Assembly: GCA_964019135.1 (NCBI GenBank)
Contig: OZ025248.1
Span: 68,330,119-68,394,118 of the forward strand
Direction of reading: 5' to 3'
DNA from: Arenicola marina
Taxonomy: Eukaryota; Annelida; Polychaeta; Arenicolidae
Length of the DNA: 64,000 nt
A program made the position numbers and the translations under genes. The notes beneath the pieces were generated by a model. The model was not told the origin of the DNA and ran no database searches. It saw only the letters and a program-made list of their open reading frames with translations. How positions within the stretch are numbered: the first letter of the stretch is position 1; the number at the start of each line of letters is the position of its first letter. This document shows positions 1 through 64,000 of this stretch, piece by piece.

Positions 1-735
1 AGACCAGCCCTTGCAATCAGCCAGCCAATCAGTAGGCTAGCCCTGCCAATCAGTGAGCTAGCCCTGCCAATCAGTGACCCAGCCCTGCCAATCGGTGAGC
101 CAGCCCCGCCAATTAGTGAGCTATCTTGGCAATCAGTGAGCTCGTTGAGGTTCAGCCTCCAATCAGCTACCAATCAGTGAGTCAGCCCTGTCAATCATTG
201 AGCTAGCCCTGCCAATCAGTGGGTCAGCCCTGTCAATCAGTGAGCCGGCTCTGCGAAACAGTGAGCTAGCCCTGCCAATCAGTGACCTAACCCTGCCAAT
301 CAGTGGGTCAGTCCTGCCAATCAGTGAGCTAGCTTGCCCATCAGTGAGTCAGTCCTGCCAATCAGTGACCTAGCTTGCCCATCAGTGAGTCAGTCCTGCC
401 AATCAGTGACCTAGCCCTGCCAATCAGTAAACTAGCCCCCTCTATCGGTGAGCTAGCCCTACCAATCAGTGGGTCAGCCCTGCCAGTCAGTGACCTAGCC
501 CTGCCAATCAGTCAACTAACCCTGCCAATCAGTGAGCTAGCCCTACCAATCAGTGAGCCAGCTTGCCAGTCAGTGACCTAGCTCTGCCAATCAGTGAACT
601 AGCCCCGTCAATCAGTGAACTAGCCCTGCCAATCAGTAGGCCAGCCCTGCCAATTAGTGAGCTGGCCCCGCCAATCAGTGAACTAGCCCCGTCAATCAGT
701 GAGCTAGCCCTGCCAATCAGTGACTCGCCCTCCCA
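1..735. repeat. 21-bp minisatellite, about 35 copies
   Basis: Direct tandem repeats of a 21-bp unit with core AGCCCTGCCAATCAGTGAG run from the left edge of the window to about 735, so the array probably continues outside. Units differ by scattered substitutions. Because 21 is a multiple of three, open frames result on both strands with a seven-residue period; they have no non-repetitive body and are not called as genes. Confidence 0.95.
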
Positions 736-1260
736 CCAATGGACCGCCAATGCTAATCGCAAGCCCGGCACCATCCTGGTATGTCGTGGAAGTACATGTT
801 TGTGCTTGGAGAATATAGAATCGGCTATTCCGTCGTGTTTTGCTAGACATATATACCAATGGTCTATGCCGTGGCACTGTGATGTGAAAACTGAGCAGAC
901 CGATGCTGTAAATACCTTTTTGCGTGGGGGAGGGGGGGGGGGGGGCGGTGTCCTACAAATTAATTAACTGTGTGGTGCATGCCCACTTTAAAGGCGAACA
1001 GTTGCACTGTCATTCATCGACTATGATATGCCGTTTTCAGAATTTGAAAAGAAAATTTATTTTGTGAATTCAAGTTGTTATGCATGGAGCTTATGACTAA
1101 ATAAAAGCGTGTTAGATGACAAGAACGTATCGTAAGTAATGCTGCTCTATAAATCGGTCCATGGGTTATCGTGTATCCCGATTAGACGATTAAAAACAGA
1201 TGGTCGTGCCAAGATTTGCGAGGCTGAAATTCTAAATTATTGTATTATCAGAATAATCGC
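736..1260. other. Non-repetitive spacer
   Basis: Spacer between two minisatellites. It holds a G-rich run at about 925-947 and AT-rich sequence after 1020, including an AATAAA-like string near 1100. I see no convincing exon or element here. Confidence 0.6.
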
Positions 1261-1261
1261 C

Positions 1262-4200
1262 CACTTCTCATCAGTAGAAGTCACCCACCCCTCATCAGTA
1301 GCAGCCACCCACCCCTCATCAGTAGAAGTCACCCACCCCTCATCAGTAGAAGTTACCCACTCCTCATCAGTAGAAGTCACCCACCCCTCATCAATAGAAA
1401 CCACCCACCCCTCATCAGTAGAAGTCACCCACCCCTCATCAATAGAAACCACCCACCCCTCATCAGTAGAAGTCACCCACCCCTCATCAATAGAAGTCAC
1501 CCAACCATCATCAGTAGAAGTCACCCACTCCTCATCAGTAGAAGTCACCCAACCCTCATCAGTAGAAGTCACCCGCCCCTCATCAGTAGAAGTCATCTAC
1601 CCCTCATCAGTAGAAGTCACCCACCCCTCATCAGTAGAAGTCATCCAACCCTCATCAGTAGAAGTCACCCACCCCTCATCAGTCGAAGTCACCCACCCCT
1701 CATCAGTAGAAGTCACCCACCCCTCATCAGTAGAAGTTACCTACCCCGCACCAGTAAAAGGCACCTACCCCTCATCAATAGAAGTCACCCACCCCTCATC
1801 AGTAGAAGTCACCCACCCCTCATCAGTAGAAGTCACCCGCCCCTCATCAGTAGAAGTCACCCACCCCTCATCAGTAGAAGTTACCCACCCCGCACCAGTA
1901 AAAGGCACCTACCCCTCATCAGTAGAAGTCACCCGCCCCTCATCAGTAGAAGTCACCCACCCCTCATCAGTAGAAGTTACCCACCCCGCACCAGTAAAAG
2001 GCACCTACCCCTCATCAGTAGAAGTCACCCACTCCTCATCAGTAGAAGTCACCCACCCCTCATCAGTAGAAGTTACCCACCCCGCACCAGTAAAAGGCAC
2101 CTACCCCTCATCAGTAGAAGTCACCCACTCCTCATCAGTAGAAGTCACCCACCCTTCATCAGTAGAAGTCACCCGCCCCTCATCAGTAGAAGTCACCCAC
2201 CCCTCATCAGTAGAAGTTACCCACCCCGCACCAGTAAAAGGCACCTACCCCTCATCAGTAGAAGTCACCCACTCCTCATCAGTAGAAGTTACCCACCCCG
2301 CACCAGTAAAAGGCACCTACCCCTCGTCAGTAGAAGGCACCTTCCCCTCATCAGTAGAAGTCACCCACCCCTCATCAGTAGAAGTTACCCACCCCGCACC
2401 AGTAAAAGGCACCTACCCCTCATCAGTAGAAGTCACCCGCCCCTCATCAGTAGAAGTCACCCAACCCTCATCAGTAGAAGTCACCCACCCCTCATCAGTA
2501 GAAGTCACCCGCCCCTCATCAGTAGAAGTCACCCACCCCTCATCAGTAGAAGTCACCCACCCCTCATCAATAGAAGTTACCCACCCCGCACCAGTAAAAG
2601 GCACCTACCCCTCATCAGTAGAAGTCACCCACTCCTCATCAGTAGAAGTCACCTACCCCTCATCAGTAGAAGTCACCCGCCCCTCATCAGTAGAAGTCAC
2701 CCACCCCTCATCAGTAGAAGTTACCCACCCCGCACCAGTAAAAGGCACCCGCCCCTCATCAGTAGAAGTCACCCACCCCTCATCAGTAGAAGTCAACCAC
2801 CCCTCATCAGTAGAAGTCACCCACCCCTCATCAGTAGAAGTCACCCACCCCTCATCAGTAGAATTTACCCACCCCGCACCAGTAAAAGGCACCCGCCCCT
2901 CATCAGTAGAAGCTACCCACCCCGCACCAGTAAAAGGCACCTACCCCTCATCAGTAGAAGTCACCCACTCCTCATCAGTAGAAGTTACCCACCCCGCACC
3001 AGTAAAAGGCACCTACCCCTCATCAGTAGAAGGCACCTACCCCTCATCAGTAGAAGTCACCCACCCCTCATCAGTAGAAGTTACCCACCCCGCACCAGTA
3101 AAAGGCACCTACCCCTCATCAGTAGAAGTCACCCGCCCCTCATCAGTAGAAGTCACCCGCCCCTCATCAGTAGAAGTCACCCACCCCTCATCAGTAGAAG
3201 TCACCCGCCCCTCATCAGTAGAAGTCACCCACCCCTCCTCAGTAGAAGTCACCCACCCCTCATCAATAGAAGTTACCCACCCCGCACCAGTAAAAGGCAC
3301 CTACCCCTCATCAGTAGAAGTCACCCACTCCTCATCAGTAGAAGTTACCCACCCCGCACCAGTAAAAGGCACCTACCCCTCATCAGTAGAAGTCACCCAC
3401 CCCTCATCAGTAGAAGTCACCCAACCCTCATCAGTAGAAGTCACCCGCCCCTCATCAGTAGAAGTCACCCAACCCTCATCAGTAGAAGTCACCCACCCCT
3501 CATCAGTAGAAGTCACCCGCCCCTCACCAGTAGAAGTCACCCACCCCTCATCAGTAGAAGTCACCCACCCCTCATCAATAGAAGTTACCCACCCCGCACC
3601 AGTAAAAGGCACCTACCCCTCATCAGTAGAAGTCACCCACTCCTCATCAGTAGAAGTTACCCACCCCGCACCAGTAAAAGGCACCTACCCCTCATCAGTA
3701 GAAGGCACCTACCCCTCATCAGTAGAAGTCACCCACCCCTCATCAGTAGAAGTTACCCACCCCGCACCAGTAAAAGGCACCTACCCCTCATCAGTAGAAG
3801 TCACCCGCCCCTCATCAGTAGAAGTCACCCAACCCTCATCAGTAGAAGTCACCCACCCCTCATCAGTAGAAGTCACGCGCCCCTCATCAGTAGAAGTCAC
3901 CCACCCCTCATCAGTAGAAGTCACCCACCCCTCATCAATAGAAGTTACCCACCCCGCACCAGTAAAAGGCACCTACCCCTCATCAGTAGAAGTCACCCAC
4001 CCCTCATCAGTAGAAGTCACCCAACCCTCATCAGTAGAAGTCACCCGCCCCTCATCAGTAGAAGTCACGCACCCCTCATCAGTAGAAGTCACCCACCCCT
4101 CATCAGTAGAAGTCACCCACCCTCTTCAGTAGAAGTCACCCGCCCCTCATCAGTAGAAGTCACCCACCCCTCTTCAGTAGAAGTCACCCAACCCTCATCA

Positions 4201-5216
4201 GTAGAAGTCACCCACCCCTCATCAGTAGAAGTCACGCACCCCTCATCAGTAGAAGTCACCCAACCCTCATCAGTAGAAGTTACCCACCCCGCACCAGTAA
4301 AAGGCACCTACCCCTCATCAGTAGAAGTCACCCACTCCTCATCAGTAGAAGTTACCCACCCCGCACCAGTAAAAGGCACCTACCCCTCATCAGTAGAAGT
4401 CACCCACCTCTCATCAGTAGAAGTCACCCAACCCTCATCAGTAGAAGTCACCCGCCCCTCATCAATAGAAGTCACCCAACCCTCATCAGTAGAAGTCACC
4501 CGCCCCTCATCAATAGAAGTCACCCAACCCTCATCAGTAGAAGTCACCCAACCCTCATCAGTAGAAGTCACCCACCCCTCATCAGTAGAAGTCACCCACC
4601 CCTCATCAGTAGAAGTCACGCACCCCTCATCAGTAGAAGTCACGCACCCCTCATCAGTAGAAGTCACCCGCCCCTCATCAATAGAAGTTACCCACCCCGC
4701 ACCAGTAAAAGGCACCTACCCCTCATCAGTAGAAGTCACGCACCCCTCATCAATAGAAGTCACCCAACCATCATCAGTAGAAGTCACCCAACCCTCATCA
4801 CTAGAAGTCACCCAACCCTCATCAATAGAAGTCACCCAACCATCATCAGTAGAAGTCACCCGCCCCTCATCAATAGAAGTCACCCACCCCTCATCAGTAG
4901 AAGTCACCCGCCCCTCATCAGTAGAAGTCACCCAACCATCATCAGTAGAAGTCACCCACCCCTCATCAATAGAAGTCACCCAACCCTCATCAGTAGAAGT
5001 CACCCGCCCCTCATCAGTAGAAGTCACCCAACCCTCATCAGTAGAAGTCACCCACCCCTCATCAATAGAAGTCACCCAACCCTCATCAGTAGAAGTCACC
5101 CACCCCTCATCAATAGAAGTCACCCAACCCTCATCAGTAGAAGTCACCCACCCCTCATCAGTAGAAGTCACGCACCCCTCATCAGTAGAAGTCACCCAAC
5201 CATCATCAGTAGAAGT
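1262..5216. repeat. 24-bp satellite, about 165 copies, with higher-order structure
   Basis: Tandem units of 24 bp with core CATCAGTAGAAGTCACCC fill almost 4 kb. Variant units carrying CCGCACCAGTAAAAGGCACC are spaced through the array. A rarer variant with AGTAGAAGGCACC recurs at about 2335, 3031 and 3703, that is 696 and 672 bp apart (29 and 28 units), which shows block duplication. A one-base deletion near 4125 shifts phase. The plus strand is open for about 1,000 and 1,359 codons in two frames. Unit-to-unit changes in the PSSVEVTH reading are mostly amino-acid changing (CAC/CAA/CGC/TAC, CCC/TCC, GTA/ATA), which argues against a selected protein. Confidence 0.95.
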
Positions 5217-5540
5217 GTATATTACAGAAATGAGATGGGAAACAGTTGATTCTCAGTCGTTTTTATTGGCAGATGTAACAGTTATAGGATGTGTACAACC
5301 ATTCATGGTCGAAAGGTAAATTTATGTTTCGACGCAGCCTCCAATTTTATTTATTAAGTTGAAAACTGGCTGAAGATTCGCTTCCGTATCAGACCTCAGA
5401 CATACGCTGAGCACTCCATAATCTTATCAGTATCATTATATTAAGGCATAGTGGTTAGTTCCCCAAGTCCGTTACTCAGACAGCGACGAGCAAAGGGAGG
5501 TGGCCAGCTAGACAGGAGGTCGTAAACGGAGGTGACCAGC
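5217..5540. other. Non-repetitive spacer
   Basis: Unique sequence after the 24-bp satellite. Nothing recognisable apart from the first degenerate units of the following 21-bp array from about 5490. Confidence 0.5.
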
Positions 5541-5665
5541 CAGAGAGAAGGTCTTGTAGGCCAACGAGGAGGTCCTGTAGGCCAGAGAGAAGGTCCTGTA
5601 GGCCAGAGAGGAGGTCCTGTAGGCCAGAGAGGAGGTCCTGTAGGCCAGAGAGGAGGTCATGTAGC
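5541..5665. repeat. Short 21-bp tandem array, about 6 copies
   Basis: Six near-identical copies of a 21-bp unit with core GGTCCTGTAGGCCAGAGAG. The array immediately precedes the promoter-like motif cluster at 5705-5785. Confidence 0.9.
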
Positions 5666-5707
5666 GAGGCAGGATGACGGTTGCTGGTCCAAGGAGCCGC
5701 CGTCCTG

Positions 5708-5783
5708 TGATGACGTCACGTGCTCGCTTCATGTGGCGAGGTGTGACTCGGATGCCATCAGGGACGCCATCTTGGATCACGTG
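5708..5783 (-). promoter_or_regulatory. Promoter-like motif cluster (CRE, two E-boxes, YY1-type site)
   Basis: Within 75 bp there is a perfect CRE palindrome TGACGTCA (5711-5718) overlapping CACGTG (5717-5722), a second CACGTG (5778-5783) and CGCCATCTTGG (about 5766-5775). On the minus strand the last reads CCAAGATGGCG, the classical YY1 form often found at the start of TATA-less housekeeping genes, with an ATG inside it. No downstream coding exon could be established, so this is a motif-based inference only. Confidence 0.3.
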
Positions 5784-5790
5784 TCATCGA

Positions 5791-6135
5791 GGCGACATCC
5801 GGTTCAGACCCCACGCCCTATGTGTGCAGATATCAACCGGTGGCTGAGCAACGAGTCTCCCGAGAGTCTGACCCCGACACCCTCCCACCCACCCCGCACG
5901 CCACTCACCAGGTGGCGCTGTGCATCGTCCTTGACATTGGTCAGTGATGTCTCATAACGATGCACATTTGTGATCCAAACATGTTGATGCATTCCCCGGA
6001 GCAGCACGGTTTCGTGGCGCAGTTAAACTTCGAGCAAACGAGATTTCTGAAAGAGATATATATATATAGTTATAATACATATTCATCAAGAAAACAAAAG
6101 GTATACAAATATTCTGTATGCATTTTTGTTCGTAA
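5791..6135. other. Spacer, no gene seen
   Basis: Moderately GC-rich, then AT-rich with a short TA run at 6056-6068. No exon, RNA or element recognised. Confidence 0.5.
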
Positions 6136-6136
6136 C

Positions 6137-6465
6137 CCGGCCGGGGGGCACTATAATACAAACATGGTGGAGGGGTTCCGCCGTTGCCTTGATGCCTGAG
6201 AGAGAAAGATACCCATATAGAGCAGATACTTTAAAACTTGCGACCAGGGTTTCGTGGGGGGGGGGGGGGGGAAGGGAGGGGTGCTCTGAAAATGTGAGTT
6301 CATATAGAGCGGGTTGCCCGGAAAAAATACCCCTTTTGAGCGCATTTTGGCGGTAATACCCCAACCGAGCCGAATTTGGCCGTGAAAAAGGGGGGGGGGC
6401 GGGGCTTTACCGCGGAACCCAGCAACGTATTAAATACCCCCCCCACCTCGGGGTTCGTGACAATT
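6137..6465 (+). repeat. Dispersed GC-rich repeat with poly-G, copy A
   Basis: This stretch shares blocks with 45082-45305 and 57013-57095. Shared strings include a CCGGGGGG-type start, TTGATGCC followed by GAGAGA, AACTTGCGACC, a poly-G run, GCTCTGAAAATGTG, CATA..AGAGCGGGTTGCC, AAAAAATACCCCTTT and a TTTTGGCGGTA end. Copy A carries a 16-base G run at 6256-6271. Ends and target duplications are not resolved, so element class is unknown. Confidence 0.7.
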
Positions 6466-7420
6466 CCACATGCGACTCTGATAATAATGATTCTGAAGTA
6501 CACCTCATATTGTTAGTCTTCATTAGGCCGGCATGCTGTTGGGTCAAGGGGTCGGGACGGTGCATTCGCCCCCCGGTCCTCGCAGATGTCTATTGTACAA
6601 ACCGTCTCATGTCCCCATGAACACGGTTGAGGTTACCCCCCTCCCCCCTCCCCCCCCCCCCACCCCCCTGCCCGGCTCCTCTGCATTGACGCGATGCGGT
6701 CTTCATTGGTTAAAATGGCATTAAAAACCCAGCCAATGTTTAGCGAAGTCCTGGGCCGTGAGATCAGTACAGGCCGTGACTGCCGTCACATCACCCCTTC
6801 TCGAGGCCGGTCGTGACAGTGTCGGTAGCGGTTACCTCGAGGACGCTCGCAATCCTTGGGAAACACCCCGTTGTTCTCTCTCTTGCGAGGCCGTGATGGG
6901 CGGGGGCGGGGGCGGTAGGGTCGATGGAGTTGGATGGGGGTTAGGGGGTTAGGGTCGATGAGTGGGCGGGGGGGGGGGCGGGCGGGGGGGGGGGCACATG
7001 ACAGAAGAAAGGGTGTGAATGCTGGACACGACTTTCAGACAGATGTGGCCGCTCTGTCCGCCAACACGCACGCACCAACGACGCATTTGCTTCGCCATTA
7101 TGACTCCCACGTGTCAAAGAAATGTCAAGGTCACGGCTGGAGAAGCTTACCCTTGGCGGTCTTATAGGACGTAGCTTGTCTAAGTCGGTACAAGCGGAGG
7201 GGGGTTGCGGGGGGGGGGCGGTAGGGGAGGATGAGGGGCGATGGTGGGGGAGAGGTGGGAAGTTGGAGGGCGATGGGGGAGGATGAGGGGTAATGGCGGA
7301 AAGGATACCCCTCCAGAAGGCTGGGGCCTCTGCTTCTTTAAAGTGTGTCACCCCCACATGGCGATTAAATATGTCGGTTGACCTCCGTGGTGTGAGGGTC
7401 ACGGACGGTCTTCGACGATT
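6466..7420. other. Poly-C/poly-G rich low-complexity spacer
   Basis: Contains a C-rich run at about 6637-6668 and several G-rich runs between 6900 and 7280. The open frames here are products of homopolymer composition. No gene seen. Confidence 0.6.
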
Positions 7421-9300
7421 ATCCGCGTTGAAACAGCATTAAATCACATGGGGAAGTTGAAGGCTCAGACAAATCATGATCGCACGGCCACGAAAGAAGA
7501 ACTCGAGCGAAAAAAATGTCAAGATAGGGCAGGGTCAAAACCATCCTTAACCACGCTCGAGTGCCACATATAAAAAGAATTTGGCTGCAAATTAGTTATT
7601 TAAGTCTGCGATTACGATTTTAATAGCACGGTCAAGGCAAAAGTCAAGTCAAGCTAGAAGTGAGACGTTTGATGGCAACATTTATGAGAAAGCCAAAGAT
7701 TTGTAGGTGATGGTTAATGTGATGTGGTTTTACATGAGGTAGAGACGGGCTGGAGAGCTGACGGAATGTAGGGAGAACGGGAGAGGTTTGTAGCCAAGGG
7801 AATACTTAGGTGGGTCGTCAGGCGTTATGGAGTCGTCTTAAAGCAATCAGTGCAGCAAATGGCGACACGCGACACAGGCATATTTGATAGTCGACATTGA
7901 CCCCCAAATTCCGACACTGAGGGTCTGAAAAAAGCGACATCGACATTTAAAAAAAAGAAAAGACACGGAACGTCGTGAAAAATCGACATTTGACACTCAG
8001 AATTTTTAAAAATCGACGCTGGACGCTAGCCATTTTAATTTACCACGTGATGCTGGAGATGGCCTGACACTGGAGCCATGTTCTTATATTAGCCAGAAAC
8101 ATCAACGTATTGTTGGGGCCTTTGACCCGTAGATTGTCTTCAATGCCGGCGTGTGTTGGCGTAAGACAACAACGAACCGTTGAACGCTTTAATCTGCAGT
8201 AGGTGCGAAATATGTTTGCCAGCTATAATCACTCAACGCCTTGACAGTTCCATGACGCTGCCACCTATATCTGATTTGCTAGTGTTCTCGTTTGATCCAT
8301 ACATCAGGGAAAGCAATGAAAGACACTGTTGGTCCCTATATAGCGCATGGTGCAAAGTATGGTATTCACCCTGAACAAAGTAATATATGGAGCTTGAGAA
8401 ATATGATGCGGAAGCAGAGAACGTTGAAATAAAAAAAAAATCCTTTTGATCCATCTATCCGATTTAAAATATTTCCACCTTAGATGCAATTACGGTTTAA
8501 CAGGACGTGGGATAGGATGATGGTAAACGAATACATGTTACACAAAATATCATAACCCATATGAAATGTAATAATGAATGTAAAAAATATGAATGCAAAA
8601 TAAAAGATTTACGTCATTCCGTGACCATATATTTTACCATCGATATTTTTTAGTAGCAGTTTTAATGTATCTATGTCAAGCGCGACCTGTTTTGTCACAC
8701 CTTTATCGAATTAAGGCGTTAAGGGTGTTTGGTGGTTACACGTCACAAATACTCTATGAATAAGCCAACATTTAAAAGGGCTATAGGCTTAGACAGCCCC
8801 TGCATATGGTTTATGCTAACACACGAAGCCGGCTTCAGAGGTCAACCTAGATGGCCGATATGGCGGGCAGCGAAACAGCTTCGTATGGTTAGATCTCAAA
8901 CTCTGGTGACAAACTAATGTCTTTCAATGCCACAAATATCCTCCCGAACCATTGCAAAACTACTACTAAGTACTACTAATACTAACTAAGCATATCAAAC
9001 ACACAGTATTTGGATTCAGTCTTCATGGTTTCGCAGAAACTGCCAACTGTCAACACCGGGGCTTTTATGACCGCCTGTGCATGCTTTTTGTCCTCGGGGA
9101 TTTTGGTGACTGGGCGTTTCTGTCCGCCGGGGCTTTCGTCAGTTCATCGCGAGACTTGTAAGTTACGATGTGGGTAAACGCACTTTAACGGAACGCTTTT
9201 TGGTGTATTTTTTTCACCGACCGGCCGACCCCATTCTGCTGATGACCAGGGACATGAGAAACGGACAATTGATTTACAACGCCCTGAAGTGAAATATTAT
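7421..9300. other. AT-rich non-coding sequence
   Basis: Largely unique. Between about 7890 and 8035 the motif CGACATT or CGACAC recurs irregularly with A-rich linkers, a heavily degenerate tandem repeat. No exon with convincing splice borders or recognisable protein was found. Confidence 0.5.
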
Positions 9301-9358
9301 ACGCTGTGCTGCATTGTTATGTTACAATATTATCGTTCATTGTTATGTTACAATATTA
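9301..9358 (+). repeat. 26-bp minisatellite, left part
   Basis: About two units containing TTGTTATGTTACAATATTA precede the transposon end at 9359. The same array resumes on the far side from about 9813, so the element fragment lies within it. Confidence 0.85.
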
Positions 9359-9810
9359 GGTGTGCTTCCAGTTGGACGACTTCCACTTGGACGACACCCC
9401 ATTTTGGTACTTCCAGTTGGACGACTTCCAGTTAGACGACATTATATATATATACGTTAGGTATCGCAAAACAAGCAATTCATATAGATGCATCATGATT
9501 AGTAACGCTATTTGAGAGGTTTGCAGATAAAACTGGGACAGTTTGAAGAATAGTAGCATTTTTTCGGCGCGTCGTCTAAGATTTAGCGTCACTCTGTTGT
9601 TGCCGACAGCCATTGCGTTGGCGTCGTGTTATTCTTACAAAGAGGCGTTAACGACACCTACACCCTTTGATGTTCAAGATGGAATATTGGCTGCCTTCCC
9701 CCGCTTTCACACCTCTTGAATTATACACTTGAGACCTCCAGCTTGTAAGTTAATAATGTTTGATGCGGCTTGTGATTAACATAACGAAATACAATGGAGT
9801 CCTTATTGCA
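9359..9810 (+). mobile_element. Left end of the FLYWCH-type TIR transposon, truncated copy
   Basis: Starts GGTGTG and continues with five 15-bp modules (9365-9439) of type CTTCCAGTTGGACGA, the third degenerate, as in the element at 30502-32583. It then has one copy of the roughly 202-bp sub-repeat (two to three in the full copy) and the shared inner arm ending ...CTTATTGCA. Matching to the full copy continues past the inverted arm into its left interior, so this is a left-end remnant. No right end and no target duplication are visible. It sits inside a 26-bp minisatellite. Confidence 0.85.
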
Positions 9811-9812
9811 AT

Positions 9813-10345
9813 GGTACATTGTTATGTTATAATATTATAGTACATTGTTATGTTACAATATTATCGTACATTGTTATGTTACAATATTATCGTACATTGT
9901 TATGTTACAATATTATAGTACATTGTTATGTTACAATATTATAGTACATTGTTATGTTACAATATTATGGTACATTGTTATGTTACAATATTATGGTACA
10001 TTGTTATGCTACAATGTTATCGTACATTGTTATGTTACAATATTATCGTACATTGTTATGTTACAATATTATCGTACATTGTTATGTTACAATTTTATCG
10101 TACATTGTTATCCTATTATATATTTATGTTACATTGTTATCCTATTATATATTTATGTTACATTGTTATCCGATTATATATTTATGTTACATTGTTATCC
10201 TATCATATATTTATGTTACATTGTTAGCCTATCGCATTTTAGCATACATGGATATGTTATCCTGTCATATTTTTTATCACGCATTGTTATCCAATGACAT
10301 TTTCACCTTACAGTGTTATCCTATTATATTTTTTATCTAGCAATG
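9813..10345 (+). repeat. 26-bp minisatellite, right part, grading into a 29-bp unit
   Basis: Around eleven units of 26 bp (core TTGTTATGTTACAATATTA) run to about 10105. A related 29-bp unit with core TTATCCTATTATATATTTA follows to about 10240, and degenerate copies trail off towards 10345. Overlapping open frames are repeat artefacts. Confidence 0.9.
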
Positions 10346-10655
10346 TTTACATCGTTTATCTAATATATATTTTTGCACGTAACGTTACTTTTATATCTCC
10401 TGGGCAGGTGGGTGGGCCAAGGTACACGTACAATGGTACAATGGGCTATAGCTATAAGGGGCCGGGTGACATAATGTTTGTATGTCACGACTGTTATTGA
10501 GCCGGATATGTATGTTTGACAGGGTCTTTTGTGAGAGACAGGACTACTGTCTTGAGTTGCATCAGGGGGGAAAGCTCTCACGAACAGAAGCCTTTTTTTT
10601 GTTCTCTGTGACTGCCATCTGTACTCCGTGTACGAATAAAGATATATAAGAAAGT
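10346..10655. other. Spacer, no gene seen
   Basis: Unique sequence with an AATAAA at about 10636 on the plus strand. No exon recognised upstream of it. Confidence 0.45.
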
Positions 10656-11015
10656 GTGCCTGTTATGGGGTATTATAGTGCGGTGTGGTGGGGGTGGTGG
10701 TGGTGGGGGCGGGGGGGGGGCGTTATTGTGCGCTGGCGGTGTGGGGTGGCGGTGTATGGTGAGGGTGGGGGTGTAGGGTGGCGGTGTGTGGGGTGGGGGT
10801 GGGGTGTAGGGTGGCGGTGTGTGGGGTGGCCTTGTGTGGGGTGCGGGTGTGTGGTGGCGGTGTGTGGGGGTGGGGTGTGGGGTGAGGGTGTGTGGGGTGG
10901 CGGTGGGTGGGGTGGGGGTGTAGGGTGGCGGTGTGGGTTGGCGGTGTGGGGTGGCGGTGTGTGGTATAGGGTGGCGATGGCGATCTATGGTGTTGGGGGT
11001 AGCGGTGTTGGCGGG
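10656..11015 (+). repeat. GGT/GGGGT-rich degenerate tandem repeat
   Basis: Irregular repeats of GTGTGGGGTGGCGGT and relatives. The plus strand is extremely rich in G triplets and could form G-quadruplexes. The Gly/Trp/Val-rich frame is a composition effect. Confidence 0.8.
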
Positions 11016-11575
11016 TGGCTATAACTAGCTACCTGCCCTGTCACGAGCTTGCCTTCGCTTGAAAGGCATCTCCGTTTTGTCGGTGGAAGCCATTATACGA
11101 ATTGCACCATTCCTTTTTCGCACGTTTGGTTCGTCAGGTCGTCGGTCCATTCATTGTGGCTCCTGGCTTCACAGATGACACGCTTAAACTCGGGTAATAG
11201 AACCCCCCCCCCCCCGCCCCCGGCCCCCGGACCTATTCATCAGGTCACCCCATCGTGGTAGAGGATTCAACAGTGTTCAGACACAGCACGCCGGCCAACA
11301 GCACACCTAGCGGGCTAATCACACACTACTACATATTTGGTCTGGTTGGCTGCAAAAACACTGACCTCGAAAAGTGACCGCATAATAAAACCAAAAACCA
11401 TTAACCAAATAAAATTACCACGCAGGTACAAAGCTGTGACTATACTTGACTAGGCGAAGCAATCGCACTGATGACTGACAGACTGCCACATACTGACCTC
11501 GACGGCCAATTTCTGGGTGAATGAAGCGTAACATTAGCATAATTTACCCATTGATGAGTAAATATTAAAGCAATC
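11016..11575. other. Spacer, no gene seen
   Basis: Unique sequence with a C run at about 11203-11215. Nothing else recognised. Confidence 0.5.
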
Positions 11576-11576
11576 T

Positions 11577-14500
11577 GAGGGGGGGGTCAGTGTGACTGAG
11601 GGGTTGGTCAGTGTGACTGAGGGGGCGGGTCACTGTGAGGGGTGGGTCAGTGCGACTGAGGGGGTGGGTCAGTGCGACTGAGGAATGGGTCAGCATGATT
11701 GAGGGGTGGGTCAGTGTGACTGAGGGGTTGGTCAGTGTGACTGAGGGGTTGGTCAGTGTGACTGAGGGGGCGGGTCAGTGTGAGGGGTGGGTCAGTGTGA
11801 CTGAGGAATGGGTCAGCATGATTGAGGGGTGGGTCAGTGTGACTGACGGGGCGGGTCAGTGCGACTGGGGGGCGGGTCAGCGTGAGGAGTGTGTCAGTGT
11901 GACTGAGGGGGTGGGTCAGTGTGACTGAGGAGGCAGGTCAGTGTGACTGAGGGGTGGGTCAGTGTGACTGAGGGGTGGGTCAGTGCGACTGAGGAATGGG
12001 TCAGCATGATTGAGGGGTGGGTCAGTGTGACTGAGGGGTGGGTCAGTGCGACTGAGGAATGGGTCAGCATGATTGAGGGGTGGGTCAGTGTGACTGAGGG
12101 GCGGGTCAGTGAGACTGAGGGGCGGGTCAGTGTGACTGAGGGGTTGGTCAGTGTGACTGAGGGGTGGGTCAGTGTGACTGAGGGGGCGGGTCAGTGTGAC
12201 TGAGGGGCGGGTCAGTGTGACTGAGGGGTGGGTCAGTGTGACTGAGGAATGGGTCAGTGTGACTGAGGGGTGGGTCAGTGTGACTGAGGGGTTGGTCAGT
12301 GTGACTGAGGGGGCGGGTCAGTGTGACTGGGGGGTGGGTCAGCATGATTGAGGGGTGGGTCAGTGTGACTGAGGGGCGGGTCAGTGAGACTGAGGGGGCG
12401 GGTCAGTGTGAGGGGTGGGTCAGTGTGACTGAGGGGTTGGTCAGTGTGACTGAGGGGTGGGTCAGCATGATTGAGGGGTGGGTCAGTGTGACTGAGGGGC
12501 GGGTCAGTGAGACTGAGGGGGCGGGTCAGTGTGAGGGGTGGGTCAGTGTGACTGAGGGGTGGGTCAGTGTGATTGAGGGGTGGGTCAGTGTGACTGAGGG
12601 GTGGGTCAGTGTGACTGAGGGGTGGGTCAGTGTGATTGAGGGGTGGGTCAGTGTGACTGACGGGGCAGGTCAGTGTGACGGGGGGGCGGGTCAGTGTGAG
12701 GAGTGGGTCAGTGTGCCTGACGGGTGGGTCAGTTTGACTGAGGGGTGGGTCAGCATGATTGAGGGGTGGGTCAGTGTGACTGAGGGGTGGGTCAGTGTGA
12801 CTGAGGGGGCGGGTCAGTGTGAGGGGTGGGTCAGTGTGCCTGAGGGGTTGGTCAGTGTGACTGAGGGGGCGGGTCAGTGTGAGGGGTGGGTCAGTGTGAC
12901 TGAGGGGTGGGTCAGTGTGACTGACGGGGCGGGTCAGTGCGACTGGGGGGCGGGTCAGCGTGAGGAGTGTGTCAGTGTGACTGAGGGGGTGGGTCAGTGT
13001 GACTGAGGAGGCAGGTCAGTGTGACTGAGGGGTGGGTCAGTGTGACTGAGGGGTGGGTCAGTGTGACTGAGGGGGCGGGTCACTGTGAGGGGTGGGTCAG
13101 TGTGACTGAGGGGTGGGTCAGTGTGACTGAGGGGTTGGTCAGTGTGACTGAGGGGTGGGTCAGCATGATTGAGGGGTGGGTCAGTGTGACTGAGGGGCGG
13201 GTCAGTGAGACTGAGGGGGCGGGTCAGTGTGAGGGGTGGGTCAGTGTGACTGAGGGGCGGGTCAGTGTGATTGAGGGGTGGGTCAGTGTGATTGAGGGGT
13301 GGGTCAGTGTGACTGAGGGGTGGGTCAGTGTGACTGAGGGGTGGGTCAGTGTGATTGAGGGGTGGGTCAGTGTGACTGACGGGGCAGGTCAGTGTGACGG
13401 GGGGGCGGGTCAGTGTGAGGAGTGGGTCAGTGTGCCTGACGGGTGGGTCAGTTTGACTGAGGGGTGGGTCAGCATGATTGAGGGGTGGGTCAGTGTGACT
13501 GAGGGGCGGGTCAGTGAGACTGAGGGGGCGGGTCAGTGTGAGGGGTGGGTCAGTGTGCCTGAGGGGTGGGTCAGTGTGATTGAGGGGTGGGTCAGTGTGA
13601 CTGACGGGGCAGGTCAGTGTGACGGGGGGGCGGGTCAGTGTGAGGAGTGGGTCAGTGTGCCTGACGGGTGGGTCAGTTTGACTGAGGGGTGGGTCAGTGT
13701 GACTGAGGGGTGGGTCAGTGTGACTGACGGGTGGGTCAGTGTGACTGAGGAATGGGTCAGCATGATTGAGGGGTGGGTCAGTGTGACTGAGGAGCGGGTC
13801 AGTGTGACTGAGGGGGCGGGTCAGTGTGACTGGGAGGCGGGTCAGTGTGACTGGGGGGCGGGTCAGTGTGACTGAGGGGGCGGGTCAGTGTGACTGAGGG
13901 GGCAGGTCAGTGTGACTGAGGGGGCGGGTCAGTGTGACTGAGGGGGCGGGTCAGTGTGACTGAGGGGTCTGTCAGTGTGACTGAAGGGGTTGGTCAGTGT
14001 GACTGAGGGGCGGGTCAGTGTGACTGGGGGGCGGGTCAGTGTGAGGGGTGGGTCAGTGTGACTGAGGGGTTGGTCAGTGTGACTGAGGGGTTGGTCAGTG
14101 TGACTGAGGGGTGGGTCAGTGTGACTGAGGGGGCGGGTCAGTGTGACGGAGGGGTGGGTCAGTGTGACCGAGGGGGCGAGTCAGTGTGACTGAGGGGTGG
14201 GTCAGTGTGACTGAGGGGACGGTTCAGTGTGACTGAGGGGTGGGTCAGTGTGACTGAGGGGTTGGTCAGTGTGACTGAGGGGGCGGGTCACTGTGAGGGG
14301 TGGGTCAGTGCGACTGAGGGGCGGGTCAGTGTGACTGAGGGGTGGATCAGTGTGACTGGGGGGCGGGTCAGTGTGACTGGGGGGTGGGTCAGCATGATTG
14401 AGGGGTGGATCAGTGTGACTGAGGGGCGGGTCAGTGAGACTGAGGGGGCGGGTCAGTGTGAGGGGTGGGTCAGTGTGCCTGAGGGGTGGGTCAGTGTGAT

Positions 14501-15770
14501 TGAGGGGTGGGTCAGTGTGACTGACGGGGCAGGTCAGTGTGACGGGGGGGCGGGTCAGTGTGAGGAGTGGGTCAGTGTGCCTGACGGGTGGGTCAGTTTG
14601 ACTGAGGGGTGGGTCAGTGTGACTGAGGGGTGGGTCAGTGTGACTGACGGGTGGGTCAGTGTGACTGACGGGTGGGTCAGTGTGACTGAGGAATGGGTCA
14701 GCATGATTGAGGGGTGGGTCAGTGTGACTGAGGAGCGGGTCAGTGTGACTGAGGGGGCGGGTCAGTGTGACTGGGAGGCGGGTCAGTGTGACTGGGGGGC
14801 GGGTCAGTGTGACTGAGGGGGCGGGTCAGTGTGACTGAGGGGGCAGGTCAGTGTGACTGAGGGGGCGGGTCAGTGTGACTGAGGGGGCGGGTCAGTGTGA
14901 CTGAGGGGTCTGTCAGTGTGACTGAAGGGGGGGGTCAGTGTGACTGAGGGGCAGGTCAGTGTGACTGAGGGGCGGGTCAGTGTGAGGGGTGGGTCAGTGT
15001 GACTGAGGGGGCGGGTCAGTGTGACTGAGGGGTCTGTCAGTGTGACTGAGGGGACGGTTCAGTGTGACTGAGGGGTGGGTCAGTGTGACTGAGGGGTGGG
15101 TCAGTGTGACTGAGGGGTGGGTCAGTGTGACTGGGGGGTGGGTCAGTGTGACTGAGGGGTGGGTCAGTGTGACTGAGGGGTGGGTCAGTGTGACTGAGGG
15201 GTGGGTCAGTGTGACTGAGGGGGCGGGTCAGTGTGACGGAGGGGTGGGTCAGTGTGACCGAGGGGGCGAGTCAGTGTGACTGAGGGGTGGGTCAGTGTGA
15301 CTGAGGGGACGGTTCAGTGTGACTGAGGGGTGGGTCAGTGTGACTGAGGGGTGGGTCAGTGTGACTGAGGGGGCGGGTCACTGTGAGGGGTGGGTCAGTG
15401 CGACTGAGGGGCGGGTCAGTGTGACTGAGGGGTGGATCAGTGTGACTGGGGGGCGGGTCAGTGTGACTGGGGGGCGGGTCAGTGTGACTGAGGGGCGGGT
15501 CAGTGTGACTGGGGGCGGGTCAGTGTGAGGGGTGGATCAGTGTGACTGAGGGGCGGGTCAGTGGGACTGAGGGGTGGATCAGTATGACTTGGGGGCGGGT
15601 CAGTGTGAGGGGTGGGTCAGTGTGACTGGGGGGCGGGTCAGTGTGACTGGGGGGCGGGTCAGTTTGAGGGGTGGGTCACTGTGACTGGGTGGCGGGTCAG
15701 TGTGACTGAGGGGGCAGGTCAGTGTGACTGAGGGGTGGGTCTGCATGATTGAACGGTGGGTCAGCGTATC
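11577..15770 (+). repeat. 21-bp satellite, about 200 copies, with nested block duplications
   Basis: About 4.2 kb of a 21-bp unit with core GGGTCAGTGTGACTGAGG. Distinct variant units mark internal duplications: the string GTGTGCCTGACGGGTGGG recurs at about 12711, 13430, 13655 and 14575, and the run around GAATGGGTCAGCATGATT near 13750 reappears about 0.94 kb later. Frames reading as WVSVTEG repeats stay open in long pieces but break wherever a unit is 20 or 22 bp. Not called as a gene. Confidence 0.96.
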
Positions 15771-15844
15771 TGGGAGGCAGAAGCCATTAGTCTGAGGTAT
15801 TGATACTGAAAACTGTGACTGAGGCTGAATTTGAAGCCAGGATC

Positions 15845-16632
15845 CAGCCTGAAGTTGGGACTGAGATTTAGACTGAGACTGCGACTCAAACTGAGACTCA
15901 AACTAAGACTGCGACTGATAGTCAGACTGAGAGTCAGACTTAGAACGAGTCAGACTTAGACTGAGAGTCAGAATTAGACTGAGAGTCAGAATTAGACTGA
16001 GAGTCAGACTTAGACTGAGAGTCAGACTTAGACTGAGAGTCAAATGTAGACGCAGAGTCAGACTTAGACTGAGAGTCAGACTTAGACTGAGAATCAATCT
16101 TAGACTGAGAGTCAGACTTTGACTGACAGTCAGAATGTGACTGAGAGTCAAACTTAGACTGAGTCAGACTTAGACTGAGAGTCACTTAGACTGACATTCA
16201 TGCTTAGACTGAGAATCAGACTTAGACTGAAAGTCAGACTTAGCGTCAGTCTTAGATTGAGAGTCAGTCTTAGACGTAGAGTCAGACTTAGACTGAGAGT
16301 CAGACTTAGACTGAGAGTCAGTCTTAGACTGAGAGTCAGACTTAGACTTAGAATCAGACTTAGACTGAGAGTCAGACTTAGGCTTAGAGTCAGTCTTAGA
16401 CTTAGAGTAAGACAGACTGAGTCAGTCTTAGACTGAGAGTCAGACTTAGACTGAGAGTCAAATGTAGACGCAGAGTCAGTCTCAGACTGAGAGTCAGTCT
16501 CAGACTGAGAGTCAGTCTCAGACTGAGAGTCAGTCTCAGACTGAGAGTCAGTCTCAGACTGAGAGTCAGTCTCAGACTGAGAGTCAGTCTTGGACTGAGA
16601 GTCAGAATGCGACTCAGACGCACAATCAGTTC
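15845..16632 (-). repeat. 18-bp tandem array reading as a Ser/Asp/Gln repeat on the minus strand
   Basis: About 44 units of 18 bp with core GACTGAGAGTCAGACTTA. One subregion (16470-16590) is very homogeneous. Read on the minus strand it gives DSQSKS / DSQSET hexapeptides, interrupted by frameshifts near 16170 and 16400. It lies directly downstream, on the same strand, of the secreted Ser/Asp-rich gene candidate. A fair splice acceptor (pyrimidine-containing CATTGCCTTCAG) stands at about 16643, and a donor-like GTGAGT follows the gene's stop region, but the phases do not join. It is therefore annotated as a repeat, with a possible coding role left open. Confidence 0.9.
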
Positions 16633-16742
16633 GATTTGCTGAAGGCAATGCAAGTAATTTATTTCCTTGTTAAGCCCACATTGCAACCATCATCCAACGC
16701 AACATGAATTAATAATAATGTGATCTCCATGGAGAAAGCAAC

Positions 16743-17677
16743 TCACTCTTGAAGCTGTATGCTGCCGCGAGAAGGAGGCAGAGGGTCCATGGGTGCCACC
16801 CAGGGCTGGCTGGCCAGAAGACTCTCAGATAAGCTGTCAGGCAAACTGTCAGACATACTGTCAGACAAGCTGTCAGACATACTGTCAGACATACTGTCAG
16901 ACATACTGTCAGACATTCTGTCAGCCATGCTGTCTTGTCTATCTTTATGGCGATACGTCGTTAAGCCCTTCCAAATGTGATTGTCTCTCGTCGTACCCTG
17001 CAGACCTGGAAGGATAAAAAGGACAACTTGTGGTAGTACAGTACTGTCAACCACTCAAGACAAGAAAAGTTTGAATGTTTTTAACGAAAGAAACACTCCC
17101 TAACGACCCTGACCCATTAGTGAGCCTCGTTATCAGCACTTTAATAATTACGTTTGGCTGGACGGGATACCCCATCATGCCTTGCATCTTCCTGGGGCCC
17201 GCTCACGGCGGACGTGGCGAGGGGACGGCGGGGGGGGAGGGATGGGGGCGGGCGTAGTGAAGAGGGGGTGGATGGAGAGGACACAAAAAATCGTGTCACA
17301 TCACAACTGGCGTCTGGTTATTAATATGAGAACCAATTGTCTTGGGGGGCATATATATGCAAGGGATTCACTATCAACACAGTGAAATATAGTACGTTTG
17401 ATCTTTAATTCAAGACAATTAAACAGAGATAAAATACTAACCATGACAGAGTCCCGCATATGCAGGATAAAAATGAGAACATCGATAGCGATAAAAAGGT
17501 TCCTTTCTCTGCATGTACCAGTCTGTACCCAGCGCCGCCTCCATCCCCCGGGGGGGGGGGGGGGAGAGAAGACTGACCTTTGTATACCGGTTGCACGGGG
17601 TACCAGCTGATGTAGAAGGCGTGGCCTGCCCCCGACGCTAGCGCCACCACCAGGAAGAAGAGCGCCACCTTTGGCAT
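16743..17677 (-). CDS. Candidate two-exon gene: small secreted Ser/Asp-rich repeat protein
   Basis: Proposed coding exons are 17677-17578 and 17005-16743 (TGA stop), 363 nt, giving 120 residues. Exon 1 starts ATG CCA AAG and encodes a textbook signal peptide: a Lys, a VALFFLVVALA core, then SGAGHA with likely cleavage before FYIS. It ends AAAG at a GTCAGT donor. The acceptor before exon 2 is strong (TCCTTTTTATCCTTCCAG), and the phase-1 junction keeps the frame. Exon 2 contains a 12-bp tandem repeat coding S-D-S-M/L tetrapeptides (about residues 58-96), then a Pro-containing tail. A further acceptor (TTTGTCTTCCGCCAG) at about 17730 suggests a 5' non-coding exon upstream. Acidic Ser-Asp secreted proteins are common in extracellular and mineralised matrices, but the function here is inference. 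I recognise no named family. Confidence 0.5.
16826..16940 (-). repeat. 12-bp coding minisatellite in exon 2 of the secreted-protein candidate
   Basis: About nine copies of a 12-bp unit (plus-strand CTGTCAGACATA and variants such as CTGTCAGACAAG). On the minus strand each unit encodes Ser-Asp-Ser-Met or Ser-Asp-Ser-Leu. Variation is mainly Met/Leu at one position. Confidence 0.85.
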
Positions 17678-17729
17678 GGTGAAGAAGGCAGAGGGGCCGA
17701 AGGCACACCAGGTCTGCCACTCGCGACAC

Positions 17730-18560
17730 CTGGCGGAAGACAAAGACGTCAATGCTCGGCTTCTGCTCGTTGCCAATTCTGTATTGTCGTAACTGTGACC
17801 TTGCCTACTATACTGTAACTATATCACCTACCTACTATCAGTCAGTCATTACATCAATCTCATTACATAATCTCTGGTAGCGAGTTGGCCTGTTTGGCTT
17901 GTTGCGTAACGGAATTGAACCGAATGGTGACAGAATATTTGTACGAGGCGCATGTCCCCTCACCTTGCCTGCCAAGTATGAAGGCAACATCTATTTTCAT
18001 ATAGCATTTATTAAATATCTATAGTTGACTGCATAATGTGGTATATCTATATATATATATCAATAAGTATCCATGAATATTTGCCTGTCTAACATCAGCT
18101 TGCCACAGACGCATATTGCATTTAATTCTCAGTGGCAATGTGTTTGCCACCACATTTGTCATTAGCCATGTGTTTTCGCCTCACCATTGTGTTTGGCAAT
18201 ATGTTTTTTCGGCAAATGTTTTTCAATTTGTGATGTGTTTCCCGCCACAGGTTTATTAGTGGCGATGCTGTTTTCCGCCACATGTTTATCAGTGGCGACC
18301 TGGTTTTTCCGTCACTGATGATAATTTTGAACTTTGTATTCTCGGCAATAAAGCTCTATCCAACAACCTAAATACTTGTTTGTGTTATCCTACTACAATA
18401 CAGGGAACGAGCTGCGGGCGAGCCAGCTATATCACATTTTCGTATCGCGAGACATAAATTACCACATGTAAGCAATGGGTTGTTAAGAATAACTGTGTGC
18501 CTTATATGGGGTGGATGGGTGAGGGGGGGGGGGGAAGGGGGATTTTCGTTCCTCGAGAAA
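17730..18560. other. Non-coding; likely 5' flank or intron of the minus-strand gene, then degenerate repeats
   Basis: Starts at the acceptor-like site at 17730. A TA run sits at about 18047-18060. From about 18120 to 18330 the words TGTGTTT, GGCAA and CGCCACA recur irregularly (an old tandem repeat), and an AATAAA occurs at about 18347. A G run lies at about 18523-18534. Confidence 0.5.
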
Positions 18561-18564
18561 AGTT

Positions 18565-18815
18565 TTTTCATTTCACCGTGAACTGGGAATGAGGAAAATA
18601 ATTCTCCGTGAGCTGGGAATGCGGTATTAGACGACCGTCGTGATCAAGGATTTTCATTAATCGTGAACTGTGAATCTTAATATTAGATAACCTTGAATCG
18701 GGAAATCGAGAAATTTATATTATCTATCCTTTTCTTTGAATGAGGGGAATTCTCGGTTTAATTCTTCGTGAACTGGGAATAAAGATATTTTTCGTCGTGA
18801 TCTAGGAACACGACC
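18565..18815. repeat. Degenerate tandem repeat with CGTGAACTGGGAAT core
   Basis: The motif CGTGAACTGGGAAT and variants (CGTGAGCTGGGAAT, CGTGATCAAGG, CGTGAACTGTGAAT, CGTGATCTAGGAA) recur at roughly 30-60-bp spacing with AT-rich linkers. It reads as an aged minisatellite. Confidence 0.65.
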
Positions 18816-19339
18816 CCCCCCCCCCACTTATATAAATAACTAACTTCGTAACGCCATAAATAACATAAATATGCTGAAGCGGAAGAATGAGAAAGTGAGT
18901 AGACGAGAAAACTGACTGAGAAAAATACAGAACGCAGAGGAAACTGATTGGGTGCCTATGGAAAGACAGGTATGCAGAAATACATCAAGGGGAAATGTAT
19001 AGAAGCTACGACTAACGGTAAGGAATTTCGGAAAGTACTAACAGCATTGATATCATGGTAGAATGGCAGCAACAGCAGGAGACATCCATCAAGGTAGGCG
19101 ACACATATTTAGTAAATATTTCATAGACATTGCCTGAGACATCTATAGGCGCATAATATGACAAACCAGATGATCAATCTATAGACGAAATCATACTTTA
19201 TCACAGAGACCATCAATCCTATACGGCTGTAAAGTAAGGCAGCCACGACACGAGGGAAGCTTTTAACTTTGTGTGTCGAAGGCCAGTGGCTACCACAGGG
19301 TACCTACCAAGCTTGTCAAGTTGAGCTGCCATCTTGTAT
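18816..19339. other. Spacer, no gene seen
   Basis: Begins with a C run at about 18814-18825. The rest is unique AT-rich sequence. Nothing recognised before the LINE remnant. Confidence 0.5.
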
Positions 19340-20130
19340 GGGTCATTAAGGTATGTGTTGGCGATTAATGCGTTTCTAAAATATCTCAAATGCAGTGAAG
19401 TCAAACCAATTTTCAAGAAAAAGGACAACTTAGATAAAGAAAACTACAGGCCGGTAAGTTTTCTTCCCTGTTTTCAAAGATACATGAACAGATATTATGT
19501 GACCAGCTTATATCATCCATGCAACCCAGGTTATCACGCAGACTTTCCAAGTTTAAAAAGGAATGCAGCTGTCAAAGCCTACTGATGCGCTTCGTTGAAG
19601 GCTCCCAAAAGAGCATTAGATAATAATCAAATTGTCGGAGCTATACTCATGGACCTCTCTGCATCATTCCAGTATCTTCCACACAGATTATTAATTACCA
19701 AGATAAACGCTTAGGACGTCAATAAACTTCTTCATAAGTATAATCATGCTGATGATGATACTATGATAATAAGGAATTTAACAAGGTTAAGGTAACTCTA
19801 CAGAAGGAGTCCTCGAAAGGACAACGTGGTCCACCATTCACGACATGAAACCCAAGCCCAGTAAGTACCAGGCAATGGCGTTTGGAAGGAGAAACGAAAT
19901 AAGTGAATAAGTTTTTGGTTTCTGGAATAGAACTGACAGCGAGACATGACGTAACATTACTGGATCCCAGATTAAAGTTCGGCAATCCAAAAAGGCTGGC
20001 AGAGGTCTCAAGGTATCTAATGCAATGATGTTTATAGCAAACTTGCGTCACTTCATTGTTTCATCTTTTCATGTTTTAATTACCTTCCCGTTGTGTGGCC
20101 TGTTTGTTGCATAAGACACATGCCACGCGT
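19340..20130 (+). pseudogene. Non-LTR retrotransposon (LINE) reverse transcriptase remnant
   Basis: Plus-strand frames with several shifts reproduce successive blocks of an animal LINE reverse transcriptase. EVKPIFKKKDNLDKENYRPVS (about 19394-19456) is the classic start of the RT domain. LDNNQIVGAILMDLS (about 19615-19665) is motif A, with its second Asp region altered to ASFQ. HADDDT (about 19745-19762) is motif C. MKPKPSKYQAMAFGR (about 19845-19890) and GIELTARHDVTLLD (about 19923-19965) follow. The stretch between motifs A and C is much too short, so there is an internal deletion as well as frameshifts. The CR1/Jockey-like style is inferred from these motifs. Not functional. Confidence 0.85.
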
Positions 20131-20696
20131 TAAATATCAGCTTGTGACCAAAATTCAGTCAACTGAGGCATCAAGGCAGCCAGCTATGTAAATAGGCTCA
20201 ACAAAGAACAAGTCAAATCTCCTAAGGAACTCAAGACAATTCTTTCAACCTCGGATATGTTCTTGTGTCACTGTAATTCAGTGCACATTGTGCCACATAG
20301 CTAACGGGTAGACTAAGGTATAAACAGTTTATGGAATGGCTGTTATATTTTCATTATCATTGGCGCATTTATCTCAATCATCATCTCACGTCATTTTATC
20401 ATTGTCGTTCAATAACACTTAATGCTAATGTTAATTGTTGACTTTTACATACCGACGTTAAATAAATCTTATGCTATATTATCTTATAATGTGCTGCTTT
20501 CTGTTTTGAGCGATACTAAAGAAAAAAAAAGAGGTTTGGTTCCTACGAAGCTCTCGTCTACCCAGCGAGATTTGCTTTCTCGACGTCTTAGAGGTCAAAC
20601 GGGAAAGATTTATTCTTGGCCTGATGGCCGTCGGTAATAAATCGGCGAGCGCGCGCGTGACTAAAGCGCTCCACAGCACACTGACAATGGCGATAT
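20131..20696. other. Spacer, possible degraded LINE 3' part then unique sequence
   Basis: The first few hundred bases may be eroded LINE 3' sequence but I cannot align them with confidence. 20400-20696 is unique. No gene seen. Confidence 0.4.
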
Positions 20697-20698
20697 TA

Positions 20699-21416
20699 GG
20701 GCTATACAGTTCTCGCGATCGGTCCTCGAGACTTCAGTTTTGGGGACAAACAAACACACGTGCTCCATGTTGAAATAGAGGCAGCTATAAGTCAATTTCT
20801 TTCCAGGTTTATTCTAAAGACGTTAAAATATTTGGAGGCGATAAAGCGCAGAACTTTGGGAATGTACAAGAAATAATCCGTCTTCAAAGCCTCCGTGGTA
20901 ACAAAAATGGCGAGAGCGAGAGATCGACTTTACCATTTACAATGTTGGATCACGAAAAGACATTTTTGTAAGTTTTCTACGTTTTTGAAGCGTTGCGCCA
21001 ACGTTGTCACCGGGGAGAATCCGTGTGACGTCATAATACCTCGTTTTCGTAGGAAATGCAAAAAACGTTAGTTTCTCAGTCGTATTATCCCGTCGGAACA
21101 AATATTCGTCATTGTGGTGGCGCAAAACGAATAAAAAATAAATCATCTATCCGTTTTGTAAAGCTATATTTCTTAAATATTCTTAATCCTAGCGCTAAGC
21201 CTTCCGTAATGGACCCACTCCTCGGCGCCTGGCTTTCGCGCAGGTAGTCTGGTTCCCAGTCTCTCTCTTTGCGTAACATACACGCCACTCCTACGTCACA
21301 GATAGTCAGGATACCAGTGTGCGCAGAGATTCTAAACTCGTTACGAACACGTGCTTCATTTGTTTGTCCCCAAAATGAGTAAACCGGAAGGCTAACCAAA
21401 CGAGACTTTATAGCCC
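20699..21416. mobile_element. MITE-like element, 718 bp, inverted ends, TA target duplication
   Basis: The left end begins GGGCTATACAGT and the right end, on the opposite strand, begins GGGCTATAAAGT. Both continue for about 80 bp and share TTTTGGGGACAAACAAA and a CACGTG motif. TA flanks each end (20697-20698 and 21417-21418). Inverted ends with a TA duplication fit non-autonomous Tc1/mariner-type elements. No transposase is seen inside. A partial end copy lies at 27000-27079 in the other orientation. Confidence 0.7.
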
Positions 21417-23507
21417 TATAGAAGGGATTCCAGCGGTTGTAAGCGATATATGCTGTCACCAGTACAGAGACGGGGAGGGGATGTAGAGGTAGGGAGGAAA
21501 TCAGAAAATCAGTATATGTGGCCGTCGGGGTGAGAGGGGTGTATTCTAGAGATTAAAAGTCATGAGGAAGCGAAAGGTGAGGTGGGTGAACCGTATATGT
21601 GGGACGACTAGGAGGGGTAAGGAGCGGGGGGGGGGGAGGGCCAGGAGGTGCGTATAGGGAGCAGCAAACTAGGAATTATAAATTACCCTGGGCTTGGGTA
21701 AGGCACTCTCAACTTCTGGGAATTAAGTTCAGTATAGACCTGAGTAACATGATTGGAAACGGTATTTAAATAGAAGTAACGGTGTCATACGAGATTTTGT
21801 ATGGAACGGCAGGAGGTCAAAAATTCCGGCTCATATGTTGGCTCAAACGGTAAAGTTGGGACGAATCAATCTCCCACATATTGAAGCAATATCAGAGGCT
21901 TTAAAGATATACGGGGGGGGGGATCAAAAGCTGGAAATGTTCGACTTTAAGCCTGAAAATGAAAGCCGTAAACCCGTGAAGTGCAAGCAGCTTACCGCAA
22001 CCCCTTGAACCCTCATTCATAAAGCGAGGGGGCAGGTGGGTGGGTGGGGGGGGGGGGGGGTAGGGGGACAGGGGTTAGGAAACAACACAAGCGGGTGAGG
22101 GAAGGGGAAAAACGGACCCTGCCGTAACCCCACTCCCTTGCGCCACCGCCCCTCGTGTCACCCAGACTCAGTTTCACCAGTTATCGCCAGGGCAAGGCAG
22201 AGCGCTCTTTGGGATGACGTCAGAGACACGTAACGCCAAGGCCTGGCTGGAAGACAAGGATTGGATTTGGGCCTCAAGTGATATTAATGGCGGACCGCCG
22301 AGGGTCGGGTTTAGCCGCGATCCCAATCCGGGGATGGGCTTATAGTGGTAGACCGCTACGGCCCAGAATACAGTCCCATTCGCCCACAGCCGCACACGCG
22401 GGCGTCAACAGGCTGATCGAATAACCAAGGAACGGTCGACTTTGGTCGGACAGTTTCCGGTGTTTAGTTCAGGGGATCATCTTCTATTCGAGTACCCAAC
22501 GAGCCGGTATCTATTTATGAGGTGACAGTATCCCAGAATGACGTTGTACGAGAACTCTTGGACTATGGGAGGCTGTCGCGCGAGAAGTGCCATCAGCGGA
22601 GATGTTGCGTTGACTTAGCTTGCTTGCCAGTAACCCTCGGTTCACCGCACGTTTACGAGACGCAATTGTGCGACGTCATTGTTAATGCAAGAAAGAAACC
22701 AAAGAAATTTTATTCCAGACCTAGCCGTACATTATGACGTTATATTGGCGTTATTGAACTGATTGAAACCATACATATCCCTGCACGATGTTGATGACGA
22801 GCCGTACAGCTCAAAGCCTTTCTCCAAGCCGGGGTCCCAAGGAAACGTAGCCTATCCTTGTCTAGGATGGCCACAATGCTTGACCGATCAGTTTCTATCA
22901 AAATAGTTTTATATTAAACATGTATTTTATTACTTAAAACTATTTTAATTAGTATTTGGTTTCCGACCAATTCGACCCATTCGAATCATGGTGTTGTATA
23001 TCATGTATAACATTACTCGTCCGACCAATTTTTTTTATGGCGATATTTCATGATACACTTACTTTTTCTTTCGCTACATCTAACATGTGACATTATCGTA
23101 TAAAACAGAGCTGTTTGAGTTCGCTTTCCGGTGTTGGCTATCGATATAGATTGTAATATAGGCAAACCAATCCGTGTCACACGGTCTTGGCCTTGGCATA
23201 CAATTGACATACAACCGCCTTACCATCAATAACACCGTGTGGCGTCCTCTGGTAATTTACACCACCCAGTCTGATCATGCGTGGTCTCTGATATGATAAC
23301 GTTCGGTTTGGGAATAGGGGGCTTGTGTCCGGTGGGTGTCTCAAGGTGTCTGTGGGGGGGGGGGGGCAAGAGTTATTGCAATACGTGTCTGCGCCATTGG
23401 GGGCATTTCTTTGTTAACCCGGGGTATATCCCCTAGGTAAACAAAGGTTTCTTTCACCCGGGGTCGGGTGTGCGCGTGTTCGTTCGGCATGCCGCCCGTG
23501 TCCTTAC
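21417..23507. other. Non-coding with poly-G runs
   Basis: G-rich runs at about 21626-21637, 21915-21923, 22044-22057 and 23352-23367. 22140-22440 is GC-rich unique sequence, and 22750-23300 is AT-rich unique sequence. No exon or element recognised. Confidence 0.45.
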
Positions 23508-23522
23508 TCAAAACAGCACAGG

Positions 23523-23761
23523 GTCGGCGCGATAGCTCAGTGGGCTACAGCGCTCGCATTGACTGTTCTGGCCACCTGAGAGCCTAACGGCACGTGGATC
23601 GGTGGTTTGAGCCCTGCTGTGGCCATGTCTGTGTGGTCGCAGGAAAAAGATCCCATGTCCTTCTTCGTAAAGGGCAGGGGTTTATGGCTCCACTCTCCCT
23701 TCCTTCTCCCATTGACGCGATATGACCCAAAGTGGTTAAAGCGTCCTGAATAACCAACCAA
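23523..23761 (+). mobile_element. tRNA-derived SINE, copy 1
   Basis: The head has a polymerase III A box (TAGCTCAGTGG, 23533-23543) and a B box (GGTTTGAGCCC, 23604-23614). The wide A-B spacing recalls a tRNA with a long variable arm. The body is shared with the copy at 39379-39637, and the tail is CCAA-rich (AACCAACCAATC). Direct repeats flank it: TCAAAACAGCACAGG (23508-23522) and TCAAAACAGAAGAGG (23762-23776), 13 of 15 identical, a credible target-site duplication. This is not a functional tRNA gene. Confidence 0.85.
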
Positions 23762-23776
23762 TCAAAACAGAAGAGG

Positions 23777-25395
23777 CATTCGGGAGAAGATGGCGGCTGA
23801 TTGAACAGTGACTGTCTAGGTTGATTCCATTGCCTATAAATGAACCGGACTTGACCGGTGTGAATATTTCATTGACATGCGACGTAGCCCGATCGGCAGA
23901 CCCGGAAGAGGTTGAGTATACCGGGCGGCATATCCAGCCTGGCCCAAGGAAATGTGCCACAATAGAAACAGAATAGAACAAAGATAAGCCTAATGTAACA
24001 GTTTCTTAATGAATAATTCTCTAAAGAAGTTACACAAATAACGCAATAACTGTTTCCAGAAGTACACGAGTCATATACATGTATTTACAATATACTGTGG
24101 TATTATTTAAATAAGGTTCAACTGTTCCTGCATTCATCAACAACATGATTTAAAGTTGAAACCTTATTGAAACAACGCAATTTGCAATTTAATATGTATA
24201 TTTAAGCCTATATCTTGAAGCATGTGTTGGGTGTCTGGCAAAGATTCACCCTTTGTCTGTCCTTTGTCCGGCAGAATATTTCGCCTACAGGACAGTTGTT
24301 CCACTTGGTGGTCCGACCAAACCAGCACTATATATCCAGGTCGCATATTAACAATTCGTTTCTGCCAATGTGACGGAGTGCGATTTACACAAATCGTGTA
24401 CTTCTATGTACATGTACCCCGCCGATAAACTGTTAGAAACAGGTTATCCTTGCTGACAGTTAATTACAGAATGTCGCGCACATCGTGATCCCAACCAGCC
24501 CCTGGTTATAAGCGCCGAGCAAATTTAAAATTAAAGAAATGTTAACAAATTAAAAATTTAAATGACATTTTCATATGTTGATTCTTTGTTTCTGCTAAAC
24601 TAATATAGATGGATTGGCTTAAAGCAACCTACTTACATGCGCCATCTTAATTTTTTTTACATTTTAGACTAAAAGTATCTCAAAATTATGTTGCATATGT
24701 TGTATATCTCTTTGAGTCTGTGAAACAACAATTTCGACATAAAACTGCACGGTTAATTTATATTGCGCTCGGACATCACACAGAATACCGAACAGCGAAC
24801 AGGCGCGCAGGGATATAAAGCCGGCCGCCAACTTCTGCTTCGGTGAATACATTTGCTTCTCTCCGGATAGACCACACGCTTTCAGGGTTTAAATTAAAGA
24901 CAGAATATACTTATTTGACATGAAAAAGAGGTTGGTAATACAAAAACTTACCGAATATATTGCTTTAAGGGTGAGGTTTGGTAACCCCTTAATTAACCAT
25001 AACGAAATGTCAGCTGTAATGTCACGTTATAAGGTTCATTAGCACGGTGAAGGCGTGCTCGGGAGTACGAAGCGGCATCACGTACGTTGTCTAATGGAGC
25101 AAAACGCCCAGACCAGCCGAGTGGGTGAGCACTTTACGCCATCATCAGTTGTCTCCCTCTTTTTTTTTTACCCCTGGAGACTTTTTGTTGTGGCCGAAGT
25201 GCAACCTTAAGGGATGTTTCGTTTTCTGGTGTAATTCCCATAACTGCTTGGTTGGATGTTACAGGAAAAATACCAATAGGCGGCAAGAGCGGAAATGAAA
25301 TCGAGACGTCGTCTTGCGCCATATGTTATGATCCATTTGCCAGAATAAAACAATAGTAGCAAAACTTGTGGGATGTACGTGCACGCCCAGAGGTG
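23777..25395. other. AT-rich non-coding sequence
   Basis: Unique sequence. On the minus strand AAGATGGCGCAT followed by GTAAGT (about 24633-24650) resembles a YY1-containing first exon with a donor, but only three codons precede the donor and nothing supports it further. No other feature seen. Confidence 0.45.
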
Positions 25396-26980
25396 AGCGG
25401 GGGGGGGGGGGGTGGGACACTATTATGCAAATCGGTTGGGTGTGTGGCTGGACAGGTGGGGGGGGGGGGGTCTCTGGACGCTCAGCCATGCATGATGGGG
25501 CGAAAAAGGGTTTTAATCTTCCGGTTATCCAAAATGGTCGATTTACGAGGAAAGCACCATCTCGATTAACCTAATCTTCCGATTAAGCGGATTTCCATTA
25601 ACCCAAATAAACAACATGGGGCTGTGTAGGAAATGGCTATTGGCTTTGAGATTTCTTTCGATCAAGCGAAGCTTACGATTATCTGGATGGAGGGTGGGCT
25701 GTAGCCTACTTGTCTTATCAAACCCTGATTCTATGACGGGTCTATGACGGCTAAAAACCGGTTCCACATTGCATCAGTATATGTCTTTCCGCATGTATAC
25801 ATTGTATGTATCTGACGCCATCTTCATATCTTTGGTTTCTTCATATCAACAGCAAATAAGCGTTTTCCATTTGATTTGTCCGGTAATGATTAAGACTACT
25901 GCTGCGCCTTAATGGGTTAAGCTTAGTGATGCTATATTGGTGTTGACAAATGATCTATACTTAGAAAGACTGCGTCACGTAATGTTAGCGACACGACAAC
26001 TATGTGAATGTGCCTTGGATACCAAGGCCAGCATTTCATGCTGTCATGGCAACAAGCAGGGTACACAAGGTTATCCGACAGGGCGTGAACGTAACGAGGA
26101 TTGTGTTCATGGCATTCCCTGGCGGCACGCCACGAGAACACTGCGGGCGTCTGGCAGACAGGTGAGGGACAGTTTGCTCCCAGCTTCGAGACATTATTGG
26201 CACTGTACAGGTGAGTAATTCCCCCCCCCCACCCGTCTACCTCCGTTCTCCCATCCAACCTCCCGCCCCCCCTCTCCACCCACTCCCCCCCCCCCGAGAG
26301 ATCTGAGGAGCTCCGTGGCCCCGTCGCGTCCTCCGTCCTCAGGTTAAATTGATCGCGGCCGCAACAATGGGATATGTGACACTGGTGGCCACCCACGCCC
26401 AGAGCATTGGGGCGGTACCCCAAGCCTCCCCTACCCCTACCCCCCCCCCCCCATCAACACTGGCTGGTATGACGGCAGCTGCGTAAAAAAAGGGTATTTA
26501 ACGGAATAAGAGAGGGCGGGGAATGGTGTGTTCGGGTGCGAGGGGCGTTGGGGGTGAGGACAAATTGGTGCTGGAGGGCTGATGGGTAAGTGTTTCATGA
26601 ACATTGACAACTTGGCTCCAATCATCTCTCCTTCTCCCTCTGTTGCCAAGAAGCACGCTCGATTGCGATCGGATTGGTCAAGGACTAGAACAATAGATCG
26701 ATCCAGGCTGTCAATCATTCAGTGACGTCACTGTTGCTTTTATCCAATCATGTCGCGAAAAAAGGTATTTCGCATGTGATTTGTCAGAAATTTCGTAGAC
26801 TTTTATAGCTTGATTCATTGTATACCCCGCGAATGGAAAGAGGCGTGTAGAAATGCCAATGCAAAACTACCACATGAGTCTTGCAGCTGGACAGCGTCTA
26901 TTTTAAATTCCCAACACCTATGCAGATATGTTGATATAAAACTAATGAAGAAAAGTATTTAACGAACCTGAGAAAAATGG
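25396..26980. other. Non-coding with poly-G and poly-C runs
   Basis: G runs at about 25398-25411 and 25458-25470; C runs at about 26221-26230, 26285-26295 and 26441-26452. Two donor-like strings (ACAG followed by GTGAGG at 26162, and by GTGAGT at about 26213) follow short open frames, but no homology or acceptor makes them a gene. Confidence 0.45.
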
Positions 26981-26999
26981 ACCCAATTATAGCCACCTA

Positions 27000-27079
27000 T
27001 ATTTCAACATGGAGCACGTGTGTTTGTTTGTCCCCAAAACTGAAGTCTCGCGGCCCGATCGCGAGAACTGTATAGCCCC
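27000..27079 (-). repeat. Partial end of the MITE-like family of 20699-21416
   Basis: On the minus strand it begins GGGCTATACAGTTCTCG and continues through TTTTGGGGACAAACAAAC, CACGTGCTCCATGTTGAAA and similar, closely matching the left end of the element at 20699. The second end was not found nearby, so this is a solo or truncated end. Confidence 0.75.
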
Positions 27080-27084
27080 ATACG

Positions 27085-28180
27085 CCCGAAACAAATGTCC
27101 TGCTGCATTGTAGCAATGACAATAGTTCGCTGTAACCAAAGTCATTCAATACTGTCCTCAATGGGCCTGAAATCGTGCCCGGCGGTCGATCGCGTTGTGG
27201 AACTTGCCCCCGGGGTCCTGTGGTTGGCTTGTCTCTCTCACTAAGAGACACTCTAAGAGACCTCACCCTTTGTGGTTAGTTCCATGGTCCGTAGGCCTTC
27301 CTCTCCCATGATTCTTTGTAGGCCTACCTCTTTCATAATGGCCTGTCAGGCATATCATCCCTCATTATGGTCTGTAGGTCTAGCTCAACCCCGTCGTGGC
27401 TTTTAAAGCTACTTCGCTAACTGAAGACTAGGCGTCATTGGAGTATACGTTAAGAAGGGGAAGGCTTGGTACTGTCACAGGTGGGCTTGTTCAAGACTCC
27501 GCCTGTATTGTTGGTGGCGTTGGTATCTGGTGGCTACCCTCCGCTAGAAGCCGCGTGATGCCACTAGCATCAATGGCTCTCCCGTAGGTCTCTTCTGCCG
27601 TGACCCTTCAAGGCATTGTCTATCGGGTTTGAGACCTTACAACAGATTGACGATGGCCCGCCTACATCCAGTTTTGACATTGAATGGACTAAATATAGAG
27701 ACGCGCGCCATGCGACAAGATATGAAAACAAATAACAGAGGTTCGCGTCACCATGGTAATGAGAGGTGCGTCACACACCTTCGGGCGGGGCGGCGGGGCG
27801 GGGGGGATTTGCTTAACTGGGTTAATTAGGCCTATTGGTGGCAAGTGTTTCCTTCATTAGTGGAGTGAGGCGTCATCTTCACAAAGCGATCACGCCAGAC
27901 CAGAGCGCCAGACCAGAGGTCTCAACGGGTTTTGTCCTCCCCCGGCGCCCTCCAGAAGGTGAATGTCCCTGTGGGGAGGGGCATTGTGAGTCCGGTAACC
28001 GCTAACCTGTGTAGCCGAGGCGTAGGGATAGGGTGGCGAGGGGGTGCGGCGGGAGGGGGGGGGGGCGTGGGGTGGCAGTGATCGCTATTGAAAGGATCTC
28101 CGTCACTCTCAGAGCTAAGTGCGTGTTTACTGGATGAATGGGAAGGGATGCCGTGCCAGTCAGCGTGACACAGGCGTCAC
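27085..28180. other. Non-coding, GC-mixed
   Basis: Unique sequence with short imperfect repeats of GTAGGCCTACCTC-type words at 27285-27400 and G-rich runs at 27785-27805 and 28050-28065. No gene recognised. Confidence 0.45.
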
Positions 28181-28182
28181 AG

Positions 28183-28255
28183 ACGTCATAAGTGACATGG
28201 GCGTCACGGAAGACATACGTGACATGGGCGTCTCGGAATACATACGTGACATATA
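28183..28255. repeat. Short 30-bp tandem repeat, 2-3 copies
   Basis: The words GACATGGGCGTC and CATACGTGACAT alternate at a 30-bp period. Confidence 0.75.
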
Positions 28256-28456
28256 ATGGGTTGTCGTGCGGTGTCACTGAAGCAAGTTGAATAATTTGAA
28301 ATTCCCGTCGAATTCACACAAGAAGTTATTCCCACCCAATTTACTTCGACAAAACTACCCATGCAGAAACGGTGTCACAAGCGCAAACATTTTATTTTTT
28401 TATTTTTGTGTAAAGTATTGTTAAAAAGGCCCACGGTTGGGCATTGTCTGCATTTC

Positions 28457-28762
28457 TCAAAGACCCACTCCAAATATTAAATTTGAAAGGTATGCAATAA
28501 CATTTAGGGAGAGTAGCGCATGTTCTGTGCAAGAGAAGCCCAAGCATAGCGCAGAGGAGTTGAGGGCATCCCTTGCTGATCCCAAGTAATTTATTAAAGA
28601 AATTTCAGTTTTCAGCTGAGTAAAATGCTGGCACCTGGTGAAACACTGATATATTGTCTCGACGAAATCGTCGCAATTCGGGCAGTCGGGGGTAGTCCTG
28701 ATTCTATAATGGTTTAAATATGTGTTTACAGTTTCCATTCCTTCATCATTTACACAACGCAA
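28457..28762 (-). pseudogene. LINE C-terminal fragment with CPxC zinc-knuckle region
   Basis: The minus-strand frame contains RIRTTPDCPNCDDFVETIYQ followed by Cys/His-containing sequence. This resembles the C-terminal Cys-x2-Cys...His...Cys segment of animal non-LTR retrotransposon ORF2 proteins (compare the SESIEHL-type segment at 48839). Only about 100 codons remain, with no RT domain attached. Assignment is by motif style and moderate in certainty. Confidence 0.6.
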
Positions 28763-29525
28763 ACCGTAAACTATAAGCCTATCCTCATCATCTTTCTTGT
28801 GTACTTTTTATAAATAATTAGCACCATATACATACTTAAACTAACACGATTTAAGCGGCAAAAAAGTTGACGATGGGTGTTTCTTTGAAAAAACAACAAC
28901 ATCAAAACAGTTTGAGGACGCGAACGCATGAATATAATGCCATTTTTTTGTTATAATGTGGCAATTTACAGGGAAGTAATGCGAGCAAGAGAAACCAGAG
29001 GAAATTGGCACGAGACACAGCGGTCTCAGGCAATCCTTTTTGCGTCTGTGCGGTTTTCTCCTGAAGGTGCGGTTGCAATTGCTTTCGGATATTGCTTCGT
29101 TGTGATTGGGTCTGTGTCACGAGTAACGTCACCGTGCTCATATGGAAACATAAGGTGTATAAGAACTGAACCGAAACACCTGGATCTGCCTTTAAAAGGC
29201 CGGAGCGGCTAAACAGGAATGAGTGGCCTCGTTACTATGGAGGGCGGTAGGGGGCGCAATTTGCCGTCTATAGCATTCTCTCTGACCATTTCTCAGATCA
29301 CGTGACAATATGGCAGTGTTTCTGATAAAGCTGAAAGGATTATTCATCGGTAATATTGGTGTTTATGGCGGCAGTTAACGATGTACGGGGCAGTAACGGC
29401 CATTGCCGGGCCGATGCAATTTGATTGCTTTGTGCCATAAACGCCTACGCCATTGGCACAATCTCATATACAGCAATTCATTTAAGGAGTGTGCTTATGC
29501 CAGCCTCACTGTGACAGTAGAGATA
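28763..29525. other. Spacer, no gene seen
   Basis: Unique sequence. Short open frames occur on both strands but without splice borders or recognisable motifs. Confidence 0.45.
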
Positions 29526-29529
29526 TCAT

Positions 29530-29965
29530 TGTAATCAGCCCCCCCCCCAACGCCCCCTCCCCCCTCCGCCACCCACTTCTTATATCTACGTCGCATCTAT
29601 CTCGCATAATACCCCTCCTGACATCCCCAGACACCCATACCCCTGATACGTCCACCACCCCCTCCCACTGAAACCCCCACCACCTCCACTACCCCCACCA
29701 CCATTCTCCCCCTACCCTCCCCCGCCTGGCAGCCTCACCACTTCCACCACCATCCTCCCTCTACCCCCACCCGCCTGGCAGCCTCACCACTCCCAACACC
29801 ATCCTCCCCGTACCCCATCCCCCTGACAACACCCCCACCCCCACCACCATGCTCCCTCTACCCCCACCCCCTGACAATCCCACCACCCCCACCACCATCC
29901 TCCCTCTACCCCTACCCCTACCCCCTGACAACCCCACCATCATCCCCCCCCCTACCCCCATTGCA
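29530..29965. repeat. C-rich degenerate minisatellite
   Basis: Imperfect repeats of roughly 50-60 bp built from CCACCACCATCCTCCCTCTA, CCCCACCCCC and CTGACAACCCC blocks. The plus strand is almost pure C/A/T, with extreme strand asymmetry. Confidence 0.85.
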
Positions 29966-30059
29966 CACAACATCGGATTCAATATTGTTCAAGTGGAGGC
30001 GCTTTCCAATAAGAGACCCTATCCTCATTGTTCGACTTACCCTGAATAATATACCTTAA

Positions 30060-30300
30060 GAGGTGTTAAATAAGTGTTGTTATTTGGGACGTACCGTTAC
30101 AGATAATCTATCCCTGGACGAGGAAATAAATACTGACATTAGAAAGGCAGTCTTTTGTAGGTTGAACAAACGCGAGTGGCAAAATTCAAAACTAACTATT
30201 CACACCAACATGCTAATTTACAGGGAGTGTGTTCTAAGCAGCCTGTATGGTAGATATGCCTATTCAGTCCTAAGCTTAAAGCCGCGAAGCAAATCTTATT
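30060..30300 (+). pseudogene. LINE fragment, post-RT region of an RTE-like element
   Basis: The frame YLGRTVTDNLSLDEEINTDI followed by IRKAVFCRLNKREWQNSKL and YRECVLSSLYG matches the conserved block just after the reverse transcriptase domain in many invertebrate endonuclease-reverse-transcriptase LINEs. Only about 80 codons remain, and they run directly into the minisatellite at 30371. Confidence 0.8.
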
Positions 30301-30370
30301 ACTTAAACAAAAATGAACTGCAAATCCATCGTCTTTCTCAGAGGGACGGATGCCAACCACTTTATGAAGA

Positions 30371-30501
30371 AAAGCACAGGAATGTGTATTCGAGACAGGG
30401 GGCAGGAATGTGTATTCGAGGCAGAGGGATAGCAATGTGTATTCGAGACAGGGGGCAGGAATGTGTATTCGAGACAAGGGGCAGGAATGTGTATTCGAGA
30501 C
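30371..30501 (+). repeat. 25-26-bp minisatellite, left part
   Basis: Five units with core AGGAATGTGTATTCGAGAC. The array stops at the transposon end (30502) and resumes at 32584. Confidence 0.9.
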
Positions 30502-30588
30502 GGTGTGCTTCCAGTTGGACGACTTCCACTTGGACGACACCCCATTTTGGTACTTCTAGTTGGACGACTTCCAGTTAGACGACAATAT

Positions 30589-31165
30589 ATATAAATACGT
30601 TAGGTATCGCAAAATAAGCAATTCATATAGATGCATTATGATTAGTAAGACTATTTGAGAGGTTTGCAGATAAAATGGGACAGTTTGAAGAATAGTACAA
30701 GCAATTTTTCGGCGTGTCGTCTACGACTTAACTTGACTGTGTTGTGGCCGACCGCCATTGCGTTGGCGTCGTGTTACATCATATATTATATATAAATGCG
30801 TTTTGGTATCACAATATACTCAATTCATATAGATGCATCTTGATTAGTATGACTATTTGAGAGGTGTGCAGATAAAATTAGGACAGTTTGAAGAATAGTA
30901 CAACCATTTTTTCGGCGTGTCGTCTAAGATTTAGGGTCACTCTGTTGTTGCGGTCGCCATTGCGTTGGCGTCGTGTTACATCATATATTATATATAAATG
31001 CGTTTTGGTATCACAATTTAATCAATTCATATAGATGCATCATGATTAGTATGACTATCTGAGAAGTTTGCAGATAAAAATTGGACAGTTTGAAGAATAG
31101 TAACACTTTTTTCGGCGTGTCGTCTAAGATTTAGCGTCACTCTGTTGATGCGGCCGCAATTGCGT
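30589..31165 (+). repeat. About 202-bp sub-repeat, three tandem copies in the left arm
   Basis: Units start near 30589, 30790 and 30992. Each runs from ATATAAATGCG through ATTCATATAGATGCAT, GGACAGTTTGAAGAATAG and TTTTTCGGCGTGTCGTCTA to GCGTTGGCGTCGTGTTA. Confidence 0.9.
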
Positions 31166-31640
31166 TGGTGTCGTGTTATTCTTACAAAGAGGTGTGAACG
31201 ACACCTGCTCCTTTGATGTTCAAGATGGAATATTGGCGGCCTTTCCGCTTTCACACCTCTTGACTTAAACACTTGAGACCTCCAGTTTGTAAGTTAATAA
31301 TGTTTGATGTGGCTTGTGATTAACATAACGGAATACAATTGAGTTCTTATTGCACTTTTTATTTGACAAAGACCATTGATAAACATATATTTCAATTGTG
31401 AAAACGTATGTGGCACAAACAAATCTATCTAATTCACACCTCCAGCTTTGAAGTGTATTTTCCTAATTGCACTCAACTGTCAACATCATTTGCGTATGTC
31501 CATGTCATCGCTTTATAAAAAACCCTGTGATTGCAATTGTCAACAATTGACCTGGCTTGTGATATGCCTGTGCGGATCGATGCATCTTACTGAATACATA
31601 ATCTTGAGCACAGCATCTTGCACATCGTCATCCTAAAAGA

Positions 31641-31649
31641 GTATATAAA
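31641..31649 (+). promoter_or_regulatory. TATA box upstream of the FLYWCH frame
   Basis: TATATAAAG lies about 45 bp before the ATG at 31694 inside the transposon, the expected place for a core promoter. Motif-based. Confidence 0.5.
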
Positions 31650-31693
31650 GGGTTGTTTATCAGATGGAAATCATCTGTCGCCATATATTTACT

Positions 31694-31960
31694 ATGGAGG
31701 ACGCAACTGCAACCATTGTGAAGAAGCATCGCGGGGTGAATTTGCTGTACAAAGATTATCGCCAAGCAAGCAGCATTTGCGGTGTGTTCTTCGTGGATGC
31801 CCTGGTCGACTGCTAACTACTGGCGAAGGCAGTAGTGTGAATGTGCTTTCCGCGAAGGATCATAGCCATATTCCAGATGAAGAAATATTGGCGTCCACAG
31901 CCGCAAAGTCTGACCTCTGTCAGCTAGCAGCAGAAGATTTGGTTACACCGCTCATGTATG
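31694..31960 (+). pseudogene. Broken FLYWCH zinc-finger N-terminus of a transposase
   Basis: From the ATG at 31694 the frame reads KKHRGVNLLYKDYR, the aromatic N-terminal half of a FLYWCH finger. The matching second half lies one frame over: KQHLRCVLRGCPGRLLTT, then AKDHSHIPDEE, which gives the spaced Cys, Cys and His-x-His ligands. The usual Trp before the first Cys is Leu here, and the linker between halves is short, so a small deletion with frameshift lies near 31763. After the finger an alpha-helical-looking stretch runs directly into the right inverted arm. No catalytic DDE core is present, so this copy could only move with help from another. Confidence 0.7.
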
Positions 31961-32104
31961 TTAATCACAAGCCACATCAAACATTATTAACTTACAAGCT
32001 GAAGGTCCCAAGTGTATATTCAAGAGGTGTGAAAGCGGAAAGGCCGCCAATATTCCATCTTGAACATCAAAGGAGCAGGTGTCGTTCACACCTCTTTGTA
32101 AGAA

Positions 32105-32500
32105 TAACACGACGCCAACGCAATGGCGGTCGGCAACAACAGAGTGACGCTAAATCTTAGACGACACGCCGAAAAAATGGTTTTACTATTCTTCAAACTG
32201 TCCCAATTTTATCTGCAAACCTCTCAAATAGTCATACTAATCATGATGCATCTATATGAATTGAGTATATTGTGATACCAAAACGCATTTATATATAATA
32301 TATGATGTAACACGACGCCAACGCAATGGCGGTCGGCCACAACACAGTGAAGCTAAATCGTAGACGACACGCCGAAAACATGCTTGTACCTTTCTTCAAA
32401 CTGTCCTAATTTTATCTGCAAAATTCTCAAATAGTCACACTAACCATGATGCATCGATATGAATTCCTTATATCACGATACCTGACCTATTTATATATAA
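32105..32500 (-). repeat. About 202-bp sub-repeat, two copies in the right arm
   Basis: Inverted counterparts of the left-arm sub-repeats, joined near 32295 by ATATATAATATATGATGTAA. The outer copy is the more diverged. Confidence 0.85.
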
Positions 32501-32583
32501 TGTCGTCTAACTGGAAGTCGTCCAACTGGAAGTACCAAAATGGGGTGTCGTCCAAGTGGAAGTCGTCCAACTGGAAGTAATCC

Positions 32584-33040
32584 TTCGAGACATGGGCAGG
32601 AATGTGTATTCTGGACAGGGGGCAGGAATGTATATTCGAGAGTGGGGGGTAGGAAAGTGTATTCGAGACAGGGGACAGGAATGTGTATTCGAGACAGGGG
32701 GACAGAAATGTGTATTCGAGACAGGGGGCAGGAATGTGTATTCGATACAGAGAGCAGAAATCTGTATTCGAGACAGGGACAGGAATGCGTATTCGAGACA
32801 CGGGGCAGGAATGTATTCTCGAGACAGGGGTGTAGGAATGTGTATTCGAGACATGGGACAGGAATGTGTATTCGAGACAGGGGCAGGAATGTGTATTCGA
32901 AACAGGGGGCAGGAATGTGTATTCGAGACAGGGGGACAGAAATGTGTATTCGAGACAGGGGCAGGAATGTGTATTCGAGACTTGGGGACAGGAATGTGTA
33001 TTCGAGACCGGGGGCGGGAATGTGTATTCGAGACATGAAA
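32584..33040 (+). repeat. 25-26-bp minisatellite, right part
   Basis: About 18 units with core AGGAATGTGTATTCGAGAC and variable G runs (24-27 bp). It continues the array interrupted at 30501. Confidence 0.92.
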
Positions 33041-33057
33041 CCTCGGAAATCGTCGGG

Positions 33058-33112
33058 GCTATGTATACAGTGTATATAGTGTATACAGTGTATACAGCGT
33101 ATACTATACACA
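33058..33112. repeat. GTATACAGT-type short tandem repeat
   Basis: Five to six copies of a roughly 10-bp unit around GTGTATACA, each partly self-complementary (GTATAC). Confidence 0.8.
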
Positions 33113-34340
33113 CCATCATGGTACGATATAACCAATCAAAAGAAAAGCATGAGAAGATATGTTAGCCATATTCCGGCTGGCCACAGATTTTGCTGGATAA
33201 TGATAACGGGATTGCAGATAAGGTACAGTTTAAAATCATTAAAGCTTGACACCTATCCCTGCAATGTATGGCTGAGTGAAAGCCTCTCATTACTGACCAT
33301 GAAGCGGCCAAATATCATGTAAAGTTGAACATATCCAGAAACGGCATGTTTCTAATATCCTGCGGGATGTACCTGATCGTATACTACTACTTCCGCTCCA
33401 TTCCCTCTGCCTTCTGGTTATTGTCACTGAACAGATATCGGCCTCTTTCAGCAGAGGATGTCAGGCGGACTGTATGCTTAATGTGGATGTTTACACATCT
33501 TCTGAGCTCCAGGTATTCTTATAGTTATTTATTATAATTATCAGTATTAATATGGATAGGTGCTACTAAAAATGCGAGCGTGTATTTATTAATTCAGACA
33601 TTCGAGGGGATACATCTAGATTAATATTCACTTATAATCTCACTTCGGCTTGCATAAAGAATACCTTTGGCGGGATGACGCATACCGTATACCAAGTGCT
33701 TGTGGCATATCATTCGGTTGCTTAGGAACTCTCATTGTGACGTCATGTTTATACATTTTGACGTCACAACTATTCACTATGCCAGCAGCGGATGATCGGT
33801 CACTAAGAGCGCTCTGCTTGGCAACATACATTTAGCCTGTCGCTTATAAATTAACTTGAATTGGAAGTATACATCCATTGTTAACATAATAAAAATAATT
33901 TATCGTTAATTTTGTGGCGCAGCTGATTTAATTATTAAAGACATGACACCATAGGCTTCGACCTCTCTTTGCTTGAATATATTTATGTACAGCTGATATT
34001 TACTCCGAATCCGAAAACGTCTCATGGGGGTTGTTACGTGAAATGAAAGTCCTAAGCCTATGCTTGAAATGGACTTTGAATATGCATGCATGTTACCTTA
34101 AGAGCTATATTTAAGTATCAGCGTTTTTCTCATGAATCTGAAGAAATCCAACAAATTCAGAGTGTGATAACTGTCCTGTGTCGTTGAACAGATCAGGAAA
34201 TGAATACACGGACCGCACAAAATGACGGTATTCGCCAATCTCAGGCAGATGAAAGATGGTTGTTTTAACACTGACCCAAGCATACACTTGTTTCGCTCGT
34301 GGTACCTACCTGTAACGAGGGTAGATTCCAATCAAATCAG
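33113..34340. other. Non-coding sequence
   Basis: Unique AT-rich DNA. A frame at 33325-33537 encodes a hydrophobic stretch (MFLISCGMYLIVYYYF) but has no other support. No element recognised. Confidence 0.45.
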
Positions 34341-34344
34341 TAGA

Positions 34345-35175
34345 TTGCGGAGTTGGGGGGGGGGGGAGGGGGGGGGAGTGATAATAGGGGTTTGTTTCTT
34401 GTATATGGTTAATGAGGATGGAATCTAATACAATCAGCCCTGTAGATGCGGAGTGGGCGGTGAGGGGGGTGGAGAGGGGGGGGGGGGGGCGGGGGCTAAT
34501 AGGGGTTGTTTCTTGTATATGATTAATGAGGATGGAATCTAATACAATCAGCCCTGTAGATGCGGAGTGGGCGGTGAGGGGGGTGGGAGAGGGGGGGGGG
34601 GGGCGGGGGCTAGTAGGGTTGTTTCTTGTATATGGTTAATGAGGATGGAATCTAATACAATCAGCCCTGTAGATGCGGAGTGGGCGGTGAGGGGGGTGGG
34701 AGAGGGGGGGGGCTAATAGGGGTTTGTTTCTTGTATATGGTTAATGAGGATGGAATCTAATACAATCAGCTCTGTAGATGCGGAGTGGGCGGTGAGGGGG
34801 GTGGGAGAGAGGGGGGGGGGGCTAATAGGGGTTGTTTCTTGTATATGGTTAATGAGGATGAATCTAATACAATCAGCCTGTAGATGCGGAGTGGGCGGTG
34901 AGGGGGGTGGGAGAGGGGGGGGGGCGGGGCTAGTAGGGTTTGTTTCTTGTATATGGTTAATGAGGATGGAATCTAATACAATCAGCCCTGTAGATGCGGA
35001 GTGGGCGGTGAGAGGGGTGGGAGAGGGCGGGGGGGGCTAATAGGGGTTTGTTTCTTGTATATGGTTAATGAGGATGGAATCTAATACAATCAGCCCTGTA
35101 GATGCGGAGTGGGCGGTGAGGGGGGTGGGAGAGGGGGGGGGGGGCTAATAGGGGTTTGTTTCTTGTATATGGTTA
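34345..35175 (+). repeat. About 110-bp tandem repeat with internal poly-G, 8 copies
   Basis: Each unit contains TGTTTCTTGTATATGGTTAA, GGATGGAATCTAATACAATC, GTAGATGCGGAGTGGGCGGT and then a variable G-rich block. TTTCTTGTATATG recurs at about 34395, 34509, 34622, 34730, 34837, 34944, 35051 and 35159. Unit length varies mainly through the G run. Confidence 0.95.
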
Positions 35176-35288
35176 TGTACTGATTATGATTCTGCGCGGG
35201 AAATCCAGACATCCGTCGCGCGACAGGGACGGCGCACTAATCGGGCTTGTATTAAACTTGATAACTGCGTCATTAGGATCAATAACTT

Positions 35289-35330
35289 ACCGGGCCATGG
35301 AGTCAGCTGCGTCACTTCCGGTTCCGGTTG
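35289..35330 (-). promoter_or_regulatory. ETS/CRE-type promoter motif with possible first exon and donor
   Basis: On the minus strand CCGGAAGTGACGC (ETS site joined to a half-CRE, a hallmark of TATA-less animal promoters) is followed by CTCC ATG GCC CG and a strong donor GTAAGTTATT (35290). If real, only two codons are in this exon, and the 110-bp repeat array would lie in the first intron. No downstream exon was identified. Confidence 0.3.
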
Positions 35331-35990
35331 GCTGCTGATGCCGACGAATTGGATCAGTTCCTCTGTGAAGTCAGGTTCGGGTCACGAGCGCTGAGATAAC
35401 GCTGACCGATCAACTTATACTTCCCGAATGGGTCGGTGACTGGTGGGCTGGACTGGAGTAGATATAGGGCTATCCCGGTGTCAGTGTGTGTGCGAGGCGG
35501 GGGTGGCGGGTGGTAGTGGGGGGGTGGGGCGGGGGGATCTGCCGAGGTCCCGCGCTGTCTCGAGGTGGTGGGCTGGGTGGCGTACTGGTCGCCGCTGGTC
35601 CCCGAGGGCTCTGAACGCCGGGAAGGTCGCTAGATGGCGCCAGTTATCGACGCTGGGAACGTGACGCTATGCGGCCGTGTGAGGGCGCTGTGGCATGCTG
35701 CGGGTGGCGGTGAAGGCGGGCGGCGTGCGAGGACCTCCCCCCAGACTCTCTCTCTGTCTCTCTCTCTCTTTCCTCTGCCGGGCGCCGAATGACGACAGGG
35801 GCGCACGGTCGGTGATCTGACTGACTTTACTCTCTGACTTGCCTGAGTGGTTGAGTAGCTGACCCCCGCGCTCCTGACTGGCTGGACTCTCGCTCGGCCT
35901 GACCCCCCGCGGAGATAACTCACAGCGCCACACTGCGGGAAACGCGCCCGTCGCGACGTTTATACGTGGCGTGGATCGACGGGGACAATG
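35331..35990. other. GC- and CpG-rich spacer
   Basis: High G+C with many CpGs and a CT-rich run at about 35741-35772. It could be promoter-associated sequence for the motif at 35289-35330, but no transcript structure is evident. Confidence 0.45.
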
Positions 35991-35991
35991 A

Positions 35992-36118
35992 GGGGCGGGG
36001 CCGAGGCGGGTGGGGGGCGGGGCCGAGGTGGGTGAGGGGCGGGGCCGAGGTGGGTGGGGGCTGGGGCCGAGGTGGGTGTGGGGGGGCGAGGTTGGTGGGG
36101 GCCGGGGCCGAGGTGGGG
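35992..36118. repeat. G-rich GGGGCCGAGG-type tandem repeat
   Basis: Seven to eight imperfect copies of a 19-22-bp unit with core GGGGCCGAGGTGGGTG. Confidence 0.85.
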
Positions 36119-36272
36119 TTGAGATAGTGGGGTGGTAACAAGTGGATGGGTGAAGCGGTGCACCACTTGCCTAGGCCAATAAAGGATGTCGGTCTCCCAC
36201 CGTCATGAAATACGTCACTGCCCCCCCACCCCCACGCAACACACACCGCAAGGACCCGGTCTAGGAGCCCCA

Positions 36273-36342
36273 CCCGCCACCCCTGGGACCCCCGGTGAAC
36301 CCCCACCCGCCACCCCTGGGACCCCCGGTGAACCCCTACCCC
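36273..36342. repeat. 32-bp direct repeat, two copies
   Basis: Blocks containing ACCCGCCACCCCTGGGACCC followed by CCGGTGAACCCC occur twice in succession. Confidence 0.85.
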
Positions 36343-36885
36343 GCACAACACACGTGTCTCTGGTTATTCCACCCGCCAAAAGTTGCGCTCCTTACAGCCC
36401 GATATCTCGACATTTGCCTTCCTACTGGCCTGCTAAGCCCCCCCCCCTCCCCTCGCCCCCCCCCGCCCCCTCCCCCCGGCTGCAACCCTCCCACCTATCC
36501 ATCCGTCTGCCTCCCTCGCCGCCCACGCAATCACAGACACCATACTGAGCACGGTATATGCCAACCCCACCCCCTAGTCTCCCACTATCCCGTCCCTCTC
36601 CTTCGTACCCGTTTAGTCCCTCCCACTGACTCGCTTCCCGTCTAGCACCTCCTCTCACCATGTCCTCCTATAGGCTAAGCTTGGCAAGAACTGACCGCGG
36701 ACGCGGAAGCCTCACTGACAACCGGGGTGAAAGGTGCTGAAAGAGGGGGAGGTGGGCATGGGAGCGGAAGGGGAGGGGGGTTGTGGCCGGGGTGTGACGG
36801 TGGTGTGACAACAGCCCGTCAGGTGGGAAAACGTATGTTGCCTGGGTTGAAATGCGCCTGTTGATGCTTGGCACTTCGCCGTGCC
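36343..36885. other. C-rich spacer
   Basis: Poly-C runs at 36437-36475 and otherwise unique sequence. No gene recognised. Confidence 0.45.
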
Positions 36886-38765
36886 CAGCCCCAATAGGCC
36901 GCCAGCCCCAATAGGCAAACAGCCCAGAAAGCCACTGGCCCCAGAAAGCCTTCGGCCCCAACAAGCATCCGGGCGCCAAAAAGGCATCGGGCCCCAAATG
37001 GCATCCGTGCCTTTTCCCCCAAATGGCATCCGTGCCCTTTCCCCCTTGACTCTTGCTCAGTGCCCCACACGGCATCCATGCCCTTTCCCCCTTGCCCCTT
37101 GCTCAGTGCCCCAAATGGCATCCGTGCCCTTTCCCCCTTGCCCTTGCTCAGTGCCCAAATGGCATCCATGCCCTTTCCCCCTTGCCCCTTGCTCAGTGCC
37201 CAAATGGCATCCGTGCCCTTTCCCCCTTGCCCCTTGCTCAGTGCCCCAAACGGCATCCATGCCCTTTCCCCCTTGCCCCTTGCTCAGTGCCCCAAATGGC
37301 ATCCGTGCCCTTTCCCCTTGCCCCTTGCTCAGTGCCCCAAATGGCATCCGTGTCCTTTCCCCTTGCCCCTTGCCCAGTGCCCAAATGGCATCCGTGTCCT
37401 TTCCCCCTTGCCCCTTGCTCAGCGCCCCAACTGGCATCCGTGCCCTTTCCCCCTTGCCCCTTGCTCAGTGCCCCAAATGGCATCCGTGCCCTTTCCCCCT
37501 TGCCCTTGCTCAGTGCCCCAAATGGCATCCGTGTCCTTTCCCCTTGCCCTTGCTCAGTGCCCCAACTGGCATCCGTGCCCTTTCCCCCTTGCCCCTTGCT
37601 CAGTGCCCCAAACGGCATCCATGCCCTTTCCCCCTTGCCCCTTGCCCAGTGCCCCAAATGGCATCCGTGTCCTTTCCCCTTGCCCTTGCCCAGTGCCCCA
37701 AATGGCATCCGTGTCCTTTCCCCCTTGCCCCTTGCTCAGCGCCCCAACTGGCATCCGTGCCCTTTCCCCCTTGCCCCTTGCTCAGTGCCCCAACTGGCAT
37801 CCGTGTCCTTTCCCCCTTGCCCCTTGCCCAGTGCCCCAAATGGCATCCGTGTCCTTTCCCCTTGCCCCTTGCTCAGCGCCCCAACTGCATCCGTGCCCTT
37901 TCCCCCTTGCCCCTTGCTCAGTGCCCCAACTGGCAACCGTGTCCTTTCCCCCTTGCCCCTTGCCCAGTGCGCCAAATAGCATCCGTGTCCTTCCCCCTTG
38001 CCCCTTGCTCAGCGCCCCAACTGGCATCCGTGCCCTTTCCCCTTGCCCCTTGCTCAGTGCCCCAAATGGCATCCGTGCCCTTTCCCCCTTGCCCTTGCTC
38101 AGTGCCCAAAATGGCATCCGTGTCCTTTCCCTCTTGCCCCTTGCTCAGTGCCCAACTGGCATCCGTGCCCTTTCCCCCTTGCCCTTGCTCAGTGCCCCAA
38201 ACGGCATCCATGCCCTTTCCCCTTGCCCCTTGCCAGTGCCCCAAATGGCATCGTGTCCTTTCCCCCTTGCCCCTTGCTCAGCGCCCCAACTGGCATCCGT
38301 GCCCTTTCCCCCTTGCCCCTTGCTCAGTGCTTCAAATGGCATCTGTTCCCTTTCCCCCTTGCCCCTTGCTCAGTGCCCCAAATGGCATCCGTGCCCTTTC
38401 CCCAAAATGCATCCGTGCCCTCTCCCCCTTGCCCCTTGCTCAGCGCCCCAAATGGCATCCGTGCCCTTTCCCCCTTGCCCCTTGCTCAATGCCCCAAATG
38501 ACATCCGTGTCCTTTCCCCCTTGCCCTTGCTCAATGCCCCAAATGACATCCGTGTCCTTTCCCCCTTGCCCCTTGCTCAGTGCCCCAAATGGCATCCGTG
38601 CCCTTTCCCCCTTGCCCCTTGCTCAGTGCCCCAAATGACATCCGTGTCCTTTCCCCTTGCCCCTTGCTCAGTGCCCCAAACGGCATCCATGCCCTTTCCC
38701 CCTTGCCCCTTGCTCAGTGCCTCAAAAGGCCTCTGGCCCCAACAGGCTGCCGGCTCCGATGGCTG
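36886..38765 (+). repeat. 46-bp pyrimidine-rich satellite, about 39 copies
   Basis: The unit is about 46 bp (44-46 in practice) and is built from AAATGGCATCCGTGCCC, a TTTCCCCCTTG block and CCCCTTGCTCAGTGCC. Both edges (36886-36990 and 38730-38765) carry a related, more degenerate CCCCAA(C/T)AGGC unit, so older diverged copies flank a younger core. The plus strand is about three-quarters pyrimidine. Because 46 is not a multiple of three, the very long frames in all phases come from the lack of stop words in the unit. Confidence 0.95.
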
Positions 38766-39378
38766 CTGCCCCCCACTCCACCCCCCACACATCTGCAGCC
38801 ATTTGCAGCGGACCACCATTGCTGGCCCGACGCCTTTGTGAATACAAATAGCGGAGGCCTCACTGGAGCAGGGGCGCCGGTGGGGGGGGGGGGTGGCGGG
38901 GGAGGGGTAGTAAGGTGGGGGTGGGGCCGAAGGTAGCCAGTTTTCGATGAACATCTGGCATATCACCATTGGCATACCGCTTTGTCTTACTTCATGGGCG
39001 CCATCCATAGGCCTCAGCACATATGTAAGGCAGTGATCATTGTAAAGACTAGGGCCGTATTCAACAACAGAAGATCCGCAAATGTTGGTCATCTTGACCA
39101 CAAAGTAACAAATATATATCTGCGCTTCCAAAGAGCATGGCCGCTCGCGCAGCTTCTACTTCCGGTCTGGATGTTTGGTGACAAACATGCGAACACGCAG
39201 TTTGACTCGCCCCCTGCGTAACAATGGATCCCACGCGCAAAGGGCTGTCATACTAGTTACGACATAGGACGTGGAACCTGGCAAGCTGCGCGGCCGGCGT
39301 GGCGAGCAAGGGGTGGGTCGCAATTCGTCTTCCGTCAAATTTAAATAAAGAACAGTTAACTTGTTATAAACACTATAT
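38766..39378. other. Spacer, no gene seen
   Basis: A G run at about 38881-38891, then unique sequence up to the SINE. Confidence 0.45.
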
Positions 39379-39637
39379 TGGTTGGTTGGTTGGTTATTCA
39401 GGACGCTTTAACCACTTTTGGTCATATCGCGTCAATGGGAGAAGGAAGGGAGAGTGGAGCCATGTCGCCGGGGGTACCCCCCTACTCTTTACGAAGAAAG
39501 ACATGGGATCTTTATCCTGCGACCACACAGACATGGCCACAGCAGGGCTCGAACCACCGACCCAGTTGCCATTAGACTCTCAGGTGACCAGAGCACTCAA
39601 TGCGAGCGCTCTAGCCCACTGAGCTGTCGCGCCGGCC
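39379..39637 (-). mobile_element. tRNA-derived SINE, copy 2
   Basis: Reverse-oriented relative of 23523-23761. The minus strand starts GGCCGGCGCGACAGCTCAG and has the A box ACAGCTCAGTGGG, the B box GGTTCGAGCCC (39555-39545), the same body, and a CCAA tail read as TTGG repeats at 39379-39395. It carries a short insertion (GGGGGTACCCCCGGCGACAT region) absent from copy 1. No clear target duplication. Confidence 0.85.
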
Positions 39638-40238
39638 CCCAACAGATTAGTAGATGACATTTTGAACTTGTAAAATTCCATATTACTATCCATGCCCAGT
39701 ACACTATCAATTAAACAGACATATGTTCAAAGAATAGTAGTTTGTACTTATTGCCTTAACAATATACATGTATTTCCTAATTTCATCAGTTATTTTTACT
39801 TTTATTATTTGTCATTCATAATTCATAATTATGGGTATTTTGACGTTCGTCAAGCATGGAGCTATTAAGCTGCGCAATTTATGAAAAATTAAGGCAGCAT
39901 AAAAATCCGTCGTCACCCAAAACGCCGGTCTATGTTATGTAAACCTGCATGTTGACGGTCAATTAATTGCATTAATGAATTGCATGATGCATGAATATAT
40001 TTTATCAAACGCGAGCTATGTTGAAAAGCAAGATGGTCATTCCTTATCGCTTGGCTTTTCTGTGATCTAGATACAACAATATACAACAACAAACACAAAT
40101 TTCTGGTTTCAGAGGCCATGTATCATATAGTTCCACTTCAAGTTCAAATATTTTTCATTGTAGTGACATGCCAACATATATACATAATATACAAATAATA
40201 GGAAATATCAGGTTGGCCCAGCCCTATGGACTTACAAG
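39638..40238. other. AT-rich spacer
   Basis: Unique sequence. Nothing recognised. Confidence 0.45.
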
Positions 40239-41425
40239 TCACTCTAGTGCAAGAATATGTATGTTGTATTTTTCTAATTGACGCGGACAATGGTTACACA
40301 TGTAAAGTAGTTGTCGATCTCCAGTGAAACTACTGAAGGTAGGGCATCGACTATGTACATTATACAACCAGTCATTCCAAGATTCGTTATAAAAGTTCAA
40401 ATACAAAATGAAGCTCTTCACAAAATGAAGCTCTTCACAAAATGAAGCTCTTCACAAAATGAAGCTCTTCACAAAATGAAGCTCTTCACAAAATAAACAT
40501 ACACGTTCCTCTCGCCATGTGTTGTTGAATCGCCCCGTTTCCACTCTCAATGGTAACACTTCCATCCTTAATTGCGCTACGACAGACCGCTCGCCTCCTG
40601 TGTTCGTGTAACGTAGTCTTCAACGTTGCCATTAAAGTTAAACTTTTTTTTATAAAATTGTAGCTTTGGCTTTTTCACTAGAGTTTGTCCCCATTCCTTT
40701 TCTTGCACTTGGAACATTCGTAATTTTAATTCGGTCACATCACGGAATAAGTTATTGTCGTAGACATCCTGGTACCCACATTGAGAGAGAATATTGCGAA
40801 CCTGTGTAGACCAGCTATAGCCAGAAAAACTCCAATCGTAGACATAATTAAACATTACTTTCTTAAGGCGTTCCTGTGGGAGGGTAATGAAGCTATTCCA
40901 TAGCCTGGTCATTTCAATCCACCTTAGATACTTATGGGGTCTAAGCCACCCCATGTCTCCGTAGAATGCCTCGATCGGAGTAAACTGATGAACATCAAGA
41001 AAGATTCTCATTGCGCGGTGATGAACAGTGTGAGGCTTTGAAGAACTTTCGTAACCCCATACCCCAGCGGTGCAATTCATAACCGGTAAAATACAGCTTT
41101 CATACAATTTGGTGTATGTTTCATATCTCATACAGCCATTTGCCTTATACACGCTCGTCACATACCCTAGAGCTCGACCGGCCGATTCGGCAAGAAGTGA
41201 TGCATTTTCTTTGTACTTACTAAGCTGATTAAACATAATTCTCAACTACTTATAATTACCAACATAAGTGAGCTCATCATGACCTACGTGGAATTTGAAC
41301 TCGCTTTGCTAAATACGCGAGGGTCGAAAATGCATGACCTTGGTTTTATCCGTATTTAGCATTATCCGCCATTTGCAACACCACAAATGTTGGTGCCAGC
41401 TGGGGGCAGTCTCAGTGGGAAGGAG
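40239..41425 (-). pseudogene. LINE ORF2 3' part, disrupted by tandem repeats
   Basis: The minus strand starts near 41400 with WRIMLNTDKTKVMHFR and HDELTYVGNYK (late RT domain, two in-frame stops). The intact 222-codon piece 41245-40577 follows and includes LAESAGRALGYVTSVYK, YESCILPVMNCTAGVWGY and HHRAMRIFLDVHQFTPIEAF, typical post-RT blocks of animal non-LTR elements. Downstream, REERVCLFC then EELHF (about 40500-40480) is the start of the C-terminal zinc-knuckle, but a 17-bp unit within it is repeated five times. The true C-terminus resumes at 40404-40239 (CPTFSSFTGDRQLLYM). The RT upstream of 41425 is missing and replaced by the 25-bp satellite. Confidence 0.85.
40405..40489 (-). repeat. 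17-bp tandem repeat inside the LINE zinc-knuckle, 5 exact copies
   Basis: AAAATGAAGCTCTTCAC repeats five times without a mismatch at exactly 17 bp. On the minus strand one unit encodes part of the CEELHFV zinc-knuckle segment; expansion breaks the frame. The perfect identity indicates a recent event. Confidence 0.97.
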
Positions 41426-41441
41426 AAAACACGAGAAGCGG

Positions 41442-44400
41442 CGACGCAGCAGCAGTGGCGTCACACCGACGCAGCAGCAGTGGCGTCACACCGACGCAGC
41501 AGCAGTGGCGTCACACCGACGCAGCAGCAGTGGCGTCACACCGACGCAGCAGCAGTGGCACCACACCGACGCAGCAGCAGTGGCGCCACACGGACGCAGC
41601 AGCAGTGGCACCACACGGAAGCAGCAACAGTGGCGCCACACCGACGCAGCAGCAGTGGCGCCACACCGACGCAACAGCAGTGGCGCCACACGGAAGCAGC
41701 AGCAGTGGCGCCACACCGACGCAGCAGCAGTGGCGCCACACCAACGCAGCAGCCGTGGCGCCACACCGCCGCAGCAGCAGTGGCACCACACGGAAGCAGC
41801 AGCAGTGGCGCCACACCGACGCAGCAGCAGTGGCGCCACACCAACGCAGCAGCCGTGGCGCCACACCGCCGCAGCAGCAGTGGCACCACACGGAAGCAGC
41901 AGCCGTGGCGCCACACCGACGCAACAGCCGTGGCGCCACACCGCCGCAGCAGCAGTGGCACCACACGGAAGCAGCAGCAGTGGCGCCACACCGACGCAGC
42001 AGCAGTGGCACCACACCGACGCAGCAGCAGTGGCGCCACACCGACGCAGCAGCAGTGGCGCCACACCGACGCAGCAGCAGTGGCGCTTCACCGACGCAAC
42101 AGCAGTGGCGCCACACCGACGCAGCAGCAGTGGCGCTACACCGACGCAGCAGCAGTGGCGCCACACCAACGCAGCAGCCGCGGCGCCACACCGACGCAGC
42201 AGCAGTGGCACCACACGGAAGCAGCAGCAGTGGCGCCACACCAACGCAGCAGCCGTGGCGCCACACCGCCGCAGCAGCAGTGGCACCACACGGAAGCAGC
42301 AGCAGTGGCGCCACACCGACGCAGCAGCAGTGGCGTCACACCAACGCAGCAGCCGTGGCGCCACACCGCCGCAGCAGCAGTGGCACCACACGGAAGCAGC
42401 AGCCGTGGCGCCACACCGACGCAACAGCCGTGGCGCCACACCGCCGCAGCAGCAGTGGCACCACACGGAAGCAGCAGCAGTGGCACCACACCGACGCAGC
42501 AGCAGTGGCACCACACCGACGCAGCAGCAGTGGCGCCACACCGACGCAGCAGCAGTGGCGCCACACCGACGCAGCAGCAGTGGCGCTACACCGACGCAAC
42601 AGCAGTGGCGCCACACCGACGCAGCAGCAGTGGCGCTACACCGACGCAGCAACAGTGGCGCCACACCAACGCAGCAGCCGTGGCGCCACACCGACGCAGC
42701 AGCAGTGGCACCACACGGAAGCAGCAGCAGTGGCGCCACACCAACGCAGCAGCCGTGGCGCCACACCGCCGCAGCAGCAGTGGCACCACACGGAAGCAGC
42801 AGCAGTGGCGCCACACCGACGCAGCAGCAGTGGCGCCACACCAACGCCGCAGCCGTGGCGCCACACCGCCGCAGCAGCAGTGGCACCACACGGAAGCAGC
42901 AGCAGTGGCGCCACACCGACGCAGCAGCAGTGGCGTCACACCGACGCAGCAGCAGTGGCGCCACACCGACGCAGCAGCAGTGGCACCACACCGACGCAGC
43001 AGCCGTGGCGCCACACCGCCGCAGCAGCAGTGGCACCACACCGACGCAGCAGCAGTGGCACCACACCGACGCAACAGCAGTGGCGCCACACCGACGCAAC
43101 AGCAGTGGCGCCACACCGACGCAGCAGCCGTGGCGCCACACCGCCGCAGCAGCAGTGGCACCACACCGACGGAGCAGCAGTGGCGCCACACCGACGCAGC
43201 AGCAGTGGCGCTACACCGACGCAGCAGCCGTGGCGCCACACCGACGCAGCAGCAGTGGCACCACACCGACGCAATAGCAATGGCGCCACACCGACGCAGA
43301 AGCAGTGGCACCACACGGAAGCAGCAGCAGTGGCGCCACACCAACGCAGCAGCCGTGGCGCCACACCGACGCAGAAGCAGTGGCACCACACGGAAGCAGC
43401 AGCAGTGGCGCCACACCGACGCAGAAGCAGTGGCGTCACACCAACGCCGCAGCCGTGGCACCACACGGAAGCAGCAGCAGTGGCGTCACACCGACGCAGC
43501 AGCAGTGGCACCACACCGACGGAGCAGCAGTGGCGCCACACCGACGCAGCAGCAGTGGCGCTACACCGACGCCGCAGCCGTGGCGTCACACCGACGCAGC
43601 AGCCGTGGCACCACACGGAAGCAGCAGCAGTGGCGTCACACCGACGCAGCAGCAGTGGCACCACACCGACGGAGCAGCAGTGGCGCCACACCGACGCAGC
43701 AGCAGTGGCGCTACACCGACGCAGCAGCCGTGGCGCCACACCGACGCAGCAGCAGTGGCGCTACACCGACGCAGCAGCAGTGGCACCACACCGACGGAGC
43801 AGCAGTGGCGCCACACCGACGCAGCAGCAGTGGCGCTACACCGACGCAGCAGCAGTGGCACCACACCGACGGAGCAGCAGTGGCGCCACACCGACGCAGC
43901 AGCCGTGGCGCCACACCGACGCAGCAGCCGTGGCGCCACACCGCCGCAGAAGCAGTGGCACCACACCGACGGAGCAGCAGTGGCGCCACACCGACGCAGC
44001 AGCAGTGGCGCTACACCGACGCAGCAGCCGTGGCGCCACACCGACGCAGCAGCAGTGGCACCACACCGGCGCAATAGCCGTGGCGCCACACCGACGCAGA
44101 AGCAGTGGCACCACACGGAAGCAGCAGCAGTGGCGCCACACCGACGCAGAAGCAGTGGCGTCACACCAACGCAGCAGCAGTGGCACCACACGGAAGCAGC
44201 AGCAGTGGCGTCACACCGACGCAGCAGCAGTGGCACCACACGGAAGCAGCAGCAGTGGCGCCACACTGACGCAGCGGCAGTGGCGCCACACTGACGCAGC
44301 GGCAGTGGCGCCACTACGACGCAGCAGCAGTGGCACCACACGGAAGCAGCAGCAGTGGCGTCACACCGACGCAGCAGCAGTGGCGTCACACCGACGCAGC

Positions 44401-44548
44401 AGCAGTGGCGCCACACCGACGCAGCAGCAGTGGCGCCACACCGACGCAGCAGCAGTGGCGCCACACCGACGCAACAGCCGTGGCGTAACACCGACGCAGA
44501 AGCAGTTGCGTCACACCGACGCAATAGCAGTTGCGCCACACCGCCAGC
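41442..44548 (+). repeat. 25-bp satellite, about 124 copies, with palindromic core
   Basis: The unit is 25 bp with core GCAGCAGCAGTGGCGCCAC. GTGGCGCCAC is a perfect 10-bp palindrome; common variants are GTGGCACCAC, GTGGCGTCAC and GTGGCGCTAC. Variant units with CGGAAGCAG, CCAACGCAG or CCGCCGCAG alternate in larger blocks. As 25 is not a multiple of three, each frame has a 75-bp period, and all six frames stay open for hundreds of codons. No codon-level constraint is evident. Confidence 0.96.
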
Positions 44549-45081
44549 ATAAACGAAGGATACGAGACAGCGGAGACTATCGGACTACTTCGAACTGGAA
44601 CCCTCCCCCAGAAAGCCGAGTAATAGATTCTGTAGGCATGGCAGTCATAACTGCCAAAGACGATGATGAAGTTAAGGCCACTTGAAATGAAGCCGCCAGC
44701 CTGGTCTCTAACGCTGCTTTACCGATTTATATAATACCCAAGTGTCTATCCTCCAAATTACAGAATATTCCGTCCTGTCTGTAACTCAAAACAAGGATAT
44801 AGAAGTGACTGCCAGCCACGATGTCGCCGCTTAACTAGGCAGTAGCCCTTTTGGGAGGTATGTCCTAGAAGGCGATACTCTAATTGTATCAATATCGGAA
44901 ATGACGCCTACCGTGTGAGCAAAACAAGAGCATGTGATCATCGCTTATATAAATAGCTGCGCTTTTAACTCCAATCATGGTTTTTTTACGGAGACAATCG
45001 TTGCAAGAGACACATCAATCAATATGTTTGGATGCTGGTCTACTGTACGGCTTGGAACTGCCGCAATTCATCTATAAATCG
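44549..45081. other. Spacer, no gene seen
   Basis: Unique sequence following the satellite. No RT homology was found here, so the missing LINE 5' part is not simply on the far side. Confidence 0.45.
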
Positions 45082-45305
45082 CGGCCCTGACGGGGGGTGG
45101 GGGACTGTTTTACGAATGTGTTGGGGGGGGGGGGGGGGGTCCGCGGGTGCCCCTTGATGCCAAGAGAGAGTGGAAATTTGTAAACTTGCGACCGGGGGGC
45201 GGGGGGGGGGGGCTCTGAAAATGTGTGTTCATAGAGCGGGTTGCCGCGAAAAAATACCCCTTTCAAATAAATACCCCATCCGAGCGGATTTTGGCGGTAG
45301 AACGG
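45082..45305 (+). repeat. Dispersed GC-rich repeat with poly-G, copy B
   Basis: Same block order as 6137-6465: TTGATGCC, GAGAGA, AACTTGCGACC, G run, GCTCTGAAAATGTG, AGAGCGGGTTGCC, AAAAAATACCCCTTT, TTTTGGCGGTA. It carries a 17-base G run at 45123-45139. Confidence 0.7.
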
Positions 45306-46115
45306 TTACAAAGGCAAAAACACTGGCGTAAGTTATCTCTGGGTCGAATAATCCGCATTGCAAACGATATCTATCGAATGAGTTTATGAACAGCACCAGC
45401 GTATATATCCAGGGCTGACAAAGGAAACTTAAATTAGGCCGGCGCCACCCAGCCTGAGTGGCTAATATTTCCGTGCAATAATACTCATTATGGATCTAAT
45501 TATGACAAAAACATGCAGAAAGCACTAGAAGAGATAATTTTAAAGAGACATCGTCGTTTTTAGCGCTGGAAGCATTACGTCATGGCATCTAATTAGATCA
45601 CGTATATTGTATATGCGTACAAGCGTTTACCTAAATAAAGCATTTACCCGAAGAAAAAATAGTAATATGAGGAAAAGGCAGCGTGTTTTATCAAAGACAA
45701 ACCGGGGATGTTGCTGTTGTAAGTATAATATGTATTCTGTCTGTCTGATGTCACAATTTGCTGTACGATTATGGAAAGAACAAAAAAGAGGATATGTTGC
45801 TTTGACGGTACTGGGCGTTTCGATGGTACAAATACCTCGTTACGAAGTAGGATGGTCATACCAAGTATACAAGGTGGGCATATTCACATCCAAGAACAAA
45901 GTTTTGCCCTAGAACCGGAAGTTAGGTAATTATGCCCAATAATGATGCTAATTGTCGCGAAAAAATGTTGTGACGACACGCCCATGTCTCAAGTGTTCAT
46001 TATCTAGAATTATGCACCGGAAAACAGACCAAGTCGTGTTTTATTAACGTAAGTTATATTTAAGTAAAGAACGACAAAACTGCGCATTATTAAAATCATG
46101 AACAGTTGTTGCTAA
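45306..46115. other. AT-rich spacer
   Basis: Unique sequence. A 101-codon frame at 45607-45912 has no recognisable motif, signal or splice site, so it is not called. Confidence 0.45.
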
Positions 46116-46117
46116 TA

Positions 46118-46466
46118 GGGTCTGTAAGTGACGTCACAGACAGCACGCGCTCACCTCTAGAAAAAAAACATTCTGGGTACAACGCGTCAGCGGGTCCCTA
46201 TACTTTACTATGGGCCTCGAACTAGACTCACTGATGTTTGAGATATGAATGCAATGTTAGATTTGAAAACCATATGGAATAAATTTTTGGGGGTGTACCT
46301 TTATACTCGTACTAGTTTTAAATCGCAAGACGCTGGTTTTCTGTGCGTTTCACGCCATTACAAAGAGCTCCCTATGCTTTGTATATGGGGCGGTGAAGCG
46401 TCATGTACCCAAAACCGGATTCGCTGGAGGTTAGCGCGCGCTGTCTGTGATGTCACTTACAGACCC
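46118..46466. mobile_element. MITE, 349 bp, long inverted ends, TA target duplication
   Basis: The ends are GGGTCTGTAAGTGACGTCAC on the left and GGGTCTGTAAGTGACATCAC on the right (opposite strand). Inverted similarity runs about 100 bp and includes CAGACAGC(A/G)CGCGCT and TGGGTACA. TA flanks both ends (46116-46117 and 46467-46468). The internal 150 bp is unique, with no coding content. Fits a non-autonomous Tc1/mariner-type element. The left end contains a perfect CRE palindrome, TGACGTCA. Confidence 0.85.
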
Positions 46467-46468
46467 TA

Positions 46469-48838
46469 TATTGACTCCACTACGTGTCGCGGATATTTAC
46501 CAATCGAGCCGAGCTAAGGGGAGCCGATGTGAGATGGTCTGATGTTGTTATAACAATGGAGTGTCACTGGAAATTTCACAGTTGTCAATTGCATATATTT
46601 CCGGTGCCGCCTATGAATGGTGGACCGTCTACTGACAAAAGGCATGACATAAATGAATGATCTATTTTAAAGTAAAAGCGTGGATTCCTTAACACTGCTT
46701 TTCCGGGGGAGTTGTTTTTAAACAAGTTAGACGGGACGACTTACGTGGAGATTTAAAAACATATTTTCAAAATATCTGCTACCCCTTTCCCATTCCACCT
46801 GCCACCCTGGGGATTCACATAGACTGGTGCATTATTTGATGGGCAGTTTTATCTTATATATTTTGTTTTAAAAGCAAACCGCTGTTTCCCTAACGCCCAC
46901 TCATGCGCGTATTAGTCGTGCAGTGTAATTGACGCAATAGTCAATTTCTTGTGTCCAAACGTGGCAAATGCACCACGCAAATCCTCAGCAGAACTAATGC
47001 CTTGTTACGATAATTTTATAAGTACGTTAAAGAACTCGCTGCCGTTCATTCTCCAAATAAAACACTCCAGCTCGTTCTTTAACTAGTACATAAAGCTTCA
47101 ACTAAAACGACTGCTGGCTTGATGGAACAGACCAGTCAGAGATAGGGTGGGGGGGTCCGCTTGCCCCCCCCCTCCCCCATGTGTGGAACATGCATGCCCA
47201 TGTTTGGTGCAATTTGCCCTACATTTATCATTGACTTCAACTCTCCTCTGTCACTTTTTGTTGCGAACCCTCCCAGGGGGTGAGTTTTCCTCCGGTTTTC
47301 CAAGACCTTCCTTCGCTGACTCTCCTTGATACAACAGTGAGCGCACGTGGAGGAGCTAGAATGGGGCATGGGGCGTGGGTCGAGGTGAAGGGGCGGTGGG
47401 GGGGGGGGGTCAGACGGGGTGAACCATGTCCGCCACTACCACACTAGAACAAATCCGTAGCCCACTACCCCGTCACTCATCCGGAATAGCCCTAACAATA
47501 CCCCCGAGCTAAGGACGTATTTCCTGTATTTGGTTCATTTCGGGCTTTAGATCCTTGGGGTGGCTTAGCGACAACCGCCCCCACCCCCCCACCCCTCCCC
47601 GCCGACCCCAACCTGCCGCTGGATCGACGTGGGGGGTAGGGGTGCCGGTATATTGAGGTGACACCCTCGGAAAGCGATCACACCCAGAACCCTGTCCGGT
47701 GGGGCCACCTTTTGGTGCCCAAAGGTCATGTTTGCTGTCGTCGGCGGCCGCTAAAGCTAATTAATAAGGGGACGGCTCGGGGGCTCAGCCTGGGGGCGAA
47801 ATGAAGCACCAGGAACAGCCTGGCTTACCAGAGGGGGCGTGGGGCGGTGGCGAGGGCGTGCTGGGGGAGGGGGGGGGGGAGTCACGGCAAGTACTTGCAC
47901 GTGAGGCCCCAGGGGTTAAGGGTGAGAGGGCTCCTTGGCCGGCGGGTGCTGACCCTGGGGCACTAGGTGGGAGTAGATGGGGCAGTGGGGTGAGGGTGGG
48001 GCTGTGGAGGGGGCTAAACGGATTATCTCATACAGCCTGTCGCTTTTAGCTACCCTACGTCCCTGGCGGCAGTGTCGGTAATATCTCGCGCCCCTGCACC
48101 CGCTGACAATATCCCGCCCAGTCAGGCACTCCACTCCATCCTGACTTGCCACACCCCCACTAGGCTCCGGCACATCCCACATCATCTCACACCCCGCTAA
48201 GTAAAGCCCAGCGGGGGTGTTGTTCAACCGCAACCACTGCCGCCACCTAGCGGCAGGAGGCGGTAATGACTTGAGCAAACTGACGCCCACGCAAGTGATG
48301 AGGCTTGGGATTGGGATGAGGATTCGGAGCGCAGGAGCTCCAAATGCGGAAGGGTGCTTGGCCAAAGCAACCTGCTCGTCTCGATGGCACACCCAGATAA
48401 GCACATCCATGGGAAGCAGGCCTCCACATTCTTCATCATCTCCGGGCCAGTTATTTCATCATGCTTGGTGATATCGACAAACCGTATCAGACTTAATCTC
48501 CAGTTAATCAGAGAACAAACGCGCGCTGTTGACTGTGTCCTATTTTACGCGAACGCGAGCCACCCCTGCACACAATTTTGGACGTGGATAAGTCGGCTTT
48601 ATTTAGTCAGTATTATGACTGAGGCAGTTGGCGGCTCGCCTTCGTAACGAGTTCACCGTCACGAGTGATGTTCTAGGCAGAGCTAAAGAACGACGATAGG
48701 GTTGAGGTTATACGTCTGTGAGTTATGATGATAAACAAAGAGTCCACTTTTTTTGTCGAAAAATGACAACGTATGTAACACACTATATAAATCTTTAGTT
48801 AAGAAACCTCCAACACAATAAATATCTCGAATTGGAAG
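46469..48838. other. Spacer with poly-G/poly-C runs
   Basis: 46470-47130 is AT-rich and unique. 47145-48050 is GC-rich with G or C runs (about 47398-47410, 47576-47598, 47868-47880). 48050-48480 is GC-balanced and holds medium open frames without recognised motifs. No gene could be supported. Confidence 0.4.
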
Positions 48839-49330
48839 CAAATTTATTTGCTTGCAAAAACGACTACAGTCGACGAACGTTCGAGGTTTTATAAACTTAT
48901 TTGTAGATTCGTTTTTAAAATTATGTAAAATAAAAATTGAGGACACCTATTCCTTTTATAAAGCCGCGTCTGAGTCAATCGAACATTTGATTCATTATTG
49001 TTCCTTTGTTAATAAATTCTGGAATTCTTTTGTGAATTAGATCGAAGGAAGTTATTCACTTTCAGTTGCTATGCTCGGCATAAAAATGTTTTTTCGAGCA
49101 AGTGTAGAGAGGTTTCTCCTTGTATACGTGATATCGCTAGATTGATAAGATATTACTATCAAATCGAAAAACATAGTGTAGCCCATAATGAACATTTGTT
49201 CATATACCAAAGACATTTCATATGGTTTGGTAATTACCAGCTGTTGTATTTTTCTTGTGTTTGCGTGACAGGAAACACAATAACAAAGAGAGGCTGTCAT
49301 CGGAGACGGATGACGAGAAGGTGATCGGAC
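48839..49330 (+). pseudogene. LINE 3' fragment, triplication copy 1
   Basis: The frame carries ESIEHLIHYCSFVNKFWN, the His/Cys portion of a LINE C-terminal zinc-knuckle, then a stop and further eroded C-terminal sequence. The same region recurs at 51128 and 53289. No RT domain is attached. Confidence 0.75.
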
Positions 49331-49593
49331 TCGGGTTTTAATGGGTAAAAATACTGTTACAAACATAGCGGGGCAACATGCTATTTCAGATATTATTCAT
49401 TCAATAATTAATTCGTGTTTTATCCATAACCCGCAACATATGTGGTGCCAGGCGTATAGGCGCGCATTGCCCACTCGGAGAAGGCCACACAAATGGAGAA
49501 GCATGTAAACGATAATCGAAGCATGTAGTACTTACTTAGGCAGTCGTGGTTTATTACTGTTTTATTAACAATATCTGGAGCCATATGTGTCTT

Positions 49594-49742
49594 GCGCGAT
49601 TTAGGTGATTACGTGCGCGATTTAGGTGGTTACGTGCGCGATTTAGATGATTACGTGCACGATTTAGGTGGTTACGTGCGCGATTTAGGTGATTACGAGC
49701 GCGATTTAGGTGGTTACGTGCGCGATTCAGGCGATTACGTGC
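49594..49742 (+). repeat. 21-bp tandem repeat, 7 copies
   Basis: The unit GCGCGATTTAGGTGATTACGT is expanded about sevenfold here. The equivalent point in the other two copies (about 52349 and 54512) has a single unit. Confidence 0.92.
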
Positions 49743-49854
49743 GGAGTCTGCTGCTTACATTAGCGACACCACTTTCACCCCCGGGTTTTCACCATATAAC
49801 TTTCGGGTATTATATTACCCAGCGTGGTAAGGAACCGTTCCTTTACTGTACATC

Positions 49855-50568
49855 CGGCCACTGTAAATCCGGGCATTCTACATCCGGACATTCTACATCC
49901 GGGCATTCTACATCCGGCCACTGTACATCCGGGCACTGTACATCCAGCCACTGTAAATCCGGGCATTCTACATCCGGGAATTCTCCATCCGGGAATTCTA
50001 CATCCAGGCATTCTACATCCGGCCACTGTACATCCGGGCATTCTACATCCGGCCACTGTACATCCGGGCACTGTACATCCAGCCACTGTAAATCCGGGCA
50101 TTCTACATCCGAAGATTCTACATCCGGTCATTCTACATCCGGCCACTGTACATCCGAGCACTGTACATCCGGCCACTATAAATCCGGGCATTCTACATCC
50201 GGGAATTCTACATACGGGAATTTTACATCCAGGCATTCTACATCCGGCCACTGTACATCCGGGCATTCTACATCCGGCCACTGTACATCCGGGCATTCTA
50301 CATCCGGGCACTGTATATCCTGGCATTCTACATCTGGGCATTCTGCATCCGGGCATTCTACATCCGGGCATTCTACGTCCGGGCATTCTACATCCGGGCA
50401 TTCTACGTCCGGGCATTCTACATCCGGGCTTTCTACATCCGGGCACTGTACATCTGGGCATTCTACATCCGGGCCCTGTACATCCGGGCATCTACATCCG
50501 GGCATTCTACATCCGGACATTCTACGTCCGGGCATTCTACATTCAGGCATTCTACATCCGAGCATTCG
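49855..50568 (+). repeat. 15-bp minisatellite, about 47 copies
   Basis: The unit ACATCCGGGCATTCT and variants (ACATCCGGCCACTGT, AAATCCGGGCATTCT) run for about 710 bp. The paralogous arrays at 52533 and 54697 have only about 13-14 units. On the minus strand one frame reads CPDVE repeats. Confidence 0.96.
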
Positions 50569-50731
50569 GTGTGCGCTTGTGGCGAGGGAGGTCTCAGTCG
50601 GGCGCCCCACCTGGCGGCCGCTGCATCCACAACTCTGTTCCCAGGTGTGAATTGGCCTCAGGTAACACGCCCCGATCTTCAGCTAGGAAGCAACGTACCA
50701 CCACTTATACATCATGTTGTCGTGGACTTAC

Positions 50732-50847
50732 GGCCAAGCATGTTGGTCAGGTAACACAGGGCGTCGGAGCCGCTTCCAATCTTCGAAGAGGTCGAAGTTG
50801 GACCATTGTGTTTCCGGGCTATAACGGCGGGTGACTCCGCCAGCCAT
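50732..50847 (-). CDS. Candidate first coding exon, triplication copy 1
   Basis: The minus strand starts ATG GCT GGC GGA in good context (GCG before, G after) and is open for 38 codons (includes YSPETQWSNFDLFEDWK). It ends GCTTGGCC at a consensus donor GTAAGTCC. The product is unknown to me. Across the three copies four positions differ in these 116 nt: three are synonymous and one is Leu to Ile, while the overlapping plus-strand frame suffers non-synonymous changes at the same sites. Upstream on the minus strand there is an ATTGG (CCAAT box) but no TATA box. Copy 1 may be broken downstream because its minisatellite is out of frame. Confidence 0.35.
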
Positions 50848-51127
50848 CGCCTTGTTCACTGCGTCACAGCACGGCAAAATGAATCCACACATAGGTCTAT
50901 GGATCTCTCTAAAACACTCGCGTCACATCAAAAGAGGCACTGAACAACCAATCATACAGATGGCGAGGAGGCCATTTTGCGTATTGCGAGGGCGTATTGT
51001 AAATGGGTTTTCTCCTCACTCTCTCTCGTTCAAACGAGATAACATGATTTTGCATCAGTCTAACTACAGGTTAGTGCCCTCGGACGTCTGCAATAAACAT
51101 TTATAAACATCATATGCAAGAAAGCAA

Positions 51128-51770
51128 ATTTATTTGCTTGCAAAAACGACTACGGTCGACGAACGTTCGAGAAGGTTTCATAGTTATTTGCAGAGTTATA
51201 ACCACCAATTTTTCATAAAACGATGTAAAATAAAAGTGAGGACAATTCTACCTTTTGTAAAGCCGCAGCTGAGTCAATCGAGCATTTGGTTCATTAATGT
51301 CCCCTTGTTAATGAAATCTGGAATTCTTTTGTGAATTGGGTCGAAGGTAGCTCTAGTATAGAGATCAACAAGTTTATCACTCTCAGTTGTTTTGTTAGGC
51401 ATAACAAATATCTTTCCGTGCAAGTGTAAAAGAGGGTTCTCCTTCCATACGTGATATCCCTAAATTGATAAGATGTTACGATCAAATCGAAAAACATATC
51501 GTAGCCCATAATGAACATCTTGGAAACAACTTATTTGTAAATAAATGACATTGTATAATTTCAGCTCTCTGAACTACCTTGGTTTTTATTTCTTTTTAAT
51601 GTGTTCACATACCAAAGACATTTTGTATGGTTTGATAATGGCCAGCTGTATTCTTCTTGTGTTTGTGTGACATAAAACGGTCATAATTGGAAATAAATAA
51701 GAAAAAACAACAACACAGAGAGGTTGTCAGCGGAGACGGATCATGAGAACGTGAAGACTTGGGTTTTAAC
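51128..51770 (+). pseudogene. LINE 3' fragment, triplication copy 2
   Basis: Same LINE C-terminal region as 48839-49330, frameshifted (CKIK, then the SIEHL and NEIWNSFVNWVEGS blocks in different frames). It extends about 80 bp longer in the middle than copy 1 and ends near the GTCAGCGGAGACGGATCATG string. Confidence 0.75.
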
Positions 51771-52480
51771 GCCCCCCGCCATCTGATGTCAATGTTAAAT
51801 GACCAGTGAGCAATAAATATGAAGTGCCTAACCCACCATAGGAGTTGAAATCAGGTGACCATGGTTACGTAAGAAACACGTGCAGGGTGCCGAGAGAGTA
51901 AAAGTATGGAATGACAATGACCAATAATACAATGGCATTACGAGTGTACTGCTCTGTAATTCCCGCCAACAAATGAAATACCTTGAATTATTCACGAAAT
52001 CAGGACAGGGGTGAGGGCGATCTTTCGAGGTTTCGTAGCGTAACTGTAGCTTCTGGTGTGAATTGATGCGGTGTCATACACATCCATATCATTTCTCGTT
52101 TGTAAAAACATCGCGAGGCAACATGTTATTTCAGATATTATTCATTCAATAATTATTTCGTGTTTTATCCATAACCCGCAACATATGTGGTGCCAGGCGT
52201 ATAGGCGCGCATTGCCCACTCGGAGAAAGGCCACACAAATGGAGAAGCATGTAAGCGATAATCGAAGCATGTAGTACTTACTTAGGCAGTCGTGGTTTAT
52301 TACTGTTAACCAGAGGACAATATCTGCATGGACCCGTAGGTTTCTTGCGGGATTCAGGCGATTACGGGTGGGGGCAGGTGCTTACATTAACGACACCAGT
52401 TTCACCCCCGGGGTTTCACCATATAATTTCCGGGTATTATGTTACCCAGGGTGCTAAGGAACCGTACCTTTATACGTGCG

Positions 52481-53012
52481 TCAAGGGCTGGAAAGCTTCA
52501 AACCAAGGGCTTCAAACGTAACACCTAACGGCCATTGTACATCCGGCCATTGTACATCCGGGAATTCTACATCCGGGCATTCTACATCCGGGCATCTTAC
52601 ATCCGGGCAGTCTACATCCGGCCACTGTACATCTGAGCATTCTACAACCGGACACTGTATATCCGGGCATTTTACATTTAGGCATTCTACATCCGGACAT
52701 TCTACATCCGGGCATTCTACATCCGGGCATTCGGTGTGCGCTTGTGGCGAGGGAGGTCTCAGTCGGGCGCCCCACCTGGCGGCCGCTGCATCCACAACTC
52801 TGTTCCCAGGTGTGAATTGGCCTCAGGTAACACGCCCCGATCTTCAGCTAGGAAGCAACGTACCACCACTTATACATCATGTTGTCGTGGACTTACGGCC
52901 AAGCATGTTGGTCAGGTAATACAGGGCGTCGGAGCCGCTTCCAATCTTCGAAGAGGTCGAAGTTGGACCATTGTGTTTCCGGGCTATAACGGCGGGTGAC
53001 TCCGCCAGCCAT
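52481..53012 (-). CDS. Candidate two-exon gene, triplication copy 2
   Basis: Exon A is 53012-52897 (ATG, 38 codons plus two bases, donor GTAAGTCC). A possible exon B begins at 52799 after CACACCTGGGAACAG and stays open to a stop at 52481. The join keeps frame and predicts 144 residues: an N-terminal WSNFDLFEDWK region, an Ala/Arg/Pro linker, then about 13 pentapeptides of CPDVE type encoded by the 15-bp minisatellite, ending LKLSSP. The acceptor has a weak pyrimidine tract, and changes between copies 2 and 3 in exon B are mostly replacing, so exon B is much less certain than exon A. I do not recognise the protein. Confidence 0.3.
52533..52735 (+). repeat. 15-bp minisatellite, about 13 copies (copy 2)
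   Basis: Same unit as 49855-50568 at the same place in the duplicated block. Confidence 0.95.
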
Positions 53013-53288
53013 CGCCTTGTTCACTGCGTCACAGCACGGCAAAATGAATCCACACATAGGTCTATGGATCTCTCTAAAACACTCGCGTCACATCAAAAGA
53101 GGCACTGAACAACCAATCATACAGATGGCGAGGAGGCCATTGTGCGTATTGTGAGGGCGTATTGTAAATGGGTTTTCTCCCCACTCTCTCTCGTTCAAAC
53201 AAGATAACATGATTTTTCATCAGTCTAACTACAGGTTAGTGCCCTCGGACGTCTGCAATAAACATTTATAAACATCATATGCAAGAAA

Positions 53289-53935
53289 GCAAATTTATTT
53301 GCTTGCAAAAACGACTACGGTCGACGAACGTTCGAGAAGGTTTCATAGTTATTTGCAGAGTTATAACCACCAATTTTTCATAAAACGATGTAAAATAAAA
53401 GTGAGGACAATTCTACCTTTTGTAAAGCCGCAGCTGAGTCAATCGAGCATTTGGTTCATTATTGTCCCCTTGTTAATGAAATCTGGAATTCTTTTGTGAA
53501 TTGGGTCGAAGGTAGCTCTAGTATAGAGATCAACAAGTTTATCACTCTCAGTTGTTTTGTTAGGCATAACAAATATCTTTCCGTGCAAGTGTAAAAGAGG
53601 GTTCTCCTTCCATACGTGATATCCCTAAATTGATAAGATGTTACGATCAAATCGAAAAACATATCGTAGCCCATAATGAACATCTTGGAAACAACTTATT
53701 TGTAAATAAATGACATTGTATAATTTCAGCTCTCTGAACTACCTTGGTTTTTATTTGTTTTTAATGTGTTCACATACCAAAGACATTTTGTATGGTTTGA
53801 TAATGGCCAGCTGTATTCTTCTTGTGTTTGTGTGACATAAAACGGTCATAATTGGAAATAAATAAGAAAAAACAACAACACAGAGAGGTTGTCAGCGGAG
53901 GCGGATCATGAGAACGTGAAGACTTGGGTTTTAAC
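53289..53935 (+). pseudogene. LINE 3' fragment, triplication copy 3
   Basis: Almost identical to 51128-51770 (offset 2,164 bp). A few substitutions only. Confidence 0.75.
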
Positions 53936-54644
53936 GCCCCCCGCCATCTGATGTCAATGTTAAATGACCAGTGAGCAATAAATATGAAGTGCCTAACCCA
54001 CCATAGGAGTTGAAATCAGGTGACCATGGTTACGTAAGAAACACGTGCAGGGTGCCGAGAGAGTAAAAGTATGGAATGACAATGACCAATAATACAATGG
54101 CATTACGAGTGTACTGCTCTGTAATTCCCGCCAACAAATGAAATACCTTGAATTATTCACGAAATCAGGACACGGCTGAGGGCGATCTTTCGAGGTTTCG
54201 TAGCGTAACTGTAGCTTCTGGTATGAATTGATGCGGTGTAATACACATCCATATCATTTCTCGTTTGTAAAAACATCGCGAGGCAACATGTTATTTCATA
54301 TATTATTCATTCAATAATTATTTCGTGTTTTATCCATAACCCGCAACATATGTGGTGCCAGGCGTATAGGCGCGCATTGCCCACTCGGAGAAAGGCCACA
54401 CAAATGGAGAAGCATGTAAGCGATAATCGAAGCATGTAGTACTTACTTAGGCAGTCGTGGTTTATTACTGTTAACCAGAGGACAATATCTGCATGGACCC
54501 GTAGGTTTCTTGCGGGATTCAGGCGATTACGGGTGGGGGCAGGTGGTTACATTAACGACACCAGTTTCACCCCGGGGTTTCACCATATAATTTCCGGGTA
54601 TTATGTTACCCAGGGTGCTAAGGAACCGTACCTTTATACGTGCG

Positions 54645-55176
54645 TCAAGGGCTGGAAAGCTTCAAACCAAGGGCTTCAAACGTAACACCTAACGGCCATT
54701 GTACATCCGGCCATTGTACATCCGGGAATTCTACATCCGGGCATTCTACATCCGGGCATCTTACATCCGGGCAGTCTACATCCGGCCACTGTACATCTGA
54801 GCATTCTACAACCGGACACTGTATATCCGGGCATTCTACATTCAGGCATTCTACATCCGGACATTCTACATCCGAGCATTCTACATCCGGGCATTCGGTG
54901 TGCGCTTGTGGCGAGGGAGGTCTCAGTCGGGCGCCCCACCTGGCGGCCGCTGCATCCACAACTCTGTTCCCAGGTTTGAATTGGCCTCAGGTAACACGCC
55001 CCGATCTTCAGCTAGGAAGCAACGTACCACCACTTATACATCATGTTGTCGTGGACTTACGGCCACGCATGTTGGTCAGGTAATACAGGGCGTCGGATCC
55101 GCTTCCAATCTTCGAAGAGGTCGAAGTTGGACCATTGTGTTTCCGGGCTATAACGGCGGGTGACTCCACCAGCCAT
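54645..55176 (-). CDS. Candidate two-exon gene, triplication copy 3
   Basis: Same structure as 52481-53012: exon A 55176-55061, possible exon B 54963-54645, 144 residues predicted. Differences in exon A from the other copies: GGT for GGC, ATC for CTC (Leu to Ile), GCG for GCT. Upstream about 115 bp is missing relative to copies 1 and 2, including sequence next to the CCAAT-like motif, so its promoter may differ. Confidence 0.3.
54697..54899 (+). repeat. 15-bp minisatellite, about 13 copies (copy 3)
   Basis: Same unit and length as in copy 2. Confidence 0.95.
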
Positions 55177-55527
55177 CGCCTTGTTCACTGCGTCACACCA
55201 CGGCAAAATGCATCCACAGATAGGTCTATAAAACAAGCGCGTCACATCAAAAGAGGCACAAAAAACCAATCACACGGGTTAGTGCTCTCGGAAGTCTGCA
55301 ATAAACATTTGTAAACATCATGTTTCGTTTTCGACCCCGAGAACACCAGAAGCGGCGAGAGCGCATCGATTCCAAAGAAATGATGCAAGAGACGAAATAA
55401 CGGTTAATCAGCGGTGCGCGACCTGAGGAACCACACAGGACGGCCTATTGAGTCCTGTTGTCACTCGTTGTCACGGTAAATATAGTGGAGAGTGTCCAAT
55501 AAAGACTAGTACCATGTATGTAACGTA

Positions 55528-56517
55528 AAGTCAAAGTCATAGATGCCACAAATTTGTCGCGATCGCTCTAAAAATCACTGACGTGAGAAAGCAACACCGT
55601 GTAATTTTGATGATACCCAACTTACGTGTGTACTGCGAGGTCGTGTATCGAAAAGAAGCCGAGTGTCTATACATCTCTGTCAAGGCATCTCTCATCTGAG
55701 ACAATGTATTTGCTCGCCATTGAGTGGAAAGTCATTTCCTGAACCAGCAGTTTTGCTATGTTTTGCCTTTTAATTTATTATTCTTTCACGTTTGACCCGC
55801 GTTCACCGCGGCTACGTTGCGTTTATGATAAGGCTGAGATAGGGCAGGCTGTGTGGCCGCCTGGAACCTATGACGCGTTTTTTACGCAGCGCGCTGATTG
55901 GCTTGCGCTCTGCTCAGCATGCCGAACTCACAGTCGAGCGGGAGGCGGTAAATGTGAAGGTTTCAGTGCCAAATACTAATACTTATTGCTGGAGCCGGTA
56001 GCAACATACAATTAGACTGATAGTTTGCATGTTGATCTATATGTAACATGCTACGCCTTGCTGGCCCAAAAACCGGACTAAACTATTCCTTTGAGACACA
56101 AAGAATATTTCTCCATGCTGACACTCCATTGGCAGCAGACACTTTGTCGCAAATAGACTAAATCATAGACAATGAAAGGCTCTATGGTTGCCATATGGCG
56201 CGCGTGCCTGGGGCAAATATAGAGCATGTATTGTTCAGAGCACGTTCGGCGCCATGGCAACTACGTCATCTTATGACGTGTGCTTTAGTATGTTTACGAA
56301 ACTGCGTTTGCTGCCAATGGAGTGTTAGCATGGAGAAACATTGGTTGTGTATTAAAAAAGGATAACCGTGCAGTACACACGTAAGTTTGGTATCATTAAA
56401 ATTGCACGGTGTTGCTTTCTCGCGTCAGTGAGTGTTAGAGCGAGCGCGGCAAATTCACGGAAAATATGGGCCAAAACGTGAGTCTACGGCATTTATAACT
56501 TTGACTTTAGTCCGCTC
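55528..56517. mobile_element. TIR element, 990 bp, TA target duplication, nested inverted repeat
   Basis: The left end AAGTCAAAGTCATAGATGCC matches the opposite strand of the right end AAGTCAAAGTTATAAATGCC. The arms continue through CACTGACG(T/C)GAGAAAGC, AACACCGTG(T/C)AATTTT and AACTTACGTGTGTACTGC. The right arm has about 25 extra bases. TA flanks both ends (55526-55527, 56518-56519). A second inverted pair lies inside at about 56085-56355. No transposase frame found. Confidence 0.8.
56085..56355. repeat. Inverted repeat nested in the 990-bp element
   Basis: TTTCTCCATGCTGACACTCC on the plus strand at about 56107 is mirrored by TTTCTCCATGCTAACACTCC on the minus strand at about 56342. Similarity (ATTGGCAGCA(G/A)AC and beyond) extends over roughly 70 bp per arm, with about 130 bp between. 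Confidence 0.75.
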
Positions 56518-56519
56518 CG

Positions 56520-57012
56520 ATATGGGTCCAGTCGCGAGATTACGTTACGTCCTGTTGCAATCTCTTTTCATTAGCAGAATCCCGCCCAAAATCTGGGCGG
56601 CCTTTACACGGTCATAGAACTACCTTTTCGCATCGGTATCTAGCAATGAACTACATATTTACATAAAGTAACCTATTCTCTGTTGATTTGGTACCAATTT
56701 GGGACCTGACGTTTCATCTGCTGTGTGATTTCTGAGCTTTTCTGGCTGCCTCGGGCGCCATGTTTTGGTTGGGAAAAGTACGGATGCTACATCACATCAA
56801 AAGGAATGTCCTGGTTGTTTAACGGTCGTTTGTTTTAAATGGTCTGAATTTACCATCTTAGTGGCATCGTTGCATTCGAATCTTTGATAGCGCCTATTAA
56901 GTGGAAGTATTTGCAGCGTTTCATTGATGTTTAATTTGCATTCAAGACTATCTCGCCGGGGCAAATGACAGCGGTAGGGATGTGGATCTCAAAATATTTG
57001 TAACAGTCAGTC
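56520..57012. other. Spacer, no gene seen
   Basis: Unique sequence. Nothing recognised. Confidence 0.45.
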
Positions 57013-57095
57013 ACCCGGCTGCGGCCCGGGGGTGGGTGGGGGGGGGGGAGAGCCTAGTATACAAATTTGGTGGAGGTGGCTATATATAGAGCAGA
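57013..57095 (+). repeat. Dispersed GC-rich repeat, copy C (partial)
   Basis: CGGCCCGGGGG, a G run, then TATACAAATTTGGTGGAGG and ATATAGAGCAGAAC correspond to the first third of copy A (6137-6230). Confidence 0.55.
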
Positions 57096-57575
57096 ACTTT
57101 TTTTATATAAATACTGTTTCAAAAATTAAACATTCCAGAAAAAAAATGTAAACCCACAGAACCCATAATTCATATGTAAAACAACATTTAGAAGAGAACG
57201 TCTGAGAAGCGGCACGAAGCCAGCGATGACTCGCTGTAACTGTTTCAGTTACGGCGATCACACAATATGTACGTTAGTGCGCACCGCTTCTCGGTAGGAA
57301 GTGCAACTGCAAACATAGCGGAGCTTGATTCGTTGTCGGTGGTTACTGGAGCACAATTGTCGTTTCTCGTGCTCCAGAATACTTGACAACAATTCTACCG
57401 CGCGAAAATAAAAGTTAATACCTTTTCCTGCAAGTTATATTGGTAAGAGAACGTTGTACAACGTCCCGGGCGTTGACGTCGCTTCGCTCTGCGGGGAGAG
57501 CTTAGAAGTAAGACGCTGTTGGCGGTAGCCATAGCCTGACGGAAATAAGATGAGCAAAAGCTCGGCGGAAATTGA
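57096..57575. other. Spacer, no gene seen
   Basis: Unique sequence up to the 18-bp satellite. No promoter or exon recognised. Confidence 0.45.
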
Positions 57576-60125
57576 CTGTGTGTGTACGGGTGTCACTGTG
57601 TGTGTACGGGTGTCACTGTGTGTACGGGTGTCACTGTGTGTACGGGTGTCATTGTGTGTACGAGTGTCACTGTGTGTACGGGTGTCACTGTGTGTACGGG
57701 TGTCACTGTGTGTGTACGGGTGTCACTGTGTGTACGGGTGTCACTGTGTACGGGTGTCACTGTGTACGGGTGTCACTGTGTGTACGGGTGTCACTGTGTG
57801 TACGGGTGGCACTGTGTGTACGGGTGTCACTGTGTGTGTACGGGTGTCACTGTGTGTACGGGTGTCACTGTGTGTACGGGTGTCACTTGGGGGAACGGGT
57901 GGCACTGTGTGTACGGGTGTCACTGTGTGTGTACGGGTGTCACTGTGTGTACGGGTGTCACTGTGTGTGTACGGGTGTCACTGTGTACGGGTGGCACTGT
58001 GTGTGTACGGGTGTCACTGTGTGTACGGGTGTCACTGTGTGTGTACGGGTGTCACTGTGTGTGTATGGGTGTCACTGTGTGTACGGGTTTCACTGTGTGT
58101 GTACGGGTGTCATTGTGTGTACGGGTGTCACTGTGTGTACGGGTGTCACTGTGTGTACGGGTGTCACTGTGTGTACGGGTGTCACTGTGTGTACGGGTGT
58201 CACTGTGTGTGTACGAGTGTCACTGTGTACGGGTGTCATTGTGTACGGGTGTCACTGTGTACGGGTGTCACTGTGTGTACGGGTGTCACTGTGTACGGGT
58301 GTCACTGTGTGTACGGGTGTCACTGTGTGTACGGGTGGCACTGTGTGTACAGGTGTCACTGTGTGTGTACGGGTGTCACTGTGTGTACGGGTGTCACTGT
58401 GTGTACGGGTGTCACTGTGTGTACGGGCGTCACTGTATGTACGGGTGACACTGTATGTACGGGTGTCACTGTGTGTACGGGTGTCACTGTATGTACGGGT
58501 GTCACTGTGTGTACGGGTGTCACTGTGTGTGTACGGGTGTCACTGTGTGTGTACGGGTGTCACTGTGTGTACGGGTGTCACTGTGTGTACGGGTGTCACT
58601 GTGTGTACGGGTGGCACTGTGTGTACGGGTGTCACTGTGTGTACGGGTGTCACTGTGTGTACGGGTGGCACTGTGTGTGTACGGGTGTCACTGTGTGTAC
58701 GGGTGGCACTGTGTGTGTACGGGTGTCACTGTGTGTACGGGTGTCACTGTGTGTGTACGGGTGTCACTGTGTGTGTATGGGTGTCACTGTGTGTACGGGT
58801 TTCACTGTGTGTGTACGGGTGTCATTGTGTGTACGGGTGTCACTGTGTGTACGGGTGTCACTGTGTGTACGGGTGTCACTGTGTGTACGAGTGTCACTGT
58901 GTGTACGGGTGTCACTGTGTGTACGGGTGTCACTGTGTGTGTACGGGTGTCACTGTGTGTACGGGTGTCACTGTGTACGGGTGTCACTGTGTACGGGTGT
59001 CACTGTGTGTACGGGTGTCACTGTGTGTACGGGTGGCACTGTGTGTACGGGTGTCACTGTGTGTGTACGGGTGTCACTGTGTGTGTACGGGTGTCACTGT
59101 GTGTACGGGTGTCACTGTGTGTACGGGTGTCACTGTGTGTACGGGTGTCACTGTGTGTACGGGTGGCACTGTGTGTACGGGTGTCACTGTGTGTACGGGT
59201 GTCACTGTGTGTACGGGTGTCACTGTGTGTGTACGGGTGTCACTGTGTGTACGGTTGTCACTGTGTGTGTACGAGTGTCACTCTGTGTGTACGGGTGTCA
59301 CTGTGTGTGTATGGGTGTCACTGTGTGTACAGGTGTCACCGTGTGTGTACGGGTGTCACTGTGTGTACGGGTGTCACTGTGTTTACGGGTGTCACTGTAG
59401 GTACAGGTGTCACTGTGTGTGTACGGTTGTCACTGTGTGTACGGGTGTCACTGTGTTTGTACGGGTGTCACTGTGTATACGGGTGCCACTGTGTGTACGG
59501 GTGGCACTGTGTGTACGGGTGTTACTGTGTGTACGGGTATCACTGTGTGTGTACGGGTGTCACTGTGTGTGTACGGGTGTCACTGTGTGTGTACGGGTGT
59601 CACTGTGCGTACGGGTGGCACTGTGTGTGTACGGTTGTCACTGTGTGTACGGGTGTCACTGTGTGTACGGGTGTCACTATGTGCGTACGGGTGTCACTGT
59701 GTGTGTACGGGTGTCACTGTGTGTGTCCGGGTGTTACTGTGTGTACGGGTGGCACTGTGTGTGTCCGGGTGTCACTGTGTGTGTACGGGTGTCACTCTGT
59801 GTACGGGTGGCACTGTGTGTACGGGTGGCACTGTGTGTGTACAGGTGTCACCGTGTGTGTACGGGTGTCACTGTGTACGGGTGTCACTGTGTGTACGGGT
59901 GTCACTGTGTGTGTACGAGTGTCACTGTGTACGGGTGTCACTGTGTGTGTACGGGTGTCACTGTGTGTGTACGGGTGTCACTGTGTGTACGGGTGTCACT
60001 GTGTGTACGGGTGTCACTGTGTGTACGGGTGTCACTGTGTGTGTACGGGTGGCACTGTGTGTACGGGTGTCACTGTGTGTGTACGGGTGTCACTGTGTGT
60101 ACAAGTGTCATTGTGTGTAATGGTG
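57576..60125 (+). repeat. 18-bp GTGTCACTGTGTGTACGG satellite, about 138 copies
   Basis: The main unit is 18 bp, mixed with 20-bp (extra GT) and 16-bp (one GT fewer) forms. The loss or gain of GT steps rotates the frame, yet all plus frames stay open because the unit has no stop word. Marker variants such as TATGGGTGTC at about 58064, 58776 and 59310 show block duplications of about 712 and 534 bp. Alternating purine-pyrimidine GT/AC runs could adopt Z-DNA. Confidence 0.96.
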
Positions 60126-62424
60126 TCCCTGTGTCCGGTATAGCATGATAACGTGTCCTGCGTGATAAAGCGTACGGTTGACGATGTAAGTTAGCTTAAG
60201 AGTTAGGTTAGGGTTAGGTTATGGCATGGCTTAGGTTTAGGGATAGTATTTAGGTTTCGGTTAGTGTAAATGGCATGAAAGAAGCATGGCCGGATAGGTT
60301 ATCACGGCTGGACACGTTATTATGTTACACCGGACGGGTGTTGCTGTGTGTGGACTGTGTGGGAGGGGGAGTATGTGCCTAGTGGGTGGTCGTTTGCGTC
60401 TCGAGGAACATGATTCTTTGTGTCTGAACTTGTGTCTGACCTATTTGTCTTGTTGGTATTATGCCATTTTTGTGCACAATAGTACTATTATTACGCCGAT
60501 TACACCCACGTGAAAACAGATCCCCACAGTGTTCACATTGGTTTTACTGATGGCAGTGGATCATGCGATACGGTGGGGCCGTCCCCCCCATAACCGACAC
60601 CACTGTCGAACAGCTGTGACTCATATATCGGAAACGCTGTTTTTTTTCATTGCAGTGGCGATAACCTCAAACCCTTCGTGATATCATTTTACAACAGACA
60701 ATGCAGGCTGGACAGGGAAGGCGAGGTGTCCATTGCCACCTGAGTATAGATCTAACAGAGCCGTACTGTGCTCGGTGTGATCTACGTTTATATCCGGATG
60801 ACACAATATATGATGGTTTCACGGGCTGAGAGAGCTGTCTGTCAATAGCGTTTAGTTGACAACTGTAGCAAAGCCCAACCTGACAACCTGGTATTGCGGA
60901 TTTTGTTTCAGCAGTTTAATAAAATCATTTAAATACCGGACAGCTGATCGGGGTGCGTTACGTGTTTTTAATGCATTTTACATGCTTTCATTTTGCACAA
61001 TGTTTTTTTACAATGTTTCGGTCGTGCACCATGAAATGAAAAGCCACCCACGTTTCACCTGTCGAGTAATGTGAGAAATGTACATCTTTTTATTTTGTTT
61101 TTTATTTTCATGATCGTACAGCAAGTCGTGACATCAGACAGACAGGATACATGTTATATTGCTGAGAATCTACAACCGCGCAGGAGAGGGATCATGCTAG
61201 AAGAGGGATGACCGGTTTCCATTTTCTTAGAAATATTGTCTCGCTACGATATTGTTTTGTTATTCCATAGTTTCACACTCGTTACCGCAAGCCCCACACA
61301 TATCAGAGTCAACTATTTTACTCATGTATAAGAACCTATTCGTTTAAAGTTTGCGACATTTGTGACTAGAAAGTGGGGGTGTGGGGGAGGGTGTTTCGGG
61401 CGAACAACGTAACCCTACATTCAATGTCGTATCGCATAGCTAGATGGGCGGGTTGTTCATTAGATGTCGAAGGAAGACTTAATTACTATAAGACTTATTG
61501 TCCCCACACGACAAGCTCACTCATGACAACCACGAAACTCGCCCGTGAACACGCCCCTATGGGTAATAAACCACCTCGGGGAAGGTCAAGGTCGTGCATG
61601 ACAGGTATTCTATAGTTGTCTTTTGGGGATATGTCAACACAAGGAGTGTAGCCACGTAATTAGACTTGATCACGCCAATACAGAGGACTGAGGCAGTTAT
61701 TGCAGGCTTGGCGCTGGGTTGTCCTGGGGATGGGATGGGAATGGGTCCTGGAGGTGGGATGGAGATGTGGGTGGGGGGGGGGGGGGTCGTCCGCACTATG
61801 CACGCCAATACAGAGAAATAAGGCAGTTATGGCCCTCTTGGTGACGTTCTTGTCTTGAGATTCGGGGCCGTGCCCTCGGGCTCCCCGATGCGGATTTCTT
61901 CGGTTTACATTCATCAAGACGGGGACATCTCCCAATAAACATTCAATGGAACCCTTTGTGCGCCCGGCAGAGTGGGTCCCGTACGGTCGTGTTCGCATTG
62001 GGACGGACCATGATGAATGTGAGGTTGTTAGGAGGCTCACTCAGAGTGCATGGAGCAGGCAACCATTGTTATGGCGTGCGGTTATTTTAGTGGGGGTCAT
62101 TGTCAGCGGACTATTTCTTAGCATTGCTCTGTGTGATTTGATCGCATTTTATGGGGATTTGTGCGTCTTTGGAGAGACATATATCCTGGTGCTGTCAATA
62201 GACACACGCCATGCGTCCGACTGACACGAGGCAGGGTTATTTCTGGGGGTATCGGTTTATCGCGGCACTGACTGTGACGTCACGGGCTGATGTCAACAGC
62301 TTAATTAAGCGTTCAAGTGAAAACGACCGCCTGTAGACATAGGATGGGAGACTCTCGTGGATTTCTCGTGCTATATCATCCTAAATAGCTATATTATTAG
62401 TAATAGTTCATGCATTGTTACATT
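60126..62424. other. Mostly unique non-coding sequence
   Basis: A short telomere-like stretch (TTAGGTTAGGGTTAGG) lies at about 60199-60222. A roughly 35-bp segment (CACGCCAATACAGAG...AGGCAGTTAT) occurs at 61671 and again at 61801, flanking a G-rich 130 bp with a poly-G run at 61777-61789. A 92-codon frame at 61946-62224 has a possible transmembrane segment (AVILVGVIVSGLFLSIAL) but no other support. Confidence 0.45.
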
Positions 62425-62460
62425 GATATATATATACATACCGGTATGTATATATATATC
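62425..62460. repeat. Perfect 36-bp palindrome
   Basis: Two 18-bp halves are exact reverse complements, meeting at CC/GG in ACATACCGGTATGT and flanked by TA repeats. No spacer. It can extrude as a cruciform or fold as a hairpin. Confidence 0.97.
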
Positions 62461-63105
62461 GGGTGTAGATTGAACTTTATGTTTGAACGAGAATAATCAT
62501 TTAAGACACAACTGAGTCGATCAAGCACTTGATTTTATCAAATGCAAATACGTGCAGAACTGAGCAGTATTTAATTGTAGAAAATATAAAAGGAATTTCC
62601 CACATATATCAATGAATATGAGTTACTATTTATAATATAAGTGCTCTTAGAAGAAAAGTTATGAAAATGTTTTTATTACATTTGTTCACAATCGGCAACA
62701 TTGGTGCTTGCATGTCTGATTCTCTGAGCCCCAGTAAAGTTCCACCGGACTATCCACATGCAATGGGGGCTCTGGGGGGTGGCCGCCCTGGAGGGGGGGG
62801 GGGGGGGTGGCCGCCATGGGGGTACCAGCGTAGCCTACCGACCCGACAGTGTCACAGCCCCGGTGGATCCGGGTCAAACAGGAGATTTGTTTGTCTCGCA
62901 CGCCAGAGTTCGGTTCGTAGGAGGCTCCACTTATTCTGGAAATATCAAATTTTACCGAATTCATTTTTACGCCTAAGCCATATAAGCTAATTAGACGAAA
63001 TGCTCCATGGCTGAGAGGCGCGGTCTGACAACTGCGAGTTGCTTGGTGGCAGTTTTCTCTTGTATTGTGTAAGTCACGCGAGATTTAAGGTAAGCCACCC
63101 ATAAC
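62461..63105. other. Spacer, no gene seen
   Basis: A G run at about 62797-62809 and several overlapping short frames. None has convincing support. Confidence 0.4.
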
Positions 63106-63315
63106 GAGCCTCGGCGATTTTGAGCAGACCTCGGTAAACATCGGCAAACATCGGCGGGCTGTAGCCCTGATATTTTAAGCAGTCTTAATGAAACAAAGCA
63201 CGAATAAAACACAGCAAAAGAAGTGGTGACATAGGTAAAATAAATAGAGCATATAATAAGCTTCGGCGATTTAGAGAAGACCTCGGTAAACATCGACAAA
63301 CATCGGCGGATGTCA
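63106..63315. repeat. Two direct copies of a 50-bp segment, about 154 bp apart
   Basis: CTCGGCGATTT, AGACCTCGGTAAACATCG and CAAACATCGGCGG occur in the same order at about 63111 and 63265. Just after, CGTCATTCACAGGG occurs twice (about 63336 and 63365). Confidence 0.8.
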
Positions 63316-64000
63316 GTGAAAGGGGAACTCGTTCCGTCATTCACAGGGAATCCCCAATTCGTGACGTCATTCACAGGGTATTTCCCCGAGAATGGTTCTT
63401 CGTGATAAATTCCGAATATTCAAGAAAAAAACATGGCGAAAACGTGTAAATAGTTCAGAAAACATTCGTGTAGATCATAATTATATCGGAGACCATTATA
63501 TATGACCAGATTTATAAAAATGTGAGCACAAGGCGTAAATTACTGATAATTGGTGTGAAATAAGCTGCTCCAAAAAATATTTCTGAAATAACATTTTTAA
63601 GTTTCAGGACGTGTTTCTCGGGAAATTTGCACAGTTACCTATATTTTTCTTTATTTTTATTACAAGGACTATGTTTTTAGAAGTTTTTAAACGTGGTTTG
63701 GTGTCAAGATTTTCATCTTTGATGAAATTATAGCCAATGTTGTGAAGGTGGTGATTTCGAATTTTGGCAAAAACGGTCCTGTTTTTGCATAACTGCACTT
63801 TATTATTGCCATTCTGTTATTTTTTGTGGCTACTTTTTACATTGTTGAAGATGTATTGCTTTAGGTTTAAGCTTTCCAAAGAGCTATTACTGATGATAAT
63901 GAATTAATATTGAGCTGAATTGTAGCAAAATTACATATTCGTGGTAGGTGTCAAGTTTTGGTCATTTTGTGAAATGGGGGTATACTTGGAAAATGGAGAA
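63316..64000. other. AT-rich sequence to window end
   Basis: No gene or element recognised apart from the short CGTCATTCACAGGG direct repeat noted above. Confidence 0.45.

Follow-up and report, generated by a model that had tools for sequence, protein, structure and literature searches.

A Foldback-type transposon family of probable Mutator affinity in the annelid Arenicola marina combines unlike tips with bodies in both orientations

The window, a stretch of 64,000 nucleotides of the Arenicola marina assembly (contig OZ025248.1, positions 68,330,119 to 68,394,118 of the forward strand), holds at 30502-32583 a complete insertion of 2082 bp with a GGTGTG tip at its left, which is in all likelihood a non-autonomous copy of an annelid family of cut-and-paste DNA transposons of the Mutator superfamily (MULEs) and of the Foldback type. 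Judged by its sequence, the family is one with defined ends, 8-bp target-site duplications, asymmetric tips (GGTGTG at one end, GGATTA or GGAATA at the other), near-constant 75-bp blocks, variable arms and cores, and bodies in both orientations. We tentatively read it, with confidence somewhat short of even, as a two-ended 'flip-flop' transposon that may need one GGTGTG and one GGAWTA tip, both fixed in place, in which everything between the mirrored module blocks may invert by recombination between the arms and whose left tip may need little beyond its hexamer. The unlike tips stay paired despite the near-identical 75-bp blocks that adjoin them, and this makes the reason for asymmetric MULE tips testable.

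Results

The insertion in the window was delimited by its tips and by an 8-bp direct repeat, TTCGAGAC, which flanks it exactly as a target-site duplication (30494-30501 on the left, 32584-32591 on the right; 9 bp give no match). Another copy in the genome, L037 (2108 bp), has the same structure and is 98.99% identical to it over 2078 aligned bases. From the left, on the plus strand, the element consists of the GGTGTG tip (30502-30507), a block of five 15-bp modules of which the third, CACCCCATTTTGGTA, is distinct (30508-30582), the arm units L1 (outer, 30586-30786), L2 (30787-30988) and L3 (inner, 30989-31178), and an inner arm without tandem units (31179-31327). The right side, on the minus strand, is made up of an inner arm that is an inverted match to the left one (31957-32104), the arm units R2 (inner, 32105-32297) and R1 (outer, 32298-32499), a further block of five 15-bp modules (32503-32577) and a tip that reads GGATTA inward (32578-32583). 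The count of ~202-bp units given in the earlier note, three on the left and two on the right, was thus borne out.

Between the arms, on the plus strand, lie a remnant of the transposase N-terminus in frame 2 (31694-31762; residues 1-23 of the transposase frame of the copy L022, 95.7% identical) and a remnant of a FLYWCH finger in frame 1 (31753-31953; residues 28-94 of that frame, 91% identical). The frameshifted FLYWCH finger that had been proposed is therefore present, split over two frames, and since it sits between the inverted arms it does not belong to a host gene outside them. Downstream of it, at a deletion boundary, the copy lacks the rest of the L022 gene, the MULE domain included; because only the frameshifted FLYWCH remnant was kept, the copy is non-autonomous. 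A TATA box had also been noted and is there, as TATATAAA at 31642-31649 on the plus strand, but all 23 other copies compared, found by an exact string upstream of it (the core-bearing L009 and L029 fall outside that match), read TATATTAG; the box looks private to the window copy and is not supported as a promoter of the family.

A second copy in the window, at 9359-9810 on the plus strand, retains the left tip, five modules, one unit and the inner arm. Its single ~202-bp unit agrees with the earlier description, and the copy is truncated, its right part and right end having been lost. It adjoins another 26-bp minisatellite, so that both copies in the window lie in or beside 26-bp arrays, as would be expected of an element that prefers minisatellites. 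Across the genome, however, a tandem array spans only 4 of 24 sites with exact duplications, compared to 392 of 1500 random points (26%) in 10-kb loci; minisatellite targeting is not supported by this comparison, and we regard it as very unlikely.

We took a census of the family over the 867-Mb assembly (762 contigs), from which all copies derive. The COX1 on contig C762 of this assembly (15,942 bp) points to an annelid: among the candidates scored, those with the most words in common, its best match is Pilargis wolfi (92% over 98%), and other annelids, many of them Phyllodocida, come next. Searched through the whole genome with at most one mismatch, 35-nt patterns matched 92 tips of the GGTGTG type and 99 of the GGWWTA type, and reversed control patterns of the same length, searched in the same way, gave 0 matches. 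The left 79 bases used as a query had at least 41 matches, all but one at 99-100% (40 of 279 candidates scored). Forty loci (L009-L048) were taken, 38 by their left end, which covers every listed match of that query outside the window, and 2 by a transposase match, and made 42 copies together with the two in the window, 32 of them two-ended and 10 single-ended. The single-ended copies, which stand outside the counts below, are L010, L018, L020, L023, L025, L026, L035, L038, L048 and the copy at 9359; according to the census L035 has a right tip at 3677 bp, beyond the sequence span compared, and L048 was covered for 2.9 kb only. The right end of L034 lies at 323 bp and that of the two-ended L019 at 291 bp, both with an exact duplication.

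An exact 8-bp duplication, read from the flanks of the insertions, was found in 26 of the 32 two-ended copies and a duplication with one mismatch in two (L017, L046), while four had none (L030, L036, L043 and the 2.8-kb copy L040). A 9-bp duplication fitted 0 of the 31 two-ended copies tested. L013 and L014 (C12:30.55 and 30.43 Mb) have the same flanks and the same duplication, which indicates a segmental duplication or a retained haplotype; exact 8-bp duplications thus number 25 in 31 independent copies. Two of the checks proposed at the outset, consistent termini and a defined duplication length, came out in favor of a transposon: ends and target duplications agree across copies, and the length is 8 bp. 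Beyond the host, a search of IMG/VR viral contigs for a relative gave 12 pattern stretches, 0 of them confirmed.

At both termini the module pattern and the alignment confirmed six bases followed by five 15-bp modules, and the pattern (at most two mismatches) matched 12 times in the window against 0.13 expected. The ends had been called mirrored to the base. This holds for 74 of the 75 module bases but not for the tips, where three of six bases differ: the two 81-bp ends of the window copy show 4 differences, three in the tip (GGTGTG versus GGATTA) and one in module 4. The description of the third module as degenerate was wrong; in an alignment of the ends of 19 copies (L014, L034 and L036 left out), CACCCCATTTTGGTA was unchanged in all 19 left ends and in 17 of the 19 right ends, so that it is a conserved, distinct 15-mer as constant as the other modules. 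Four of the five modules carry a TCCA-N2-TRGA dyad. Among the same 19 copies, mean pairwise identity was 99.9% in the left modules, a figure ascertained by the query as the copies were collected by their left end, and 98.9% in the right modules. It was 92.1% in the left and 89.0% in the right outer unit, and 83.5% (left) and 65.8% (right) over the 171 bases that follow toward the center, figures reduced by deletions and by non-homologous stretches. L041 and L010 have six pattern-matching modules instead of four at the GGTGTG end, and module number is accordingly not strictly five.

The coding capacity of the family was best seen in L022 (2761 bp), which has the family's tips and an exact 8-bp duplication. 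From an ATG it carries a frame of 351 residues with FLYWCH and MULE (DDE) domains, followed by a stop. A Pfam scan of this frame alone, up to the stop, found PF04500 FLYWCH at residues 14-66 (E 6.8e-7) and PF10551 MULE at residues 177-272 (E 4.4e-12), both over the curated cut-off, and no further family at E up to 1. L009, L039, L040 and L041 match the frame over all 351 residues at 91-97% identity. Thus, the proposal of a Mutator-like transposon with a FLYWCH finger held, with a FLYWCH-MULE frame between the same ends and four long copies that match it in full length. Altogether the marks of the Mutator superfamily were found: a MULE/DDE domain between the same ends, a duplication within 8-11 bp, and long terminal inverted repeats, the arms of L022 (7-505 versus 2755-2241) being 90.3% identical and those of the window copy longer. 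By its domains, L022 also has the N-terminal FLYWCH plus MULE arrangement of Phantom elements, and the composite inverted ends, tandem sub-repeats and variable arm length of Foldback elements are present in the modules and in unit numbers of 1+1, 1+2 and 3+2 (left plus right).

The hAT and P superfamilies also make 8-bp duplications. The duplications of 26 of the 32 copies would therefore suit an element of either superfamily with an unrelated FLYWCH fragment inside. Against such an origin, which we consider extremely improbable, L022 joins FLYWCH and MULE in one frame between the same tips and an exact duplication, the four long copies match that frame over its full span, no other Pfam family was matched by it at E up to 1 (in particular, a P-type transposase with THAP, as in Galileo, was absent from the L022 frame up to the stop), and duplications of 8-10 bp are also printed for Phantom elements in the available text of the MULE survey (PMC6446971). 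We therefore keep to the Mutator assignment.

The full-length copy with a DDE core that the earlier note had called for was found in part, as L022 has both domains but a stop directly behind its frame. Behind the stop follows a 100-aa segment with RTNNHQEGWHHRLN, which by eye resembles RTNNKLEGWHNSLN and RTNNHVEGWHSKLN of relatives. The transposase had at least 117 matches in its own genome (116 of 153 candidates scored), and none of the 116 scored was an uninterrupted full-length transposase: each of the five full-span matches at 91% or more (L022, L039, L040, L041, L009) carries a stop, which lies within the frame in all but L022, where it follows immediately. An uninterrupted frame, the mark of an autonomous element, was thus not seen among the scored matches, and the window copy lacks the MULE domain. 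Other matches in the genome, at about 27-40% identity and with long open frames, point by their sequence to more distant families. A search of 5.8 billion proteins gave 31 relatives with E values of 0.001 or less, the top one sharing 47% identity across 98% of the query; named relatives come from Nucella, Trichinella and Rotaria, and a protein of Nucella lapillus is 48% identical over 78% of the L022 query. Among solved structures the best match, a FLYWCH domain, had an E of 0.073.

We analyzed how the tips combine by pairing neighboring tips in facing orientation that are at most 6 kb apart. This rule gave 54 facing pairs, comprising 53 L-R pairs (one of them with a GGGGTG tip), one R-R pair and no L-L pair, and left 83 of 191 tips unpaired. 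Since descent alone keeps tips paired, this shows a lasting asymmetry and not yet a requirement. The R-R pair (L050, C14:15737954) has no common target duplication and was rejected as a single element; we read this one locus as two one-armed insertions. Its right part (616-971) is a one-armed piece of 356 bp that starts at an internal GGTGTG of an arm, where there is no module, and has an exact 8-bp duplication, GAAGCGTA, on both sides. The left part has a 7-bp match in its flanks, and the two pieces are about 50 bp apart. Two pattern searches for further internal GGTGTG ends counted 115 and 139 candidate matches.

The body of the element was found in both orientations relative to the tips. 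Among 31 copies examined, 5 had no core; in the 26 core-bearing copies the 5' end of the gene lies by the GGTGTG tip in 10 (orientation A, L013 and L014 with their common flanks included) and by the other tip in 16 (orientation B). The clearest case is a pair of copies of 1259 bp each: L017 is 98.73% identical to the reverse complement of L044 without a gap, whereas in the other sense identity is 80.43% with 150 gap columns, and the tips of L017 are not inverted. Of the 16 differences between the two, 7 fall within the seven terminal bases. In L044 both arms read the same between 7 and 232, and reciprocal arm markers begin at 233; a single crossover within the identical part would suffice to turn one copy into the other. 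Furthermore, the units of L017 fall with the units of the opposite arm in a tree, with moderate support. A gapless reverse complement between tips that stayed in place points to recombination between the inverted arms. The right tip of L017, GGGATA, is atypical; the copy also has a poly-C flank and the one mismatch in its duplication.

The two orientations could instead be two old lineages, with the tips of L017 gained otherwise, for example by conversion of both from another copy. Orientation does track tip type, with GGATTA in 9 of 10 A copies and GGAATA in 15 of 16 B copies, and a tree built from the 275-bp core (25 rows, without L045, whose core is short) calls for 2 orientation changes (bootstrap 2-3) with weak support, its starred branches forcing only 1 change. 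The case for more than one flip consequently rests mainly on L017 and L044. This pair, gapless at 98.7%, calls for one crossover where conversion of both tips takes two events, and the window copy and L037 have orientation A yet group among B cores (89/92). We consider two unflipped lineages unlikely and prefer inversion by recombination between the arms.

The number of ~200-bp units was scored in 29 copies (L014 and L034 left out, as in the unit tree): 15 had 1+1, ten had 1+2, two had 3+2 (the window copy and L037), one had 0+1 and one had 1+0. The ten 1+2 copies are on average 98.9% alike, and they have one core deletion junction in common with the 1+1 copies L012, L027 and L044 and with the 1+0 copy L032. 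Despite this common junction, then, unit number changed once or more within the deletion subfamily. The idea that arm length changes by unequal exchange of sub-repeats is thus upheld insofar as unit number varies, also within that subfamily; otherwise, unit number is inherited by subfamily. In its strict form, with arms that evolve independently and change length only by unequal exchange between neighboring direct units, the idea would account for units that are tandem and variable in number even among copies with one core junction, and one such duplication is inferred between two alleles of the Drosophila element Tetris in the available text of its description (PMC4079207). In the unit tree, however, the L2 and L3 units of the window copy and of L037 are placed together with the R2 units of this pair (83/96, not starred), and R2 of the ten 1+2 copies falls in the same weakly supported fork (78/93). 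Units would thus appear to have moved from one inverted arm to the other, and we consider the strict form rather unlikely. Copying between inverted arms accounts for the additional left units of the window copy no worse than does unequal exchange between direct repeats.

Discussion

A mechanism that would join these observations begins at the modules, which, with the dyad in four of five, form a predicted binding array for transposase, bound by the FLYWCH-MULE protein of a relative. The transposase would pair two non-equivalent tips, which would then be cut and inserted with an 8-bp stagger. The window copy would have moved in trans, by means of an autonomous relative, after its MULE domain was lost, and deletion derivatives that keep their ends may spread in the same way. 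The extra ~200-bp units may have originated as right-arm duplications that were copied into the left arm during recombination between the inverted arms, and the same recombination would flip the body. The flipped, near-identical pair suggests that recombination between long inverted arms is frequent enough to be observed, and near-identical copies, with 54 facing tip pairs, are enough to ask what Foldback ends do.

The Phantom subclass of MULEs was reportedly treated by Marquez and Pritham in 2010. In the available text of the MULE survey, Phantom elements have a FLYWCH, a SWIM or no finger, terminal inverted repeats of 18-613 bp, 8-10 bp duplications and animal hosts; the annelid family resembles them in its finger, its duplication length and its animal host, and there is no annelid in the survey's Phantom row (PMC6446971). 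Going by what is available of their descriptions, which also set it apart, its closest counterparts are Tm1 of nematodes, Muta1 and Muta5 of mosquitoes and, for its big arm repeats, Tetris of flies.

Tm1 (Mutator/Foldback, Meloidogyne) is described with a FLYWCH plus MULE transposase, many non-autonomous copies, asymmetric 7-bp tips A1 and A2, generally one per end, a tandem end motif of ~14 bp in 1-9 units, and duplications of 8-10 bp, most commonly 9 (PMC3169594). The annelid family is like Tm1 in its domains, asymmetric tips, tandem end motifs and many non-autonomous copies. Unlike Tm1, it shows a duplication of 8 bp in 26 of 32 copies and one of 9 bp in none of 31, and it mostly has five modules with a distinct third; the ~200-bp arm units and the inversion of the body are not described in the Tm1 text available.

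Muta1 and Muta5, MULEs of Aedes aegypti, are reported in the accessible part of their description to have a terminal motif of 10 or 8 bp followed by tandem 12- or 15-bp subterminal repeats in 9 copies, 8 or 9 bp duplications and a large number of derivatives; Muta1, which is classed as a type 2 Foldback element, transposes in yeast (PMC5225508). The tip motif with tandem subterminal repeats and the many derivatives recur in the annelid family, which differs in its mostly five modules with an odd third one and in its long arms with ~200-bp units.

For Tetris, a Foldback element of Drosophila virilis, the text at hand gives long inverted arms built of ~220-bp tandem units whose number varies and differs between two alleles, 8-9 bp duplications in complete copies, units that also form satellite arrays, and no transposase found (PMC4079207). 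The long inverted arms with variable tandem units are alike, whereas the annelid family has the FLYWCH-MULE frame of L022.

Galileo, a Drosophila element of the P superfamily, is described with arms that change in length by tandem repeats and by exchange from arm to arm and from copy to copy, central regions that are joined to the arms of other subfamilies, a P-type transposase and 7-bp duplications (PMC3573991). The modes of arm change, through tandem repeats and through exchange between arms and copies, are similar. The annelid family differs in the FLYWCH-MULE frame of L022, which matched no P-type transposase, and in its 8-bp duplications, and an inversion of the body relative to the tips is not in the portion of the Galileo description available.

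Nearly every trait is thus already in print across the available descriptions of Tm1, Muta1/Muta5, Tetris, Galileo and the MULE survey, and the annelid family is an addition to the FLYWCH-MULE Foldback elements. Among the matches listed for literature on annelid MULEs, titles and openings of abstracts do not name the family, and among those listed for Foldback papers the phrase 'inversion of the internal' is absent.

Other features of the window

Large minisatellite arrays lie at 1260-5216, 11575-15764, 37017-38730, 41442-44543 and 57579-60134, and the long open reading frames found over these five arrays in several frames are probably spurious. Two stretches on the minus strand were noted by eye as possible pieces of non-LTR retrotransposons, one at 28457-28762 (zf-RVT at E 0.034, below the cut-off) and one at 40577-41245 (no Pfam match to E 0.1). 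At 50501-55272 there is a tandem duplication of ~2.6 kb with 98% identity and an offset of 2165 bp. A third copy is partial (454 bp, 93%). The duplication contains paired open reading frames at 52476 and 54640.
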